Shown here one piece after another: positions 1 through 64,000 of a DNA stretch of 64,000 bases (within the stretch, counting starts at the first letter, position 1; every line of letters begins with the position of its first letter). Under the pieces are notes generated by a model. The model did no database searches. It saw only the letters and a list, made by a program, of their open reading frames with translations, and had not been told where the DNA came from. The position numbers were made by a program, and so were the translations under genes. Source of the DNA: Bradyrhizobium huanghuaihaiense (lineage in GTDB: Bacteria > Pseudomonadota > Alphaproteobacteria > Rhizobiales > Xanthobacteraceae); the NCBI RefSeq assembly GCF_007830635.1, contig NZ_VLLA01000018.1, forward strand, positions 62,001 to 126,000, written 5' to 3'.

Positions 1-444
1 CCCGTCTGCCCCCACTTCCGCCGCGCGTTCGGCATGGCGGATCGAGGCGACGTCTGCGAACACCAGCGCGCCGGCGTCGTGCAGCGGCTTCAAGACTGGC
101 GACGGCGAGCCGACCGAGGTGATGACGATCTCCGGCTTGTGCCGCAGCAGCGCCGCGAGATCCTGCTCCAGCCGAACGTTGGAGCGGTGCACGATCAGGT
201 TCGGGCAGAGCGGCGCGGCCTTGCGGCCAGTCTGTCGTTCGTGCTGCAGCAGCTGCGCTTCGATCTCAGTGAGCCATGCGTCGAGCTGTTCCGTGCTGCG
301 ACAATTCGCAGTGGGGAAACTGCCGATCACGCCGCTGCGGCAGGCCGCGACCATGAGCTCGACGCCCGACACCAGAAACATCGGCGCTGCGATCAGCGGC
401 AGGGCGAGACAATCGCCGAAACGTTGCAGTCGCTCTGACGTCAC
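1..444 (-). CDS. Nitronate monooxygenase family protein (partial, C-terminus outside window)
   Basis: This is the N-terminal 148 residues of an FMN-dependent TIM-barrel oxidoreductase of the nitronate monooxygenase / 2-nitropropane dioxygenase family, which oxidises alkyl nitronates. The start of the protein reads LPLIAAPMFLVSGVELMVAA, followed by GVIGSFPTAN and a PNLIVHRSN segment. These line up one for one with the complete paralogue at 2142-3110 (SPLFIISVPDLVIAQ, GVVGSFPALN, NQIVHKSNNR). I chose a GTG start because AGGGAGG lies five bases upstream; the ATG six bases further upstream is in another frame. The gene runs off the left edge. The FMN phosphate-binding half is missing from view, so the exact substrate is unknown. 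Confidence 0.85.
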   Translation of the reverse strand, partial: MTSERLQRFGDCLALPLIAAPMFLVSGVELMVAACRSGVIGSFPTANCRSTEQLDAWLTEIEAQLLQHERQTGRKAAPLCPNLIVHRSNVRLEQDLAALLRHKPEIVITSVGSPSPVLKPLHDAGALVFADVASIRHAERAAEVGADG

Positions 445-552
445 GCATGCCTCCCTCGCGCGGGCTTTGTCGTTTCCTCCCGCATTCCCTGTGCTAGCGT
501 TGCGGCAAACATTGGCACGTTAGAAGCCGATGACAAAGCAACGAAGAGACAC

Positions 553-785
553 ATGCCCGATCCGCTCCACGCATCGTCGCCGACTTGCGCGCAGACGCTA
601 CGGGCACTGTCACGCTATCCCGACCGCACTGCTTTCAACCTCGTGAAGACGCGAAAAGGCGCTCGGCGCATGCGCCCAAGCAGATCCAGTTCGTCGAGCA
701 GCTGCCGATGACCGGCGTCGGCAAGGTCGACAAGAAGGTACTGCGTGCAGGCTTCTGGAGCGGACGGGACCGGATGGTGGGGTAG
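553..785 (+). pseudogene. Remnant of an AMP-dependent acyl-CoA ligase (both ends kept, middle deleted)
   Basis: The ATG at 553 opens a frame reading MPDPLHASSPTCAQTLRALS then RYPDRTAFN, the typical first 30 residues of a fatty-acid/acyl-CoA ligase. After about 40 codons the frame turns to nonsense and stops. In another frame, from about 673 to 785, the sequence reads KQIQFVEQLPMTGVGKVDKK followed by a short tail and a stop. That is the C-terminal A10-type motif of the same family, with the catalytic lysine in GKVDKK. About 450-500 codons of adenylation domain are absent. I infer an internal deletion plus frameshift that left a 230 bp scar. It cannot encode an active ligase. Confidence 0.8.
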
Positions 786-924
786 ATACCCCGGAATTCT
801 ACGGTGCCGTTGTGGCTCCGGCACCACATCGGACGACGGAGTGTGCGCCCGTGCCGGCCGAGCGATTGCGGGCGAATCAGGGAATCAACTAGACCGCAGA
901 TGGGGCTGGGAAGCGGAGTATCAA

Positions 925-1023
925 ATGAGAGTCGCTTCCTTGGAAAGTGCAGTCGCCGCGATCACGTTGATCACGGCTATCATCGTGGTGCTGTGGGAGA
1001 TCAAGATCTTCTACGGTATTTGA
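925..1023 (+). CDS. Possible 32-residue single-span membrane protein
   Basis: The short frame starts at ATG 925 and is preceded by a GGAAGCGGAG stretch about eight bases upstream that could serve as ribosome-binding site. The product is almost entirely one hydrophobic segment (AAITLITAIIVVLWEIKIFY), so it would be a single-span membrane peptide. I recognise no family. It lies in the 786-1155 stretch, which holds no other convincing gene; a basic 32-codon frame directly after it (about 1032-1130) has only a weak CTG start. It could be chance, or debris from the deletion that made the adjacent pseudogene. Confidence 0.3.
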   Translation: MRVASLESAVAAITLITAIIVVLWEIKIFYGI

Positions 1024-1155
1024 ACTGGCAGGACGCTGGCGTCGAACAAGAGGCCTCCGGACAAGAAGAGGTTCGCGACCAGGGCATCCCTTCCGCGGCG
1101 GCGGAAGCTGCCATTCAATTGGCTTCCGGCCTGAGCACGGCGGAAGCCGTCATGC

Positions 1156-1929
1156 TCACCGCCTCTCGATCACAAGGCTCTGCACCGCGCGGCCGAAATA
1201 GCCCTGCCGATCGGCAAGCCGCGACATCGCAAGACCCGCGCCGTCAGGGCCGATCCAGGAGTCGCCGTCGAGCAGGATCCACTCGCCGACCGGCTGGCGC
1301 GCAAAGCTCACGGTGAGATCGGCGTTGATGTAGGTCCAGGCGCGGAAATCGAGCGTCGAGGCGGTGCCGTTGGAGAAGTCGGCGGCGACCACGGCGCGCA
1401 TGGCCTGCGAGATGGCCTCGCCCTCGATCAGGGGATGGTCGACACGAAACCAGATCGCGCCGGCGCCGGCCTGGCCGAAGCGGCCGCGCGCGGCGCGCAT
1501 CGAGACCGACCGCACGAACGGACTGGTGGCGGCGTGACCGTCCTCCACCAGCGAGTCCTCCGGCGACGGCAGCGTGACCGGCAGATCCCTCACATCGTCG
1601 GGCAGCGCCTGCGCCTGGCGTCTGACCTTGAGCACGGTGGCGCCGACGACCTGCACGCCGTCGGCGAGCAGCTTGATCTCGCAGAGCTGGATCTTACGGC
1701 CCTCGCGCAGCACTTCGCTCGCAATCGTGAGCGGCGCAACCGGCACCGGCCGCATCAGATCGATCGTGACGCGCGCGATGTCCATCGGGGCAGGCGTCGG
1801 GATGCGTTCGGCCGCCCATGTCACCAGCGATGCCGGCGCCGAGCCGTGCTGCATGCGCCGGTCCCAGGGACCGGCAGCGTCCGGGCTGGTGACGACGCTG
1901 TTGCCGTCGACGCGGTAGATGGGGGGCAT
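1156..1929 (-). CDS. Acyl-CoA thioesterase-like protein (TesB-type double hotdog)
   Basis: A 257-residue protein that looks like the thioesterase-like superfamily of double-hotdog TesB relatives, which hydrolyse acyl-CoA. Support comes from the early segment MQHGSAPASLVTWAAERIP, the ARVTIDLMRPVPVAPLTIAS strand pair, and the late segment FRAWTYINADLTVSFARQPV with GEWILLDGDSWIGPDGAGLA, typical of this family's C-terminal hotdog. I start at the ATG at 1929 (MPPIYRVDGN) with a GGGA ribosome-binding site a few bases upstream; the open frame extends further upstream only into a repeat element. It sits alone on the reverse strand between the ligase remnant and a repeat. The substrate is not evident. 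Confidence 0.7.
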   Translation of the reverse strand: MPPIYRVDGNSVVTSPDAAGPWDRRMQHGSAPASLVTWAAERIPTPAPMDIARVTIDLMRPVPVAPLTIASEVLREGRKIQLCEIKLLADGVQVVGATVLKVRRQAQALPDDVRDLPVTLPSPEDSLVEDGHAATSPFVRSVSMRAARGRFGQAGAGAIWFRVDHPLIEGEAISQAMRAVVAADFSNGTASTLDFRAWTYINADLTVSFARQPVGEWILLDGDSWIGPDGAGLAMSRLADRQGYFGRAVQSLVIERR

Positions 1930-1975
1930 GGTGCAATCCCTGTTGGCTGAGATGCTCGGAGTCCCAATGACGGTG

Positions 1976-2116
1976 TCGTCCTGGCGAAAGCCAGGACCCA
2001 TTACCCCAGGGAGAAGTTGCTGCGCGAGATCGTTAACCGCGAGCCTTCGCCAAACTACGCCCTGTGGTTATGGGTCCTGGATCAGCGCTCGCTCCGCTCG
2101 CTTGTCCAGGACGACG
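1976..2116. repeat. Intergenic palindromic repeat, family A copy 1
   Basis: The outer arms are TCGTCCTGGCGAAAGCCAGG on the left and TGGGTCCTGG ... CCAGGACGACGA on the right. The interior has the conserved pieces ACCCAT, CAGGGAG, TTCGCCAAA and TGTGGTTATGGGTCC, shared with six other copies in this window. It fills the space between the thioesterase gene and the nitronate monooxygenase gene. Confidence 0.85.
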
Positions 2117-2141
2117 AAAGAAAGAACCGGGACGACAATCC

Positions 2142-3110
2142 TCACAACGGCGGATCGACCGCTTCCTCGTATTCCTTCTTGAAGCGCGCGATCATCTCGG
2201 CGGCGGGCACGATGCCCTCGACGCTGCCGATGCCCTGGCCCGAGCCCCAGATCTCCTTCCAGGCCTTCGGCTTGGCGCGCTCGCCGGAGGCGTCGGTGCC
2301 GAAGTTCATCTTGGAGGGATCGGAGGTCGGCAGGTTTTCCGGATCCATGCCGGCGGCGAGGATCGAGGGCTTCAGATAGTTGCCATGCACGCCGGTGAAG
2401 AGGTTGGAATAGACGATGTCGTCGGCCGTCGAGCCCGCGATCATCTCCTTGTACTTCTCGACCGCGTTGGCCTCCTTGGTCGCGATGAAGGCCGAGCCGA
2501 TATAGGCGAAGTCGGCCCCTAGGATGCGCGCGGCGCGGATCGCCTTGCCGTTGCCGATGGCGCCCGACAGCGCGATCGGGCCGTCGAACCACTTGCGCGT
2601 CTCTGCAACGAAAGCCAGCGGCGAGATCGTGCCGGCATGACCGCCGGCGCCGGCCGCGACCAGGATCAGGCCGTCGGCGCCCTTCTCGATCGCCTTGTGC
2701 GCGAATTTCTGGTTGATCACGTCGTGGAAGACGATGCCGCCCCAACCGTGCACGGCCTGGTTCAGCTCCTCGCGCGCACCGAGCGAAGAGATGATCATCG
2801 GCACCTTGTACTTGGCGCAGAGCTGCATGTCGTGATCGAGCCGGTTGTTCGACTTGTGCACGATCTGATTGACCGCGAACGGCGCCGACGGCTTGTCGGG
2901 ATGCGCGCGGTCATAGGCCGCGAGTTCTTCCGTGATCCGCGCCAACCATTCGTCGAGCAGCTCCGGCGGCCGCGCGTTCAGCGCCGGGAACGAGCCGACC
3001 ACACCCGCCTTGCACTGCGCGATCACGAGATCGGGCACCGAGATGATGAAGAGCGGCGAGCCGATCACGGGGATCGACAGGCGTCCCTTGAACAAGGCAG
3101 GCATGGACAT
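2142..3110 (-). CDS. Nitronate monooxygenase family protein
   Basis: A complete 322-residue FMN-dependent oxidoreductase of the nitronate monooxygenase family; it probably converts nitronates to carbonyl compounds and nitrite with oxygen. Visible features are the N-terminal strand SIPVIGSPLFIISVPDLVIA, GVVGSFPALN, the FMN region GADGLILVAAGAGGHAGT near residues 165-183, and SGAIGNGKAIRAARILGADF followed by YIGSAF, the phosphate-binding part of the barrel. The ATG at 3110 has AGAGGA about ten bases upstream; a second ATG two codons later is also possible. A candidate promoter lies at 3155-3184. The paralogue at 1-444 suggests local duplication of this family. Confidence 0.9.
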   Translation of the reverse strand: MSMPALFKGRLSIPVIGSPLFIISVPDLVIAQCKAGVVGSFPALNARPPELLDEWLARITEELAAYDRAHPDKPSAPFAVNQIVHKSNNRLDHDMQLCAKYKVPMIISSLGAREELNQAVHGWGGIVFHDVINQKFAHKAIEKGADGLILVAAGAGGHAGTISPLAFVAETRKWFDGPIALSGAIGNGKAIRAARILGADFAYIGSAFIATKEANAVEKYKEMIAGSTADDIVYSNLFTGVHGNYLKPSILAAGMDPENLPTSDPSKMNFGTDASGERAKPKAWKEIWGSGQGIGSVEGIVPAAEMIARFKKEYEEAVDPPL

Positions 3111-3154
3111 TGCGGAACGATCCTCTTCTGGCGGTCAAACTGAAGTTGGGAGCC

Positions 3155-3184
3155 ATACCAACAAGGCAATCTTTCCACTGTCAA
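3155..3184 (-). promoter_or_regulatory. Candidate sigma-70 promoter for the nitronate monooxygenase gene
   Basis: On the reverse strand a perfect TTGACA (3184-3179) is followed 18 bases later by TGGTAT (3160-3155). Transcription would begin about 40 bases before the start codon at 3110. This is sequence inspection only. Confidence 0.4.
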
Positions 3185-3264
3185 GTATTGCGTTTTGGCG
3201 CCGCGGCGGATGCCGTTACCGCAATTCCAAGCAGCGGAATTCGAGCCTCCTAGGTCTATCCGTC

Positions 3265-3352
3265 CGTCATTGCGAGCGAAGCGAAGCAATCCAGAAATGT
3301 ATCCGCGGAGGTAGTCTGGATTGCTTCGTCGCAAGAGCTCCTCGCAATGACG
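3265..3352. repeat. Intergenic palindromic repeat, family B copy 1
   Basis: The arms are CGTCATTGCGAGCGAAGCGA and its near complement ending CTCGCAATGACG, with nested arms AAGCAATCCAG / CTGGATTGCTT. A second copy with the same arms is at 36309-36390. It lies between the nitronate monooxygenase promoter and the 3' end of aspA. Confidence 0.85.
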
Positions 3353-3378
3353 AGGCGAGAGTGGTGGATAGCCAACAG

Positions 3379-4779
<1,401 letters not shown>

Positions 4780-4814
4780 GGGCGCTCCTTGTTGCACGCG
4801 CGCGGGCCATCACG

Positions 4815-5348
4815 TCAGTTCTGGCACAGCGCGCTGGTCACGAAAGTATCGGTGCGGCAGTCGTCCGGTTTACGCTGCCTGCCTGGGATGAGGACCTTGG
4901 CCGAGCATTTCTCGGCGGAGTCGGCATTCAGGCTCTTGCCTTCCTTGTAACCCTTGCCCTGGCAGAGCTGGTCGGCCGCCTGCTTGCAGTCGGGCGCACC
5001 ATTCGACGAGACCGGGCAGACCACGCGTCCCGACACCATGGTCGAGGGCGTGGCCAGCCGCGACAGGTCATTCATGGTTTCGCCCGGGCTTTTGATCGGC
5101 GGCAGGATCGAAGGCAGCTTGTCGAACAGCTTGCCCATTTCGTTGATCAGCCCGGGATTCTCCTCGCCCGCCGGCGGCGCCGATGAAGCGGGCATCGGCG
5201 GCGCGGCCTGCGGCCCCGGCTCCTGCAGGCCGAGCGACGGCGGCCGGGATTGCGGCCATCCTGCCTCGCCGGCATTGAGCAGGATCAGCGCCACTGCTGA
5301 TATCAGCGTCCCGAGCCGCACGGCCGGATTGCCGGATCGAACCATCAT
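4815..5348 (-). CDS. Secreted protein of unknown function
   Basis: I do not recognise a family. The 177-residue product starts with a probable signal peptide (hydrophobic stretch LISAVALILLNAGEAGWPQS), continues with a proline/alanine-rich linker to about residue 65, and ends in a C-terminal part with six cysteines (VVCPV, DCKQAADQLCQGKGY, EKCSAK, DDCRTD, SALCQN) that could form disulfides in the periplasm. The last 70 residues look like the conserved part. It lies 35 bases downstream of the aspA start on the same strand, but upstream of aspA in transcription order, so the two could share a transcript. Confidence 0.7.
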   Translation of the reverse strand: MMVRSGNPAVRLGTLISAVALILLNAGEAGWPQSRPPSLGLQEPGPQAAPPMPASSAPPAGEENPGLINEMGKLFDKLPSILPPIKSPGETMNDLSRLATPSTMVSGRVVCPVSSNGAPDCKQAADQLCQGKGYKEGKSLNADSAEKCSAKVLIPGRQRKPDDCRTDTFVTSALCQN

Positions 5349-5394
5349 GGCGGCAACCGTAGCCGAAGCCGGCGCGCGGGCAAAGCGTGGCTGT

Positions 5395-5976
5395 TTAGAT
5401 CAGCTTGACCGCCACCACGAAGCCGAGCACCAGCACGATGGCGCCGATCGCCACCCACAATCCGAGATGCTCCTCGAGCTTGTGCCGGATCCAGTCGCCA
5501 TAGCGGTTGAGCAGGATCGCCACGATGAAGAAGCGTCCGCCGCGCGCGACGATCGAGCACAGGGTGAAGAGAACGAGATTATAACCGGCAAAGCCCGAGG
5601 TGATGGTGACGAGCTTGTAGGGGATCGGCGTCAGCCCCTTGAGCAGGATGATCACCGCGCCCCACTCGGCATAAGAGGCGCGGAAGGCCTCGACCTTGTC
5701 GCCAAGGCCATAGACCTGGATCAGCCAGTGACCGACAGAGTCGAACAGCAGCGCGCCGATGGCGTAGCCAAGGAGGCCGCCGAGCACCGATGTGATCGTG
5801 CAGACCGCGGCATAGACCCAGGCGCGCTGCGGGCGCGCCAGTGACATCGGGATCAGCATCACATCCGGCGGAACCGGAAAGAAGGAGCTTTCTGCGAAAG
5901 CCACGGCTCCCATGATCCAGAGCGCGTAGGGCTTGTGGGCGGCGTCGATGCACCAGTCGTAGATACGTTTCAGCAT
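5395..5976 (-). CDS. YqaA/DedA-type SNARE-associated membrane protein
   Basis: A 193-residue integral membrane protein of the VTT/SNARE-associated (DedA, YqaA subgroup) superfamily, whose members have been linked to lipid flipping and membrane homeostasis. Visible features are the N-terminal segment LWIMGAVAFAESSFFPVPPD with the family's F(F)P(I/V)P motif, a glycine-rich GGLLGYAIGALLF helix, the re-entrant loop sequence LLKGLTPIPYKLVTITSGFA, and a final hydrophobic helix (AIGAIVLVLGFVVAVKLI). I start at MLKRIYDW; there is no clear ribosome-binding site, and a start seven codons earlier (5997) is possible. The substrate is unknown. Confidence 0.8.
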   Translation of the reverse strand: MLKRIYDWCIDAAHKPYALWIMGAVAFAESSFFPVPPDVMLIPMSLARPQRAWVYAAVCTITSVLGGLLGYAIGALLFDSVGHWLIQVYGLGDKVEAFRASYAEWGAVIILLKGLTPIPYKLVTITSGFAGYNLVLFTLCSIVARGGRFFIVAILLNRYGDWIRHKLEEHLGLWVAIGAIVLVLGFVVAVKLI

Positions 5977-6033
5977 GGCGCCGCGATGAAGCACCATGGG
6001 ACGGATTTGTCCATCGCGAGTTTTGTGAAGGTT

Positions 6034-6438
6034 TTAGTGGCGCTTGCGCGCAGCGCGGCTCTCGAGCGCGACAATTGGCCGCCTGGCGGCCACGCGCGGT
6101 GACGCGACTTTGGGCAGCTTCATCGGCGATTTCGGCAACTTTTCGGCAATGCCGAGCATGTCTTCCCGCCGCGTCATCTCGCGCCAGACGTCCTCGGGGC
6201 GCACGCCTGCCGAGGCCCACAGCACGGTCAGATTGTAGAGCAGGTCGGCGCTTTCCCGGATCACGGCCTCGCTGTCGCCGTTGACCGCATCGATCACGAC
6301 TTCGATGGCCTCTTCGGCCAGCTTCTTCGCCATTTTGGAGGGGCCGCGCTGAAACAGCCGGGCCGTACGCGATGTTGCCGGATCAAGATCCCTGGCCGCG
6401 AGCACAGCCAGATATAGCCGCTCAAGCGAATCACTCAT
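6034..6438 (-). CDS. HisE-like phosphoribosyl-ATP pyrophosphatase
   Basis: The 134-residue protein belongs to the HisE/MazG-like all-alpha NTP pyrophosphatase group. HisE removes pyrophosphate from phosphoribosyl-ATP in step two of histidine synthesis. The core SKMAKKLAEEAIEVVIDA and ESADLLYNLTVLWASAGV supplies the EExxE and ExxD metal ligands. A basic tail of about 35 residues (KLPKSPMKLPKVASPRVAAR onward) follows the core and is not part of the normal fold. The gene is isolated, well away from hisD at 60.2-61.5 kb and with no other his gene nearby, so it may be a second HisE copy or a house-cleaning pyrophosphatase. An ATG start at 6438 is preferred to a TTG three codons upstream. Confidence 0.75.
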   Translation of the reverse strand: MSDSLERLYLAVLAARDLDPATSRTARLFQRGPSKMAKKLAEEAIEVVIDAVNGDSEAVIRESADLLYNLTVLWASAGVRPEDVWREMTRREDMLGIAEKLPKSPMKLPKVASPRVAARRPIVALESRAARKRH

Positions 6439-6497
6439 GGTACTCAAAACTACTCTAAACCAATGGCGAGCACGTTAACGCCCAGCGATAAAAGCAA

Positions 6498-6534
6498 AAA
6501 ACAGGCCGGCGCGACAAGCGCGACGGCCTGTTTT
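6498..6534 (-). terminator. Rho-independent terminator
   Basis: A perfect 11 bp stem, AAAACAGGCCG paired with CGGCCTGTTTT, has a 15-base loop that itself holds GCGC/GCGC. On the reverse strand a T-rich run follows. It lies just after the glycine/tyrosine-rich gene ending at 6569. Confidence 0.85.
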
Positions 6535-6568
6535 GGTCAACCTTTGGTAGCCAAGGGGGCCGGCAAGC

Positions 6569-6937
6569 CTAGTAGCAGTTCGTGAAGTAGCCTTGGCCAC
6601 AGAGCTCCGAGGGCGCGGTGCCGCCGTAGCGCTGATACTGGTAGTTCGGGCCCGGGCCGTAATAGGGACCGTAGGCCGGGGCACTGTAATAGGCGGGACC
6701 GCCGTAATAGCCGTAGCCCGGACCGTAGTCATAGGCATATGCGTCGCGGGTCGCAGCGATGGCGAGACCGGTACCAATGGCTGCGAAAGCCGCGGCGGCA
6801 GCAGCACCGCCACCACCGCCACGCCAGTGGCGGCCGCCTGCGTAGGAGGCCGTCGGAGCGACCGCGGTCAGCGCCAGCACGGCAGCTGTCGCGAGGACGG
6901 CTTTACGGCCGGTAAGGCTCGAAAATCTGTCAAACAT
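6569..6937 (-). CDS. Small secreted glycine/tyrosine-rich protein
   Basis: The 122-residue product has a signal peptide (residues 1-33, cleavage likely after TASYA), an RHWRGGGGG patch, a short hydrophobic Ala stretch, and a Gly-Tyr-Pro rich tail (YDYGPGYGYYGGPAYYSAP) ending in two cysteines. Such proteins are common in Bradyrhizobium and relatives and have no established role; surface or envelope association is a guess from composition. Its end is marked by the terminator at 6498-6534. A palindrome that could regulate it is at 7045-7067. Confidence 0.75.
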   Translation of the reverse strand: MFDRFSSLTGRKAVLATAAVLALTAVAPTASYAGGRHWRGGGGGAAAAAAFAAIGTGLAIAATRDAYAYDYGPGYGYYGGPAYYSAPAYGPYYGPGPNYQYQRYGGTAPSELCGQGYFTNCY

Positions 6938-7044
6938 GTCCTGGACCCTCCTTGGGACCTTGAATGGTGCCTTGAGACAGGCTCATGTCTCTCAAACACC
7001 CGCATCCCATGTTGGGTTCCCCAACCCCAACACAAGCTGAACGG

Positions 7045-7067
7045 GGTTGCGTGATCGTGACGCAACC
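7045..7067. promoter_or_regulatory. Palindrome between divergent genes, possible operator
   Basis: Perfect 8 bp arms GGTTGCGT / ACGCAACC are separated by 7 bases. The site lies about 108 bases before the reverse-strand gene starting at 6937 and 97 bases before the forward gene starting at 7164. A second short hairpin (GTTGGG-TTC-CCCAAC) is at 7011-7025. No regulator gene is adjacent. Confidence 0.4.
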
Positions 7068-7163
7068 GCCGCTCATCCGCCGTTCATGTTGGCGCGCGCA
7101 CGGTCGTTGCCGGCCGGCGCTGCGAGCGTCACAAACCACAACAATGCGGGACCGGCGCAGTTG

Positions 7164-8213
7164 ATGTCAGGATTCAAGACGATCGTCCTTCGCGGCCTGC
7201 TGGCCCTTGCTATCTCGCTCGCCGCGTTGACGGCGCGCGAGGCCACAGCGGCCGAGAGCGCCGCTCCCTCCACGGCGATCCACTTCACCTTCGACCGTCC
7301 CGTCGATGCCAGCATGGCGCCATTCTTCCTTGCCGCGAAAGACGGCAAGTTCGGCGCCGAGCATCTCAACGTGTCGTTCAACACCGCGCCCGGATCGCCG
7401 GAGGCGCTCACGCGCGTCGCCAGGGGCGACAGCGAGCTCGCATTGGTCGACATCAACGAGCTGATCCGCTTCCGCGACAAGGACGATGCGGCGCCGATCA
7501 GGGCGGTGTTCGTGCTGTTCAACCGCGCGCCCTACGCGATCGTCGCGCGCAGGAGCCGCGGCATCCACATCCTGCCCGACCTCGACGGCAAGACCGTCGG
7601 CGTCGCCGACGGCGATCTGTCGATGCGGCTGTGGCCGGCGCTGGCGCAGCAGAACAACATCAACGCTTCGCGCGTAAAATTCCACAAGATCAGCGCCGCG
7701 GTGCGAGAGCCGATCCTGTCCGCAGGACAGGTCGATGCCGTCGCCGGCTTCAGCCATCTGTCGGCGGTGAACCTGCGCGACCGCGGCGTGCCCGGCGGCG
7801 ATCTCGTCGTGCTGCGATATGCCGACTATGGTTGCGAAGCCTATGGCTTTGCCGTGGTGGCCAATCCCGCCTTCGCCGCGGCGAAGCCGGACGTCGTGAA
7901 GGGTTTCGTCCGCGCCCTGATCGGCGGCATCAACGCAACGGTCAAAGAGCCGGCGCGCGCGGCGGACGAGGCTGCAAGCCGCATCGAGGATGGCGACCGC
8001 GAGCTCGAGCTTGAGCGCCTGCGCACCGTGCTCGTCGACAACATCCTGACCGACGAAGTCAGGCGCAACGGCCTCGGCGGAATCGATCCGGCGCGCCTGG
8101 AGCGCTCGATCGACCAGATCGCCCAGGACTTCAAATTCCGCAAGCGGCCGGCGGCGGGCGACATCTTCGATGACCGGTTCCTGCCGCCGGTCGAGAGCCG
8201 GCTCATCAATTGA
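7164..8213 (+). CDS. NMT1/THI5-like ABC transporter substrate-binding protein
   Basis: A 349-residue periplasmic binding protein of the NMT1/SsuA-like type, which captures small molecules such as sulfonates, nitrate or pyrimidine precursors for an ABC importer. Residues 1-29 form a signal peptide (LALAISLAALTAREATAAES). The opening pattern FTFDRPVDASMAPFFLAAKD, then GKFGAEHLNVSFNTAPGSPE, is the family's substrate-pocket signature, and LPDLDGKTVGVADGDLSMRL is its second lobe entry. The ATG at 7164 is directly before the signal peptide. No permease or ATPase gene is next to it, so it is an orphan whose partner lies elsewhere or which acts alone. The ligand cannot be read from the sequence. Confidence 0.8.
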   Translation: MSGFKTIVLRGLLALAISLAALTAREATAAESAAPSTAIHFTFDRPVDASMAPFFLAAKDGKFGAEHLNVSFNTAPGSPEALTRVARGDSELALVDINELIRFRDKDDAAPIRAVFVLFNRAPYAIVARRSRGIHILPDLDGKTVGVADGDLSMRLWPALAQQNNINASRVKFHKISAAVREPILSAGQVDAVAGFSHLSAVNLRDRGVPGGDLVVLRYADYGCEAYGFAVVANPAFAAAKPDVVKGFVRALIGGINATVKEPARAADEAASRIEDGDRELELERLRTVLVDNILTDEVRRNGLGGIDPARLERSIDQIAQDFKFRKRPAAGDIFDDRFLPPVESRLIN

Positions 8214-8296
8214 GCAAAACCAAAGCTTCCGCTGTATCTCGCGGGTGATCCCGGCTTAGAATACGGACTCCATCAGCTGCCAAGTTGCCAGTCCGC

Positions 8297-10093
8297 ATGT
8301 CCATTCTCCGTCTCTATTCCCGCGTTCTCGAGCTACTCGGCAAGGAGGCACGGCTGGGCTGGCTGCTCGCGGTCGCCAACCTCCTGCTCGCCGCCTCGCA
8401 ATTCGCGGAACCCGTGCTGTTCGGCCGGATCGTCGACGTGCTCTCAGGCAAGACCGTTGCCGGCTCGAGCTCGGCCTGGCCGTTCCTGGCCGCCTGGGTG
8501 GCGTTCGGGCTGTTCACCATCGCCTGCAGCGCGCTCGTCGCCCTGCAGGCCGACCGGCTCTCGCACCGGCAGCGCCAGGCGGTGCTGACCGACTATTTCG
8601 AGCACATCCTGCAGCTGCCGCTGACCTTCCACTCCGGCACCCATTCGGGCCGGCTGATGAAGGTGATGCTCAACGGCACCGATGCGCTGTGGCGGCTGTG
8701 GCTCGGCTTCTTCCGCGAGCATTTCGCCGCGATCCTCTCGGTCGTGGTGCTGCTGCCGCTGTCGCTGTACCTGAACTGGCGGCTCGCGATCCTGCTGTTC
8801 GTGCTCTGTGTCGTCTTCACCGCGCTGACGACCTTCGTGGTGCGCAAGACCTTCGGCATGCAGATGGAGGTCGAGGAGCACTACAGCGAGCTCTCCGCGC
8901 GCGCCTCCGACGCGCTCGGCAACGTCGCGCTGGTGCAGAGCTTCGTCCGCGTCGAATCCGAGGTGAAGGGGCTGCGCTCCGTCGCCGACGAGCTGCTGGC
9001 CGCGCAGATGCCGGTGCTGTCCTGGTGGGCGCTCGTCACCGTGATCACGCGGGCCTCGACCACCATCACTGTGCTCGCGATCTTCACCCTCGGCATCGCC
9101 CTGCACGACCAGGGGCTGACCTCGGTCGGCGAGATCGTGATGTTCGTGAGCTTCGCGACGATGCTGATCCAGAAGCTCGAGCAGGTCGTGAGCTTCATCA
9201 ACAACGTCTTCATGGAGGCGCCGCGCCTGCGTGAGTTCTTCAACGTGCTCGACGCCGTGCCCGCCGTCCACGACCGGCCCGACGCGATCGATGCCGGCCG
9301 GCTGTCCGGCCTCGTCGAGTTCAACGACGTCACCTTCTCCTATGACGGCAAGCGGCCGGCGATCGAGGACCTCACCTTCACCGCACTGCCCGGCCAGACC
9401 ATCGCGCTGGTCGGGCCGACCGGCGCCGGCAAATCCACCGCGATCGCGCTCTTGCACCGCGCCTTCGATCCGCAATCCGGCTTCATCAAGATCGACGGCA
9501 TGGACGTCCGCGGCGTGACGCTGACCTCGCTGCGGCGAAACATCGGCGTCGTGTTCCAGGAAGCGCTGCTGTTCAACCGCTCGATCCAGGAGAATTTGCG
9601 CGTCGGCAAGCCGGATGCGACCGAGGCCGAGATGCGGAAAGCGGCCGAGCGCGCGCAGGCGCTCGATTTCATCGAGCGCAGCGGCGGCTTTGCGACCAAT
9701 GCCGGCGAGCGCGGCCGCATGCTCTCCGGCGGCGAGCGCCAGCGCCTCTCGATCGCCCGCGCGCTGCTGAAGGATCCGCCGATCCTGATCCTGGACGAGG
9801 CCACCTCCGCGCTCGACGCCGTCACCGAGGTCAAGGTGAACGCTGCTCTCGACGAAGTGATGAAGGGCCGTACCACCTTCGTGATCGCCCATCGCCTCTC
9901 CACCATCCGCAACGCCACGCGGATCCTGGTGTTCGAGAATGGACGCGTGATCGAAACCGGAACTTTCGATGAACTCGTAGCCAAAGGCGGCCATTTTGCA
10001 GAGATGGCCAAGGCCCAGTTCATGGTCCAGGAGAACGCACGGGCCAGCGTGACGGCCGCCGAGGCTGCCGCGACAGCTGTCAAATCCCCTTAG
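8297..10093 (+). CDS. ndvA: NdvA-like glucan exporter, fused ABC permease/ATPase
   Basis: A 598-residue half-transporter with an N-terminal membrane domain (about residues 20-310, six helices) and a C-terminal ATPase. Walker [10 protein letters not shown] is near residue 373, the signature [13 protein letters not shown] near 476 and Walker [13 protein letters not shown] near 495. The N-terminus ([20 protein letters not shown]-like) resembles NdvA/ChvA, which exports cyclic beta-glucans to the periplasm in rhizobia, where they matter for osmotic adaptation and host infection. No glucan synthase gene (ndvB/ndvC) is adjacent, so the substrate is inferred from family resemblance only. I start at ATG 8297; a TTG four codons upstream is also in frame. 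Confidence 0.82.
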
Positions 10094-10283
10094 CAAGTCC
10101 CGAGAGGACCGTCGAAATTCGGCCTACTTCCTTGCGGAATACCCACCCGAAGCCCCTATTCTCGACGCACGAGCCGGTATAGGTTTGCGACGCCGCAAGC
10201 GGCGGCGCCGGATTTCAGAACCCGAAACTCAGATCACGAGAACCGCCCGTATCAGGCGGATCTCCAAGGACCGGAATCGGATA

Positions 10284-11744
10284 GTGCACGCCCTTCGCCC
10301 GCTGCTTCGCAAATCCCTGTTCAACCTGTTCGCTGCGGCCTTCGCATGTGTCGTGCTGCTCGCGCCGCGCGCGGCGAGCGCCGAAGCGCTGCTGCTGATC
10401 GAGGCCGATAGCGGCAAGGTGCTGCAGGCGGACAACGCGACCATTCCCTGGTATCCGGCCTCCGTCACCAAGATCATGACAGCCTATGTGACGCTGAAGG
10501 CGGTGAAGGACGGCAGGCTCACGCTCGACACGCTGCTCACGGTGTCGCCGACGGCCGCCTCGCAGTCGCCCTCGAAGATGGGGTTCCGTCCGGGAACACA
10601 GCTCACGGTCGACAATGCGCTGAAGATGATGATGGTGAAGTCGGCGAACGACATGGCCGTGGTGCTCGCCGAAGGCGTCGGCGGTTCGATCGACGGCTTC
10701 TCCGCGATGATGAACGACACAGCGCAGAAGCTCGGCATGACGCAGACGAGCTACGTCAATCCAAACGGCCTGCCCGCCGACGGCCAGATCACTTCGGCCC
10801 GCGACCTCGGCATTCTCGCCCGCTCGTTCCTGCGCGATCTGCCCGAATACGAATACTTCGTGCACATTCCGGCGATCCGCTTCGGCAAGCGCACCACCGG
10901 CAATTTCAACAAGCTGATCGGCCGCTATCCCGGCGCCGACGGTTTCAAGACCGGCTTCATCTGCGCCTCCGGCTACAACCTCGTGGCCTCGGCGACGCGC
11001 AACGGCCGCCGGTTGATCGCGGTGGTGCTGGGTGCGAACTCCGGCACCGCGCGCGCAGTGAAGGCGGCGCAGCTGCTCGAGCGCGGCTTCAGCCAGGACG
11101 GTCTCACCTGGCTCCGCCCCTCGCTCGGCACCGTCGACAAGCTGGTGCCGGTCGATGCCTCGCCGCCGAACCTGCGCGACGAGATGTGCGGCGGTCATCG
11201 CAAGCGGCCGGCCAGCGACGACGACGACGCGCTGATCGCAGCCAATGGCGGCACGTCCGGATCGGCCTCCGCGACCGGCGGTGAAGCTCAGGTGACGTTC
11301 TTTACGGCCGGCCTCCAGCCGCCCTTGATGAAGGCCTCCGAGCTGATGGCCTCGGCGCCGGCGGCGACCGAGCCCGTGCTCGTCTATACCGGTCCGACCC
11401 GCACCGGCACCGCCCTGATCGCCGCGGTCGCGGCCGATGCCGACCAGCAGGCGACGCCAAAACCGCGTGGCAAGAAGTCGCGCGTCGCGAAGAAGCCTGA
11501 TGCAGCCGACAAGCCCGCCGATAAGCCGAAGGACGCGAAGACGGCAGCGGCGAAGACGGCAGCGGCAAAGCCGGATGCCAAACCGACCGACGGCAAGACC
11601 GCAGCCAAGCCGGCTGGGACCAAGCATGCCGCGGCCAAGCCCGATGCGGCGGCAAAGCCCGCGGCGAGCGGCGACCAGGCCGTGAAGCCCGCCAAGCCCA
11701 AGGCCGCAACCAAGCCTCCCGCCAAGCCGGCCAACAACAGCTAA
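10284..11744 (+). CDS. D-alanyl-D-alanine carboxypeptidase (penicillin-binding protein, DacA type)
   Basis: A serine peptidase of family S11 that trims the terminal D-alanine from peptidoglycan stem peptides in the periplasm. Motifs are SVTK at about residue 60 (nucleophile serine), SAN at 120 and KTG at 222, after a signal peptide ending near AASAEA. The catalytic domain ends near residue 290. It is followed by an unusual 170-residue tail that becomes a lysine/alanine/proline repeat (KPADKPKDAKTAAAKTAAAK and similar), strongly basic and probably disordered. I chose the GTG at 10284 directly before the signal peptide; the frame is open upstream but only arginine-rich there. A terminator-like hairpin follows. 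Confidence 0.88.
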   Translation: MHALRPLLRKSLFNLFAAAFACVVLLAPRAASAEALLLIEADSGKVLQADNATIPWYPASVTKIMTAYVTLKAVKDGRLTLDTLLTVSPTAASQSPSKMGFRPGTQLTVDNALKMMMVKSANDMAVVLAEGVGGSIDGFSAMMNDTAQKLGMTQTSYVNPNGLPADGQITSARDLGILARSFLRDLPEYEYFVHIPAIRFGKRTTGNFNKLIGRYPGADGFKTGFICASGYNLVASATRNGRRLIAVVLGANSGTARAVKAAQLLERGFSQDGLTWLRPSLGTVDKLVPVDASPPNLRDEMCGGHRKRPASDDDDALIAANGGTSGSASATGGEAQVTFFTAGLQPPLMKASELMASAPAATEPVLVYTGPTRTGTALIAAVAADADQQATPKPRGKKSRVAKKPDAADKPADKPKDAKTAAAKTAAAKPDAKPTDGKTAAKPAGTKHAAAKPDAAAKPAASGDQAVKPAKPKAATKPPAKPANNS

Positions 11745-11759
11745 CGCCCCCGCGAGGCT

Positions 11760-11802
11760 AAAACCGCGGCCCGCGCTTCGCACCTGCGGGAAGCGCGGTT
11801 TT
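11760..11802 (+). terminator. Probable terminator after the carboxypeptidase gene
   Basis: Arms AAAACCGCG and CGCGGTTTT (9 bp) enclose an inner CCCGC/GCGGG hairpin, beginning 16 bases after the stop codon. The T-run is only four bases. Confidence 0.6.
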
Positions 11803-11940
11803 GCGACGATTCCAGTAGCCACTCTCCGACCTTTGCCCTAAGCCACGACGGCTTGCCACCCGTTGCGGCAGGCTCGATACTGGCGGCAACGAGGCAAGCC
11901 CGAGACACAACGGGCTCTGGTAAATTGAGGGGAGTTTTCC

Positions 11941-13626
11941 ATGGAGCGCATCTGGCTCAAGCAATATCCGCCCGGCGTGCCTGCTGATATCGAGCCGACG
12001 CAATACGCATCGCTGGTCGACCTCTTGGAGGAGAGCTTCACCAAGTTCGCCGACCGCAAGGCGTTCATCTGCATGGACAAGTCGATCAGCTATCGCGACC
12101 TCGACCAGATGTCGGTCGCGCTCGCCGCTTACTTGCAAGGCCGCGGGCTGCAGCGCGGCGCGCGCGTCGCCATCATGATGCCGAACGTGCTGCAATATCC
12201 GGTCGCGACCGCCGCGGTGCTGCGGGCGGGCTTCGCCGTCGTCAACGTCAACCCGCTCTACACCCCGCGCGAGCTCGAGCACCAGCTCAAGGATTCCGGC
12301 GCCGAAGCCATCATCGTGCTGGAGAATTTTGCGCACACCGTCGAGCAGGTGATCGCGAAGACGCCGGTGAAGCACGTCATCGTCGCCAGCATGGGCGACC
12401 TGCTCGGCTTCAAGGGCGTGATCGTCAATCTCGTCGTCCGCCGCGTCAAGAAGATGGTGCCGGCCTGGTCGCTGCCGGGCGCGGTGTCGTTCAACGACGC
12501 GCTGTCGTCCGGCCGCTCTCTGGCCTTCAACAAGCCAAAGCTGTCGCCGGGCGACGTCGCCTTCCTGCAATATACCGGCGGCACGACCGGCGTCTCCAAG
12601 GGCGCGACCCTGGTCCACCGCAACATCGTTGCCAACGTTCTGCAGAACGACGCCTGGCTCCAGCCGGCGCTGGCCCAGCCGCCGCATGTCGAGCAGCTCA
12701 TGATCGTCTGCGCGCTGCCGCTCTATCACATCTTCGCGCTGACGGCCTGCTACCTGCTCGCGGTGCGCGCCGGCGGCTGCAATCTGCTGATCCCCAATCC
12801 GCGCGACATCGCCGGCTTCGTCAAGGAGCTGGCAAAGTACCAGGTCAACAGCTTCCCGGCCGTCAACACGCTCTACAACGGCCTGATGCACCACCCGGAT
12901 TTCAAGAAGCTCGACTTCTCCAAGCTGAAGATCTCCAACGGCGGCGGCATGGCGGTGCAGCGCTCCGTCGCCGAGCAGTGGAAGGCGGTGACCGGCTGCT
13001 TCATCGCCGAAGGCTACGGCCTGTCCGAGACCTCGCCGACGCTCACCTGCAACCCCGCGACCACCACCGAATTCTCGGGATCGATCGGCATTCCCGTGCC
13101 CTCGACCTACATCTCGATCCGCGATGACGACGGCAACGAAGTGCCGCTCGGCCAGGCCGGCGAGATCTGCGCCAAGGGCCCGCAGGTGATGTCGGGCTAC
13201 TGGAACAGGCCGGAGGAGACCGCCAAGGTCATGACGGCGGACGGCTATTTCCGCACCGGCGACATCGGCATCATGGACGAGAAGGGCTACACCAAGATCG
13301 TCGATCGCAAGAAGGACATGATCCTGGTCTCCGGCTTCAACGTCTATCCCAACGAGATCGAGGAAGTGATCGCGAGCCATCCCGGCGTGCTCGAATGCGC
13401 CGTGATCGGCATCCCCGATGCCAAATCCGGCGAGGCGGTGAAGGCGTTCGTCGTGAAGAAGGACCCGAACCTCACCGCCGAAGCCGTGATCAAGTTCTGC
13501 CAGGAGCAGCTCACCGGCTACAAGGTGCCCAAGCACATCGAATTCCGCACCGACCTGCCGAAGACCAATGTCGGCAAGATCCTGCGCCGGCAGCTTCGGG
13601 ACGAGAAGAAGGCGGAGGCGGCGTAA
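11941..13626 (+). CDS. fadD: Long-chain fatty acid--CoA ligase
   Basis: The 561-residue enzyme activates long-chain fatty acids to acyl-CoA through an acyl-AMP intermediate, at the cytoplasmic face of the membrane, for beta-oxidation. The P-loop motif YTGGTTGVSKGA is near residue 212, followed by EGYGLSETSPTLTCNP, the hinge segment GYFRTGDIGIMDEKGY, DRKKDMILVSGFNVYPNEIE (FACS signature) and the C-terminal catalytic lysine in NVGKILRRQLR. The N-terminus MERIWLKQYPPGVPADI is typical of proteobacterial FadD. The ATG at 11941 has GAGGGGAG eight bases upstream. The DUF924 gene follows after 16 bases, so they are probably co-transcribed. Confidence 0.93.
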   Translation: MERIWLKQYPPGVPADIEPTQYASLVDLLEESFTKFADRKAFICMDKSISYRDLDQMSVALAAYLQGRGLQRGARVAIMMPNVLQYPVATAAVLRAGFAVVNVNPLYTPRELEHQLKDSGAEAIIVLENFAHTVEQVIAKTPVKHVIVASMGDLLGFKGVIVNLVVRRVKKMVPAWSLPGAVSFNDALSSGRSLAFNKPKLSPGDVAFLQYTGGTTGVSKGATLVHRNIVANVLQNDAWLQPALAQPPHVEQLMIVCALPLYHIFALTACYLLAVRAGGCNLLIPNPRDIAGFVKELAKYQVNSFPAVNTLYNGLMHHPDFKKLDFSKLKISNGGGMAVQRSVAEQWKAVTGCFIAEGYGLSETSPTLTCNPATTTEFSGSIGIPVPSTYISIRDDDGNEVPLGQAGEICAKGPQVMSGYWNRPEETAKVMTADGYFRTGDIGIMDEKGYTKIVDRKKDMILVSGFNVYPNEIEEVIASHPGVLECAVIGIPDAKSGEAVKAFVVKKDPNLTAEAVIKFCQEQLTGYKVPKHIEFRTDLPKTNVGKILRRQLRDEKKAEAA

Positions 13627-13642
13627 CGCGCGCCTCCCGTTC

Positions 13643-14197
13643 ATGACCGACGCCCGCGACATCACGCCGGCAGGCGTTCTCGCCTTCTGGCGAGAGGCCG
13701 GCCACGAACGCTGGTACGAGCGCAATGACGCCTTCGACGCGGACGTGCGACACCGTTTTGCCGCGCTCTGGCAGAAGGCCGTCGCCGGCGAACTCTCGTC
13801 ATGGGAGGATAGCGACGACGGCGCACTCGCGCTGATCATCGTGCTCGACCAGTTTCCCCGCAACATGTTTCGCGGCACTCGGCAAGCCTTTGGCAGCGAC
13901 GCCTTGGCACGCGATGTCGCCCGCCGCGCCATCGCGCGGGGCGTCGACCGCAGGATCGATCCCATCCTGCTCGAATTCCTCTACATGCCCTTCATGCATT
14001 CGGAGCACCTGCCCGACCAGTTGCACTGCGTCGCGCTGTTTGCGAACACCGACAATACCGAGAACCAGAAATACGCCCGGGAGCACGCCGACATCATCGA
14101 GCGGTTCGGCCGCTTCCCCCACCGCAACCGCATCCTTGGCCGCGACACCACCGAGGAAGAACAGGCCTTCCTCGACGGCGGCGGATTTGCGGGCTGA
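13643..14197 (+). CDS. DUF924 family protein
   Basis: A 184-residue member of the DUF924 family, a widespread all-alpha fold with TPR-like shape and no assigned reaction. The family hallmarks are the opening GVLAFWREAGHERWYERNDA, the central ALALIIVLDQFPRNMFRGTR, FLYMPFMHSEHLPDQ and RFGRFPHRNRILGRDTTEEE near the C-terminus. It starts 16 bases after fadD, which suggests a shared transcript, although the family is not known to take part in fatty acid metabolism. The ATG at 13643 directly precedes the conserved region. Confidence 0.85.
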   Translation: MTDARDITPAGVLAFWREAGHERWYERNDAFDADVRHRFAALWQKAVAGELSSWEDSDDGALALIIVLDQFPRNMFRGTRQAFGSDALARDVARRAIARGVDRRIDPILLEFLYMPFMHSEHLPDQLHCVALFANTDNTENQKYAREHADIIERFGRFPHRNRILGRDTTEEEQAFLDGGGFAG

Positions 14198-14305
14198 TGA
14201 CATCACGGTGAAGGGCCACGGCCCACGTCGCTTTCCCCGCCGGCAATATTGTGCGGGCCCGCCGCTCGGTCTAAAAAGCGGGACCGATTTTCAGGGAGAC
14301 TGACG

Positions 14306-14791
14306 ATGGCGATCCAGACTGGCGACAAGCTGCCCGAGGCGAAATTCCGCGTAATGACGGCGGAAGGCCCGCAGGTGAAGACCACCGACGATATCTTCAA
14401 GGGCAAGAAGGTGGCGCTGTTCGCCGTGCCCGGCGCCTATACCGGCACCTGCCACAAGATGCATCTGCCGAGCATCTTCCTCAACGCCTACGCCATGAAG
14501 GACAAGGGCGTCGACACCATCGCCATCGTCTCGGTCAACGACGCCTTCGTCATGAACGCCTGGAAGCGCGACACCGACCAGCGCGACGAGGCGATCTTCC
14601 TCGCCGACGGCAATGCCGAGTTCGCCAAGGCGATCGGCATGGAGCTAGATGCTTCCGCCAACGGCCTCGGCATCCGCTCCAAGCGCTATTCGATGCTGGT
14701 CGAGGACGGCGTGGTGAAGAAGCTGAACCTCGAAGCCATGCCCGGCAAGGTCGAGGTCTCCGGCGGCGATACGCTGCTCGGGCAGCTCTGA
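14306..14791 (+). CDS. Peroxiredoxin (Prx5 / AhpE-like redoxin)
   Basis: A 161-residue thiol peroxidase that reduces hydrogen peroxide and alkyl hydroperoxides in the cytoplasm. The peroxidatic cysteine is in PGAYTGTCHKMHLP (about residue 49), the Prx5-type version of the PxxxTxxC motif with the HLP that follows it. The end SGGDTLLGQL is also typical. Length fits the Prx5 class. CAGGGAG lies eight bases before the ATG. It is transcribed toward the convergent ispH-thrB-rnhA operon, and in many alphaproteobacteria a peroxiredoxin of this class neighbours those genes. Confidence 0.9.
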   Translation: MAIQTGDKLPEAKFRVMTAEGPQVKTTDDIFKGKKVALFAVPGAYTGTCHKMHLPSIFLNAYAMKDKGVDTIAIVSVNDAFVMNAWKRDTDQRDEAIFLADGNAEFAKAIGMELDASANGLGIRSKRYSMLVEDGVVKKLNLEAMPGKVEVSGGDTLLGQL

Positions 14792-14808
14792 GCCACGGCG
14801 GAAGTGCC

Positions 14809-14897
14809 GTAGGGTGGGCAAAGGCGCGCCAGCGCCGTGCCCACCATCTGTCCCAGATTGAAAAAAGCCGTGGGCACGCTTCGCTTTGCCCACCCTA
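14809..14897. repeat. Intergenic palindromic repeat, family D
   Basis: Long arms GTAGGGTGGGCAAAGG and TTTGCCCACCCTAC enclose internal arms GCACGGCGCTGG-like and GTGGGCAC. It starts 18 bases after the peroxiredoxin stop codon and could also serve as its transcription stop. Only one copy is in this window. Confidence 0.8.
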
Positions 14898-14930
14898 CGA
14901 AACTGCCGTCGCTTCTAGCCGCGCTCTCGG

Positions 14931-15053
14931 TGTCGTCCCGGCGAAGGCCGGGACCCATACCCCCAGGGTGGAGTTGCGGCACGAGCTGGTAACCACGAGT
15001 CTTCGCCAAACTCGACCCTGTGGTTATGGATCCCGGCCTTCGCCGGGATGACC
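14931..15053. repeat. Intergenic palindromic repeat, family A copy 2
   Basis: Arms GTCGTCCCGGCGAAGGCCGG and CCGGCCTTCGCCGGGATGAC enclose the same interior as the other A copies (GGGACCCATA, CCCAGGG, TCTTCGCCAAA, TGTGGTTATGG). It lies between the convergent peroxiredoxin and rnhA genes. Confidence 0.85.
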
Positions 15054-15101
15054 GCGGGGATTGGGGTGCTAGGCGGTGACACAAGCGAAATGCGCCGCGT
15101 C

Positions 15102-15566
15102 CTACTCCCCCACCCGCTGCTGCAACCGCGCCTTCACGATCCCGTCGCGCGCGAGCTGATCGGCGCGCTCGTTCTCGGGATGGCCGGCATGGCCCTTGAC
15201 CCAGTGCCAGCGCACCTCGTGCTGCTTCAAGGCGGCGTCGAGGCGCTGCCATAGCTCGACATTCTTCACCGGCTTCTTGTCGGCGGTGCGCCAGCCGTTG
15301 CGCTTCCAGCCGAAGATCCAGCCGGTGATGCCCTGCCGGACATACTGGCTGTCGGTGTACAGATCGACCGTGCACGGCTTCTTCAGCGCCTCGAGCGCGG
15401 AGATCGCCGCCATCAGCTCCATCTGGTTGTTGGTGGTGTGGCGCTCGCCGCCGTTCAGCTCCTTCTCCTTGTCGCCGAACTTCAGGATCGCGCCCCAGCC
15501 GCCCGGCCCGGGATTCCCCGAGCAGGCGCCGTCGGTATAGATCGTGACGACGGGCTTTTCGCTCAC
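15102..15566 (-). CDS. rnhA: Ribonuclease HI
   Basis: A 154-residue cytoplasmic nuclease that cuts the RNA strand of RNA:DNA hybrids, removing R-loops and primers. All four catalytic acidic residues are present: D12 in [16 protein letters not shown]50 in [10 protein letters not shown]72 in YTDSQYV and D136 in NERADQLA, each two later than in the E. coli enzyme. The start is GTG at 15566, overlapping the thrB stop by four bases (GTGA), so translation is probably coupled to thrB. It is the last gene of ispH-thrB-rnhA. Confidence 0.96.
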
Positions 15567-16546
15567 GCGACCAATCCTGATGGCATCAGCCCGTAATCGC
15601 GCACGCTCGATACGCTCTGATGGAAGCGCAGCTTGCGGACATATTCCAGCGGATCCTTCGGCTTGACCAGCGCGCCGGGCGGCACGTTGAGCCAATCCAC
15701 CAGCCGCGTCAGCAGGAAGCGGATCGCAGCGCCGCGCGCCAGCAGCGGCAGCGCAGCCTCTTCGGCTTCGCTCAGCTTGCGCACACGACCATAGGCATTG
15801 AGGAAGGCGCGCGCCTTGGTGACGTTGAAGGAATGATCCGGCTCGAAGCACCAGGCGTTGAGGCAGATCGCGACGTCATAGGCCAGCATGTCATTGCAGG
15901 CGAAGGTGAAGTCGATGATGCCGGAGAGCTTGTCGCCGAGGAAGAAGACGTTGTCGTTGAAGAGGTCGGCGTGGATCACGCCCTCCGGCAGGTTGGTCGG
16001 CCAGATCCCGCTCGCGAGATGATCGAGCTCGGCGGCGAGAAACGCACGCAGGCCGGGCTGTACCTCGTCGGCACGGCTCGACGCCGCGTCGAACAGCGGC
16101 CGCCAACCCCCAACCGACAGCGCATTGGCGCGCCGAACCGCGAAATTTGCGCCGGCCAGATGCATCCGGGCCAACCCCTCGCCGACGCCGGCGCAATGGG
16201 TCGCGTTCGGCTTGCGCGGCCAGACGCCTTCGAGAAAGGTGATGATCGCGGCGGGGCGGCCCGACAATTCGCGCAGCGCTTCGCCGTCCCGTCCCTTCAC
16301 GGGCAGCGGGCAATTGACGCCGTGCTCGGCGAGATGCGTCATCAGCGCGAGGAAGAAGGGCAGATCGTTCTTCGCCACGCGCTTCTCATAGAGCGTGAGG
16401 ATGAACGACCCCTGGCTGGTATGCAGCAGGAAGTTGGAGTTCTCGACGCCCTCGGCGATGCCCTTGTAGGAGAGCAATTCGCCGAGATCGTATTGTTTCA
16501 GGAAATCCGCAAGTTCGTCGGCGGCGACGTCGGTGTAGACCGCCAT
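15563..16546 (-). CDS. thrB: Homoserine kinase (APH-fold type)
   Basis: A 327-residue kinase that phosphorylates homoserine in threonine synthesis. It is the aminoglycoside-phosphotransferase-fold version used by alphaproteobacteria instead of the GHMP-type ThrB. Evidence is the start [40 protein letters not shown], the catalytic loop [20 protein letters not shown] and the metal-binding [20 protein letters not shown]. It begins six bases after ispH stops and overlaps rnhA by four bases, so the three genes form one operon. Confidence 0.93.
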
Positions 16547-16552
16547 AAGGGT

Positions 16553-17521
16553 CTACTCGGCGGCAGCTTCGGGGCGCACCTGACGCGGCAGCGGGAAGAA
16601 CTCGTTCTCCTCCGCGGCCGAGACCGTCTCCACATGCAGCGTGTAGCGCTCGGCGAAGGCGTCCATGATCTCCTCGACAATCACTTCCGGCGCGGAGGCG
16701 CCCGCGGTGATGCCGAGGCTCGCGATGTTGCCGAACTTGTCCCAGTCGATGTCGGCGGCGCGCTGCGCCAGCACCGCGATCCTGCAGCCCTCGCGCTCGG
16801 CGACCTCGCGCAGGCGTTGCGAGTTCGACGAATTCGGCGCGCCGACCACGATCAAGGCGTCCACCACCGGCGCCACCTTCTTCACCGCGAGCTGGCGGTT
16901 GGTGGTGGCGTAGCAGATGTCTTCCTTGTGCGGCCCGTTGATGTTCGGGAAGCGCTCCTTGAGCAGCGCCACGATCTCCGCGGTGTCGTCGATCGACAGC
17001 GTGGTCTGGGTCACGAAGGCGAGGTTATCGGGGTCCTTCGGATTGATGGTCTTGGCGTCCTCGGCGGTCTCGATCAGGGTGACCGCGCCGACGGGGAGCT
17101 GGCCGAGCGTGCCGACCACCTCAGGGTGATGGGAATGGCCGATCAGGAAGATCTCGCGGCCGCGCTTGAAGTGGATCGCGGCCTCGCGGTGGACCTTGGT
17201 CACCAGCGGGCAGGTCGCATCCAGCGAGAACAGATTGCGGGACTGGGCGTCGGCCGGAACCGATTTCGGCACGCCATGGGCCGAGAACACCACCGGCGCG
17301 GTGGTATTTTCGGGGATTTCGGCCAGTTCCTCGACGAAGATGGCGCCCTTCTTTTTCAACCCATCGACGACGTACTTGTTGTGCACAATCTCATGGCGAA
17401 CATAGACGGGGGCGCCGTACTTATCGAGCGCCCGTTCCACGGTGTCGATCGCCCGGACCACCCCGGCACAGAAGCCGCGGGGAGAACAAAGCACGATCTT
17501 AAGGTCTGGTTTGGCTGACAT
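16553..17521 (-). CDS. ispH: 4-hydroxy-3-methylbut-2-enyl diphosphate reductase
   Basis: The 322-residue enzyme carries out the last step of the MEP isoprenoid pathway, converting HMBPP to IPP and DMAPP with a [4Fe-4S] cluster. The three cluster cysteines are visible: C12 in [12 protein letters not shown]104 in [11 protein letters not shown] and C203 in [10 protein letters not shown]. The substrate-binding histidines in [21 protein letters not shown] and [10 protein letters not shown] are also present. I start at MSAKPDLK (17521), eight codons inside the open frame, which matches the family start. It leads the operon with thrB and rnhA; a candidate promoter is at 17617-17645. Confidence 0.96.
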
Positions 17522-17616
17522 TGGGCGATCTCGGGACCGAATCACCTCGCCAAATGGGGCGGGAAGCGGTCGGATGGATGAATGGGCTTAGGTACGGGCT
17601 TACGGGACTGCAGAGG

Positions 17617-17645
17617 GAATTGGGCCCCCTTTCGGGCGCTGTCAA
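17617..17645 (-). promoter_or_regulatory. Candidate promoter of the ispH-thrB-rnhA operon
   Basis: On the reverse strand a perfect TTGACA (17645-17640) is followed after 17 bases by CAATTC (17622-17617), a weak -10 match. The start codon is about 95 bases downstream. Confidence 0.35.
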
Positions 17646-17667
17646 GGCACTATCTATAGCAGAACCA

Positions 17668-17697
17668 TTGCGTGGCCAGCCCCTCCGGGCTTATATA
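17668..17697 (+). promoter_or_regulatory. Candidate promoter of trcR
   Basis: TTGCGT (17668-17673), an 18-base spacer and TATATA (17692-17697) point toward trcR, giving a leader of about 70 bases. It is divergent from the ispH promoter candidate in the same 253-base gap. Confidence 0.4.
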
Positions 17698-17774
17698 GCG
17701 CGAATTCCCTGTCATCGCTGATGACCACCGGTTTCGCCTCCAGAGGGGTGGGCGAAGCACAAAGGAGATTTGCC

Positions 17775-18470
17775 ATGAGCAACGCACCTCTGATGCCCAA
17801 GGCGACCGCCGTCTGGCTGCTCGACAACACCGCGCTGACCTTCGACCAGGTCGCCGATTTCACCAAGATGCATCCCCTCGAGGTGCGCGCCATCGCCGAT
17901 GGCGACGCCGCCCAGGGCATCAAGGGCATGGACCCCCTCTCCAACGGCCAGCTGACCCGCGAGGAGATCGAGAAGGGCGAGAAGAACCCGGATTACCGGC
18001 TCCGCCTGCAGGAGAGCAAGGTGGTGCTGCCGCCGCAGCCCAAGCGCAAGGGCCCGCGCTACACCCCGGTCTCGCGCCGCCACGAGCGCCCGAGCGCGAT
18101 CCTCTGGCTGCTGCGCAGCCATCCGGAGCTCAAGGACGCCCAGATCATGCGCCTCGTCGGCACCACCAAGAGCACCATCGCCAGCGTCCGCGACCGCACC
18201 CACTGGAATACGTCCCAGCTGACCCCGATCGACCCCGTCACCCTCGGCCTCTGCTCGCAGATCGAGCTGGATTTCGAAGTCCAGCGCGCTGCGAAGGAGA
18301 AGCCGATCGACGCGGCCTATGGCGGCGCCACCCTGCTGCCGGCCTCCGAGACCACCAAGAAGGACGAGTTCGAGCCCGCCGAGCGATCGAGCGACGACCT
18401 CAACGTCGACGCCGTGTTCGCCAAGCTGAAGACGCTCGGCGGCAAGAAGCAGGACGAAGAGGAGGAGTAA
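17775..18470 (+). CDS. trcR: TrcR-type cell-cycle regulator (DUF1013)
   Basis: The 231-residue protein matches the alphaproteobacterial DUF1013 family, annotated as cell cycle transcriptional regulator TrcR. The hallmark sequence is PKATAVWLLDNTALTFDQVA then FTKMHPLEVRAIADGDAAQG, resembling a helix-turn-helix, followed by YTPVSRRHERPSAILWLLRS and IMRLVGTTKSTIASVRDRTH, a second DNA-binding-like helical unit. The tail is acidic (KKQDEEEE). The ATG at 17775 has AAAGGAGA at ideal spacing, so it is preferred over an earlier in-frame start. A strong terminator follows at 18503. Its exact targets cannot be told from the sequence. Confidence 0.9.
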   Translation: MSNAPLMPKATAVWLLDNTALTFDQVADFTKMHPLEVRAIADGDAAQGIKGMDPLSNGQLTREEIEKGEKNPDYRLRLQESKVVLPPQPKRKGPRYTPVSRRHERPSAILWLLRSHPELKDAQIMRLVGTTKSTIASVRDRTHWNTSQLTPIDPVTLGLCSQIELDFEVQRAAKEKPIDAAYGGATLLPASETTKKDEFEPAERSSDDLNVDAVFAKLKTLGGKKQDEEEE

Positions 18471-18502
18471 GGCTCCTCGCTCGTTTGCGATCAAATGCAA
18501 TC

Positions 18503-18536
18503 AAAACGCGGCAGGAAAACCTGCCGCGTTTTTGTT
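18503..18536 (+). terminator. Rho-independent terminator of trcR
   Basis: A perfect 13 bp stem AAAACGCGGCAGG / CCTGCCGCGTTTT with an AAAA loop is followed by a T-rich run, 33 bases after the stop codon. Confidence 0.92.
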
Positions 18537-18550
18537 TTGCGCGTCTCCCC

Positions 18551-18684
18551 ATCGTCGTCCTGGCGAAAGCCAGGACCCATAACCCCAAGGAGAGGTTTGG
18601 CGAAGACTCGTCGTCCGGTACGCCGACCGTCCGCAACCGCGAGATCACGCGGTATGGGTCCCGGCCTTCGCCGGGACGACGCGG
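18551..18684. repeat. Intergenic palindromic repeat, family A copy 3
   Basis: The left end is TCGTCCTGGCGAAAGCCAGG, the right end GGGTCCCGGCCTTCGCCGGG followed by ACGACG. The two arms are of different subtypes (CTGG versus CCGG), so the copy is a mosaic. The interior keeps ACCCATAACCCCAAGGAGAG and TTTGGCGAAGACTCG. It fills the gap between trcR and the convergent OmpW-like gene. Confidence 0.85.
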
Positions 18685-18717
18685 GGAGGTAGTGTGCCTC
18701 CCCAACACCGCCGCATC

Positions 18718-19464
18718 TCAAAACTTGTACGTCACACCGGCGCCGACCAGCCAGGGATCGATATGCGCAGTGCCCTTGACGGGGAGGCCGCTAACGGTCG
18801 CCGAGTAATCCGGCCGCAGCCAGAGCTTCTTGACGTCGACGTTGAGACCCCAGTGCCGGTCGAGCATGTAGTCGAAGCCGAACTGCACGGCACCGCCGAA
18901 GGCATTGCTGACGTGCAGGTTCGTGGTGGTGGCGACGATCGCGGGCGGTCCGACGATGGCGGCCGGCACGTTGGCGGCGGAATTGTTGAAGAACACGGTG
19001 TAGTTCACGCCGGCACCGACATACGGCTTGAACGCGCCGAAATTGTCGAAGTGATATTGCAGCGTCAGCGTCGGCGGCAGCAGCGTGGTCTTGCCGATCG
19101 GCAGGCTTGCGAGCGAGCCGGTGCCGCTGATCGAATGCCTGGTCACTCCGAGGATCAGTTCGGCCGCGATGTTCTTCGTGAAGAAATAGCTGATGTCGAG
19201 CTCGGGCACGACCTGGTCGCTGATCTCGAGGCCGGAATTCGGCGACGACAGCGAGGGAACGCCCGCGACATTGACGGTGGAGCCGCCGGCGTCCGGCAAG
19301 ACGCCGAGCACGCGCAGGCGCACCATCCAGGGATTGAAGCCTTCTACCTGTGGCGGCGCCTTCTTGTAGACCGGCAGATCGGCAGCCTGCGCCGCGACAA
19401 AGGTCCCCGCGAGCATCGCGCCAATCATCGCGAGCCGCGCCAGGTTTCTTATCGTTCCTTCCAT
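18718..19464 (-). CDS. OmpW family outer membrane protein
   Basis: A 248-residue eight-stranded beta-barrel protein of the outer membrane, OmpW type. After a signal peptide (ending near VAAQA) the mature part starts ADLPVYKKAPP, as in many Bradyrhizobium surface proteins. It then shows WMVRLRVLGVLPDAG, LEISDQVVPELDISYFFTKN with IAAELILGVTRH, LTLQYHFDNFGAFKPYVGAG-VNYTVFF and the C-terminal GLNVDVKKLWLRPDYSA ... DPWLVGAGVTYKF ending in phenylalanine, as barrel assembly requires. OmpW proteins form narrow hydrophobic channels and are often stress regulated. It stands alone. Confidence 0.9.
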   Translation of the reverse strand: MEGTIRNLARLAMIGAMLAGTFVAAQAADLPVYKKAPPQVEGFNPWMVRLRVLGVLPDAGGSTVNVAGVPSLSSPNSGLEISDQVVPELDISYFFTKNIAAELILGVTRHSISGTGSLASLPIGKTTLLPPTLTLQYHFDNFGAFKPYVGAGVNYTVFFNNSAANVPAAIVGPPAIVATTTNLHVSNAFGGAVQFGFDYMLDRHWGLNVDVKKLWLRPDYSATVSGLPVKGTAHIDPWLVGAGVTYKF

Positions 19465-19656
19465 TGCATTCCCCTTCAGCCATCTCTCGCGCGTCGTTGC
19501 GCGACATGGGCCTCAGAGCAGAAAGGGGACGGTGAAGGATTTGACGCCGATCAAATCAGGACAAACGCGACACGATTTGGCCGTGGCGTTGCAGATGTGT
19601 CACGACAGATGCAGGTGCGAGACAGTAGCGCGGCAGGATAATTCCGCGCTCCGCGC

Positions 19657-19926
19657 TTACGGCCGCACGGGATTGTTCAGCATGTACTCGCCGAGATCGC
19701 GCTGGCGGCGATCGGCGCGCGCGGTGGCGGCGTTGCGCTGGACGTCGCGATCCTTGCGGCAGGCCACGTATTCCGGCGACCCCTGGGCGTAGCCGCGGCT
19801 CTGGCACACCGCGTCGTCATCGTCACCGCCCACGGCCACCGGCGTCTGGTAGCGCGCCGAGCAGGCGGAGAGAGCGATGGCGAGAGTGACGGCTGCGAGC
19901 AGACGCGGCGCGGTGGCGAGTGGCAT
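19657..19926 (-). CDS. Small lipoprotein of unknown function
   Basis: An 89-residue product with a lipoprotein signal peptide: a hydrophobic stretch ending in the lipobox LSAC at residues 18-21. The rest is charged (GGDDDDAVCQSRGYAQGSPE, then repeated arginines), with further cysteines in AVCQSRGY and YVACRKD. The segment CQSRGYAQGSPEYVACRKDR is a pattern I know from small uncharacterised rhizobial lipoproteins. No function can be assigned. Confidence 0.7.
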   Translation of the reverse strand: MPLATAPRLLAAVTLAIALSACSARYQTPVAVGGDDDDAVCQSRGYAQGSPEYVACRKDRDVQRNAATARADRRQRDLGEYMLNNPVRP

Positions 19927-19990
19927 CGAAGGTCCCCTTTTGGCCGGCCCCTGTTTAGCGCGGAATGCGGAGATTGTAAGTCGGTAACAC

Positions 19991-20094
19991 CGTCATTCCG
20001 GTCTGGTGCGCAAGCACCAGACCCGGAATCTCGAGATTCTCAGGTGCGCAATCGCGCACCATAGCTCGATGCTTCGCATCGCCCCGGAATGACG
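19991..20094. repeat. Intergenic palindromic repeat, family E copy 1
   Basis: Outer arms CGTCATTCCGG / CCGGAATGACG enclose nested hairpins (CTGGTGCGCAAGCACCAG, TGCGCAATCGCGCA, CGATGCTTCGCATCG). A second copy is at 31123-31185. It lies just after the 3' end of prpE. Confidence 0.8.
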
Positions 20095-20104
20095 GTTCGA
20101 AACC

Positions 20105-22015
20105 TCACACACGCCCCTTCAGCGCCTCGCCGATCTCGTCCAGCACCTTGGGATCTTCGATCGTCGCCGGCATGGTCCAGGACTCGCCGTCGGCGATCTT
20201 CTTGATGGTGCCGCGCAGGATCTTGCCGGAGCGCGTCTTGGGCAGGCGGCCCACGGTGATGGCGAGCTTGAAGGCGGCGACCGGGCCGAGCCGGTCGCGC
20301 ACCAGCGCAACGATCTCCTTCTCGATCTCGGCGGGGGCGCGCTTCACGCCGGCCTTGAGCACCAGGAAGCCGCAGGGCACCTCGCCCTTGATCGCGTCCT
20401 TGACGCCGAGCACGGCGCATTCGGCGACGTCGGGATGCGAGGCCAGGATCTCCTCCATGCCGCCGGTCGACAGGCGATGGCCGGCGACATTGATGATGTC
20501 GTCGGTGCGGCCCATGACGAAGACGTAGCCGTCCTCGTCCTTGTAGCCGGCGTCGGAGGTCTTGTAGTAGCCGGGGAATTCGCTGAGGTAAGCTTCCTTG
20601 AAACGAGCGTCCTGATTCCACAGCGTCGGCAGGCAGCCCGGCGGCATCGGCAGCTTGATGACGATCGAGCCCATGGTGTTGGGGCCGACGGGCTTGGCCG
20701 CTTCATCGACGACATCGACCTGATAGCCCGGCATCGGCACCGTCGGCGAGCCGTGCTTCACCGGCAGCATGCCGAGGCCGACCGGATTGCCGGCGATGCA
20801 CCAGCCGGTCTCGGTCTGCCACCAATGGTCGATGACGGGCACCTTCAGCTGCTGCTCCGCCCATTCCACCGTCGGCGGATCGGCGCGCTCGCCGGCGAGG
20901 AACAGCGTGCGGAATTTCGACAGGTCATATTGCCGGATGAACTTCCCGTCCGGATCCTCTTTCCGGATCGCGCGGAACGCGGTCGGTGCGGTGAACAAGG
21001 CGACCGCCTTGTGCTCGCTGATGACGCGCCAGAACGCACCGGCATCGGGTGTGCCGACCGGCTTGCCCTCGTACATGATCGAGGTCGCGCCATGCAGCAG
21101 CGGGCCATAGACGATGTAGCTGTGGCCGACCACCCAGCCGATGTCGGAGCCGCACCACCAGACCTCGCCCGGCTTGACGCCATAGAGGTTGAACATCGAC
21201 CATTTCACCGCAACCAGATGGCCGCCATTGTCGCGCACGACGCCCTTGGGAATGCCCGTCGTGCCCGAGGTGTAGAGGATGTAGAGCGGATCGGTGGCGG
21301 CAACCGGCACGCAAGGCGCCTTCTTGCCGTCGTTGATCGCCTTGCGGCGCAGACTTGCCCAATCATAGTCCCGGCCGGGCGTGAGATCACAGGTGAGCTG
21401 CGGACGCTGCAGCACGATACAGGCCTTCGGCTTGCTGCCGGCAAGCTTGATCGCCTCGTCGAGCAGCGGCTTGTACTGCACGATCCGGCCGGGCTCGATG
21501 CCGCAGCTCGCCGAGAGAATGAGCTTCGGCTGCGCATCGTCGATGCGGGTGGCGAGTTCCTTTGCGGCAAAGCCGCCGAACACCACCGAGTGCACCGCAC
21601 CGATGCGTGCGCAGGCGAGCATCGCGACCACCGCCTCCGTCACCATCGGCATGTAGAGGATGACGCGGTCGCCCTTGGTGACACCGAAATCCTGCATGAT
21701 GGCGCCAAGCGCCTGCACCTCGCCGAGGAGCTCGGCATAGGTCAATTTGGTGATCGAGCCCGTCAGCGGCGAATCATGGATCAGCGCGACCTGGTCGGCG
21801 CGGCCGCGTTCGACATGGCGGTCGAGCGCGTTGTAGCAGGTGTTGACCACGCCGCCGGTAAACCAGCGGCCATAGGGTCCCTGCGAGGCATCGAAGATCT
21901 TTTTGGGCGGCTCGATCCAGTCGATCTCCTTGGCCGCCTCGGCCCAGAAGCCCTCGGGGTCGGCCAGCGAGCGCGCATGGACCTCGTGATAGAGACTCTT
22001 CCCCTGGACATTCAT
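20105..22015 (-). CDS. prpE: Propionyl-CoA synthetase (PrpE-type acyl-CoA synthetase)
   Basis: A 636-residue AMP-forming short-chain acyl-CoA synthetase that activates propionate (and probably acetate) to the CoA thioester. The P-loop YILYTSGTTGIPKGVVRDNG is near residue 247; the GVVRDNGGH continuation and FWAEAAKEIDWIEPPKKIFD N-terminus distinguish PrpE-like enzymes from acetyl-CoA synthetase Acs. WWQTETGWCIAGNPVG and the C-terminal lysine in LPKTRSGKILRGTIKKI (about residue 598), the usual acylation-regulated site, are present. The length equals that of known PrpE proteins. The gene is solitary here, with no methylcitrate-cycle genes nearby. Confidence 0.88.
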   Translation of the reverse strand: MNVQGKSLYHEVHARSLADPEGFWAEAAKEIDWIEPPKKIFDASQGPYGRWFTGGVVNTCYNALDRHVERGRADQVALIHDSPLTGSITKLTYAELLGEVQALGAIMQDFGVTKGDRVILYMPMVTEAVVAMLACARIGAVHSVVFGGFAAKELATRIDDAQPKLILSASCGIEPGRIVQYKPLLDEAIKLAGSKPKACIVLQRPQLTCDLTPGRDYDWASLRRKAINDGKKAPCVPVAATDPLYILYTSGTTGIPKGVVRDNGGHLVAVKWSMFNLYGVKPGEVWWCGSDIGWVVGHSYIVYGPLLHGATSIMYEGKPVGTPDAGAFWRVISEHKAVALFTAPTAFRAIRKEDPDGKFIRQYDLSKFRTLFLAGERADPPTVEWAEQQLKVPVIDHWWQTETGWCIAGNPVGLGMLPVKHGSPTVPMPGYQVDVVDEAAKPVGPNTMGSIVIKLPMPPGCLPTLWNQDARFKEAYLSEFPGYYKTSDAGYKDEDGYVFVMGRTDDIINVAGHRLSTGGMEEILASHPDVAECAVLGVKDAIKGEVPCGFLVLKAGVKRAPAEIEKEIVALVRDRLGPVAAFKLAITVGRLPKTRSGKILRGTIKKIADGESWTMPATIEDPKVLDEIGEALKGRV

Positions 22016-22200
22016 TCCCGCGCTCCCGTTCCCTTTATGGCCTGGCCCTGACCCTTGTGGCAGGACAGGTGTCCCGCCATGACCAGGATCAATTGCCGGC
22101 CTTGCTTGAGGGCTATTTTCCCGGGAACGAGCCGCGGTTCAAGCCGAAAAGGATGGGCTTTGGGGAGAGGTGTGGAGCTTGCGCGGCATCGGCAGTCGGC

Positions 22201-22345
22201 TCCCTCTTCCGCTTGCGGGGGAGGGTTTGGGTGGGGGTGCCTCCGCGCTGGGATTGTGCAGGACTCATGAAGGTCCCCAAGAGGAGAGAGCCCTCACCCG
22301 CCGCGCTCTCCGAGCGCGTCGACCTCTCCCGCAAGCGGGAGAGGT
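22201..22345. repeat. Intergenic palindromic repeat, family H copy 1
   Basis: Arms of the type CTCCCTCTTCCGCTTGCGGG and ACCTCTCCCGCAAGCGGGAG flank an interior with CCCTCACCCG. The same words occur at 32333-32450. It occupies most of the 366-base gap between prpE and the TPR gene; I see no gene in the remainder. Confidence 0.75.
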
Positions 22346-22381
22346 ACGGAGCCAGCCGCAAGGCTTCGGCTCCTTCGCCTC

Positions 22382-23764
22382 TCAGCTCTCCATCGCGTTC
22401 AGCTTCTGCAATCGCTCCTGCATGACCTTTTTCAGATCGTAGTCGGGGCGACGGAAGCTCGCATCGCGCGTGACGAGAAAATCGCGCTGGGACTTGCGCA
22501 GGCCATCCGCCGAGCGCTTGCTCGCCGCTTTCAGCACGCGCTCATAGGCCTCGGCGATCTGGCGGTCGAGCACGCCGAGCTGCGGATCGGCGCAGATCAC
22601 CTTCTCGACCTCGCGCTTGGCGGAGGCACAGTCGAACGACGGATCGCTGGCGGCGGCGTTCAGCACACGGGACGGCTCGCCGCCGAATTTTGCGATCTCG
22701 GCGATCATCGCGCGGCGGCCGTTGAGCGCGTTCTCATTGGCGGGATCGAGCCGCAACGTCGCCTCGTAGTCGGCCAGCGCCTTCTTGCGCTCGCCCATCT
22801 TCTTGTAGAGCACGGCGCGATTGTTGTAGGTCTTGGCAAAATTCGGATCGAGCTTCAGCGCGTCATTGTAGTCCGACAGCGCAGCACCGAGTTCGCCCTT
22901 GAACTGGTAGGAGTCGCCGCGGTTGGTCAGGAAGTTCACCCGCTGCTCGAGACGGATCGCCTGATCGTAATCGGCGATCGCCTTGTCGTACTCCTTCATC
23001 GCGGCATAGGTGAGGCCGCGGTTGTCGAAGTACTCCGGCACCTTTGGATCGAGCCGGATCGCCTCGCTGTCGTCTGCGATCGCCTTGTCGAGCTCGCCGA
23101 GCTTCTTGTAGGCGGCGCCGCGGTTGGTGTAACTGCGCGCCCGGTTCGGATCGAGCCGTAGCGCCTCGCTGAGGTCAGCGACAGCCTTGTCGTAGTCGCC
23201 GCGCAGATAGAAGGTCGCGCCACGGTCGGACCAGGCCTGGGCGGAATCTGCCTTCAGCTTGATGGCCTGGTCGTAGTCTGCAATGGCGCGGTCGAAGCGA
23301 TGCTGGTTGGTGTAGACGACGCCGCGCAGCTCGAAAGCTTCCGCATCCTGCGGATCGAGCTCGATCGCCTTGGTCAGATCCGCCGCGGCCCGATTGAGGT
23401 CGCCGCCGGCCTCGCGCAAGAGGTTGCCGCGCACGCGCCAGGCCTTTGCGTTCTTGCCGTCGAGGGCGATGGCGCGGTCCAGATCGCGCAGCGCCTGCGA
23501 CTGGCCTCCGGAGGTTCGCGCATTGGCTTCGGCGCGAGCGACGAGCGCCATGGAGCGTTCAGACGCCGGATTTGCCGTCTGGTCGATGATGACGCCGCAC
23601 GCGGAGATCAGTTCCGCGGGAGCAGCCTTGCTGCCCGGCACGCAATCCGTGCCGGCGGAAGCCGGACCGATGAGGGTCAGGCCCATAACCGCGCCGAGGA
23701 AGAAGGCGCGGAGCGAGATTTTGGCAAACGAGAACATTTGCGCGGAACGGGACATGCCGCACAT
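22382..23764 (-). CDS. Secreted TPR protein with C-terminal LprI-like (DUF1311) domain
   Basis: A 460-residue exported protein. A signal peptide (AFFLGAVMGLTLIGPASAG) is followed by about nine tetratricopeptide repeats between residues 75 and 350, recognisable by the repeated A..DYDQAI.L pattern, and by an LprI-like domain in the last 86 residues: SFDCASAKREVEKVICADPQ, then LDRQIAEAYERVL and QRDFLVTRD. LprI-type domains inhibit lysozyme in some bacteria. The protein probably works as a periplasmic scaffold. I start at ATG 23764 with GGAG nine bases upstream. A paralogue with the same architecture lies 260 bases away at 24025-24789. Confidence 0.82.
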   Translation of the reverse strand: MCGMSRSAQMFSFAKISLRAFFLGAVMGLTLIGPASAGTDCVPGSKAAPAELISACGVIIDQTANPASERSMALVARAEANARTSGGQSQALRDLDRAIALDGKNAKAWRVRGNLLREAGGDLNRAAADLTKAIELDPQDAEAFELRGVVYTNQHRFDRAIADYDQAIKLKADSAQAWSDRGATFYLRGDYDKAVADLSEALRLDPNRARSYTNRGAAYKKLGELDKAIADDSEAIRLDPKVPEYFDNRGLTYAAMKEYDKAIADYDQAIRLEQRVNFLTNRGDSYQFKGELGAALSDYNDALKLDPNFAKTYNNRAVLYKKMGERKKALADYEATLRLDPANENALNGRRAMIAEIAKFGGEPSRVLNAAASDPSFDCASAKREVEKVICADPQLGVLDRQIAEAYERVLKAASKRSADGLRKSQRDFLVTRDASFRRPDYDLKKVMQERLQKLNAMES

Positions 23765-23827
23765 GGCTTTGGACTCCAGGACAAGGGCTTTCCCCATTGT
23801 CGCCGCCATCCGGCAACAGGTTCAAAC

Positions 23828-23975
23828 GGCGGGCTCTCCTCCCCGCCGCGGGCGGGAAGGCCTATCGCATGACAGTGGGAGACTGCCGGATGAGCTCGGC
23901 TTGCATGGTTCGCCCGGCGATGCGCAGCATCGTCCGGAGAGCCCGCTTTGGCGGGCTCCTCACCATGAGGGTCTA
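23828..23975. repeat. Intergenic palindromic repeat, family I
   Basis: The element carries CTCCTCCCCGCCGCGGGCGG at one end and the nested hairpins CGATGCGCAGCATCG and GAGCCCGCTTTGGCGGGCTC, ending CTCACCATGAGGG. It lies between the two TPR-LprI paralogues. Only one copy is in this window. Confidence 0.65.
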
Positions 23976-24024
23976 ATATCTCGCCCCAAAACGCGGCCGC
24001 AGGCGGGAAAGGACAAGCGCGGCA

Positions 24025-24789
24025 TCAATATCCGTCCACGCCGTTGATCTGTTGCAAGCGCTCCTGCATCGCCTTTTTCAGGTCGTACCCCGGTCGCCCG
24101 AATTCGGCGTTGCGGCGGGCGACGAAGGCGTCCTGCTCGCGCTGGATCTTGCGCGCCTCCGCCGGGCTCTGAGCCTCGCGGACAGCGCGCAGATGCGACC
24201 CATAGATCTCGCGGTCGAGATCGGCGAGCTCGCGATTGCCGCAGATCGCCTTCTCCACAGCCCTGGCCGCGCGGGCGCAATTGAAGCTGGGCTTGCCGGC
24301 GACCGCCATCTGCGCGCCGATGCGCTCGAGCTCGCGCGCCATCGCCTTGTGATTGGCCTTGGCCTTCTCGTGGTTTGGATCGATCTTGAGCGCGGCACCG
24401 AAATCCTGCACTGCCTTGGGCTTGTCGCCCTTCTTCAGCCAGAGCTCGCCGCGGGCGTTGAAGATATCGGCGAGCGTGGGATCGAGCAAAAGAGCGCGGC
24501 TGTCGTCGGCGATTGCGCGATCGGTCTGGTCGTGCCGCGCATACAGTGCACCGCGCGCAATCAATGCCTTGACCAGGTCCGCCTTCGCCGTCTTCTCGTT
24601 GTCGATCACGGCCGCGCAGGCGGGATTCGCCTTGTCGATGTCGTCGGCCGCGGTGGCCGCGAGGCACGGTGCGATATCAACCTGCGTGACGGCCGCCGGC
24701 TCGCCGCCGGTCGCAGCATGGACCGCGCCGATCGGAAGCGCCGAGAGCGCTGCGGCAGCTGACCATTGGATGAGTTTTTGAAAACGCAT
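24025..24789 (-). CDS. Secreted short TPR protein with LprI-like (DUF1311) domain, paralogue of 22382-23764
   Basis: A 254-residue exported protein: signal peptide (SAAAALSALPIGAVHAATGG), a cysteine pair typical of the N-terminal domain (APCLA ... NPACAAVID), two to three TPR units (LIARGALYARHDQTDRAIAD, LWLKKGDKPKAVQDF), then an LprI-like domain in the last 88 residues. That domain, SFNCARAARAVEKAICGNRE ... LDREIYGSHL ... IQREQDAFVARRNAEFGR, matches the neighbour's almost motif for motif, and both end PGYDLKKAMQERLQQ-like. It has fewer TPRs than the neighbour. I start at MRFQKLIQ because it directly precedes the signal peptide. Confidence 0.8.
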   Translation of the reverse strand: MRFQKLIQWSAAAALSALPIGAVHAATGGEPAAVTQVDIAPCLAATAADDIDKANPACAAVIDNEKTAKADLVKALIARGALYARHDQTDRAIADDSRALLLDPTLADIFNARGELWLKKGDKPKAVQDFGAALKIDPNHEKAKANHKAMARELERIGAQMAVAGKPSFNCARAARAVEKAICGNRELADLDREIYGSHLRAVREAQSPAEARKIQREQDAFVARRNAEFGRPGYDLKKAMQERLQQINGVDGY

Positions 24790-24903
24790 GCTTGTTGCAG
24801 TCGGAAGGTCTTGCTTCACTCTTGCCTTGGGGCCGCATTATCCATCATACGGCCGGATTGGTGCTAGCTTGTGGCACCGCCCAAATCGGTCTCGGGGACT
24901 ATC

Positions 24904-26448
24904 GTGTCGACATTCGAATGGATCATCGCATTGCTGCTCGGCGCCGTTGCCTTATCGGCGCTGGCGCGGCGGATCAAGGTCCCCTACCCGACCTTTCTCG
25001 CCATCGGCGGCGCCCTGATCGCCTTCGTGCCGTCGAGCCCGACCTGGACGCTGGAGCCGGACCTGGCCTTGGCGCTTTTTGTCGCACCGGTGCTGCTCGA
25101 TGCTGCGTTCGATACCTCGTTGCGGGATCTGCGCAACAACTGGGTTCCGGTCTCCACCCTGGTCGTCGCCGCCGTCGGCCTGACCACGGCGGGCGTCGCC
25201 TATGTCGCGCACCGGTTGATGCCTGATATGCCCTGGGCCGCTGCGGTTGCGCTCGGCGCCATCGTGGCGCCGCCGGATGCCGCCGCCGCGGTCGCGATCC
25301 TGAGCCAGGTCAAGCTGCCCCACCGCATGGTGAAGGTGCTGGAGGGCGAGAGCCTGCTCAACGATGCGAGCGCGCTCCTGATCTACCGCATCGCCGTCGG
25401 CGCGGTCGCCACCGAGCATCTGACCTGGAGCCAGGTCGCGCCGACCATGGCGCTGGCGCTGGTCGGCAGCGTCATCACCGGCCTTGCCGCAGCACGCATC
25501 ATCGCGCCCATGATGGAGCGCGTGACGGAAGCCCCGAGCGCGATCATCGTCCAGTTCGCCACCACCTTCATGATCTGGATCGGTGCCGAGCATCTCGGCC
25601 TGTCCGGCATCCTCACCATCGTGATCTACGCCATCGCCCTCGCACGCACCGCGCCGGCGCGCATGCCGGCACGGCTGCGGGTGCCGTCCTATGCGGTGTG
25701 GGAGACGACGGTGTTCGTGCTCAACGTGCTCGCCTTCATGCTGATCGGCATGCAGATGCGGCCGATCTGGACGCGGCTGGACACGGACGTACGCTGGGAA
25801 TATTGCGTGGCTGCGGCCTGGATCCTGCTCACGGTGGTCCTGGTGCGCCTGTCCTGGGTGACGTTCTATCGCACGACGCTGCGCGTGCTGATCGCGCATA
25901 ACCTCTACCATCCCAAGGATCCGAAACAGGTCGCCTCGCCGAAAGGCGGCCTCATCATCTCCTGGTGCGGCATGCGCGGCCTCGTCACGCTCGCCACCGC
26001 CTTTGCGCTGCCGGAGAATTTTCCCTATCGCGACTTCATCGTCTTCATCGCCTTTGCGGTGGTGCTGGGATCGCTCATCATCCAGGGCCTGACGCTGCGG
26101 CCGCTGATCCTCGCCTTCGATCTCAAGGACGACGATCCCGTCGGCATCGAGGTCGCGCGCGGTCGCGCCGTCGCCTATCGCGCAGCGCTCGATGCGATCG
26201 AAAGCGATCCGTCGGAAGAGGCGGAAATCCTGCGGCTCGAATATCGCGCCATCTTGATGCAGACCGAGACCGATCCGAATGGCGGCATCGCGAGCGGCGA
26301 ATTGCCCGCCGATCCCCTGCGCCGCCGCGCCATCGAGGCCGCGCGCAAATCCATCTTCGACCTGCGCACCACCGAGGTGATCGGCGACGACGCGTTTCAC
26401 CGGCTCGAGGAAGAGCTCGATCGCGCGGAATTGAGCGCGGGGGGATAA
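24904..26448 (+). CDS. Na+/H+ antiporter, CPA1 family
   Basis: A 514-residue inner-membrane cation:proton antiporter of the CPA1/NhaP type, which exports Na+ or K+ in exchange for protons. Ten to twelve hydrophobic segments are followed by a cytoplasmic C-terminal tail of about 100 residues. Key motifs are LGAIVAPPDAAAAVAILSQV, with PPDA replacing the usual TDP sequence, and EGESLLNDASALLIYRIAVG, which contains the ND pair essential for transport. SWCGMRGLVTLATAFALP is also typical. The start is GTG at 24904 with GGGGA six bases upstream. It is divergent from the TPR-LprI gene with only 114 bases between. Confidence 0.9.
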   Translation: MSTFEWIIALLLGAVALSALARRIKVPYPTFLAIGGALIAFVPSSPTWTLEPDLALALFVAPVLLDAAFDTSLRDLRNNWVPVSTLVVAAVGLTTAGVAYVAHRLMPDMPWAAAVALGAIVAPPDAAAAVAILSQVKLPHRMVKVLEGESLLNDASALLIYRIAVGAVATEHLTWSQVAPTMALALVGSVITGLAAARIIAPMMERVTEAPSAIIVQFATTFMIWIGAEHLGLSGILTIVIYAIALARTAPARMPARLRVPSYAVWETTVFVLNVLAFMLIGMQMRPIWTRLDTDVRWEYCVAAAWILLTVVLVRLSWVTFYRTTLRVLIAHNLYHPKDPKQVASPKGGLIISWCGMRGLVTLATAFALPENFPYRDFIVFIAFAVVLGSLIIQGLTLRPLILAFDLKDDDPVGIEVARGRAVAYRAALDAIESDPSEEAEILRLEYRAILMQTETDPNGGIASGELPADPLRRRAIEAARKSIFDLRTTEVIGDDAFHRLEEELDRAELSAGG

Positions 26449-26455
26449 CCCCCGC

Positions 26456-26621
26456 CGTCGTCCCGGACAAGCGCGCCCAAAGCGCGCGCCGATCCGGGAC
26501 CCATAGCCACGACATTGTATTTGGCGAAGACTCGGAGTTGCCGGCGAGCGAAGCAACGCGATCCCGTGGTTATGGGTCCCGGATCAGCGCTCCGCTTCGC
26601 TGCGCTTGTCCGGGACGACGG
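26456..26621. repeat. Intergenic palindromic repeat, family A copy 4
   Basis: Arms CGTCGTCCCGGACAAGCGCG and GCGCTTGTCCGGGACGACG. The interior keeps GGGACCCATA, TTTGGCGAAGACTCG and GTGGTTATGGGTCCCGGATC. It begins ten bases after the antiporter stop codon. Confidence 0.88.
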
Positions 26622-26661
26622 CGAGTTTGAACCAAACGCCGCCCCTCCAGACTCATTCTTG

Positions 26662-27432
26662 ATGACAACCCTGATCGACGACCGTCGTGTACGCGCGCGT
26701 GATGCGTCGCCTGCACGATATTTTTATTTCCACATGGCCCTGGCCTGCGCGGCCACCGCCTTTCTCGGTTTCGCGCCGACCTATTGGGTGCCGCTCGCTC
26801 ACCGGACATTCTCCGCAAGCCCGGTGATTCATTTTCACGGACTCTTGTTCTTCACCTGGTCGCTCTATTTCGTGCTCCAGACCTGGCTCGCGGCCTCGGG
26901 CCGCGTGGTCAATCACCGCTCGCTCGGCATTGTCGGCGTGTCGCTTGCGACCGCAATGACGATCTTCGGCTTCCTCGCCTCAGTGCATGTGATGCAGCAT
27001 TCCGCCGCGCTTGGGCAGAAAGACGCCGGCATCGCCTTCTCGATCGTGCCGATGAGTGGGATTGCGTTCTTCGCCGTGGTGTTCGCGCTTGCGATCATGA
27101 ACACGCGCAAGCCTGAAATTCACAAGCGCCTGATGCTGCTCGCCGCAGTCTCGATCCTCGACGCCGCGATCGCCCGCTGGTTCCTGACCTTCCTCGCGCC
27201 CCCGGGACCGCCCGGCCCGCCGCCGGTGCCGGTGACGATCGCCCCCGCCGTGGTCGCCGCACTCTTGCTCGTCGTCGCCATGGTGCGCGACTGGCGCGCT
27301 GAGGGCCGCGTGCATCCGGTCTACATTTACGGCACGCTCGCGCTGCTGGCGGTGAAGGTGCTGAACTGGCCGATCAGCGAGACGGCCGCGTGGCATGCAT
27401 TTGCCGGCGGGATCCTGGCGCTGGCGCAGTAG
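26662..27432 (+). CDS. Membrane protein of unknown function
   Basis: A 256-residue protein with about seven hydrophobic helices. The first half has histidines inside or beside helices (SPVIHFHGLLFFTWSLYFVL, GRVVNHRSLGIVG, MQHSAALG, KPEIHKRLMLLAA) in the pattern of a heme-binding or redox-active membrane protein, and resembles DUF2306-like proteins; I do not assign a function. A PPGPPGPPPVP loop is conspicuous. I start at ATG 26662, right after the preceding repeat; no strong ribosome-binding site is visible. Confidence 0.65.
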   Translation: MTTLIDDRRVRARDASPARYFYFHMALACAATAFLGFAPTYWVPLAHRTFSASPVIHFHGLLFFTWSLYFVLQTWLAASGRVVNHRSLGIVGVSLATAMTIFGFLASVHVMQHSAALGQKDAGIAFSIVPMSGIAFFAVVFALAIMNTRKPEIHKRLMLLAAVSILDAAIARWFLTFLAPPGPPGPPPVPVTIAPAVVAALLLVVAMVRDWRAEGRVHPVYIYGTLALLAVKVLNWPISETAAWHAFAGGILALAQ

Positions 27433-27467
27433 CTCTCGGTGCCGTCCCGAAGCACCAATGCCAATCC

Positions 27468-27594
27468 GTCACCCTGAGGTGGCCGCTTCTTCAGCGGCCC
27501 TCGAAGGGCGACGGCCCGGCTGCATCCCGGCCGCTCATCCTTCGAGGCTCCCCGCGCGATGCTCTGCATCGCGCGCCTCGCACCTCAGGATGAC
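27468..27594. repeat. Intergenic palindromic repeat, family G
   Basis: Outer arms GTCACCCTGAGGTG / CACCTCAGGATGAC. The interior has GGCCGCTTCTTCAGCGGCC and a second hairpin GCGCGATGCTCTGCATCGCG. Only one copy is in this window. Confidence 0.75.
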
Positions 27595-27612
27595 GGGTTT
27601 AACAGCTGCGTA

Positions 27613-28419
27613 TCAAGCCCCCGCCTTGCACGTAATCCCGCCGTCCACCACCAGCTCGATTCCCGTCACATATTTCGACTCGTCCGATGCCAGGAACAGC
27701 GCGGCATTGGCGACATCCCAAGCCTCGCCCATGTGCCCCATCGGCACCTGCGCATCACGGGCGCGCCACATCGCTTCGACATCGCCCTTGGCGTAGCTGT
27801 TCGCAAGTCCGGCGGAATGCTCGACCATCGGCGTCTTCATCAGGCCGGGCAGGATCGCGTTCACCCGCACATGGTTCTTCGCGAACTCGATTGCGGTGGA
27901 GCGGGTGAGCTGGTTCATCGCCGCCTTGCTGGCGTTGTAGCTGACATAGGAAATCCCGACATGGCGGATCGAGGCGATCGAGGAGATGTTGATGATCGAG
28001 CCGCCGCCCTGCTTCACCATCACGGGGATGACGTGCTTCATGGCGAAATAGGCGCTCTTGAGGTTGACGCTGAAGACACGGTCCCAGCTTTCTTCGGTCA
28101 CCTCGACCACGCTGCCCATCTCGGCGATGCCGACATTGTTGTCGAGCACGTCGATGCGGCCACAGGCCTTCAGGCACGCCGCAACCATCGCCTCGATCTC
28201 GGCGGGACGCGAGACGTCGGCCGTGAACGCGGTCGCCTTGCCGCCCTCACCCGTGATGATCTTGGCGGCCTCCTCGGCCGCGGCACCGTTGCGGTCGACG
28301 CAAAACACCTGCGCGCCCTCGCGCGCAAAGGTCACCGCGGTCGCCTTGCCGTTGCCCCAGCCCGGTCCGATCGAGCCGGCCCCCACCACCATCGCAACCT
28401 TGCCCTTGAGCCGATCCAT
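27613..28419 (-). CDS. Short-chain dehydrogenase/reductase
   Basis: A 268-residue classical SDR that uses NAD(P) to oxidise or reduce an unidentified alcohol/ketone. The cofactor loop is GAGSIGPGWGNG (residues 13-24), longer than the usual TGxxxGxG. The catalytic residues are S147 in NISSIAS, Y161 and K165 in YVSYNASKAA. The family's NNAG is NNVG here. The C-terminal KYVTGIELVVDGG is typical. The extended cofactor loop resembles that of some glucose/cyclohexanol dehydrogenase-like SDRs. It is isolated between two repeats on this strand. Confidence 0.88.
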   Translation of the reverse strand: MDRLKGKVAMVVGAGSIGPGWGNGKATAVTFAREGAQVFCVDRNGAAAEEAAKIITGEGGKATAFTADVSRPAEIEAMVAACLKACGRIDVLDNNVGIAEMGSVVEVTEESWDRVFSVNLKSAYFAMKHVIPVMVKQGGGSIINISSIASIRHVGISYVSYNASKAAMNQLTRSTAIEFAKNHVRVNAILPGLMKTPMVEHSAGLANSYAKGDVEAMWRARDAQVPMGHMGEAWDVANAALFLASDESKYVTGIELVVDGGITCKAGA

Positions 28420-28439
28420 CGCGTGTCTCCCGTGTTCTT

Positions 28440-28508
28440 GTAGCCCGGATGAGCGAAGCGATATCCGGGGGGACCGTTCCCGGATATCGCTTCGCTCATC
28501 CGGGCTAC
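28440..28508. repeat. Intergenic palindromic repeat, family C copy 1
   Basis: Arms GTAGCCCGGATGAGCGAAGC and its complement CGCTTCGCTCATCCGGGCTA separated by about 15 bases; almost perfect. Other copies are at 41951-42019 and 48180-48267. It overlaps the 3' end of the DUF1850 gene by a few bases. Confidence 0.92.
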
Positions 28509-28882
28509 AGATCCTTGCAAATTTTCATCGTCGTGACGTTAGCACCAATGGGATGGCCGACAATCTCCGACAACGTCCGGCACGTCCCCTCATGGCATAG
28601 CCGCCATTCGCCGGCCGCACCGGAGTTGCCGAGCACCACCTCCGGCATCGGCGCACGCTGCGGCCGCCATTGAAACCAGCCGTCGACGAGCCGCGCCTCG
28701 GGCGGCGGCTCCATGCCGGGACCGGTGCCCTTGACGCGGGCCTGCACCAGTTCGAGGCCGGCGGGCGTCACCCGCCAGTCCTCCTGCCACTCGACCTTCG
28801 CGATTGAATGCGTCCATGCGAGCGTGAAGGCGGACAGCACCAGCGCCTTCGTAGCCCCGGCTGTTGCGAAGCAGAGGCTCAC
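28505..28882 (-). CDS. DUF1850 domain protein, TRAP-associated
   Basis: A 125-residue protein of the DUF1850 family, commonly found next to fused TRAP transporter permeases. Markers are LAWTHSIAKVEWQEDWRVTP followed by AGLELVQARVKGTGPGMEPP and the closing FQWRPQ. A hydrophobic N-terminus suggests export. The start is GTG at 28882, overlapping the TRAP permease stop by four bases (GTGA), which supports the start and suggests coupled translation. Its last codons run into repeat family C at 28440-28508. The role within the transporter is unknown. Confidence 0.82.
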   Translation of the reverse strand: MSLCFATAGATKALVLSAFTLAWTHSIAKVEWQEDWRVTPAGLELVQARVKGTGPGMEPPPEARLVDGWFQWRPQRAPMPEVVLGNSGAAGEWRLCHEGTCRTLSEIVGHPIGANVTTMKICKDL

Positions 28883-30987
28883 ACGGCCTCGACCGGCGCC
28901 GGCGGACGCTGCCGCCATTGCCACAGCACGAGCGCGGCGGAGAGCACGAAGCCGGCGGTGTCGCTGAACGCGAAGTCGCCGAGCAGGCAGAACGCGGCGC
29001 CGAGCGCAACCAGGCGTTCGACGATCGTCAGCTTCGTGAACAGGAAGCCGATCGCGACCATGCCGAACAGGCCGATCGCCACCAGCGCCTTGACGGTCGC
29101 GAGCGCCACCGCGCCGTAGAAGCCGAGTTTTGCCGCCATGGGATCGCCGGCCTGGAGCATCAAGGCCGGCGAATAGACGAAGATGAAGGGAATGACATAG
29201 CCGGCGAGCGCGATGCGCATCGCCTCCCAGCCGATCTTGTCCGGATTCTCCTTCGCGATCGGCGCCGCCGCGAGCGCGGCCAGCGCCACCGGTGGCGAGA
29301 GGTCGGCCATGATGCCGTAGTAGAACGCGAACATGTGGCTCGCGATCAGGGGCACGCCGAGCTTGGCGAGGGCCGGCGCGGCGAGCGCGGCGGTGATGAT
29401 GTAGGTCGGGATGGTCGGGATGCCGGTGCCGAGCAGGATCGACAGCAGCATGGTCATGACCAGCGCCAGGAACAGGCTCTTCTCGCCGAGCCCGATCACC
29501 CAGCTGCCGAAGATGGTGCCGACGCCGGTCTGCGACATCATGCCGATGATGACTCCGACGATGGCGCAGGCCATGCCGACGGTGATGGCCGATTTTGCGC
29601 TCTCGGCGAGCGCATCGCGGCACTCGCGCAAGGCCTTGAACCCACCGCGCACGAACGCGGTGATGACGATCAATCCAACGACGACGCTCGCGACCGGCAC
29701 GATCTGGAGGCCGTCGCGCGACAGCGCCGCGACGACCAGCGCGAGCCCGACCCAGAAGATGGTGCGGATCACCATCGAGGAGGCGCCCGTCGTGATGGCG
29801 GTGCCGAGGATCAGCGTCACCGTGAGCGCGAGGCCCATGCTGCCGGCATAGAGCGGCGTAAAGCCTTCGAACAGCATGTAGACGAGGGCCGCGAGCGGCA
29901 GCACGAGATACCAACGCGTCACCAGCGCCCTCCAGGCGCTCGGGATCTCCGAGCACTTCATGCCGACGAGACCATGCTTGCCGGCTTCGAGGTGCACCAT
30001 CCAGAACGCGGACGCGAAGTAGAGGATCGCGGGAATCGCGGCCGCCTTCACGATCTCCGAATATTGGACGCCGAGCGTCTCCGCCATGATGAAGGCGACC
30101 GCGCCCATCACCGGCGGCATGATCTGGCCGCCCATCGAGGCCGTGGCTTCGACGCCCGCCGCGAAGGCGCGGCGATAGCCGAACTTGATCATCAGGGGAA
30201 TGGTGAACTGGCCGACGGTGACGACGTTGGCGACACCCGAGCCGGAGATCGTGCCCATCATGCCCGAGGCGAACACCGCGACCTTGGCAGGCCCGCCGCG
30301 GGTCCTGCCGAATAACCCAAGGGAAACGTCGGTGAACAGCTGGATCATGCCGGCGCGCTCCAGGAACGAGCCGAACAGGATGAACAGGAAAATGTAGGTC
30401 GCCGAGACGTAGATCGGCACGCCGTAGAAACCTTCGGTGCCGAACGACAGATGCGTGACGATCTGGTCGAAATCATAGCCGCGATGATTGAGCGGCGACG
30501 GCAGGTACTGGCCGAAGAACCAGTAGACGAGGCAGGCGCCGCACATCAGCGGCAGCGCCGCGCCCATCAGGCGCCGCGTGCCCTCGAAGATCAGCACGGC
30601 GAGCAGCGTGCCCACCGCGAGGTCGAGCTTCGTCGGATCGCCGTCGCGCGCGATCAGGTCCGCATAGAAGATCCACTGGTAGAGGCCACAAAAGAATCCG
30701 GCGCCGCCGATCACCCAGCCGAGCGCGCGGCCGAAATTGCTCTTCGCGGTGAAGTTGGCGATCAGACCGAAGGTGAGCAGAACGAGGAAGCCGACATGGA
30801 CGCCGCGCACCACCTGGCTCGGCAGATAGTTGAAGGCGGCGACATAGAGCTGGAACGTGGCAAAAGCGATGCCGATCCAGTAGGCGAGCTGGCCCCACCA
30901 GCCCGGACCAAAACCTTCCGGAAAACCGTGCTCGAAATTGTCGAACTCGACCTTGATGGGCTCTTGAGTGCCCTCAGCCTGCAACAT
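28879..30987 (-). CDS. TRAP transporter, fused small and large permease subunits (4TM/12TM, TAXI-associated)
   Basis: The 702-residue inner-membrane protein fuses the DctQ-like four-helix subunit and the DctM-like 12-helix subunit of a tripartite ATP-independent periplasmic transporter, driving secondary uptake of a carboxylate-like ligand. Motifs in the large part include FLERAGMIQLFTDVSLGLFG, AVFASGMMGTISGSGVANVV (the IGSG-type re-entrant motif), MGGQIMPPVMGAVAFIMAET and GTGIPTIPTYII. I start at MLQAEGTQEPIK (30987), with GGGGAC upstream. The TAXI binding protein follows upstream in transcription (31198-32145) and DUF1850 is coupled downstream, so the three genes form a complete transporter set. 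Confidence 0.9.
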   Translation of the reverse strand: MLQAEGTQEPIKVEFDNFEHGFPEGFGPGWWGQLAYWIGIAFATFQLYVAAFNYLPSQVVRGVHVGFLVLLTFGLIANFTAKSNFGRALGWVIGGAGFFCGLYQWIFYADLIARDGDPTKLDLAVGTLLAVLIFEGTRRLMGAALPLMCGACLVYWFFGQYLPSPLNHRGYDFDQIVTHLSFGTEGFYGVPIYVSATYIFLFILFGSFLERAGMIQLFTDVSLGLFGRTRGGPAKVAVFASGMMGTISGSGVANVVTVGQFTIPLMIKFGYRRAFAAGVEATASMGGQIMPPVMGAVAFIMAETLGVQYSEIVKAAAIPAILYFASAFWMVHLEAGKHGLVGMKCSEIPSAWRALVTRWYLVLPLAALVYMLFEGFTPLYAGSMGLALTVTLILGTAITTGASSMVIRTIFWVGLALVVAALSRDGLQIVPVASVVVGLIVITAFVRGGFKALRECRDALAESAKSAITVGMACAIVGVIIGMMSQTGVGTIFGSWVIGLGEKSLFLALVMTMLLSILLGTGIPTIPTYIITAALAAPALAKLGVPLIASHMFAFYYGIMADLSPPVALAALAAAPIAKENPDKIGWEAMRIALAGYVIPFIFVYSPALMLQAGDPMAAKLGFYGAVALATVKALVAIGLFGMVAIGFLFTKLTIVERLVALGAAFCLLGDFAFSDTAGFVLSAALVLWQWRQRPPAPVEAV

Positions 30988-31049
30988 CGATATGTCCCCG
31001 CGCCCTGATGGGGCGTTCCTACAGCATTCGCGCTGCACCCTGAATACGT

Positions 31050-31110
31050 CATGCCCGGGCATAGCCGTCCAAAGGACGGCGTCGCTTCCGCTCGCCTCTG
31101 CCCCGGGCAT
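31050..31110. repeat. Intergenic palindromic repeat, family F
   Basis: Arms ATGCCCGGGCAT and TGCCCCGGGCATCC with GCCGTCCAAAGGACGGCG inside. It precedes the family E element at 31123 in the 210-base gap between the TRAP permease and the TAXI gene. Confidence 0.65.
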
Positions 31111-31122
31111 CCACTCTCGCTC

Positions 31123-31185
31123 CGTCATTCCGGGGCGATGCGACGGGACCGCGTAGCGGCCCGGAGCATCGAACCCGGAATGACG
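31123..31185. repeat. Intergenic palindromic repeat, family E copy 2
   Basis: Arms CGTCATTCCGGGGCGATGCG and CCCGGAATGACG. The inner arms GCATCG / CGATGC match the copy at 19991-20094. Confidence 0.8.
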
Positions 31186-31197
31186 ACGGAGGGAGAA

Positions 31198-32145
31198 TTA
31201 CTTGATCAGCCCTTTTTCCTTGTAATAGCGGATCGCGCCGGGGTGCAGCGGAACCGGGCTGCCATTGGCGGCCGTCTCGAGCTTGATCTCCTTGCCGGCC
31301 GCGTGCGCATTCTGCAATTCCGGCAGCGACTCGTAGACCAGTTTTGTCATCTGATAGGCGAGATCGTCCGACACCGCCGAGCTGGTCACGAGGTAGTTGA
31401 CCACGGCCGCGGTCGGCACGTCCTTGTCCTGGCCGGTATAGGTGTTGGCGGGAATGGTCGCCGAGATGAAGGGCGGGCCGATCTTGTCGACGGTCTCCTT
31501 CGGCACAGACACCACCGTGATCGGGCTCGAGGTCGAGAGATCCTTCAGCGAGGCGACGCCGAGGCCGGCCGATTGCAGCGTCGCACCCAGCTGGCGGTTC
31601 TTCATGAGATCGACGGATTCGGCGAACGGCAAGTACTCGACCTTGCCGAGATCCTTGTAGTTCATGCCGGCCGCGGCCAGGATCGCGCGGGAATTCAGCT
31701 CGGTGCCGGACTTCGGCGCGCCGACCGACAGGCTCTTGCCCTTGAGGTCGGCCAGCGTCTTGATGCCGCTCTCGGCGGTCGCGACGATCTGGATGTAGTT
31801 CGGATAGATCGCGCCGATGGTCCGGAGCTTGTCGAGCTTGGTCTTGAAGCCCGCCTCCTCCTCGCCGTCCCAGGCCGCTTTCAGCGAGTCACCCAGCGTG
31901 AACGCCAGCTCGCCGCGGCCCTGCTGCAGCAGGATCAAATTCTCGACCGACGCCTTGGTGGCCTGCACCTGCGTCTTCACGTTCGGAATCTTGTCGCCGT
32001 AGATCTTCCCGATCGCGACCCCGAGCGGATAGTAGACCCCGGAGGTGCCGCCGGTCAGCACGTTGATGAAGGATTGCGCATGCGCGCAAGGTGCCGACGC
32101 CGCCAGAGCAAGAGCCGCGGCCACGCCGAAGAACGTCCGTTTCAT
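31198..32145 (-). CDS. TAXI family TRAP transporter solute-binding protein
   Basis: A 315-residue periplasmic binding protein of the TAXI (TRAP-associated extracytoplasmic immunogenic) family, the ligand receptor for the fused permease next to it. A signal peptide (to about APCAHAQS) is followed by the family opening INVLTGGTSGVYYPLGVAIG, then EFTLG-like AFTLGDSLKAAWDGEEEAGF, LADLKGKSLSVGAPKSGTEL, and a C-terminal PLHPGAIRYYKEKGLIK. The ligand is not known; other TAXI proteins bind glutamate or related acids. I start at ATG 32145, directly at the signal peptide. Confidence 0.9.
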   Translation of the reverse strand: MKRTFFGVAAALALAASAPCAHAQSFINVLTGGTSGVYYPLGVAIGKIYGDKIPNVKTQVQATKASVENLILLQQGRGELAFTLGDSLKAAWDGEEEAGFKTKLDKLRTIGAIYPNYIQIVATAESGIKTLADLKGKSLSVGAPKSGTELNSRAILAAAGMNYKDLGKVEYLPFAESVDLMKNRQLGATLQSAGLGVASLKDLSTSSPITVVSVPKETVDKIGPPFISATIPANTYTGQDKDVPTAAVVNYLVTSSAVSDDLAYQMTKLVYESLPELQNAHAAGKEIKLETAANGSPVPLHPGAIRYYKEKGLIK

Positions 32146-32332
32146 GATTTTTGTACTCCCCAAACCGGCGGCGAAATTGGCCGGACAGGGGATGCGGGTC
32201 AACCCATCCAAAAGGCAAAACAGGACTGCGGTAAACGGCCGCGCGCGCTGGGCTTTTGGGGAACCCGATGGGTGCGGCGAGGTGGCGCAGGAACGATGAT
32301 GAACAGATGCTCATGCCGCAGGCTCGGTGCAA

Positions 32333-32450
32333 CCTCTCCCGCTTGCGGGAGAGGTCGGCGCGTAGCGCCGAGTGAGGGTTCTCACCTCTAGGGGGTCTCC
32401 CGTTGTGGAGACACCCTCTCCCCAGCCCTCCCCCGCAAGCGGGGGAGGGA
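32333..32450. repeat. Intergenic palindromic repeat, family H copy 2
   Basis: CCTCTCCCGCTTGCGGGAGA-type hairpin at the left and CCTCCCCCGCAAGCGGGGGA at the right, with GTGAGGGTTCTCAC between. Together with short spacers it fills the 361-base gap between the TAXI gene and the secreted protein gene; I see no other feature there. Confidence 0.8.
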
Positions 32451-32506
32451 GCGCACCTTCTACGAGGCGATGGTCGAGCCCGGCCTCATCGCACGTAAGC
32501 GCACCC

Positions 32507-32986
32507 TCACTGGAACGTCATGTCCAGGCATTTGGAGATGTCGGAGCCGAGGCCGGAGGAGATGATGATGCAGCCGCGCACCTTCTGGGTCGTGACGTCG
32601 GCGGCCCAGACCGAGTAGCCGCCTGGACCGAAGAACGAGTTGGTGTTCGGTGGCTCGGTCTCGGTGGCGTCGAAATCGTACTTGCCGTCGGTCTCGAAGA
32701 TGCGCGGCTTCTTGGTGCAGCCGCCGTCGGTCTGGACGTTGATGACCTCCTTGTTATCCCGCGTCAGCGCCAGGGAGACCTGGCAGCGGAAATATTCCGA
32801 GGTCTTGGTGTTGAAGAGGTAGGTGTAGGATTTGCAGGTCGCCGTGTTCAGCTTGCCCGGGGCGAGGCCGCGGCTGCAGGAAATCCGCTGGTTGTGGCTG
32901 AGCTGGTAATCATCGGCCCGGGCGGCCGGCGCCAGCGCCGTGAGCAGCAGCGCGGCGGCCGAGCAGGCTTTAATGACATGGTTCAT
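32507..32986 (-). CDS. Secreted protein of unknown function
   Basis: A 159-residue exported protein: signal peptide (SAAALLLTALAPAARADDYQ), then six cysteines (ISCSRG, TCKSYTYLFN, YFRCQVSLALTR, GCTKKPRI, RGCIIISSG, SKCLDMTFQ) that could form three disulfides. The layout of the cysteines along short beta-like strands suggests a small periplasmic beta domain. I recognise no family. I start at MNHVIKAC, with GTGGGG about eight bases upstream; an ATG three codons earlier overlaps that site. Confidence 0.65.
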   Translation of the reverse strand: MNHVIKACSAAALLLTALAPAARADDYQLSHNQRISCSRGLAPGKLNTATCKSYTYLFNTKTSEYFRCQVSLALTRDNKEVINVQTDGGCTKKPRIFETDGKYDFDATETEPPNTNSFFGPGGYSVWAADVTTQKVRGCIIISSGLGSDISKCLDMTFQ

Positions 32987-33180
32987 TCGAATCATCCCCA
33001 CCAATATTTTTGTCGAATTGCGTTCTAGACGGAAAGCGGAACATAGTCGCGAGGGGACGAAGGGAAAATCACAAACTGCTGGGCGAGACGTGATGCGCCG
33101 CGGTGCTTTCGCGAATTGACCGGGAAATACCGTTCGTGATTTGTTCAAGCGGGCGCCCCGTGGATGGGGAGGATGGAAAC

Positions 33181-33483
33181 ATGGCATTTTCAACGAAGAC
33201 ATTTGCAATCGCTGCCGCCTTCGCGGCCTTCGCAGCACCCGCATTGGCGCAGACAGGGCCGGCGCCCTGGGAGCTCAAGCCCGACACGGGCTACGCCTAT
33301 GACAAGGAGGGCAAGACCTTTTCCTACAAGATGGGCACCAGCAATGCCGGCGAGCTCTTGAAGGGCGCCAAGAAGGTGCCGAAGGGCACGCTGTTCTTCA
33401 TCGGCCACAACGGCCAGCTCTACATGCGCAGCGGCCCGTATCTGGAAGGCGACGGCAAGTTCAAGTTCGGGCCGGATCAGTAA
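33181..33483 (+). CDS. Small secreted protein of unknown function
   Basis: A 100-residue exported protein: signal peptide (IAAAFAAFAAPALAQTG), then PWELKPDTGYAYDKEGKTFS and a basic, tyrosine/glycine containing region (KVPKGTLFFIGHNGQLYMRS). I know very similar sequences from Bradyrhizobium genomes but no function. A strong GGGGAGGA site lies seven bases before the ATG at 33181. It is divergent from the gene ending the other way at 32986. Confidence 0.7.
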   Translation: MAFSTKTFAIAAAFAAFAAPALAQTGPAPWELKPDTGYAYDKEGKTFSYKMGTSNAGELLKGAKKVPKGTLFFIGHNGQLYMRSGPYLEGDGKFKFGPDQ

Positions 33484-33492
33484 TCCCTTTTT

Positions 33493-33647
33493 GTCGTCCC
33501 GGGGCGCGCGAAGCGCGAACCCGGGACCCATAACCCCAGGGAGCAGTTGCGGCGCGAAGCCGGTAACCACGAGTCTTCGCCAAATCTGATTCTGTGGTTA
33601 TGGGTCCCGGATCTGCGCGCGCTTTAGGCGCGCTTGTCCGGGACGAC
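33493..33647. repeat. Intergenic palindromic repeat, family A copy 5
   Basis: Left arm TCGTCCCGGGGCGCGCGAAG, right arm CGCGCTTTAGGCGCGCTTGT followed by CCGGGACGACA. The interior keeps GGGACCCATAACCCCAGGGA, CGAGTCTTCGCCAAA and TGTGGTTATGGGTCCCGGAT. It sits between two convergent secreted-protein genes. Confidence 0.88.
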
Positions 33648-33655
33648 ACCGAGCC

Positions 33656-34870
33656 CTAAAACGCCGCCGCCAATTCCCTCGCGCCGGCGTTGTTGCTGTT
33701 CGAGTCCATCCGCGTGTCCGTCACCGCGAGCAGCTTCGCCACCGTGTTGTGGCGGATCGCGACCGGGTTGCGTTCGTAGCCGCCGCGCTGGAAGAAGTTC
33801 GAGGTCGGCACCTGCTCGCGCATCGCCTGCGGCATGGTCACCATGTCGAGGCCGGTGCCGTCCCCGGTGAGGTTCATCATCTCGAGCTCGGCCGCGGTGA
33901 GCGGACGGCTGTAACCCTTGGCGCGCGCGAACAGCACCGAGGTGAGCAGCTTGTGGGTCTGCAGCATCGGTCCGATGTCGACGTCGAGCACCATCGCATG
34001 CATGGCCCAGCCCTGCGCGGTGTTGCCGATCTTCTCGTGCTCCGACCAGGTGTCGGGCACCGACTTCGCATGCGCCACCATCTTCTTGAGCACAGCGAGC
34101 TTGTGCTCGAGCGCCTGGCGCGCAGGCCCCGAGGTCCGCGCCACCTTGTCGGAGAGCGCACGGATGAATTCGTGGCCCTGCTCGGCGAGCAGCTCGACGC
34201 TGTTGGTGGTGAGCAGCTGGTTGTAGCCCATCGCCGTCGAGATCGCGCGCTTGCCGCCATGCTCGATGCCCGCCTGCACGTCGTAGCTGCCGGTGCCGCC
34301 GGTCTCGAACGAATAGACCCGCACCGCCTGCTCGCGCGTCAGCCCCGAGGCGAGCGCGTAGCGCGCATAGGCGCGCTTGAACTCGACCTCGCTGGACGGC
34401 CGCTGCGGCGTGAACTGGTAGAGCTCCTGCGCCGCGCGCAGGAGGTCGGCGACGACGGGAATCGGCTTCTTGGTCGGTCGATCCGGCGTTTCCTCAGGCT
34501 CCGGATTCACCGGGCGCTTCGGACCGGTATAGAGCGGCGGATGCTCCAGCACGTAATCGTCGAGCGTCACTTGCTGCCCGCTGCGCCGCTTGGCGTTGCG
34601 GCCTTTCCGCTTCTCGGAGATCTGGCTCCAATAGGCGCCGGCCTCCTCGTCGAAGGCGGCGCGCGCGGCCTGATATTCCTGCAGCTTGCGGCGATATTCG
34701 AGCACGGCGGGCGAGGCGCCGCCTTGCGCGAAGAATTGCGACAGCAGCTGGGCGTTGGCATTGGCGACGGAAGGCGGCAGCGTGTCGGCCTCGCCGCCAC
34801 GCGCGGCGGGCGCGAGCAGAACGAGCGTGAGTGGAACCGCAACCAGGCTTTTTCGAATCGAGTGATGCAT
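33656..34870 (-). CDS. Secreted protein with lysozyme-like motif
   Basis: A 404-residue exported protein: signal peptide to about residue 25 (LVAVPLTLVLLAPAARGGEA), a charged helical segment (AVLEYRRKLQEYQAARAAFD), a proline/basic linker and a folded C-terminal region from about residue 130. There, LASGLTREQAVRVYSFETGG followed by GTGSYDVQAGIE and STAMGYNQLLTTNSVELLAE resembles a lytic transglycosylase/lysozyme fold with an E-TGG catalytic region; this is a resemblance only. AGAGGG lies four bases before the ATG. It could be a peptidoglycan hydrolase. Confidence 0.65.
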   Translation of the reverse strand: MHHSIRKSLVAVPLTLVLLAPAARGGEADTLPPSVANANAQLLSQFFAQGGASPAVLEYRRKLQEYQAARAAFDEEAGAYWSQISEKRKGRNAKRRSGQQVTLDDYVLEHPPLYTGPKRPVNPEPEETPDRPTKKPIPVVADLLRAAQELYQFTPQRPSSEVEFKRAYARYALASGLTREQAVRVYSFETGGTGSYDVQAGIEHGGKRAISTAMGYNQLLTTNSVELLAEQGHEFIRALSDKVARTSGPARQALEHKLAVLKKMVAHAKSVPDTWSEHEKIGNTAQGWAMHAMVLDVDIGPMLQTHKLLTSVLFARAKGYSRPLTAAELEMMNLTGDGTGLDMVTMPQAMREQVPTSNFFQRGGYERNPVAIRHNTVAKLLAVTDTRMDSNSNNAGARELAAAF

Positions 34871-34926
34871 GCTGCCCTCTTAGCAGGCATCCGGTAACCG
34901 TCACGTTAACGTGCCGTTTACCATCG

Positions 34927-35556
34927 TCACTTCCAGGCGAACACCGGCTGTTCCAGCTCGGCCACGCGGGTCTGCCGCCCCGCCAGCACCTCGCGGAACT
35001 GATAGATCAGCGCCGCCGTCGGCGCGTGGATCAGGCTCATTTGATGATGGAAGCGGATCACGCGGCGCGCGCTCTCGGGGATCGCGACGAAGTCGAAGGC
35101 CTCTTCGCGCTCGATCGTGGCAAGCGCGATGCGATGAACCGAAGCGACCTCTTCGGGGTTCGGCCGGATCGCAGCGCTGCCCGCGGTCCAGATCACGACC
35201 GGGGTGATCAGATAACCGGAGCGGGTCGGATAGTCGTCGAGCGTGCCGAGCACGTCAGTGCCGGTGAGGCGAAGGCCGAGCTCCTCGTCGAGCTCGCGCA
35301 GCGCCGCCTCGACCGGCGTCTCGCCGGCATCGCAGCGCCCGCCCGGCAGCGCCCATTGGCCGCGATGGGCGCGCAAATGCGATGCGCGCAGCGTCAGCAG
35401 GAACGCGGTGTCGTCGCCCTCGCCCGCTGCGGTCAGCGCGACCGCCACCGCGGCGCGCTTCAGCGCCGGCGCAGTGTCATGCACCGGCAGACGCGTGAAG
35501 GCCGCGCAGGCAGCCGCGATATTCCGCCGTGTGGCATCGTCGAACGGTCTCATCAT
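34927..35556 (-). CDS. NUDIX hydrolase (CoA pyrophosphatase-like)
   Basis: A 209-residue NUDIX-fold pyrophosphatase. The box is GGRCDAGETPVEAALRELDE then ELGL (residues 72-95), with REL..EEL supplying the metal ligands, and LRAHRGQWALPGG precedes it. The early hydrolase segment and LGTLDDYPTRSGYLITPVVI resemble the NudL/CoA-diphosphatase subgroup, which cleaves CoA derivatives. The start is either of two adjacent ATGs (35556/35553). It is divergent from the PaaI thioesterase gene, whose earliest possible start overlaps this one. Confidence 0.87.
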   Translation of the reverse strand: MMRPFDDATRRNIAAACAAFTRLPVHDTAPALKRAAVAVALTAAGEGDDTAFLLTLRASHLRAHRGQWALPGGRCDAGETPVEAALRELDEELGLRLTGTDVLGTLDDYPTRSGYLITPVVIWTAGSAAIRPNPEEVASVHRIALATIEREEAFDFVAIPESARRVIRFHHQMSLIHAPTAALIYQFREVLAGRQTRVAELEQPVFAWK

Positions 35557-35611
35557 GCTTGACTACACCACGTCCGGCCCCGATGAAATGAGATCGAAGG
35601 CCCGCACAGGA

Positions 35612-36049
35612 ATGGACGACGAGATGACCAACAAGGCCGCCGCAAGGCTCAAATCAGAGGGCTGGAGCATCCTCGATACCACCGGCTTCATGCACTTGAT
35701 CGGCCCGTTGTGGGAGCGCAAGGTCGACGGCCACTACGAATTCGCACTCGCCACCGAAGACAAGCACCATAACCGCCGCGGCATGGTTCAGGGCGGCGTG
35801 ATGATGACCTTCGCCGACCGCACCTGCGGCATGACCGCCCGCTACACCTCCGGCAAGGAATTCATGGCGACTGTGCAGCTCGACACCCATTTCGTCGAGG
35901 CCGGCCAGATCGGCGACATCCTGATCTCCCGCCCGCGCGTGGTGCGCTCGACCCGCAGCCTGATCTTCATGAGCACCGAGGTGACGGTGGACGACCGCTG
36001 CATCGTGATGGCGAATGGCGTGTTCAAGATCTTGAAGGGGCCGACGTAG
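35612..36049 (+). CDS. PaaI family thioesterase (hotdog fold)
   Basis: A 145-residue hotdog-fold acyl-CoA thioesterase. The family pattern HHNRRGMVQGGVMMTFADRT (histidine, G..HGG/MVQGG and the aspartate in ADRT) is followed by MATVQLDTHFVEAGQIGDIL, DISRPRVVRSTRSLIFMSTE and the closing FKILKG. Such enzymes remove CoA from misprimed or aromatic acyl intermediates; the substrate cannot be told. Several in-frame ATGs are possible (35555, 35588, 35612, 35624). I favour 35612 without strong support from a ribosome-binding site. Confidence 0.82.
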   Translation: MDDEMTNKAAARLKSEGWSILDTTGFMHLIGPLWERKVDGHYEFALATEDKHHNRRGMVQGGVMMTFADRTCGMTARYTSGKEFMATVQLDTHFVEAGQIGDILISRPRVVRSTRSLIFMSTEVTVDDRCIVMANGVFKILKGPT

Positions 36050-36092
36050 GCCGCCGTTGTCAGGCGGCCTACTCCGCGCGCCACAAACTCCG

Positions 36093-36286
36093 CCGTCGTC
36101 CCTGCGAACGCAGGGACCCATAACCACAGGGAGTGGAGTGGCGCGAAATAGGCAACTCCGAGTCTTCGCAAAACTCTTGCTGCGGCTATCGCGACGAGCG
36201 CAATCGCTCGCGCGGGGGTCCCGGATCTGCGCTCCGCTCTAGGCAACGCTTCGCGTTGCCGGGAGCTGCGCTTGTCCGGGACGACG
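36093..36286. repeat. Intergenic palindromic repeat, family A copy 6
   Basis: The left arm is CGTCGTCCCTGCGAACGCAG, the right arm GCGCTTGTCCGGGACGACG. The interior keeps GGACCCATAACCACAGGGAG and CGAGTCTTCGCAAAACTC but has extra hairpins (CGACGAGCGCAATCGCTCG, CTAGGCAACGCTTCGCGTTG). This is the longest copy and mixes two arm types. Confidence 0.82.
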
Positions 36287-36308
36287 AGAGGAGGTGCCTC
36301 CCTCTCCC

Positions 36309-36390
36309 CGTCATTGCGAGCGCAGCGAAGCAATCCAGGAATCTCTCCGCGGACGCATCTCTGGATTGCTTCGCTGCGCTCGCAATGACG
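36309..36390. repeat. Intergenic palindromic repeat, family B copy 2
   Basis: CGTCATTGCGAGCGCAGCGA ... TCGCTGCGCTCGCAATGACG, almost perfectly symmetrical, with nested AAGCAATCCAG / CTGGATTGCTT. Together with family A copy 6 it fills the 388-base gap before the aldo/keto reductase gene. Confidence 0.9.
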
Positions 36391-36437
36391 GAACCGGGCG
36401 GCTATGCTGGCGCGACAAGAAGCATCGAGGATAGCCC

Positions 36438-37448
36438 ATGGACTACCGCCAGCTCGGCCGCACCGGCCTGAAAGTCTCGCCGATTTGTCTCGGCACCATG
36501 ATGTTCGGCGGGCCGACCGATGAAGCTGCCTCGAAGCGGATCATCGACAAGGCGCACGGTGCAGGCATCAATTTCATCGACACCGCAGACGCCTATTCGA
36601 AAGGCGCATCCGAAGAGGTCGTGGGACGCGCCATCGCCGGCAACCGCAATGCCTGGGTGCTCGCCACAAAGCTCGCCAATCCTATGGGTGATGATCCCAA
36701 CCGTGGCGGCCTGTCGCGGCGCTGGGTGTTGCAGGCCGCGGACGAAAGCTTGAGGCGGCTCGGCACCGACCACATCGACATCTACTATCTGCACAAGGAA
36801 GACCATGCGACGCCGCTGGAGGAGACGGTGCGCGCGATGGGCGACCTGATCCGATCAGGCAAGGTGCGCTATTTCGGCGTCTCCAACTACCGCGCCTGGC
36901 GCGTCGCCGAGATCTGCAACATCTGCGACCGGCTCGGCATCGACCGGCCCGCGGTGAGCCAGCCCTATTACAACGCGATGAACCGCATGCCCGAGGTCGA
37001 GCATTTTCCGGCCTGCGCCTATTACGGCCTCGGTATCGTGCCCTATAGCCCTTTGGCGCGCGGCGTGCTCACCGGCAAGTACAAGCCGGATGCCGCCCCG
37101 GACAAGGAGACGCGCGCCGGCCGCAACGACACCCGCATGATGCAGACGGAATGGCGACCGGAATCGCTCCAGCTTGCGCAGGAGATCAAGACTCACGCCG
37201 AGAAGAAAGGCATCACCGCCGGCCAGTTCGCGGTCGCCTGGGTGCTGAACTCGGCGTTCGTGACCTCCATCATCGCCGGTCCCCGCACCGAGCAGCAGTG
37301 GGACGACTATATCCGCGCACTCGACTATCGGTTCACGGCGGAGGACGAGGCGCTGATCGACCGACTGGTCGTGCCGGGCCATCCCTCGACGCCGGGCTAC
37401 AACGATCCGGCCTATCCGATCGAGGGCCGCCGCGCGCGGACGAGCTAA
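36438..37448 (+). CDS. Aldo/keto reductase
   Basis: A 336-residue (alpha/beta)8-barrel NADPH-dependent oxidoreductase of the AKR superfamily, YghZ/Tas-like subgroup. The N-terminus MDYRQLGRTGLKVSPICLGT then MMFGG, the catalytic aspartate and tyrosine in NFIDTADAYSKGASEEVVGR (D48, Y53), the lysine in LATKLANPMG, and histidine in YYLHKEDHATP form the tetrad. KIRYFGVSNY-like VRYFGVSNYRAWRVAEI and AVAWVLNSAFVTSIIAGPRT are typical for substrate/cofactor binding. The TTC38-like gene follows after 12 bases, so they are probably one transcript. Confidence 0.92.
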   Translation: MDYRQLGRTGLKVSPICLGTMMFGGPTDEAASKRIIDKAHGAGINFIDTADAYSKGASEEVVGRAIAGNRNAWVLATKLANPMGDDPNRGGLSRRWVLQAADESLRRLGTDHIDIYYLHKEDHATPLEETVRAMGDLIRSGKVRYFGVSNYRAWRVAEICNICDRLGIDRPAVSQPYYNAMNRMPEVEHFPACAYYGLGIVPYSPLARGVLTGKYKPDAAPDKETRAGRNDTRMMQTEWRPESLQLAQEIKTHAEKKGITAGQFAVAWVLNSAFVTSIIAGPRTEQQWDDYIRALDYRFTAEDEALIDRLVVPGHPSTPGYNDPAYPIEGRRARTS

Positions 37449-37460
37449 CAGCGGGAGACG

Positions 37461-38777
37461 ATGATGCCGCTTGAAGATCGCTACGGTCTTCCGCTGTCTA
37501 CCTCCTCGGACGAGGCGGCATCCGCCTATCGCGAGGGCATCGATCTCATGCTCTCCGGCTGGACCGGTACGGCCGAGACGCTGGAGCGGGCGATTGCGGC
37601 TGATCCGGGCTTCGCGCTTGCTCACATTGCCCGCGGCCGCGTGCACGCCTTCTACCAGCAGGGCGATCTCGCGCGGCAGAAGGCGGCGCTGGCGCGCGAG
37701 CTCGTTGCCAGGCGCGGCACGGAGCGCGAGCGCTCGCATGTCGAGACACTGGCGCTGGCGATCGAGGGGCGGCTGCCCGAAGCGATCGCGACGATGTTGA
37801 AGCACGTCGACGCCTGGCCGCGCGATGCCGTGGTGCTGTCGCTGCCGCTCGGCGCCTTCGGCCTGTTCGCGTTCTCGGGCATGGCCGATCACGATCGCGC
37901 GCGGCATCAGCTGTGCGAGCGGGTCGCACGGCACTATGGCGAGGACTGGTGGTTTCTCACCATGTCCGGCTGGGCGATGACGGAGAATGGCGATGTCGCG
38001 CGCGGCCGCGCCGTCACCGAGCGTGGCTTCAACCTCCGCCGCACCAACGCTCACGCCGCGCATGCGGTGCTGCATGCGATGTTCGAGGACGGCTCGATCG
38101 AGGAAGCTGATCGTCTCGTCGACGACTGGATCCTCTCTTACGACCGCGCCGGCATCCTGCACGGCCATATCCTGTGGCACCAGGCGCTCGGCGCGCTCGA
38201 GCATGGCGACGCAGCACGCGCGCTCAAGATCTATGCCGACGTGCTCCAGCCTTCCGCCACGCAGGCGCCGCCGCTCAACGTCGTCACTGACGGCGCCTCG
38301 CTGCTCTGGCGCCTGTCCGCCTACGGCCACGCCGTGCCCAGAGCGTTGTGGCTGGAAGCCGACACGGCCGCGCAAAAACTATTTCCAAAATCGAGCCTGC
38401 CGTTCGCCGACGTCCACATGGCGCTGTTCGCTGCGGCAACGCAAAACAATGAGGCGCTGGCGGCGCGGCTTGCCGTCATCGAGCAACGCCTCGCCGAGGG
38501 CAAGCTGCCCGCCGGTCCCGTGGTCCCCGCGATCTGCCGCGCGCTGGCCGCCTTTGCCGACGAGGACTATGCGGCCTGCGTGCAAATGCTCGCGCCCGTC
38601 CTCGGCGAGGTCGTCCGCATCGGCGGCAGCCACGCCCAGCGCGAGCTGATCGAGGATACCTTCATCGTCGCGCTGATGTGCAGCGGCGACGTCCCTCGCG
38701 CGCGCACCCTGCTCGACGCCCGCCTGCACCGCCGCCCCTCCCTGCGCGATACGCGCTGGCAGGCGACGATGGCTTAG
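37461..38777 (+). CDS. Tetratricopeptide repeat protein, TTC38-like
   Basis: A 438-residue all-helical protein resembling the TTC38 family of repeat proteins. Markers are LPLSTSSDEAASAYREGIDL at the start, TLERAIAADPGFALAHIARG, ALLERELV-like spacing, YGEDWWFLTMSGWAMTENGD and AHAAHAVLHAMFEDGSIEEA. The role is unknown; TTC38-type proteins are probably protein-binding scaffolds. It starts 12 bases after the aldo/keto reductase stop, with CGGGAGA upstream; MMPLED has two adjacent ATGs, either possible. Confidence 0.78.
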   Translation: MMPLEDRYGLPLSTSSDEAASAYREGIDLMLSGWTGTAETLERAIAADPGFALAHIARGRVHAFYQQGDLARQKAALARELVARRGTERERSHVETLALAIEGRLPEAIATMLKHVDAWPRDAVVLSLPLGAFGLFAFSGMADHDRARHQLCERVARHYGEDWWFLTMSGWAMTENGDVARGRAVTERGFNLRRTNAHAAHAVLHAMFEDGSIEEADRLVDDWILSYDRAGILHGHILWHQALGALEHGDAARALKIYADVLQPSATQAPPLNVVTDGASLLWRLSAYGHAVPRALWLEADTAAQKLFPKSSLPFADVHMALFAAATQNNEALAARLAVIEQRLAEGKLPAGPVVPAICRALAAFADEDYAACVQMLAPVLGEVVRIGGSHAQRELIEDTFIVALMCSGDVPRARTLLDARLHRRPSLRDTRWQATMA

Positions 38778-38978
38778 CTCCGCCACGAAAAAAACACCGG
38801 CCTGACGGCAAGTGCCCGGCGGGACGGTGGGGCGATTTGGACGAATCGCCAGGGATGGTGCGGTGGTATTCCAGACGGACTCGGCAGCGCGAACGGGATC
38901 GCAACCAATTTGCGGTTCGATGGTTATGAAGCGGACCTCCAGCGTCCCTCCAGCGTCCCTTGGCATACGAGCCTGACG

Positions 38979-39569
38979 ATGCGCCTCTGCCGACCGGTCC
39001 TCGCAGCAACCCTCGTCGCCTCCCTTGCAGCTTCGGCAAGCCCTTGTTTCGCCGAAGATTCCAAGCCCATTGCGGTCAACAATCCGCCGGCGCAGCAGAA
39101 CGCCCTGATCGACCTGCTGGCGCTGATGTCCGGCCAGTGCAAGACGCTGAAGGTCGCGGGCCGCACCTTCGCCTGCAAGACGGTCGCCTACGCCCATGGC
39201 GACACGGGCCGGGTCAATTTCGCGGTCGCCGTCGACGACCCCAGCGACGAAAACCACGTCGTGTCGTTCTCCGGCGAGAACGGCAAGCGCGCTGACGATA
39301 ATTCCTACGAGCTGCCGATCGACCGCATGCTGCTCAACTCCAAGGACCGGCCCAGGGTCGACGGACTGCCGGTACCTGCCGAACAGGCCTCCACCGGCAT
39401 TTGCCGCCAGACCGGTAACTTCGCTGCCAAGAAGGTGAACGACGTGACCTGCTCGGCGACCGACAGCGAAGGCCGCCGATATGAACTGCTGTTCGTCTCC
39501 GACGGTACGCCGGTGAGTGTGCGCCGCATCCGGCAATCGTCGCCGTCGATCCAGGACCCGTTCAAGTAG
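38979..39569 (+). CDS. Secreted protein of unknown function
   Basis: A 196-residue exported protein: signal peptide (LAATLVASLAASASPCFAED), then a region with four cysteines (GQCKTLKVAGRTFACKTVAY, TGICRQTG, VTCSATDSEG) and a beta-rich look (RVNFAVAVDDPSDENHVVSF). I recognise no family. I start at ATG 38979, directly before the hydrophobic segment, and not at the earlier in-frame ATG (38910). The 201 bases upstream hold no other feature. Confidence 0.7.
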   Translation: MRLCRPVLAATLVASLAASASPCFAEDSKPIAVNNPPAQQNALIDLLALMSGQCKTLKVAGRTFACKTVAYAHGDTGRVNFAVAVDDPSDENHVVSFSGENGKRADDNSYELPIDRMLLNSKDRPRVDGLPVPAEQASTGICRQTGNFAAKKVNDVTCSATDSEGRRYELLFVSDGTPVSVRRIRQSSPSIQDPFK

Positions 39570-39713
39570 CGGCACTTCGTCCCGCCCTGCCCGGCAGCGA
39601 AGCGGGCGTGCATCCTTCCATTTGAAACTCCGGACCAGGCGGGTATGCTCGCGCGCGCGTCCTCATCGAGGAGGCCCGATTGCAACTGGAGCCGGGGGGC
39701 CGAGAGTCCAGCA

Positions 39714-41570
39714 ATGCTTGTGATCACCGGGCTCGTGCGCATCCTGATCGTCTGCCTGCTCGCAAGCCTGTCGCGTGAATGCATCGCAGCCGACGGCCCA
39801 CGGCAGCGTTCGATCCTGGTGCTGGAAGAAGCCGATTTTCGCTCGCCCTTCTATTCCGAGATCTTTGCCGGTATCCGCGCCGCCGCGAAGCAGAACGGCA
39901 GGGGTCACACGGTGATCTACGGCGAAAGCCTCGATCTCGCCCGCTTCCCGGGACCGGGCTACGAAGAGAGTCTGGTCGGTCATCTCAAGACCAAATATGC
40001 GCAGCGGCCGATCGACGTCATCGTTTCGATCGGCGTGACATCGGCGAAATTCCTTCAAGCGCGCAAGCAGGACATCTGGCCCGCCGCGCCCGTCGTTTAC
40101 GGCTTCGTGCCCGATCTGCCCGAGACGCGCGCGCTATTCCTGCCCAACACGACAGCCGTCTTCGCAAGGGTGAGACCAGCACAGCTCTTGACCGCAGCGC
40201 GCGCCATCGTTCCCGACCTGACCCATGTCGTCCTCGTGGGCGAGGCCTGGAAGAATCCACTAACCTACGGGCATTGGAAACAGGACTTCGCGGCCGAGAT
40301 GCCCGATCTCGAAGTCACCGATCTGTCCGGCGCGGTACTGCGTGAGGTCCGCAGCCACGTCGCCTCCCTGCCCGCACGCTCTGCGATCCTGACCTCGGCG
40401 ATGTATTCCGACGGCGAAGGCACCTATTATTCCCCCGCCTCGGCACTCGCACGCGTCGCCGAGAGTGCGAACCGCCCGATCATCATCACATCAGATACGT
40501 TCCTCGGGCGCTCGGGCGTGGGCGGCTTCCTGCTGCTGCCCGAGATCATCGGACGGGAAGCCGGCGAGGTGGCGATGCGGATGCTCGACGGCGAAGCGCC
40601 GTCGAGCATCGTTCCGTTCAGCGGCAACAACGTGAAGCCGATCTTCGACTGGCGGCAGTTGAAGCGCTGGAATGTGGACGAGGTCAATCTGCCCCCCGGC
40701 AGCGAGGTACGTTTCCGCGAACCGAGCTTCTGGGCGCAGTATTACTGGCACTCCATCATCATCGCGGGCGTGGTGCTGGTGCAGGCGCTGATGATCACCA
40801 TTCTGCTGCGCGAGCGGCGCTTGCGCTTCGTGGCCGAGGTCGAGGCGCGCCAGCGCATGTCGGAGCTCGCCCACATGAACCGTCGCGCCACCGCGGGGGA
40901 GATGTCCGTCTCGCTCGCACACGAGCTGAACCAGCCGCTCGCCGCCATTATGATCAATGCCGAGACGGCCCAGCAGATATTACGGAAGCCGGCGCCCGAC
41001 CTCGGCGAAGTCAGGGACATATTGGACCACATCCGCCGTGACGATCAGCGGGCCGCCGAAGTCATCGGCCGGCTGCGCTCGTTTCTGAAACGAGACCCGA
41101 CCGAACGGCGCGAGCTTGACCTCAATGCCACCGTCGGCGAGGTGTTTCGATTCCTCTCCGTGCAGGCCCTGACCCACGATGTCGAGCTCCTGTCACAGCC
41201 GTCGCCCGCGGACATCCGCGTGAAAGGCGACAAGGTGCAGCTCCAGCAGGCCATCCTGAACATCGTCATGAACGGCATGGAGGCTGTGGCCCATCTCCCG
41301 GACGAGCGGCGCCGCGTGGTCGGACGAACCAGTCTCACTGAGGGCAACTTGGCCCTTGTCTCCATTGCCGACGCCGGTCACGGCATCCTCGCGGAGAAAG
41401 TGAGCGAGATCTTCAAGCCGTTCTTCACGACCAAGGCGCAGGGCATGGGCATAGGCCTCTCGATCGCGCATACCATCGTCGAGGCGCATGGCGGCCGCAT
41501 CTGGGCTGAAAATGCCCCGTCAGGGGGCGCCGTCTTTCACGTCAGCCTGCCGCTGGCAGCGCCGCAGTAG
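39714..41570 (+). CDS. Sensor histidine kinase with periplasmic ABC substrate-binding-like domain
   Basis: A 618-residue two-component sensor. After an N-terminal signal/anchor comes a periplasmic region (about 25-335) resembling ABC transporter substrate-binding proteins: SILVLEEADFRSPFYSEIFA at the start, VIVSIGVTSAKFLQARKQD, and ITSDTFLGRSGVGGFLLLPE. It is followed by one transmembrane helix (SIIIAGVVLVQALMITILLR, about 345) and a cytoplasmic kinase. The phosphoacceptor is the histidine in SLAHELNQPLAAI (about 403), then NIVMNGMEAV (N box), DAGHGI (G1) and GMGIGLSIAHTIV (G2). It lacks a receiver domain, and no response regulator gene is adjacent; its partner lies elsewhere. The ligand is unknown. 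Confidence 0.88.
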   Translation: MLVITGLVRILIVCLLASLSRECIAADGPRQRSILVLEEADFRSPFYSEIFAGIRAAAKQNGRGHTVIYGESLDLARFPGPGYEESLVGHLKTKYAQRPIDVIVSIGVTSAKFLQARKQDIWPAAPVVYGFVPDLPETRALFLPNTTAVFARVRPAQLLTAARAIVPDLTHVVLVGEAWKNPLTYGHWKQDFAAEMPDLEVTDLSGAVLREVRSHVASLPARSAILTSAMYSDGEGTYYSPASALARVAESANRPIIITSDTFLGRSGVGGFLLLPEIIGREAGEVAMRMLDGEAPSSIVPFSGNNVKPIFDWRQLKRWNVDEVNLPPGSEVRFREPSFWAQYYWHSIIIAGVVLVQALMITILLRERRLRFVAEVEARQRMSELAHMNRRATAGEMSVSLAHELNQPLAAIMINAETAQQILRKPAPDLGEVRDILDHIRRDDQRAAEVIGRLRSFLKRDPTERRELDLNATVGEVFRFLSVQALTHDVELLSQPSPADIRVKGDKVQLQQAILNIVMNGMEAVAHLPDERRRVVGRTSLTEGNLALVSIADAGHGILAEKVSEIFKPFFTTKAQGMGIGLSIAHTIVEAHGGRIWAENAPSGGAVFHVSLPLAAPQ

Positions 41571-41591
41571 CGATCAACCTCGGAGCGACCC

Positions 41592-41939
41592 ATGACGCGC
41601 GACCGCCTGTTCCTGCTGCGCCCCGGCTTCGAGGACCCGGCCTATCCGGGCCAACGCTTCTATTGCTGGCATTGCGCACTGATGGAGGGCGTGCTCGCCT
41701 CGTTTCCGGCACTGGCCGAAAAGCTCGACGTCGAGCGCATCGCCTGGCCACGGCCGCGGCAGGCCGCGATCGAATTGGTCGGCGAACAGAACCAGTCGCT
41801 GCCGCTGCTCGTGCTCGCCGATGGCGCGACATCGCGGCACCAGACCGGCAGCCATCAGGGCCGCGCTTTCATCGCCGACAGGGACGCGATCCTCGCCGCG
41901 CTCTCAGAGCGGCACGGCTTTCCCGATCCGCATCCGTAG
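41592..41939 (+). CDS. DUF3088 family protein
   Basis: A 115-residue protein of the DUF3088 family, a small thioredoxin-like group. It starts RDRLFLLRPGFEDPAYPGQR and has a CWHC (CxxC) motif in FYCWHCALMEGVLASFPALA, followed by IAWPRPRQAAIELVGEQNQS and LPLLVLADG. The CxxC could be redox active or bind metal. It starts 21 bases after the histidine kinase, with CGGAGCG upstream, so the two may be co-transcribed. No function is established. Confidence 0.8.
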   Translation: MTRDRLFLLRPGFEDPAYPGQRFYCWHCALMEGVLASFPALAEKLDVERIAWPRPRQAAIELVGEQNQSLPLLVLADGATSRHQTGSHQGRAFIADRDAILAALSERHGFPDPHP

Positions 41940-41950
41940 GAAATGGTCCC

Positions 41951-42019
41951 GTAGCCCGCATGAGGGCAGCGACATGCGGGAGCAGTCGTCCCGGATATCG
42001 CTTCGCTCATCCGGGCTAC
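41951..42019. repeat. Intergenic palindromic repeat, family C copy 2
   Basis: GTAGCCCGCATGAGGGCAGC at the left and CGCTTCGCTCATCCGGGCTA at the right. The left arm has diverged from copy 1 (GAGCGAAGC is GAGGGCAGC). Confidence 0.82.
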
Positions 42020-42111
42020 AGGATACGTCGCGAAACGAGGGAAGATTGGCATTGCGTCCTGTCGATCGCTGCGCATAGTCGGCGCAACAAGCCAACCGAG
42101 CCCGCCCCACC

Positions 42112-42681
42112 ATGCCCACGCCCCTCCCCGCCCTCATCGTGGTCGACGTCCAGCGTGCGTTCGACGAATGGGAGGCTGCCGGCAAGCGGCGCAACAACCC
42201 CGAGGCCGTGGCGCGCATCGCCGAACTGCTCGCAGCGTTCAGGACGAACCGCGCGCCGATCTTCCACATCCGCCACGAGGGCACGAAGCCGAATTCGTCG
42301 TTTCTGCCGTCGCGCTCCGGTTATGCCGTCAAGGACGAGGCGCGCGAGCAGGACGGCGAGCCCGTCATCGTCAAGCGTGTCAACAGCGCCTTCATCGGCA
42401 CGGATCTCGAAACGCGCCTGCGCGAGGCTGGCATCACCACGCTCGTGATCTGCGGCGCCACCACCAATCATTGCGTCGAGACGACGACGCGGATGGCCGG
42501 CAATCTCGACTTCGATGCGCGTCTGGTGCGCGATGCGACCTGGACGTTCGAGCGGATCGGGCCCGATGGTGACGCGCATTCCGCCGAGGAGATCCACGCG
42601 ATGACGCTGTCGAATCTCAACGGCGAATTCGCGCGCATCGTCACGACGGACGAGGTCGTCGCATCATTCGCGGCGAAGTGA
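42112..42681 (+). CDS. Isochorismatase-fold cysteine hydrolase
   Basis: A 189-residue hydrolase of the isochorismatase/nicotinamidase superfamily, cleaving C-N bonds in small amides such as N-carbamoyl or nicotinamide-like compounds. The catalytic triad is D12 in LIVVDVQRAF, K87 in VIVKRVNSAF and C120 in GATTNHCVETTTRMA, with the cis-peptide before ATTN. The substrate cannot be predicted. A hairpin of about 8 bp at 42729-42762 may end its transcript. Confidence 0.88.
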   Translation: MPTPLPALIVVDVQRAFDEWEAAGKRRNNPEAVARIAELLAAFRTNRAPIFHIRHEGTKPNSSFLPSRSGYAVKDEAREQDGEPVIVKRVNSAFIGTDLETRLREAGITTLVICGATTNHCVETTTRMAGNLDFDARLVRDATWTFERIGPDGDAHSAEEIHAMTLSNLNGEFARIVTTDEVVASFAAK

Positions 42682-42844
42682 TGGCAACAATGCGATCAAC
42701 GCGGATGATGCGACAATAAATCTCACGACGCGCGATCATCATTACCAGTCAGACATCGCGCGCTGCGTCGTTTCGACGCCCGCACTGGCCGGAACGCGGC
42801 CAGCACCCATGTGTTGTCACACGACATTCAACTGGAGTGACGAC

Positions 42845-43147
42845 ATGAAGTATCTCATTGCCGTGATGGCCATCGGCGCTGCGGCGCTGGCCGGCGGATC
42901 GGCGGCGAACGCGGCCAACAGCACGAGCGCGAAGCAGAACGCGCCGACCGACATCAGCGCGCAGCATCGGCACCATCATGGCCACCGCCATCATCACTGG
43001 CGCCATCACAATCATGGCTATTATCGTCCGCACTACCGGAACTACGGCTATTACCCGCGGCACCAAGGCTATTATGGTGGCGGACCGTACGGCTATTACG
43101 GCGGCGGCCCCAGCGTCACGTTCGGCTTTGGCGGCAGCCGCTGGTAA
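42845..43147 (+). CDS. Small secreted histidine/tyrosine/glycine-rich protein
   Basis: A 100-residue exported protein. A signal peptide (IAVMAIGAAALAGGSAANAA) is followed by QHRHHHGHRHHHWRHHNHGY, a cluster with 11 histidines, and a Tyr-Gly repeat region (YYRPHYRNYGYYPRHQGYYG, GGPYGYYGGG). The histidine cluster could bind transition metals such as nickel, zinc or copper in the periplasm; that is inference. CTGGAG lies seven bases before the ATG. A terminator lies 22 bases after the stop. An imperfect palindrome TGTTGTCACACGACA sits at 42811-42825 before the start. Confidence 0.78.
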   Translation: MKYLIAVMAIGAAALAGGSAANAANSTSAKQNAPTDISAQHRHHHGHRHHHWRHHNHGYYRPHYRNYGYYPRHQGYYGGGPYGYYGGGPSVTFGFGGSRW

Positions 43148-43168
43148 ACTGGCCGGCACGGACGAACG

Positions 43169-43195
43169 AAAGGCCCGCGCATGCGCGGGCCTTTT
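43169..43195. terminator. Rho-independent terminator, probably bidirectional
   Basis: AAAGGCCCGCGC and GCGCGGGCCTTT form a 12 bp stem followed by TT. It lies between the histidine-rich gene and the convergent amine oxidase gene. Confidence 0.9.
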
Positions 43196-44467
43196 TCATC
43201 CGCGCAACATCATCTCCGCCGTCGCCAGCCCGCTCGCCAGCGCGGCCTCGACCGTGCCCATGTCGCGGCCGCGATAGAGCGCTTCGCCCGAGAACAGCAC
43301 GGCACCATCGGCGCGCGCGAGGATCGCCTGCGCATCGCGCGTGCGCGGCGTCGCCCAGGAATAGGCGCCGCGGGCGAAAGGGTCATGCGTCCAGTTGGTC
43401 GCCGCCGCCGCGACGAGCTCGCGCGCGACGTCCTCGCGGGGCAGGCTGAAGATCGCGGCGAGCGAGTCCAGTCCCTTGTCGACCAATCCTTGCGAATCGA
43501 GATGCGACAGCTGCGCCGTCCGCGGGCCGCCGAACCAGCCGGTGAGCACGGCACGCTCGTCCGGATAGCGCGTCCACCACACCGGGATGGCCTGCTCCGA
43601 CAACAGGAAGGTCATATCGGCGAGCTCCGGCTTGCGCTCGCGCCACCACGGCCGCGCGAAGCGCAGCAGGATCTTGATCACGCTGCCGAAGCCGATGTCG
43701 TCGGCGGCAGCGGCCTTCGTCCGCGCAGCCGCGGGCAGAGCGATGTCCCGCAACAACGGCAGCGGAACGGTGACGATCACGCGATCGCAGCCGTGCACCT
43801 CGCCATTGGCGCAACGGACGACAAGCGCGCCGCCCGCCTCTTCGACGGCCGACACCACGCAGCCGAAGCGGATCGCGGCGCCATGCCCACGGCACTCGGC
43901 CGCCAGGAATTCGATCAGTGCGCCATAGCCGCCGACGATGCGCGCCTGGGCGTGATGCCCGCCGTCCATCCATTCCTCGCGCAGCGCCAGGATGGAGGCG
44001 CGCGCCGGATCGGCCGCATCGTAACCTTCGACCATGCGCTCGATGGAATGGCGCAGCCGCTCGTATTTTGGTCCGGCAAAGTACCGCCGCAGGAAATCGG
44101 CGACGGTGAGATCGTCCTTCAACGCCCCGAGCACGGCTTGCAGCTCCGCCTCATGCGGATCGTGCCGATCCTCGCGCGAGAGCCCTGTGCCGTCAAAGCT
44201 CCATTGCGTGCCTGCGATCTCCCGAAGCGATAGCCCCGCCTCGCGCAGCAAAGCGCGCGTGACCGGCGCCTCGCCATGGATGAATTCGGCGCCGCCATCG
44301 GCGGGATAGCCGAACTCCGATGCCGGCAGCGGATGAATGCGACCGCCGCAGCGCTCGCGTGCTTCGAGGATGGTCACCCTCTTGCCGGCGCGCACGAGCG
44401 CGCGCGCCGCCATCAGCCCGGCCGCACCGGCGCCGACGATGACAATGTGCTCCGACGTCTCCGGCAT
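43196..44467 (-). CDS. FAD-dependent amine oxidase
   Basis: A 423-residue flavoenzyme of the flavin monoamine oxidase family, oxidising amines to aldehydes with release of peroxide. The FAD-binding motif is VIVGAGAAGLMAARALVRAG then KRVTILEARERCGGRI (residues 9-45); the substrate region GYPADGGAEFIHGEAPVTRA follows. The C-terminal FAD domain contains LFSGEALYRGRDMGTVEAAL. The substrate is not predictable. It is nine bases downstream of the DHFR-like gene, with which it forms an operon together with the FABP-like gene. Confidence 0.86.
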   Translation of the reverse strand: MPETSEHIVIVGAGAAGLMAARALVRAGKRVTILEARERCGGRIHPLPASEFGYPADGGAEFIHGEAPVTRALLREAGLSLREIAGTQWSFDGTGLSREDRHDPHEAELQAVLGALKDDLTVADFLRRYFAGPKYERLRHSIERMVEGYDAADPARASILALREEWMDGGHHAQARIVGGYGALIEFLAAECRGHGAAIRFGCVVSAVEEAGGALVVRCANGEVHGCDRVIVTVPLPLLRDIALPAAARTKAAAADDIGFGSVIKILLRFARPWWRERKPELADMTFLLSEQAIPVWWTRYPDERAVLTGWFGGPRTAQLSHLDSQGLVDKGLDSLAAIFSLPREDVARELVAAAATNWTHDPFARGAYSWATPRTRDAQAILARADGAVLFSGEALYRGRDMGTVEAALASGLATAEMMLRG

Positions 44468-44476
44468 GGCGGCGCT

Positions 44477-45187
44477 TTACCCGGCCACGCCTTGCGGATC
44501 GTTCTTGATCAGATAGCGCAGCAGCAGGACGCCGCCGCCGAGCTCGCGCACGCTCTCCAGCGTCATCGCGGCGAGCGGCGCGCGCTTGTCGCTATCCGCT
44601 TCCGTCGAGTCGAACACGAACGGTGCCCCCTTGGCGCCGTCGATCGCGGGACTGAGGATCAGATTGAATTCGTCGATCAGACCGGCGCGCAGGAAGGCGC
44701 CGTTGGCGACGCCGCCGCCCTCCACCAGCAGCCGCTTTACACCGAGTTCGCGGTTGAGGATGTCGAGCGCCAGCGCCAGGTCGATCTCGGACTTGCCGGC
44801 GAAGATGTAGGACACGCCCTCGCCGCGCAGCCCGGCAAGATGCGAATCCGGCACGCTCTCGGTCAGCACCACCACGATCGGATCGCCGCCGATGTCGGAG
44901 CGGCCCCAGCCGATCTTGCCCTGCGCGTCGAGCACGACGCCGTAGGTTTTAGCGTCGCGCCGCGCTAACCAGTTCTGACGCGGAAAGGCCGCGCCCGACA
45001 TCGCGGGATAGGGCTTGCCCTTGGCGAACTCGGAGCCGGTGACGCGGCCGATCACCCAGGCATCGCCGCCGAGCTCCTCATGGATCTTCTCGAACCAGTC
45101 CGTGCCCGCACCCTTCGGACGCCAGCGGCTGGGATGCGTGCGGCCGTCCAGGCTCGAATGCATCAGGCAAATCACATACGGCTTCAT
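44477..45187 (-). CDS. Dihydrofolate reductase-like protein (RibD C-terminal fold)
   Basis: A 236-residue NADPH-binding reductase of the dihydrofolate reductase/RibD-C superfamily. Features are MKPYVICLMHSSLDGRTHPS at the start, the central DAWVIGRVTGSEFAKGKP, and GVKRLLVEGGGVANGAFLRA then GLIDEFNLILSPAIDG, the GGGxxN nucleotide loop. It may reduce a pterin- or flavin-like compound. It is not the DHFR of folate metabolism: it lacks the usual folate-site spacing. It starts 19 bases after the FABP-like gene and ends nine bases before the amine oxidase gene. Confidence 0.85.
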   Translation of the reverse strand: MKPYVICLMHSSLDGRTHPSRWRPKGAGTDWFEKIHEELGGDAWVIGRVTGSEFAKGKPYPAMSGAAFPRQNWLARRDAKTYGVVLDAQGKIGWGRSDIGGDPIVVVLTESVPDSHLAGLRGEGVSYIFAGKSEIDLALALDILNRELGVKRLLVEGGGVANGAFLRAGLIDEFNLILSPAIDGAKGAPFVFDSTEADSDKRAPLAAMTLESVRELGGGVLLLRYLIKNDPQGVAG

Positions 45188-45206
45188 GCAAATCTCCGGA
45201 TGACGC

Positions 45207-45878
45207 TCACGCCGCCGTTCCGCCGCCGCCGTCGGCTTTGGCGCGATCGTTGACGATCACCGCGAGCGGATTGAGCTTTGGCGGCGCTATGAGCTGGAGC
45301 GTGTTGGTGTCGTGATGATTGAACGGCGCGCCGCGGACGAACAACTCGGTCTGGATCAGATAGGTCCAGCTTCCATCGTCGTTGAAGGTGATGTCGCAGC
45401 GATAGGAATCCGTGCGGAAGGCCTGTTCCAGGAAGTCGGTCGAGCAGATCCCGTAAGCGGTATCGCCGCGCTTGGCGGTGACGGAGATCTTGCGGTCATC
45501 AGGCGCGGCCTTGCCCGAGGCCAGCAGCACCTGCCCGCGCGGGATCGCCAGCGTCTGCATGATCAGCCCGGTCGCGGGCTCCCACAGCCAGTAGCCGACC
45601 TGGTCGTGGAAGGTGATGTCTTCTTCCGGCGTGTTGATGTGGATGTGATAGCGCAAGCCATAGAACAGCTGCGGGCCGTTCGCCTGCGGATCGATCGGGT
45701 CCATCCTGATACGCTCGATGAAGGTCCGCCGCTCCGGCCCGTCCGCCTTCGGATTGATGTCGATGCCCTTGTCCGCCTGCCACGTGCCGGCAAGACGGCG
45801 AAGCGGGCCGAGATTGGCGAGGGCGTCGGGCGAGACGTCCTCGGGCTCGGTGAAGATGTCGGCGGGAATGGGGAGCAT
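45207..45878 (-). CDS. FABP-like heme-binding beta-barrel protein
   Basis: A 223-residue protein resembling the nitrobindin/FABP-like family of small heme-binding beta-barrels. Markers are LGPLRRLAGTWQADKGIDIN (the GTW motif with loop), the RIRMDPIDPQANGPQLFYGL strand, YHIHINTPEEDITFHDQVGY with WLWEP, and ATGLIMQTLAIPRGQVLLAS. The C-terminal NPLAVIVNDRAKADGGGG is disordered. Nitrobindins bind heme and react with nitric oxide; whether this one binds heme is not established. I start at ATG 45878 with GGGAACC-type sequence poorly matching; it leads the three-gene operon. Confidence 0.75.
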   Translation of the reverse strand: MLPIPADIFTEPEDVSPDALANLGPLRRLAGTWQADKGIDINPKADGPERRTFIERIRMDPIDPQANGPQLFYGLRYHIHINTPEEDITFHDQVGYWLWEPATGLIMQTLAIPRGQVLLASGKAAPDDRKISVTAKRGDTAYGICSTDFLEQAFRTDSYRCDITFNDDGSWTYLIQTELFVRGAPFNHHDTNTLQLIAPPKLNPLAVIVNDRAKADGGGGTAA

Positions 45879-46014
45879 GGGAACCTCGCGTCGTTGCGGG
45901 AGGCAGCAATAGCACAAGGCCAGCGCAAAACTACTGGGACGGAACCAGAAGCCGTGCCGGACGTTGTCGGCCGTCGAGTCTTCGAAATCCGGGCTCGGTT
46001 GGGCAAGGATGCCC

Positions 46015-48135
46015 ATGTCACGCGTCGCGAGGAGTTCGGTGCTGTCTGAGAAAGCCGCTCGGCAGTCAACTGATGCACGCTTCCTCGCCGATGGCGGCGA
46101 GCTGGGCGCGATGATGCGCGCCCTCGACTGGTCGGACTCGCCGCTCGGCCCCCCCAATCATCGGTCACAGGCCCTCAAGACGACGGTCGGCATGCTGCTG
46201 GCGGCGCAAGCCCAGATCGTTCTGTTCTGGGGGCCCGATTTTGTCGCGCTCTACAATGATGCCTATGCGCCGGGCATCGGCGCCAATCATCCCCGCGCCC
46301 TCGGCCGCCCGGCGATCGAGAATTGGGGGGAGCTGTGGGACGATCTCGAACCGCTGCTGGCCGGCGTCCGCCGAACGCGGACAACGTTCGCCGCAAAGGA
46401 CCGCCCCTTCTACGTCGAGCGTCACGGTTACGGCGAGACGAGTTACTGGGACGTGTCCTATTCGGCCATACCGGATGACGATGGCTCGGTCGGCGGCGTC
46501 CTCTGCATCGTCTCCGAGACCACCGAGCGTGTTCTCGGCGAGACCCAGCTGCGGGCCAGCGAAGCGCGCTACAGGGAGCTCAATGGCACGCTCGAACAGC
46601 GCGTGGCCGAACGCACCGCCGAGCGGCACCTGCTTGCCACGATCGTGGAAACCACCGACGGGCAGATTCAGGCGCTCGATCTCGATTACCGCTGGCTCGC
46701 CATCAACGCGTCCTGCGCCGATGCCTATCAGCGCATCTACGGCAAGCGGCCGAGGGTCGGCGATTCCCTGCACGAATTCCTCGCCGACCGGCCGGAGCAT
46801 CTTGCTGCGGCCATTGCGATCTGGAGCCGCGCGCTGGGCGGCGAAGCCTTCACCACGATCGAGGAATTCGGCGATCCCCGCTTCGACCGCCGCGTCTACG
46901 AGATGAGGTTCGAGGCGCTGCGCGCGCCGGATGGCACGCGGATCGGTGCGTTCCTGACCGGGACGGACGTGACCGATCGCCTGGAGGAGCAGGCGCGTCT
47001 GGCACAGGCGGAGGAGGCGCTGCGCCAGGCCCAGAAGATGGAGGCCATGGGCCAGCTCACCGGCGGCGTCGCGCATGACTTCAACAATCTTCTCACACCG
47101 ATCGTCGGCCTGCTCGATAGGTTCCAGCGCAGGGGCATCGGCAGCGAGCGCGAGCACCGCCTGATCGCCGGCGCAGCGCAGGCGGCCGAGCGCGCCAAGA
47201 CGCTGGTGCAGCGTCTCCTCGCCTTTGCGCGCCGGCAACCGCTGCAGGCCGTGCCGGTCGATATCGGCCGGCTCGTCGCCGAGATGGGCGACCTGATCTC
47301 GAGCACGACCGGACCGCAGATCCAGGTGACGGTGGACGCGCCGGAAGGGCTTCCCGAGGCGATGGCCGATCCCAATCAGGTCGAGATGGCGATCCTGAAC
47401 CTCAGCGTGAATGCGCGGGACGCCATGCCTGACGGCGGCAAGTTGCGCATCTCGGCCAAGGCCCGCACGGTTGAGCGCGCACACACATCGGGGCTGACGC
47501 CGGGAACCTATGTCTGCATCGCGGTCGCCGATACCGGCATCGGCATGGACGAGGACACACTGGCGCACGCGGTCGAGCCGTTCTTCTCGACCAAGGGCGT
47601 CGGACAAGGCACCGGTCTCGGGCTTTCGATGGTCCACGGCCTTGCGTCCCAGCTCGGCGGCGCGCTCACGATCAGGAGTGCCGTGGGGGCCGGGACGACC
47701 GTGGAGTTATGGCTGCCGGTGAGTCAGGTGACCGCGGGCGCGATCGACAGCGTCCCTCAGCCGAAACTGCAGCCGCTTCCCGCCGGCACGGCGCTGCTGG
47801 TGGACGACGAACCGCTGGTGCGCATGAGCACCGCCGAGATGCTGAGCGAGCTCGGCTACAGGGTCGTCGAGGCGACCTCGGCGGAAGACGCCCTTCAACG
47901 CGTCAGGGAGGGCCTACGGCCGAACCTGCTCGTCACCGACCATCTCATGCCGGGCATGAGTGGAACGGATCTCGGCCGCGCGCTGCGCAGCCAATATCCC
48001 GAGCTCCAGATCCTCGTCGTCTCAGGCTACGCCAACAACGAAGGCATCGCGCCGGATTTGTCGCGGCTGACAAAGCCCTTCCGGAGCGACGAGCTGGCGG
48101 CGAGCCTGGCAAACCTCACCAAGGTGGCGCAGTAG
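46015..48135 (+). CDS. Hybrid sensor histidine kinase with receiver domain
   Basis: A 706-residue soluble hybrid kinase with no transmembrane segment. From N to C: two PAS-like sensor regions ([20 protein letters not shown] at about 60-80, then [20 protein letters not shown] at about 205), a dimerisation/phosphoacceptor helix with H354 in [20 protein letters not shown], the ATPase with [23 protein letters not shown] and [12 protein letters not shown], then a receiver domain with D642 in [13 protein letters not shown] and lysine in RLTKPFRSD. No output gene is adjacent. The start at 46015 has AAGG six bases upstream; an ATG two codons before is possible. It is divergent from the FABP-like gene. 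Confidence 0.9.
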
Positions 48136-48179
48136 GCCGCGAAGCGCGACCAGTGCCATTGGAGAGCATGAGCCAGCTC

Positions 48180-48267
48180 GTAGCCCGCATGAGCGAAGCG
48201 ATATGCGGGAACGGTAGCCGACAAGACCTGGACAAGACCCGGATGTCGCTTCGCTCATCCGGGCTAC
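48180..48267. repeat. Intergenic palindromic repeat, family C copy 3
   Basis: GTAGCCCGCATGAGCGAAGC at the left and TCGCTTCGCTCATCCGGGCT at the right, with a longer spacer (about 48 bases) than copies 1 and 2. Confidence 0.85.
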
Positions 48268-48309
48268 TTGAGTGGACACTGGCCCCATCAACTGCAGCCG
48301 CAAATTATT

Positions 48310-48813
48310 TCAACGCCAGCCGGTCGCCAACGCTACGCTGCTGCAATACGCCGAGGTCTCGCCTGATCGCCAGCCGGTGACGCGTCCGGCCTCCTTGCAC
48401 TCGTCGTAACTCTTGTAGTTGCCGACGTTACGGCACGTGGCTGAGTACACACCGCCCGAGGCGTTGCAGCCGACCCAGGGCTTGTCGGCCGTCTTGAAGC
48501 TCGATTGGCAACCGCCGACGCAACTGCCCGTCTCGCGCTCGAGCTTGGCAAGCTTGACGGCATCCGACATCGGGGCAGCCGATGCCGTCGAAATCACTGA
48601 CGAGGTGCGGAAGGCGGAACGGCGCGCTGTCACAGCGTGTGCCGGTCGGTGTGGCCGCACAGCGTGCTTCGGCGCATCGACCGTGACGCCGGGAATCTGG
48701 GTGTCCGCAGGTGTCGGTTGAGACATTGCCGTGCCGCCAAGAGCGCACAACAGCAGTCCGATCGAAGAGACGGCGAGAGCGGGCCCCGCAATGAAGCGTG
48801 ACGACAGCGTCAT
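48310..48813 (-). CDS. Secreted protein of unknown function
   Basis: A 167-residue exported protein: signal peptide (LAVSSIGLLLCALGGTAMSQ), a histidine/arginine/proline linker (APKHAVRPHRPAHAVTARRS), then a C-terminal region of about 65 residues with six cysteines (GSCVGGCQSSFKTADKPWVG, NASGGVYSATCRNVGNYKSY, DECKEAGR, SAYCSS), probably a disulfide-bonded module. I do not recognise it. I start at 48813 with GGAAGGAC upstream; an ATG two codons earlier overlaps that site. Confidence 0.68.
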   Translation of the reverse strand: MTLSSRFIAGPALAVSSIGLLLCALGGTAMSQPTPADTQIPGVTVDAPKHAVRPHRPAHAVTARRSAFRTSSVISTASAAPMSDAVKLAKLERETGSCVGGCQSSFKTADKPWVGCNASGGVYSATCRNVGNYKSYDECKEAGRVTGWRSGETSAYCSSVALATGWR

Positions 48814-48953
48814 GGCCATGTCCTTCCAGAGGCGGGGACGGCCAATTCCATCCCCGCGCACGGAAGGATACTACGCGTCAATTGACGTTGCATGGAATAA
48901 CTATGCAACCTGACGTGAAAAATACCGCAGCTGGCTGAATCGCCCGCGCCGCT

Positions 48954-50273
48954 TCAGCCGGTCTTCGACCCCGTGATGGCCGCAAGCGCCTCGACGAAGC
49001 GGTCGAGATCAGCCTCATCGGTGTAGAGCGCCGGCGTTACGCGGATGCATTGGCCCTTGGCGACGCCCGCCCGGCGAACCGTCAGGACCTTATGCGTGTC
49101 CCTGAGCTTCGCCACGATGGCGTCGTTGTCGGCCTTGCTCGTCTTGCCGGCGAGGCGGAAGGACGTGATCGCGCCATAGAGGCCGGCCTCGTCCGGCGTC
49201 AGGATCTCGAGGTCCTTGAAGCCCCTGCTGCGACTGACCCAGTAGTCGCGCAGATAGCGCAGCCGCGCCTGCTTCGCCGCAGCGCCGATCTGCTGATGGA
49301 GCTCGACCGCCGTGGGCACCGTCAGCACCGTCGCAAAATTGACCGTGCCGGTGTGCACGCGCGAGCGGATGTCGGTTTCCGGGAAGTCCTCGTCGCCGAG
49401 GTCGCGGTCGATGGCGGCGAGGCGGTCCTTCTTGATGTAGAGGAAGCCGACGCCGACCGGGGCGCCGATCCATTTGTGCAGGTTGAAGCCGACGAAATCG
49501 ACCTCGAGCTCGCCCACCCTGAAGTCCATCTGTCCCCAGGAATGAGCGGCATCGAGGATGACGTCGATACCCTTCGCCTTGGCCATGCGCGCGATCTCGG
49601 CGACCGGCATGATGAGGCCGGTGCGGTGACTAACGTGGGTGAGGAGCAGAAGCCTGGTCTTCGGATTGGCCTCGAGCGCGCGGGCATAGGCGTCGAGCAC
49701 GCCCTGACGGGTGGCCGGCTCCGGCACATCGAACTTGACCACGTCGACGCCGCGGCGCGCCTTCAGCGCGTTCATGGCGTACTGCATCGAATCATAGTCG
49801 AGGTCGGCGTAGAGCACGCTGTCGCCGGGCTTCAGCCTGTTGTAGCCGCTGATGAGCAGCTGCAGCGCTTCGGTCGCACCGCGAGTGAGCGCGATCTCCT
49901 CCGGCGCAGCTCCAAGCGCCGCCGCCACCTTGGCCCGCACGGCCTCGAAATCCGCGCCCGCGCGCTGCCGCGCATAATAGGTGTTCTGATAGTTGACCAT
50001 GTCGGACAGGCGGATGAACTCGCGCCTCACCGGCTCGGCCATGATGCCCCAGAAGCCGTTCTCCAGATTGACGACGTCAGGCGTCACGGAATAGAGCCCC
50101 TTCACGGCCGTCCAATAGGCCTTGTCGGTGGCGATTGCGGCCGCAGGTCCGGTCGGCTGCGGCGGAAGGCCCTCGGCGGCAAGCGCCGGCGCCGCCAGCG
50201 GCGCGACGGCTGCGGCCGCGAGGCCCTTCAGGATCGACCGGCGGTCGGAAAAAATTGTCTTGATCGGATGCAT
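48954..50273 (-). CDS. Tat-exported PLP-dependent class V aminotransferase-like enzyme
   Basis: A 439-residue fold-type I PLP enzyme of the class V aminotransferase / isopenicillin-N-epimerase-like family. The PLP lysine is K267 in FNLHKWIGAPVG; D241 and H244 are in VILDAAHSWGQMD; LTRGATEALQLLISGY is the phosphate-binding region. Unusually it begins with a twin-arginine signal (DRRSILKGLAAAAVAPLAAP, residues 10-29, ending near ALAAE), implying folding with PLP in the cytoplasm and export through the Tat system. No cysteine-desulfurase signature is present. I start at the ATG at 50273. Substrate unknown. Confidence 0.85.
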   Translation of the reverse strand: MHPIKTIFSDRRSILKGLAAAAVAPLAAPALAAEGLPPQPTGPAAAIATDKAYWTAVKGLYSVTPDVVNLENGFWGIMAEPVRREFIRLSDMVNYQNTYYARQRAGADFEAVRAKVAAALGAAPEEIALTRGATEALQLLISGYNRLKPGDSVLYADLDYDSMQYAMNALKARRGVDVVKFDVPEPATRQGVLDAYARALEANPKTRLLLLTHVSHRTGLIMPVAEIARMAKAKGIDVILDAAHSWGQMDFRVGELEVDFVGFNLHKWIGAPVGVGFLYIKKDRLAAIDRDLGDEDFPETDIRSRVHTGTVNFATVLTVPTAVELHQQIGAAAKQARLRYLRDYWVSRSRGFKDLEILTPDEAGLYGAITSFRLAGKTSKADNDAIVAKLRDTHKVLTVRRAGVAKGQCIRVTPALYTDEADLDRFVEALAAITGSKTG

Positions 50274-50434
50274 GTCCACTCTCTCCGCGAAGCGCGGCGA
50301 AAGGAGCAGCATTCATTGACCGGGCGATGACAATCCGATGATGCCGGCGACCGCGCACAGGGAATGTGCGTGCATCGCGCGGGCGGTTGCGGGAATGAGG
50401 GCCGCGGATCGCGGCCCTCAGCCGAAGACCACGC

Positions 50435-50683
50435 TCAAGCCGCTTCCGACATTGATTTCGCACGCTGCTCGAGCACGCCGATCGTCGACACCAGATTGTC
50501 GCGTCGCGCGCGAAGATTGGCCGCGAGCAGCGGATAGGTCGGCTGATTCGCGTCGAACACCCCGGTTCTCGCTTCTTCCTCGAGAATGTCGGTGTTCAGG
50601 AGCCGAACACGCCACCACAAATCGGCGATCAACGCATCGAGCTGGAGTTCACCAGCACCAGAACGGGACACTTCCTGCATCAC
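50435..50683 (-). CDS. Small protein of unknown function
   Basis: An 82-residue soluble protein without signal peptide, mostly helical (ELQLDALIADLWWRVRLLNT, NLRARRDNLVSTIGVLEQRA). I recognise no family. It is the last gene before the AT-rich patch. The gene is on the same strand as the Tat-exported aminotransferase and 161 bases upstream of it. The codon use looks normal for the region. Confidence 0.5.
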   Translation of the reverse strand: MMQEVSRSGAGELQLDALIADLWWRVRLLNTDILEEEARTGVFDANQPTYPLLAANLRARRDNLVSTIGVLEQRAKSMSEAA

Positions 50684-51239
50684 TTTGCCTCAACCTGAAA
50701 CGGCCACCTCTGCTGGGGCCTGGATTGGTCCTGACTGAGCAAGCGGAGTGCCAGGAATGGGCGGGGCGAGATCTGGTTCAGGAGCGAGCTGCGCGATGGT
50801 CCGGCCGTCAGAATGGACCGGTGAACGCGCAAGCGGGGCGGAGCTCGCGGCCGTCGTTCGGCTTCACTAAGGATTGGGGAGATTCAGCGAACAGGCTGTG
50901 CGCCAGTCAGAACAAAATCAAGAATTCGTATATAATTGAAATTACTATATAAATTCAAGTTGCGCGGGAGCATCGGCGACCGACGTCTTCCCAACGGCGA
51001 CCCGCGCAACGGCAGCGCTCTGAGCTGCCCAGCACCAGAGCTAAGCAGGATTAGAGACCAGACTTCGAGACTGGCGTAGGCCCCGAGGGCGGCTCGTTGT
51101 GGCCGACCGCATTGATTGGGATAATGATCGTTGCCGGCCGCCTTGGCTTCTTCGGCGACCACGCCCATCTCGCCGAATCCCCCAATGCTTCGCAGCCTTC
51201 TGGCGCAACTGCTGGTTTACCGTAGGCAAACTTTGTGCA
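50684..51239. other. 556-base non-coding region with AT-rich patch
   Basis: The stretch separates the small reverse-strand gene from the cytochrome fusion gene. It has no convincing coding region. At 50922-50956 the local composition turns abruptly AT-rich and forms an imperfect inverted repeat: GAATTCGTATATA and TATATAAATTC. The rest is GC-rich. I found no integrase, insertion sequence or tRNA in it. It may be a promoter region or a junction of acquired DNA. Confidence 0.6.
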
Positions 51240-52982
51240 ATGAACGATGTCGCCGCTCGAACGAACGCCGATGCCTTGACCGAGAAACGCCTCGCTCAGA
51301 CAAAGACCCGAGAAAGCCCGCCACGCACCGATGTCGGGACGATCATTCTCCATTGGGCGACCGCGCTCGCGTTCGTCGTAAGCCTCGTTACCGGCATACG
51401 CATCGCAGCGGACGCGCTGCACGCCCCCTTCTCGAAATGGCTCGCTCCGGTCCTGCCGCAGGGCGAGATCTTTTCCTGGCATTTCCTCGCGGGGCTCGCC
51501 GTCTTCTTCTGCGGGGCGGCCTACGTCGCCTACCTCGCGCGCAGCGGCCTGGTCGAGCGCAACAGCCCCAAGAAGACGCGGATCCTGGCGATGCGCGCCC
51601 CGGCGCGCCTCAAATGGGGCGCCGTCAACGTCATCCTGCACTGGTTCGTCTATGCGCTCGTGATCTTCCTCACGGCGACGGGCGTCATGATGTATCTCGG
51701 CTATGGCGGCTGGTGGGCTTATCTCCACTCGACCGCCGCCTTCGTCGGGCTCGCCTATATCTTCGCGCATGTCGCCGCGCATTATCTCCATGGCGGCTGG
51801 CAGCAGATTTTCCGGGTGTTTCGGCCGACGGCGCTCGCGATCACGAAGGCCGTGCGGCCGAGACCTGTTCTCGTCGCCGCTGCAATCGGGGTGGCCGTCA
51901 CGTGCGGCGTCGCCGGGCTCGACTGGGCGACGCGCGATACGCTCGTCATCGCGCGGGTGAGCGCCGCGCCCAAGCTCGACGGCGCCATGGGCGATCCCGC
52001 CTGGTCGCGCGCGACCCCCGTCTTCATCCACACGCAACAAGGAGCGAATCTCTCCGGATCGGGCGAATCGCTCGTGGAGGTGCGCGCCCTGCACGACGGG
52101 CAGAAGATCTATTTTGCCTTCCGCTGGGAGGATCCCACGCGCTCCCTCCGCCGCGTTCCGATCATCAAGCAAGAGGATGGCTGGCACGCCCTCGACGAGC
52201 GTGCGGGCCTGCAAGACGCCTCCGACTTCTATGAGGATAAGCTGGCGGTCATTTTCTCGGACAATCCATCGCTAGGCGGCGCCGGCGCGACGGATCTCGG
52301 CGCCAACCCGCTGCCCGGCAAACCGATGCCGATCAACGGCCGGGGCTTCCACTTCACGACGGATGGCAGCTACATAGACATGTGGCAGTGGAAGGCCTCG
52401 CGCGGGGGCATGCTCGGGCGCGTCGACAGCCAATATATCGGCCCGCCCTACGCCCCGACCCTGGACGAGCAGAATTACAATGCCCGCTATCAGGGCGGCT
52501 ATTGGAATAAGCCTGGCCGCTCTCTTTATTCGTATAATTTCAAGTTCATCCACCGGGACGACAAAGGGCCAGTCACGGTTCTGCGGCTTCCCAAGGACTT
52601 GAAGGCGCAAGTCGCAGCCCTCGGCAAATTCGATCTTGATCCCGACAGCAACGACGACGAGAACGGCCGCTGGTACATGTTCGACTGGGAGAGCGAACCC
52701 TACACGCCGGAGGCCGACGCGAGGATTCCCGTGGGCACGATCCTGCCCGGCGTGATTATTGCTGGCGACACCGAAGGAGAACGAGCCAATGTCGCCGGAG
52801 TTTCAAAATGGAGCAACGGACATTGGACGCTCGAGCTGACGCGCAACATGAAAAGCGATGGCAGATATGACAAAGCCTTCGTGCCGGGCCGGGATCTCTA
52901 CATGTGGGTCGCCGTCTTCGACCATACACAGACGCGGCATGCGAGCCATAACCGTCCGGTGCGTGTGGTGTCGGAGAAATAG
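51240..52982 (+). CDS. Cytochrome b561-type membrane domain fused to ethylbenzene dehydrogenase-type heme-binding domain
   Basis: A 580-residue fusion. Residues 33-190 are a four-helix cytochrome b561/Ni-Fe hydrogenase cytb-like domain with helix histidines H38 (TIILHWATA), H81 (FSWHFLAGL), H134 (VILHWFVYA) and H163/H177/H181 (LHSTAAF ... FAHVAAHYLHG), enough for two b hemes. A fifth hydrophobic segment (VLVAAAIGVAVTCGVAGLDW, 210-230) leads to a C-terminal domain (240-575) like the heme-binding subunit of ethylbenzene dehydrogenase and DOMON-type proteins: VRALHDGQKIYFAFRWEDPT, FHFTTDGSYIDMWQWKA. It probably carries electrons across the inner membrane to a periplasmic partner. The reductase gene follows after 54 bases. 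No molybdopterin partner gene is present. Confidence 0.85.
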   Translation: MNDVAARTNADALTEKRLAQTKTRESPPRTDVGTIILHWATALAFVVSLVTGIRIAADALHAPFSKWLAPVLPQGEIFSWHFLAGLAVFFCGAAYVAYLARSGLVERNSPKKTRILAMRAPARLKWGAVNVILHWFVYALVIFLTATGVMMYLGYGGWWAYLHSTAAFVGLAYIFAHVAAHYLHGGWQQIFRVFRPTALAITKAVRPRPVLVAAAIGVAVTCGVAGLDWATRDTLVIARVSAAPKLDGAMGDPAWSRATPVFIHTQQGANLSGSGESLVEVRALHDGQKIYFAFRWEDPTRSLRRVPIIKQEDGWHALDERAGLQDASDFYEDKLAVIFSDNPSLGGAGATDLGANPLPGKPMPINGRGFHFTTDGSYIDMWQWKASRGGMLGRVDSQYIGPPYAPTLDEQNYNARYQGGYWNKPGRSLYSYNFKFIHRDDKGPVTVLRLPKDLKAQVAALGKFDLDPDSNDDENGRWYMFDWESEPYTPEADARIPVGTILPGVIIAGDTEGERANVAGVSKWSNGHWTLELTRNMKSDGRYDKAFVPGRDLYMWVAVFDHTQTRHASHNRPVRVVSEK

Positions 52983-53036
52983 GCATCTGATGAGGGGCGA
53001 CGGGCTCGACCGGAGGCTACTGCTAGAGGCCTCGCG

Positions 53037-54047
53037 ATGAAGAGGCATTGTCGGCTCGTCATCAACGGCAAGCCCGTCGAAGCCCGCGCCGGCGAAAGCC
53101 TGATCGATGCGGCGCTCGGCGGCGCGATACTCGTTCCACACGACTGCAGGTCGGGACAATGTCAGAGCTGCCGGGTGACGGTCGTTTCGGGCTCGATCGA
53201 TGACGGCGGCTCGGGCCATGGCCGCACTGTGCTCGCCTGCCAGGCGGCGGTCGCAGGCGATGCCGAGATCGAATTCGAAGAATTGCCGCTACCGGTGAAG
53301 CGGGCGGGCGCCGTCACCGAGATCAACCAGCTCTCGTCGGAGATCGCCGAAGTCGTGCTGACGACCTCAGCGCCGCTCGAGTTTCGGCCCGGACAATACG
53401 TGCGCGTCAAGTTTTCCGGCTATCCTGCGCGCGAGTTCAGCCCGACCTTCAGGCTCGATGGTTCCTTCAAGCAAGTCGAACTCGTCTTCCACATCCGCTG
53501 CCTGCCCGACGGCACCGTGTCGGGGCAGCTCGGCAAAGCCATCAGGCTGGGCCATGCGGCGCATGTGCAAGGCCCCTTCGGACAAGCCTATCTGCGACAG
53601 GGCGAGGGGCCGCTGGTGCTGGTCGCCGGCGGAGCAGGCTGGGCCCCGATCTGGGCGCTCGCCCGCTCGGCGCGCTCGACCCAGCGCAACCGCGAGATGG
53701 CGGTCGTCGCCGGCAGCCGGGATGTCGATAATCTCTATATGCTTCCCTCGTTGCAGTGGCTGATCGACGACGGTGTCCGCGACGTCATTGCGACGACGGA
53801 GGTCGGGTCTACCCTGCCGATCAGGCCCGGGCGCCCATCGCACTACCTGCCCCTGCTTGGGCTGGAGGATACGGTCTACGTCGCCGGCCCCGTTGGCCTC
53901 GTCGAGATCGTGAAGAACAAGGCGCACTCGGCCAATGCGCAATGCTACGCCGATCCTTTCCTGCCGAGCTCTCAAGCCCCATCGCTGATGGACAAAGTCA
54001 CCCGTCTATGGCGAAGCCGGGAGCAACCTCACCGCCCCGGTCTGTGA
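53037..54047 (+). CDS. 2Fe-2S ferredoxin/FAD/NAD(P)H reductase
   Basis: A 336-residue flavoprotein of the ferredoxin-NADP+ reductase superfamily with an N-terminal plant-type [2Fe-2S] domain: cysteines C37, C42 and C45 in HDCRSGQCQSCRVTV and C68 in LACQA. The FAD part has AREFSPTFRL (about 131-140, RxFS motif) and GPFGQAYL; the NAD(P) part has LVLVAGGAGWAPIWALARSA and VYVAGPVGLVEIVKNKA. It is like the reductases of oxygenase systems and of hydroxylase complexes, moving electrons from NAD(P)H to an acceptor. The gene starts 54 bases after the cytochrome fusion gene in the same direction, so it is the likely electron donor. C-terminal tail of about 25 residues is basic. Confidence 0.88.
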   Translation: MKRHCRLVINGKPVEARAGESLIDAALGGAILVPHDCRSGQCQSCRVTVVSGSIDDGGSGHGRTVLACQAAVAGDAEIEFEELPLPVKRAGAVTEINQLSSEIAEVVLTTSAPLEFRPGQYVRVKFSGYPAREFSPTFRLDGSFKQVELVFHIRCLPDGTVSGQLGKAIRLGHAAHVQGPFGQAYLRQGEGPLVLVAGGAGWAPIWALARSARSTQRNREMAVVAGSRDVDNLYMLPSLQWLIDDGVRDVIATTEVGSTLPIRPGRPSHYLPLLGLEDTVYVAGPVGLVEIVKNKAHSANAQCYADPFLPSSQAPSLMDKVTRLWRSREQPHRPGL

Positions 54048-54094
54048 GCCGATGCCGAGTTCAGCAGCGCCGACGGCCGCCGAGCCCCGGCGCT

Positions 54095-54898
54095 TCACGG
54101 CTTGACGGGCAGACTACCGAGGCTGGTGATGACGTCGGCTGCCTTCTGCGCATCGGCAAAGCGTAGAAAGGCCAGGGCGTCCGGATCCTGCAACGTCTTC
54201 AAATAGATCAGCGCCAGCACCACGCTCGAGGGATAATCCGAGTCCGTCGGGTAGTGGCCGTCCACGCGAAGCACCGTGAGCCCCTGTTCCAACGGCCGCG
54301 AGAAAGGACCGAAGCCGATCGCGCCTTGAACTTCGCGAACCGTCTCGATCGCTTCCTGTGTGGTCGTTGCTATCTTCGATTTCTCGGTGATCTCGAGATC
54401 ATGCCAGCCGGGCATGCTGGCCCGTAGCACGGTGAGAGTGCTGTCCTGGTCCTCGCGCCGCACGACGCGGATGCGCATATCGGCGCCACCCAGCTCCTTC
54501 CAGTTCGCAAGGCGGCCCGAATAGATCGCAACGAGCTGAGCGCTTGTGACGGCACTCACTCCGCAGCCGGGATGGACGATGAAAGCTGAGGGGAGACGGG
54601 CGATCGCCTTGTAGACGATCCCGGAAGCCGCTTCGGCGTCGGTCAGGCGGCGTGCGACGCGCCCTAAGATCGCCTTACCGGACCCCACGGCCGCGATGCC
54701 TCCGCCAGAACCGATGCTCGGCGGGACCTCAACCTGTGCCGATCCTTCCTGCTGCATGAAGCTCGCGGCGATGGCCCGCAGGACATCGATGCCGTCTCCG
54801 GTCCCGACGATGTCGAGCTTGCGTGTTTCGGCGCCAGCGGCGTTCACCACCGCAAGGCAAAGGCCCAAAAGGGCTGCCATTATCCTCGAAAATGCCAT
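54095..54898 (-). CDS. PstS-like periplasmic phosphate/anion-binding protein
   Basis: A 267-residue exported protein with the fold of phosphate-binding PstS-like (substrate-binding domain) proteins. Signal peptide: MAALLGLCLAVVNAAGAETR. Key segments: LDIVGTGDGIDVLRAIAASF, PSIGSGGGIAAVGSGKAILG, RRLTDAEAASGIVY, SAFIVHPGCGVSAVTSAQLV and IYSGRLANWKELGGADMRI, the family's (I/F)SG.I.NW hallmark. The GSGGG-like loop could bind an anion. No pst permease genes are near. It is convergent with the flavin reductase gene (47-base gap) and divergent from the GGDEF-EAL gene. I start at ATG 54898. Confidence 0.83.
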   Translation of the reverse strand: MAFSRIMAALLGLCLAVVNAAGAETRKLDIVGTGDGIDVLRAIAASFMQQEGSAQVEVPPSIGSGGGIAAVGSGKAILGRVARRLTDAEAASGIVYKAIARLPSAFIVHPGCGVSAVTSAQLVAIYSGRLANWKELGGADMRIRVVRREDQDSTLTVLRASMPGWHDLEITEKSKIATTTQEAIETVREVQGAIGFGPFSRPLEQGLTVLRVDGHYPTDSDYPSSVVLALIYLKTLQDPDALAFLRFADAQKAADVITSLGSLPVKP

Positions 54899-55058
54899 TG
54901 CAGACCCCTTCGAACCACGAGGTGCACAATCTGGCAAAGAAACCTAAACCTTCTGTTGTCGCAACGTCGTGCCTTTTGGAATCATCGGCGTGGCGAACAG
55001 AAAGTGAAAGCACACAATCTGATGGGTTCGAAAAACCAGTTGGTAATTAACTAGGCAC

Positions 55059-55079
55059 AAATAGACGAGAAATAGACGA
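55059..55079. promoter_or_regulatory. Tandem 10-base direct repeat upstream of the GGDEF-EAL gene
   Basis: AAATAGACGA occurs at 55059-55068 and 55070-55079, an exact repeat with an 11-base period, one helical turn. It lies in the 305-base gap between the divergent PstS-like and GGDEF-EAL genes and could be a regulator site. Confidence 0.4.
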
Positions 55080-55203
55080 TTTAGTGGGTTTCACTCGCCT
55101 AAATTCGGCGCCTGGAAGACACGTCAGTGGGGGCCTCAGTGAGCGACATTTGATCGGTCCCCGCAAGTTCAGGGTGCTGGCAGTGGTGGCGACTGACACC
55201 GAT

Positions 55204-57777
55204 ATGGCGAAGGCATCGAAGGCGCCGCCCCGCTGGCGTCGTCGGGCCGTTGCGTCCGGGGTTCCAGGTTTCCCCTCGTCTATCGCCATGCGCCTTGTTG
55301 CCGTCGTGCTCGCGACCGGCGTGCTCGGACTCGGCCTCATCGGCGGCTTGACGGCGCTACGCCTGCAGCAGCAATTGAGCCAGCAGGCTGCGGCACTGGG
55401 TGAACTCTCAGAAGACCAGCTCGCTCATCGCCTCGACGGCGAGGCGCAGTTGGCGCGCGCGCGAATCGAGGTCCTCGGCGCGGAAACCGCATCGCGCCTG
55501 CGTCAGATCGCTCAGCGCGCCGATGTCGCCAAGGCGGTCGCCTCGAACAACGATGTGACGATCCGCGAGCTGCTCAGCATCGTTGCTTCGACCTCCGGCT
55601 TCGAAAGGCTGATCGCCTTCGACGAAACCGGCCGCGTGATCGGTGCCAACACGCCCCTCGACCTCCTCGCTCTGAACGGGGCGATCGAGGGGACCGACCT
55701 CTCTGTCAATCTCAGGTCGATCCTCAAGCACAATAGCCGCTCGCACCCGCGGGGTGAGGAAGGCACCTATGAGCTCAAATTGGGTGAATTGTCGGCGCTT
55801 GGCCTGCCGAAGCGCCGCACTATAGCGCACACCGCAATCGAGCCCGTGTTCGACGACTTCGGCGACCTCATCGGCGCGCTTGTCGCCATCCGACCGCTCG
55901 GGCGGACGGAGGGGACTCTCGAGAACTTCACTTCGCTGGCTAATGCCGGCGTGGTCATCATCACGGGAGACAACGAGATCGTGTCTTCCGCGGGGCCTGA
56001 AGGGGTGAAATTCAGCAGCGCCAGGACGCGTTTGGGCGGGCTGCAGCGCTCGGATGACGGCAACTACGTCGCGCGCTGTGTCGAATATGAGGCGACGCTC
56101 AAGGTGTGTACGTTCGCGAGCGCATCGCTCGTGACGACGACACGCGATCAGATGTTCCAGATCGGCGCCGCCCATACCCGTTCGCTGATGTGGCAGTTCC
56201 TGGCATCCGCGGCGCTGGCGCTCGGTGCCTTGGTCGTCGCGCTATTGGTCGCCGTAAGGCACTTCACGAAAGGACTTTCGGCGCTCGCCAAGACCGCCCA
56301 GGAAATCGCGGGAGGCAATCTCGACGTTCCGTTCCGCGCAACGGGCATCGGCGAGGTTCGCGGCCTCGGCCTCGCATTCGAGCGAATGCTGACGCATTTG
56401 CGGGCCAGCACGCGAAGAATTCGTCAGCTCGCTTTCTACGATACGGTGAGCCGCATTCCCAATCGGGAGAAGATGCGCCTCGATGCGCCGGCGCTCATCG
56501 ACGCCGAAGAAGATGGAGCGCTGTTCTTCCTCGACCTCGATGGCTTCAAATCCATCAACGACACTTTCGGGCACAAGGCTGGCGACGAGCTGCTCAAGAT
56601 GGTGGCCGAGCGCTTGAGCAATTTGCTGACGTCCAAGGTCGCTGCCGGCAAAAGTCTGCTCGCCCGGGTCGGGGGCGACGAGTTCGTCGCCATCATCGCC
56701 GGGGTGAAGACGGTCGAGGCCGCGAGCCTCTGTGCCCGCGAGATGATCGAGACGCTGCAGGTTTCGTTCAAGCTCCAGAGCAACCATGCGACCATCGGCG
56801 TCAGCATCGGCGTTGCGATCTGGCCCACCCACGGCACGACCTATGACGATCTTCTGATCCGCGCCGACCTTGCGATGTACGTCGCGAAGAGCTCGGGACG
56901 CAATACCCACGCGTTCTTCACCCCGGATCTCGCAGAGGTCGCGCGTGCCCGGCATGCGCTCGAAACCGATCTCGCCTTGGCGATCCGCAATGAAGAGCTC
57001 ATCGTCCATTACCAGCCCAAGGTGTCCTGCTTGGATGGCCGCATCGTCGGGGTGGAGGCGCTGGCGCGCTGGCATCATCCGAAGGAGGGCAACATTCCTC
57101 CTCAGCGCTTCATCAAGATCGCGGAAGAGATCGGCCTCATCATGGAGATCGACCGCTTTGTGCTCAGGCGCGCGCTTGCCGAAATCGGGGGCTTGATCCG
57201 GGCCGGCTCAAACCTCGTGCTCGCCGTAAACGTCGCGGCGACGGAAATCGAGGACCCGCTGTTCATCAAGGATATCGTCACGACCGTTCGCAAGGCCGAC
57301 TTCCCGCCGTCACACCTCGAGATCGAGGTCACAGAGTCGGTCGCGATGCGCAATCCTGATGTCGTGCGCGAGAGAATAAGCCTGCTCAGGCAATTGGGCA
57401 TACGCTTCGCAATGGACGATTTCGGAGCCGGCTATTCGAATCTTTCGACGATGGCGAGGCTCCCCTTCGACGCCGTGAAGCTCGATCGCACGCTCGTCGC
57501 GGGTGTCGCGGAAGACCGCGAGAAGCAGACGATCCTTCGCCTGGCGCTCGGACTTGCGGACGAATTGGGGTTCGAAACGGTCGTAGAAGGCATCGAAACG
57601 GCCGAAGACCTTCGGTTCGCGGCCGAAAACGGCGCGACCATGGCGCAAGGTTATATTTTCTCTCCGCCGGTATCGCTCGAAGAGTTCACGGTCCTGCTCC
57701 AGCCGACCCTTTTGGCGTCGGCGGTCGAAGTGGCGCCCAGGCGACACGGAGCGGAGCGGCAGGCCGCTATCCGCTGA
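55204..57777 (+). CDS. Membrane-bound GGDEF-EAL protein with periplasmic sensor domain
   Basis: An 857-residue c-di-GMP enzyme. TM1 is at about 29-50 (MRLVAVVLATGVLGLGLIGG), a periplasmic sensor of about 280 residues follows (no recognised fold, CHASE/Cache-like), TM2 at about 327-354, HAMP about 355-405, GGDEF at 490-494 (RVGGDEFVAI, intact, in DGFKSINDTFGHKAGDELL) and EAL at 618-620 (VEALARWHHPKEG), with downstream DDFGAGYS and EGIET. Both motifs are intact, so it could both make and degrade c-di-GMP. I start at MAKASKAP; an earlier in-frame GTG at 55084, right after the direct repeats, would add 40 residues. A tRNA-Phe gene follows after 99 bases. Confidence 0.88.
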   Translation: MAKASKAPPRWRRRAVASGVPGFPSSIAMRLVAVVLATGVLGLGLIGGLTALRLQQQLSQQAAALGELSEDQLAHRLDGEAQLARARIEVLGAETASRLRQIAQRADVAKAVASNNDVTIRELLSIVASTSGFERLIAFDETGRVIGANTPLDLLALNGAIEGTDLSVNLRSILKHNSRSHPRGEEGTYELKLGELSALGLPKRRTIAHTAIEPVFDDFGDLIGALVAIRPLGRTEGTLENFTSLANAGVVIITGDNEIVSSAGPEGVKFSSARTRLGGLQRSDDGNYVARCVEYEATLKVCTFASASLVTTTRDQMFQIGAAHTRSLMWQFLASAALALGALVVALLVAVRHFTKGLSALAKTAQEIAGGNLDVPFRATGIGEVRGLGLAFERMLTHLRASTRRIRQLAFYDTVSRIPNREKMRLDAPALIDAEEDGALFFLDLDGFKSINDTFGHKAGDELLKMVAERLSNLLTSKVAAGKSLLARVGGDEFVAIIAGVKTVEAASLCAREMIETLQVSFKLQSNHATIGVSIGVAIWPTHGTTYDDLLIRADLAMYVAKSSGRNTHAFFTPDLAEVARARHALETDLALAIRNEELIVHYQPKVSCLDGRIVGVEALARWHHPKEGNIPPQRFIKIAEEIGLIMEIDRFVLRRALAEIGGLIRAGSNLVLAVNVAATEIEDPLFIKDIVTTVRKADFPPSHLEIEVTESVAMRNPDVVRERISLLRQLGIRFAMDDFGAGYSNLSTMARLPFDAVKLDRTLVAGVAEDREKQTILRLALGLADELGFETVVEGIETAEDLRFAAENGATMAQGYIFSPPVSLEEFTVLLQPTLLASAVEVAPRRHGAERQAAIR

Positions 57778-57876
57778 GGCGTTGGCAACGACACCGCCGC
57801 GGATGCCGATCGGGGACCGAATAGGCCTGCGGGAGCTCTGCAACGGCTCGCGGTTTTATACGGAATGGTGGGGGGA

Positions 57877-57952
57877 TGGTGCCCAGGGGCGGAATCGAAC
57901 CACCGACACTGCGATTTTCAGTCGCATGCTCTACCAACTGAGCTACCTGGGC
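57877..57952 (-). tRNA. tRNA-Phe (GAA)
   Basis: A 76-base gene with encoded CCA. The reverse-strand sequence has acceptor GCCCAGG pairing CCTGGGC, D-arm AGCTCAGTTGGTAGAGC, anticodon arm TGCGACTGAAAATCGCA with anticodon GAA, and T-arm GGTTCGATTCC. The gene directly follows the GGDEF-EAL gene on the other strand and marks the right end of the accessory-looking block. Confidence 0.97.
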
Positions 57953-58137
57953 GTGCTCCAAAGAGGGGCCAAAGCCCATCGAGCGGGCGGTTTATAGTGG
58001 GCCGAGAGCTGCCTGTCCACCCACGCTTCGCCTTTGGCTTCGCGGGGCGCGGCCCGGCTGTGCACAAGGTGGGGCGGGCTGGCCGCGGCTGGCGCGCGGC
58101 GCATTGGCCATTCTTTTAAATTATTGAAATCATTTGG

Positions 58138-58320
58138 CTATTCAACATCATCCACCTCGTCGTCGCGGCCGGGGATGACGTAGGAGCCTTTCAGCCAACG
58201 GTTCAGATCGACGTCGCGGCAGCGCGAGGAGCAGAACGGGCGGGTGGCCTGCGCCTGCGGCTTGCCGCAGATCGGGCAGGTTTTGAGCGGCCCGGCGGGC
58301 TTGTTGACCTGGTCGTCCAT
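58138..58320 (-). CDS. yacG: DNA gyrase inhibitor / zinc-binding protein YacG
   Basis: A 60-residue zinc-ribbon protein with cysteines C15 and C18 (TCPICGKP) and C30 and C34 (RPFCSSRCRDVDLNRWLKG), the YacG zinc site. YacG of E. coli binds gyrase B and inhibits it. The segment RDVDLNRWLKGSYVIPG is conserved in the family. The gene is downstream of maf, as in other alphaproteobacteria; a 154-base gap separates the two. Confidence 0.92.
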   Translation of the reverse strand: MDDQVNKPAGPLKTCPICGKPQAQATRPFCSSRCRDVDLNRWLKGSYVIPGRDDEVDDVE

Positions 58321-58474
58321 GAGGTGCGCAGCTTACACGGGGTGAGGCAGTTCAAACGCCTGTCGGCGAACGGGTTCCTGGCGCAGCGGCGCATGCGCCG
58401 CCGCTCGGACCCGGCCGGGCCATTCTACTGTGCATGGGGTTGTTTTCGATGTTTTTGTCGGCGCGGCCTGGCAC

Positions 58475-59104
58475 TCAGACCGCGGTGGAGTTGAGCCAGC
58501 CGAAGCGGATCGGGAAGCCTTCGCCGCCCAGCAGCGTCGTGGTCTCGTAGAGCGGCAGGCCGACCACGTTGGAGTAGGAGCCGACCATCTTGACCACGAA
58601 GGAGCCGGCGATGCCCTGCACGGCGTAGCCGCCGGCTTTGCCGCGCCATTCGCCGGAGCCGATATAGGCCTGGATGTCGTCCTCCGAGAGGCGCTTGAAG
58701 CGGACGCGGGTCTCGACCAGGCGCTGACGGAAGGCCTCGCGCGGGGTGACGAGGCAAATCGCGGTGTAGACGCGATGGTTGCGGCCCGACAGCAGCCGCA
58801 GGCATTGCGCGGCCTCATCGACGAGATTGGCCTTGGGCAGGATGCGGCGGCCGACCGCCACCACGGTATCGGCGGAGAGGATGAAGGAGCCGCGCAGCTC
58901 GTCGTCGAGCTGCACCGATTTGAGCGCCGCATCGGCCTTGGCGCGCGCGAGCCGATTGGCGCAGGCGCGCGGCAGCTCGCCCCGCCGCGGCGTCTCGTCG
59001 ACGTCGGCCGGCCGGAGTGCGTCCGGCTCGATGCCGGCCTGGTTGAGCAGCGACAGGCGTCGCGGCGAACCGGAGGCAAGTACGAATTTGGGGCGGCCGA
59101 GCAT
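58475..59104 (-). CDS. maf: Maf-like nucleotide pyrophosphatase
   Basis: A 209-residue house-cleaning nucleoside triphosphate pyrophosphatase of the Maf/HAM1-like family, which removes non-canonical nucleotides. It contains [20 protein letters not shown] with the family's SxSPRR motif, [16 protein letters not shown] (catalytic aspartate) and [20 protein letters not shown]. The ATG at 59104 directly precedes the conserved start. It lies between the LMW phosphatase gene and yacG in a conserved gene order. Confidence 0.92.
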
Positions 59105-59258
59105 CAGGTGATTTGGGGGATGAGGCAGGGGTGAATTGCGCGCGGAACCTATCGGAAGGGGGCTGATTTCACAACCCGGGAACCCGGACTTTGCTGATTC
59201 GAGGTTTCCGACACGGTGTGCCTGCGCCCTGTGACGCGGGTGTTACGCCTGCCGGATG

Positions 59259-59726
59259 CTAGCCGCTCGCCGCGCCGACCTTGGCAAACCGGCGGCGGAT
59301 GCGCAGCAGGAGCTGGTCGCAGACCTCGCGGTAGGCGGCGAGCTTCTGGTCGCGGCTGCCCTCGATGGTGGTGGGATCCTGGGTCGGCCAGTATTCGACA
59401 TCGGCGGCGAGCGTGCGGGTCAGCTCCAGCGCCTTGTGGTGCGCCTCCGGCGACAGCGTGATGATCAGGTCGAAATTCAGCCCCTCCCAGTCCTCCAGCT
59501 CCTCGAAGGTCTGCGGCTTGTGGCCAGAGATGTCCTGACCGAGCTCGCCCATCACGGCGACCGCGAAGGGATCGAGCTCGCCCTTCCTCGCCCCGGCGGA
59601 CTTCACGTAGAGGCCTTGCGGAAACATGTGCTGCAGCAGGCTCTCGGCCATCGGAGAGCGCACGCTGTTCATCGCACAGGCGAACAGCACCGATTGCGGA
59701 TCGCGTGCGCGTGGGGGCGCAGCCAT
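59259..59726 (-). CDS. Low molecular weight protein-tyrosine phosphatase-like protein
   Basis: A 155-residue protein of the LMW-PTP/arsenate reductase fold. The P-loop is FACAMNSVRSPMAE with C17 and R23 (CX5R), and DPTTIEGSRDQKLAAYREVC near the C-terminus has the general acid aspartate region (TQDPT). It may dephosphorylate protein tyrosines or other phosphoesters. It begins six bases after UPF0262 ends and is part of the hisD-UPF0262-LMWP cluster. Confidence 0.88.
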   Translation of the reverse strand: MAAPPRARDPQSVLFACAMNSVRSPMAESLLQHMFPQGLYVKSAGARKGELDPFAVAVMGELGQDISGHKPQTFEELEDWEGLNFDLIITLSPEAHHKALELTRTLAADVEYWPTQDPTTIEGSRDQKLAAYREVCDQLLLRIRRRFAKVGAASG

Positions 59727-59732
59727 CCGCGT

Positions 59733-60226
59733 TTAGCCTTTCCAATGAAGGACGGTAATGAGCGTGAACAGCCGGCGCGAGGTCTCGAAATCGATCCGCA
59801 CCTTGCCCTTCAGCCGCTCCTGCAGCGTGCGCGATCCCTCGTCATGGATGCCGCGGCGGCCCATGTCGATAGCCTCGATCTTGTCCGGCGTCGCGGTGCG
59901 GATCGCCTGGTAGTAGCTGTCGCAGATCATGAAATAGTCCTTCACGATCCGCCGGAACGGCGTCAGCGACAAGAGATGCGCGACCACGGGCGTGCCATCC
60001 TCGCTGCGGATGTCGAACATCAGGCGGTTGCCGGTGATGCCGATATGCAGCGTGAACGGCCCCTTCCCGTCGGCGCCATCGGGCGCGAACAGGTTCTGCT
60101 CGATCAGATCGTAGATCGCGATCGCACGCTCGTGCTCGATGTCCGGCCCGGAACGGCCGATCGAGTCCTCGTCGAGGGTGACCGCGACGATGCGATTGCT
60201 GGAGTCGTCCTGTTCGGGCGGCTTTG

Positions 60227-60230
<4 letters not shown>
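59733..60230 (-). CDS. UPF0262 family protein
   Basis: A 165-residue protein of the UPF0262 family, restricted to alphaproteobacteria and found next to hisD. Characteristic text is [58 protein letters not shown] and [20 protein letters not shown]. The ATG at 60230 overlaps the hisD stop by four bases (ATGA), so translation is probably coupled. No function is known. Confidence 0.9.
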
Positions 60231-61522
<1,292 letters not shown>

Positions 61523-61652
61523 TTTGGCTTGGCTTCCGGCTGGTCTTTGGGGCGGATTGGCGTCACAAGGCCCCCTGCTCAATGGCGCGGCGGCCCCCCG
61601 CCGTCAACCCTTGGAAGGTGTCGTCGTCATCGGTCGTCATCCTGCTTCGATG

Positions 61653-61773
61653 TCGTCCTGGCGAAAGCCAGGACCCATTACCACCGGCGGTCGTGAGAGA
61701 GTGGGTTGGGGCCACATCCTGCTTCAATTACAACAAGTTGGGGTAATGGGTCCTGGCTTTCGCCAGGACGACG
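61653..61773. repeat. Intergenic palindromic repeat, family A copy 7
   Basis: TCGTCCTGGCGAAAGCCAGG at the left and CCTGGCTTTCGCCAGGACGA at the right, a perfect 20-base match of arms. The interior is different from the other copies and lacks the TTCGCCAAA segment. It separates DUF2948 from hisD. Confidence 0.88.
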
Positions 61774-61801
61774 GCCGGGGTGGCGTACGACATTCCATCC
61801 C

Positions 61802-62251
61802 TCACCCCTCCCCTTCGACCTCCACGCCCGTCCCCAGGTCGTCCGCACCCAGATCCGTCAGCTCGCATTCCAGGCATTCGACGTCGAGGCGGATGGCGCC
61901 GCCCTGGGCGAACAGCAGGAGGGCGCTGCCGCCGGGCTCCTCGGCGCGGCCGTCCTGGGGGTGAAACTCGATGCCGACGAGGTCCAGAACCTTGTCCAGC
62001 GCGCCCAAATCGATATTGCGCGATTTGCAGGCGAGCACGCGGTCGAAGCGGAGCGCGGCGACCAGCCGGCGCGGCTCGGTCTCGCCGTCCAGGGTCTGCT
62101 CCCAGTCCAGCCGGCTCATGCCGACCACCAGGCGCTTCTCGCCCTGCCGCCAGATGATGTCCGAGGCCTGCACGCGGGCGTCCTGGACATGGGCCGAGAT
62201 CACAGCGAGATCGTCGGCATCGAGCGCAATCATTTTGAGCTGGGGAGACAT
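61802..62251 (-). CDS. DUF2948 family protein
   Basis: A 149-residue member of DUF2948, a small family found in alphaproteobacteria upstream of hisD. It shows LKMIALDADDLAVISAHVQD, VQASDIIWRQGEKRLVVGMS with RLDWE, RRLVAALRFDRVLACKSRNI and LLLFAQGGAIRLDVECLECE. No function is known. The ATG at 62251 begins the conserved part (MSPQLKMIAL). A repeat element lies between it and hisD. Confidence 0.85.
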   Translation of the reverse strand: MSPQLKMIALDADDLAVISAHVQDARVQASDIIWRQGEKRLVVGMSRLDWEQTLDGETEPRRLVAALRFDRVLACKSRNIDLGALDKVLDLVGIEFHPQDGRAEEPGGSALLLFAQGGAIRLDVECLECELTDLGADDLGTGVEVEGEG

Positions 62252-62332
62252 CGCCGGCGCTTCTCCTTCAGGGCGGACGGGGCTCAACGCGCGCAGGCGC
62301 CGAAATTTCCTCACAACTAACGGGCCGGCCGG

Positions 62333-62992
62333 CTAGATGCTATTGATATCCTCCATTTCCAGCACCTTCCGCGGATACCCTTCCCGGGCAACATGGATCA
62401 TGGCGCGGCCCATCTGCTCCGTCGAGGTGACGAGCCTGGGCGAAATCCGGCGCAGCACCAACCAGAGCGGCCAGGTTGCGGTATACACGGCCTGCACCCA
62501 GGCGGTCTTGGAACGGACGCCGTGCAGCGGCTGAATTGCGCCGGGCCGGAACATGTAGGCGCCCTTGAACGGCAGCTTGAGGAGATCGTTCTCGGTCTTG
62601 CCCTTGACCCGGGCCCACATCCGCGTCCCCTGCTCGGTGGAATCGGTGCCGGCGCCGGTGACGTAAGTAAAGATCATCTGCGGATTGAGCCGTGCCAGCG
62701 TCGTCGCCGCCGCGAGCGTGAGGTCGTAGGTGAGGTGGCGATAGCGCTCCTCGCTCATGCCGATCGAGGAGACGCCGAGGCAGAAAAAGCAGGCGTCGAA
62801 GCCTGTGAGCTCGGCTTCGATCGCTGAATAATTCAGGAAGTCATCGTGGATGATCTCGGCGAACTTGGCGTCGCGCACGCCGGTCGGGCTGCGGCCGACC
62901 ACGAGCACGCGACTGATGCCGGGATCGATCAGGCACTCGCGCAAGACGCCCTGCCCGACCATGCCGGTCGCACCGAAGATGATCACGCGCAT
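62333..62992 (-). CDS. NAD(P)-binding epimerase-like protein
   Basis: A 219-residue Rossmann-fold protein of the NmrA/atypical SDR type. It begins MRVIIFGATGMVGQGVLREC (GATGMVG, residues 7-13) and continues VLVVGRSPTGV, FDACFFCLGVSSIGMSEERY and IFTYVTGAGTDSTEQGTRMW. It has no catalytic Tyr-xxx-Lys. This class includes NAD(P)-binding redox sensors and epimerases; the ligand is unknown. The start at 62992 is at the conserved N-terminus. Confidence 0.8.
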   Translation of the reverse strand: MRVIIFGATGMVGQGVLRECLIDPGISRVLVVGRSPTGVRDAKFAEIIHDDFLNYSAIEAELTGFDACFFCLGVSSIGMSEERYRHLTYDLTLAAATTLARLNPQMIFTYVTGAGTDSTEQGTRMWARVKGKTENDLLKLPFKGAYMFRPGAIQPLHGVRSKTAWVQAVYTATWPLWLVLRRISPRLVTSTEQMGRAMIHVAREGYPRKVLEMEDINSI

Positions 62993-63017
62993 CGGGCGTC
63001 CCCAAGGATGTCGCGGC

Positions 63018-63956
63018 TCATGCGGCGACCGCGATATCGTCGAAGGATACACCGGTCAGCGTTGCCGAGACATCCCACAGCATCGCAGCCGCGGCAAAGT
63101 CCTTCGCCTGCGGCATGATCCTCGCGGGCGCGGGCGCCCCCTTCAGTTCGTAGAATCCGTTCGGACCGTAATAGCCGCCCGGTTCAGCACCGGGCGAGGC
63201 CGCCGCGAACAGCGTCGGCAACGCGCCTTCGGCCGCGGACTGGCTCATCAGCGGCTGCAGCAACCGGCCGACCCGCCACTGGAATGTGTTGGCGCCCGGC
63301 CCGTTCGAAATGAGATCGGTCCGCGCATAGCCGGGATGGGCGGCAAGGCTCGTCACACCCCAGCCGGCGGCGAGGCTGCGGCGCTGCAACTCCAGCGCAA
63401 ACATCAGCATCGCAAGCTTGGACTGGCAATAGGCCCGCCAGGGACGATAGGAATGCTTGCCTTGCAGATCGTCAAAATTGATCGCGCCGGAGCGGTGCGC
63501 AAGGCTGGAGAGATTGACGACACGCGGCGCCTTAGCGCGGCGAAGCTGCGGCAGCAGATGCGCCGTCAGCGCGTAATGGCCGAGATAGTTGGTGCCGAGC
63601 TGCATCTCGAAACCATCCGCCGTCTGCTGCCGCTTCGGCAGCGCCATCACGCCGGCATTGTTGACGAGGAGATCGAGCTGCTCGTTGCCAGCGGCAAAGC
63701 GCCTGGCGAAATCGGCGACGGAGGCAAGGCTGGCGAGGTCGAGATGCTCATAGGCGATCAAGGCGTTGGGAAACCGCTCGCAAATGCCCTCGATCGCCCG
63801 CAGGCCCTTTGCGTCGCTGCGCCCGGTGAGTATGACAATGGCACCGGCGCCCGCCAGCGCCATCGCGGTCTCATAACCGAGCCCGCCGGTGGCGCCGGTC
63901 ACGACCGCGGTCTTGCCGCTGAGGGAGGGAATGTCTGCCGTGGTCCAGTCGGTCAT
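63018..63956 (-). CDS. Short-chain dehydrogenase, retinol dehydrogenase-like
   Basis: A 312-residue SDR of the WW-domain oxidoreductase/retinol dehydrogenase-like type. TGATGGLG (residues 20-27) binds the cofactor, then LLVNNAGVMALPKRQQTADG, VVNLSSLAHRSG with the catalytic serine, YCQSKLAMLMFALEL with the Tyr-xxx-Lys pair (YCQSK). LAAHPGYARTDLISNG is typical. The substrate is unknown. It is 25 bases upstream of the epimerase-like gene on the same strand; the two may be co-transcribed. 44 bases of sequence follow at the right edge with no feature. Confidence 0.87.
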   Translation of the reverse strand: MTDWTTADIPSLSGKTAVVTGATGGLGYETAMALAGAGAIVILTGRSDAKGLRAIEGICERFPNALIAYEHLDLASLASVADFARRFAAGNEQLDLLVNNAGVMALPKRQQTADGFEMQLGTNYLGHYALTAHLLPQLRRAKAPRVVNLSSLAHRSGAINFDDLQGKHSYRPWRAYCQSKLAMLMFALELQRRSLAAGWGVTSLAAHPGYARTDLISNGPGANTFQWRVGRLLQPLMSQSAAEGALPTLFAAASPGAEPGGYYGPNGFYELKGAPAPARIMPQAKDFAAAAMLWDVSATLTGVSFDDIAVAA

Positions 63957-64000
63957 GCGGTGTCTCCGTTCGGCCTTACAAAAAGCCCGCGACGGGTCTA

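Follow-up and report, generated by a model that had tools for sequence, protein, structure and literature searches.

We have identified a conserved four-gene unit in Bradyrhizobium huanghuaihaiense, in which a fusion of a membrane cytochrome b561 with a heme domain of the ethylbenzene dehydrogenase type (EB_dh) is followed by a flavin reductase, a periplasmic binding protein (PBP) and a membrane transducer (Table 1). The window is the whole stretch of 64,000 nucleotides that was analysed. It is hypothesized, with a probability of roughly one half, that the unit joins an outward NAD(P)H conduit to a PBP-dependent sensor of a ligand tied to the chemistry of that conduit. The fusion and the reductase probably carry electrons from the cell interior to a heme beyond the inner membrane. 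What is observed of the module are its domains and invariant residues, the predicted topology, the linkage of the genes and their parallel divergence. EB_dh hemes are known as the electron exits of molybdoenzymes; the one described here would end a membrane wire served by a separate NAD(P)H-type reductase, with a heme ligation that is apparently altered. In most relatives examined, the pair stands beside a kind of sensor that controls attachment or swimming.

Table 1. Features of the four-gene unit (positions are those of the window)
Feature	Position	Strand	Remarks
Fusion (cytochrome b561, fifth helix, predicted periplasmic EB_dh)	51240..52982	+	580 aa, ATG; PF01292 and PF09459
Four-helix cytochrome b561 domain, residues 30-190	51327..51809	+	PF01292, 78.8 bits (cut-off 30.1)
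EB_dh domain of residues 252-572, with a heme b predicted in the periplasm	51993..52955	+	PF09459, 201.8 bits (cut-off 33.3)
Codon of invariant H371	52350..52352	+	29/29 fusions
Invariant motif FDHxQxRHxxH (residues 560-570)	52917..52949	+	29/29 fusions
[2Fe-2S]/FAD/NAD(P) reductase, order Fer2-FAD-NAD	53037..54047	+	336 aa; presumably cytosolic
PstS-like PBP (PBP_like_2)	54095..54937	-	78.5 bits (cut-off 27)
Transducer (dCache-like periplasmic domain, HAMP, GGDEF, EAL)	55084..57777	+	897 aa from first GTG
Periplasmic sensor domain of the transducer	55357..56205	+	Model pLDDT 87.5

The cytochrome fusion and its reductase

A Pfam search of the fusion returned nothing above cut-off except EB_dh and PF01292, and not the pairing of DOMON with a eukaryote-type b561 by which CYBDOM proteins are recognized. 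Four membrane histidines (H38, H81, H163 and H177) are invariant in all 29 aligned fusions, as is characteristic of prokaryotic cytochrome b561, and the two invariant histidines of helix 4 are 14 residues apart, a spacing shared by FdnI. In the AlphaFold model (pLDDT 78.1, pTM 0.76), four long helices are followed by a fifth (209-231) ahead of the EB_dh domain. Lysines and arginines average 4.6 in loop 2-3 and 3.3 in loop 4-5 versus 1.2 in loop 1-2 (25 aligned rows), charges that favour a predicted topology with the N-terminus inside, five helices and the C-terminus outside. The open frame also holds an upstream GTG at 51099.

The EB_dh domain matches the folds of 2ivf_C and 7b04_C. In structural comparisons of the model, EbdC (Z 17.8) and NxrC (Z 17.1) were followed by FdnI (Z 12.4) and E. 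coli superoxide oxidase (Z 11.2), although for helical bundles the comparison tool cautions that Z below about 13 may reflect a common arrangement alone. Since the membrane-domain matches (Z 10.5-12.4) are possibly unspecific, the assignment of this domain is based on PF01292 and the histidines. VIA-align was applied to the fusion only.

Within the EB_dh domain, H371, K385 and H562/H567/H570 are invariant among the 29 aligned fusions. Counting back from WxW, H371 lies one position off the Met of the MG motif in EB_dh relatives, and in an alignment to a canonical gamma subunit the FDHxQxRHxxH motif occupies the region of the relatives' conserved Lys. In the alignment, a Lys close to the C-terminus that is common to EbdC, NxrC and three relatives is missing from the fusion, and invariant His lies near both presumed ligand sites. 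These alignments suggest that Met and Lys, the heme ligands in ethylbenzene dehydrogenase (EbDH), may have given way to His in the fusion, but the retained K385 of WxWK could still be a heme ligand. The ligand positions Met82 and Lys190 of EbdC were dropped since this numbering clashes with the EbdC chain sequence. The EbDH heme has a potential of +256 mV according to PMC8840923; with the relatives' Lys gone and His in its region, a lower potential is suggested for the fusion.

The reductase matches Fer2, FAD_binding_6 and NAD_binding_1, all above the Pfam cut-offs. Invariant among 12 aligned reductases are C37, C42, C45 and C68 as well as R132, S135, G199, G201 and P204. Its best NCBIfam score is to BenC (104.6 bits, under the equivalog cut-off of 430). 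A preliminary description of this DNA had proposed a b561/EB_dh fusion and, 54 bases on in the same direction, a complete 2Fe-2S flavin reductase, which together would form a trans-membrane electron conduit. The fusion is borne out by its two Pfam scores and invariant histidines and the reductase by its domain matches, and the gap between them is indeed 54 bases; the predicted topology and the domains agree with the proposed conduit architecture. Both genes of the unit delimited at that time (51240-54047) stand, but it ends too early, as the conserved unit reaches 57777 with two further genes.

No molybdoenzyme had been seen nearby, and this agrees with a PF00384 search of seven genomes. In six, the fusion contig was without a match, although one of these (G068) carries little weight with a fusion contig of just 6.6 kb; in the seventh, where there is a single contig, the match lies about 765 kb off. 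A partner molybdoenzyme was therefore dismissed for these seven genomes, in which a wide association of the fusion with a known molybdoenzyme, named beforehand as evidence against the earlier reading, was looked for and not found. EB_dh has a single match in the fusion's own genome, and TIGR03477 (DMSO reductase type II gamma subunit) has no match there; the fusion scores 15.5 bits against the latter, under the NCBIfam cut-off of 169.85.

The binding protein and the transducer

In the window, the PBP gene is flanked by the reductase and the transducer, without transporter permeases as neighbours. Translation more likely begins at an ATG near 54898 than at the TTG, which lies 39 bases before it. 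The PBP reaches 68.6 bits against the phosphate-binding PstS family TIGR02136, under the NCBIfam cut-off of 206.6. When it is aligned with 4gd5, three serines of the latter, which presumably contact the anion, correspond to D48, A95 and D165, all nearly invariant, and phosphate sensing is doubted on account of these replacements.

The GGDEF and EAL signature letters of the transducer are intact; its true start may be downstream of the first GTG. The top fold match of its sensor domain is the periplasmic domain of LuxQ (3c30; E 1.5e-9; TM-score 0.59 by target and 0.48 by query), and other dCache sensors rank just after. The output differs by lineage, being GGDEF-EAL here and MCP-like in Chelatococcus and others. 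Five of the eight MCP-type transducers scanned pass the Pfam cut-off for the MCP signalling domain, two fall below it (L037 and L052) and one has no match (L077), scores that make chemotaxis a partly doubtful output.

Linkage across relatives

Of the 39 named loci, 36 have the reductase 3' of the fusion, and the two genes lie together in all ten family genomes that carry a fusion (the G002 reductase is interrupted by a contig end). This partnership had been proposed earlier together with the alternative that the reductase belongs to another operon and is adjacent by chance; co-occurrence was mapped across relatives, and no such case was made out. The earlier reading of the pair is supported in part; it overlooked two conserved partners and the apparent lack of Met/Lys heme ligation in the EB_dh domain. 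A PBP and a transducer of these kinds are found with the pair at 32 of the 39 named loci, in three gene arrangements; at these loci, as in the window, a PBP gene adjoins that of a membrane transducer, the arrangement typical of PBP-dependent transducers. They are lacking nearby in seven loci (Alsobacter L044; Halomonas L045, L048, L049 and L050; Tateyamaria L046; Parachitinimonas L047), so the conduit need not be accompanied by the sensor. The reductase is also missing from L044, L046 and L047.

The four Halomonas loci, which keep the pair without the sensor, are in line with a rather unlikely alternative, in which the fusion and reductase act by themselves to reduce or detoxify periplasmic compounds, for instance ferric iron, quinones or radicals such as superoxide, while the PBP and transducer merely co-travel and sense something unrelated. 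The likeness of the membrane domain to superoxide oxidase fits as well, with the caution that Z 11.2 may reflect the helical arrangement alone, as do plant CYBDOM proteins, which are similar in design and are described as ferric reductases in PMC10784552. In Bradyrhizobium sp. CB82, a plasmid carries the same four genes side by side among recombinase and transposase genes, which fits a single module as well as co-travel. Linkage could have arisen through co-transfer. However, the sensor stays beside the pair across all three gene arrangements, and close PBP copies are found in exactly six of 149 family genomes, namely those with a full-type fusion, from five genera. By comparison, the four genomes with paralogue-type fusions (G138, G105, G122 and G002) gave no PBP match at E <= 1e-25; these fusions, about 40% identical in the EB_dh part, keep the reductase in other gene contexts. 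A second close PBP of G143 is on a 13.7-kb contig without a fusion, and distant PBP relatives pair with fusion-less transducers, of the GGDEF-EAL type in G140 and a histidine kinase in G244.

Parallel divergence also argues against mere co-travel. Across 21 loci, pairwise distances correlate between fusion and reductase (r 0.925), PBP and sensor domain (0.949), fusion and PBP (0.877) and fusion and sensor (0.872), and 0 of 1000 Mantel permutations were as high as the observed r, a result that is inflated by kinship of the genomes. L043, whose sensor domain was cut at the wrong motif, was left out of the 21; with it included, r was 0.701 for fusion and sensor and 0.791 for PBP and sensor. Changes of output type number five on the fusion tree (at least two of them forced by well-supported branches) versus one on the sensor tree. 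A promoter and terminator scan gave no excess over shuffles.

Proposed mechanism and relation to known systems

In the reading that we prefer, the reductase in the cytosol would pass electrons from NAD(P)H through FAD and 2Fe-2S to the inner heme b of the fusion (H38/H177), from which they would reach the outer heme (H81/H163) and then the periplasmic EB_dh heme, which would reduce a small periplasmic acceptor. In the manner of LuxP and LuxQ, the PBP would bind a periplasmic ligand and dock on the transducer's dCache domain; this ligand would be the acceptor itself, the product formed from it or a compound that marks its presence. The docked transducer would set c-di-GMP here, or work via an MCP-type receptor in Chelatococcus and others, and the cell would thereby tune attachment or movement to the chemistry of the conduit. 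Electron direction, heme occupancy, PBP docking and the link between ligand and acceptor are what we infer. More tentatively, a heme wire that sends NAD(P)H electrons outward to a periplasmic acceptor may be tied genetically to a PBP-dCache receptor, which would sense either the acceptor or the redox state of the wire and drive c-di-GMP or chemotaxis by lineage; if true, this would be an analogue of energy taxis for one specific acceptor, with a reductase of its own. The frequent company of a PBP-receptor pair offers a testable case of how bacteria, Bradyrhizobium among them, might link an electron sink in the periplasm to staying versus swimming.

Two cysteines of the sensor domain (codons 56077-56079 and 56107-56109) are invariant in 16 of 16 sequences and are located in adjacent model strands (237-244 and 248-255). 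Together with the gene linkage, they would fit an improbable scheme in which the conduit is the input and fixes the redox state of either the PBP or this Cys pair, so that the transducer reads the level of cytosolic NAD(P)H or whether an electron sink is present, but a structural disulfide explains the pair equally well. The hemes of DdhC and NxrC are exits of periplasmic oxidations. Such an exit is also described for the EbDH heme in PMC8840923, and quinone reduction for superoxide oxidase in PMC11869295, yet inward flow, from a periplasmic donor through EB_dh and b561 to quinone with the reductase as a side partner, is the least probable alternative given that 36 of the 39 named fusions are followed by an NAD(P)H-type reductase and given the potential below the +256 mV of EbDH suggested by the missing Lys and the His in its region.

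The preferred outward conduit has partial counterparts. Gamma subunits of the type II DMSO reductase family (EbdC, DdhC, SerC, ClrC and also NxrC) have the EB_dh fold in common with the fusion, whereas the latter is joined to a membrane cytochrome, has no molybdoenzyme nearby in the seven genomes searched and, by alignment, lacks their conserved Lys and has extra invariant His. In the open-access literature, a transcriptome paper was the sole find that combined most of Bradyrhizobium, b561, ferredoxin, EAL and phosphate-binding protein; no title on ethylbenzene dehydrogenase with cytochrome b561 concerned a bacterial fusion, and nothing linked ethylbenzene dehydrogenase with ferredoxin reductase.

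Plant and animal CYBDOM proteins (CRR, HYP1 and SDR2) place a heme domain outside and a diheme b561 in the membrane and reduce ferric iron outside, according to PMC10784552. In contrast, the fusion has a bacterial PF01292 b561, a reversed domain order and EB_dh instead of DOMON, and its electron source would be an NAD(P)H-type reductase instead of ascorbate. The match of cellobiose dehydrogenase to the fusion model is borderline (Z 8.0).

LuxQ binds the PBP LuxP, and NspS works with MbaA. In both systems, as here, the PBP gene adjoins that of a transducer with a dCache-like domain, and NspS-MbaA passes on a c-di-GMP signal (PMC8967002). The unit described here differs in that its PBP is PstS-like rather than of the polyamine or AI-2 type, its output varies and a redox pair is attached. 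BenC-type dioxygenase reductases share the Fer2-FAD-NAD order, whereas the four-gene unit is without a dioxygenase and its reductase scores under the equivalog cut-off. In the MsrQ and Fre system, as proposed here, electrons from a cytosolic flavin reductase enter a b heme in the membrane and are destined for an enzyme of the periplasm; MsrQ belongs to a different membrane family, and the periplasmic partner here is a fused heme domain instead of the molybdenum enzyme MsrP.

A four-gene unit around the fusion and the reductase

The conserved unit is larger than the fusion-reductase pair. The preliminary description had read the two genes as a cytochrome b561/EB_dh fusion and a complete reductase and had paired them, and this reading holds: the fusion matches PF01292 and PF09459, and the reductase matches Fer2, FAD_binding_6 and NAD_binding_1. 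The EB_dh match is the sole one in the 9.2 Mb source genome (G000, with the window on contig C18). Among the named relatives found, the closest belong to Bradyrhizobium, with fusion proteins 90-96% identical. A contig search of named genomes gave 39 loci with a relative of the fusion gene, and tblastn placed the reductase gene immediately 3' of it in 36, the exceptions being Alsobacter L044, Tateyamaria L046 and Parachitinimonas L047. The reductase gene also follows in all 10 family genomes that have the fusion gene, counting G002, where it is split by a contig end with the rest on another contig.

Genes for a PstS-like periplasmic binding protein (PBP) and a transducer are also present in 32 of the 39 loci by gene clustering and tblastn; the same methods did not find them in Alsobacter, four Halomonas, Tateyamaria and Parachitinimonas (7/39). 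Three arrangements occur. In 22 loci and the window, the pair is followed by a reversed PBP gene and a forward transducer gene; in five (four Chelatococcus, one Afifella), by transducer and PBP genes that are both reversed; in five Methylobacterium loci all four genes are co-directional, with PBP and transducer genes abutting or overlapping. According to gene clustering, no gene family outside the four is common to more than 7 of the 40 loci that include the window. Plasmid pCB82_1 carries all four as one block, set between recombinase and transposase genes.

Coordinates of the four genes and of related features
Feature	Location	Coordinates	Strand
Fusion gene	window	51240-52982	
Reductase gene	window	53037-54047	
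PBP gene	window	54095-54937	minus
Transducer gene	window	55084-57777	
Class V aminotransferase gene	window	48954-50312	minus
Fusion gene, plasmid pCB82_1	L092	15139-16743	
Extra gene, genus g13	L053	4478-5245	
Extra gene, genus g13	L054	9802-10581	
Second PBP copy	L076 (G143, contig C351)	9592-11304	
Distant PBP relative, GGDEF-EAL protein	L081 (G140)	5001-8214	
Distant PBP relative, HAMP histidine kinase	L079 (G244)	8576-11388	
Reductase relative, ABC exporter, HlyD gene	L060 (G003, contig C7)	7109-11766	

For the fusion on pCB82_1, the start given in the public record is 46 codons too far downstream and would lose the invariant first heme His. The window aminotransferase resembles periplasmic PvdN (127.1 bits vs a cut-off of 650), and its family is represented in 5 of the 40 loci when the window is included. 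Both g13 loci have an extra gene between the reductase gene and the MCP-type gene; in L053 it encodes a His-rich NicO/DsbD_2-like membrane protein, and the L054 gene is its counterpart by position only.

At a threshold of E <= 1e-30, the fusion was found in at least 10 of 149 genomes drawn from the family, six with the full type and four with a paralogue type (39-42% identity to the full type over the EB_dh part). Strong PBP profile matches (E below 1e-110) occurred in exactly the six full-type genomes, with two copies in G143; weak matches near 1e-26 occurred in two further genomes. By our own arithmetic such a coincidence has a chance probability of about 7e-11, a figure that ignores kinship, two of the six sharing a genus. 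Among 385 genomes drawn from the class, fusion and PBP occurred together in G000 and G337; G219 had the fusion only, on a 3.9-kb contig, and G244 only a weaker PBP match. Genome counts in both draws are lower bounds, since limited candidates were scored per genome.

The second PBP copy of G143 is 57% identical to a family member, has no fusion on its contig, and neighbors a Rieske oxygenase, with a PilZ protein further away. Distant PBP relatives adjoin a GGDEF-EAL protein in L081 and a HAMP histidine kinase in L079, with no fusion in either fetched stretch; we read these two loci as pointing to a broader family of PBP-transducer pairs whose outputs can be exchanged.

Anatomy of the putative electron conduit

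The fusion model has helices at 32-56, 77-102, 122-152, 158-194 and 209-231, followed by a beta domain. The positive charge of loops 2-3 and 4-5 points to a cytosolic location for both, and the EB_dh domain is therefore predicted to be periplasmic. H38, H81, H163 and H177 are invariant in 29/29 aligned fusions; by position, the inner heme should lie at H38/H177 and the outer heme at H81/H163, a pairing modeled on the heme-ligand pattern of FdnI. VIA-align gave 17.8 with EbdC and 17.1 with NxrC for the EB_dh part; the membrane-part values (FdnI, 12.4; superoxide oxidase, 11.2) are inside the tool's warning range for helical bundles.

A passage of PMC8840923 gives Met and Lys as the heme ligands of EbDH and says that they are conserved in DMS dehydrogenase. 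EbdC and NxrC, like three relatives identified in this analysis, have an 'MG' motif before WxW and a Lys close to the C-terminus. This C-terminal Lys is absent from the fusion family, where FDHxQxRHxxH occupies the region, and H371 precedes WxWK one position off the Met of the relatives. Judged from the alignment, the EB_dh heme of the fusion would be ligated by His, the alignment to the Met and Lys sites requiring a 1-residue shift at both, and would have a lower potential suited to passing electrons outward. K385, the retained Lys of WxWK, could also be a ligand.

The earlier statement that no molybdoenzyme lies nearby was borne out in the seven genomes searched. PF00384 matches were present in all seven and lay off the fusion's contig in six, although in G068 that contig spans just 6.6 kb; in the single-contig G056 the nearest is ~765 kb from the fusion. 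The fusion belongs to the EB_dh and PF01292 domain families. As a molybdoenzyme gamma subunit it fails on score and on gene context, and it is not a CYBDOM protein. In its working, the conduit presumably resembles MsrQ with Fre. By analogy, it may also act in the manner of CYBDOM proteins; those of plants are reductases of ferric iron (PMC10784552). The PBP-transducer sensor may likewise work as NspS-MbaA does, a system also studied in Sinorhizobium meliloti (PMC9993111). The PBP scored under the TIGR02136 cut-off (68.6 vs 206.6 bits).

Sensor domain, transducer outputs and shared history

The periplasmic sensor domain of the transducer was modeled as a long helix with two alpha/beta subdomains (pLDDT 87.5). 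In the Foldseek ranking the periplasmic domain of LuxQ from Vibrio cholerae came first and V. harveyi LuxQ, complexed with LuxP, stood lower among the best matches, with other dCache sensors close behind. Two Cys, placed in neighboring strands of the model, are invariant in 16/16 aligned domains.

Pfam found HAMP, GGDEF and EAL, with GGDEF/EAL signature letters present, in the window transducer, and the same domain set in those of L024, L034, L036 and L051; both Methylobacterium transducers scanned (n = 2) had an additional PAS_7. Chelatococcus, Afifella, G003, G012, G056, G068 and G337 combine a related periplasmic domain and HAMP with an MCP-type output. Among eight MCP-type transducers scanned (cut-off 34.6 bits), the MCP domain was strong in Chelatococcus L030 (103.1 bits) and L032 (101.5), above cut-off in G012 (47.4), G056 (49.8) and G068 (54.4), below it in the Afifella MAG L037 (24.8) and G003 (L052; 23.1), and not found by Pfam in G337 (L077); L037, G003 and G337 were assigned to this type by similarity. 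Their receptors are possibly in the course of losing chemotaxis output. A separate GGDEF-EAL gene adjoins the PBP gene in G003, G012, G056 and G068 (Pfam for three, similarity for G068), and we would guess that a weakening MCP receptor beside it may reflect drift towards c-di-GMP in those genomes.

Pairwise distances over 21 loci correlated at 0.925 for fusion-reductase, 0.949 for PBP-sensor domain, 0.877 for fusion-PBP and 0.872 for fusion-sensor, values reached by 0 of 1000 permutations. The GGDEF-EAL and MCP outputs require one change on the sensor-domain tree (branch support 67/86), three on the PBP tree and five on the fusion tree, with well-supported branches forcing at least two of the five. 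When the labels of the fusion tree were shuffled 500 times, 38-39 shuffles required as few changes, so the output label shows only weak clustering on that tree. Parts of the trees are uncertain owing to long branches (L037, L077, L036 and others). In our reading, the tightest association is that of PBP and sensor, and more than one sensor lineage has become linked to the redox pair. Possibly the genes were transferred together without a functional tie. Of all the steps proposed, the one that ties the sensor to the conduit carries the most uncertainty.

A second-type b561-EB_dh fusion, with roughly 40% identity over its EB_dh part, lies with a reductase near an ABC exporter and an HlyD gene in L055 (G138), L056 (G105) and L057 (G122), as assigned by Pfam in L056, by Pfam for HlyD in L055, and by gene layout in L057. 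In G003, a reductase relative directly precedes such an exporter and HlyD gene at L060, and the fusion was not found in the 16 kb fetched there. A Cu amine oxidase is near the second-type fusion in L056 and L057; L056 also has Hsp90, DUF3095 and gamma-glutamyltranspeptidase, and L055 contains an ORF of 1530 aa that weakly matches P450 and DyP.
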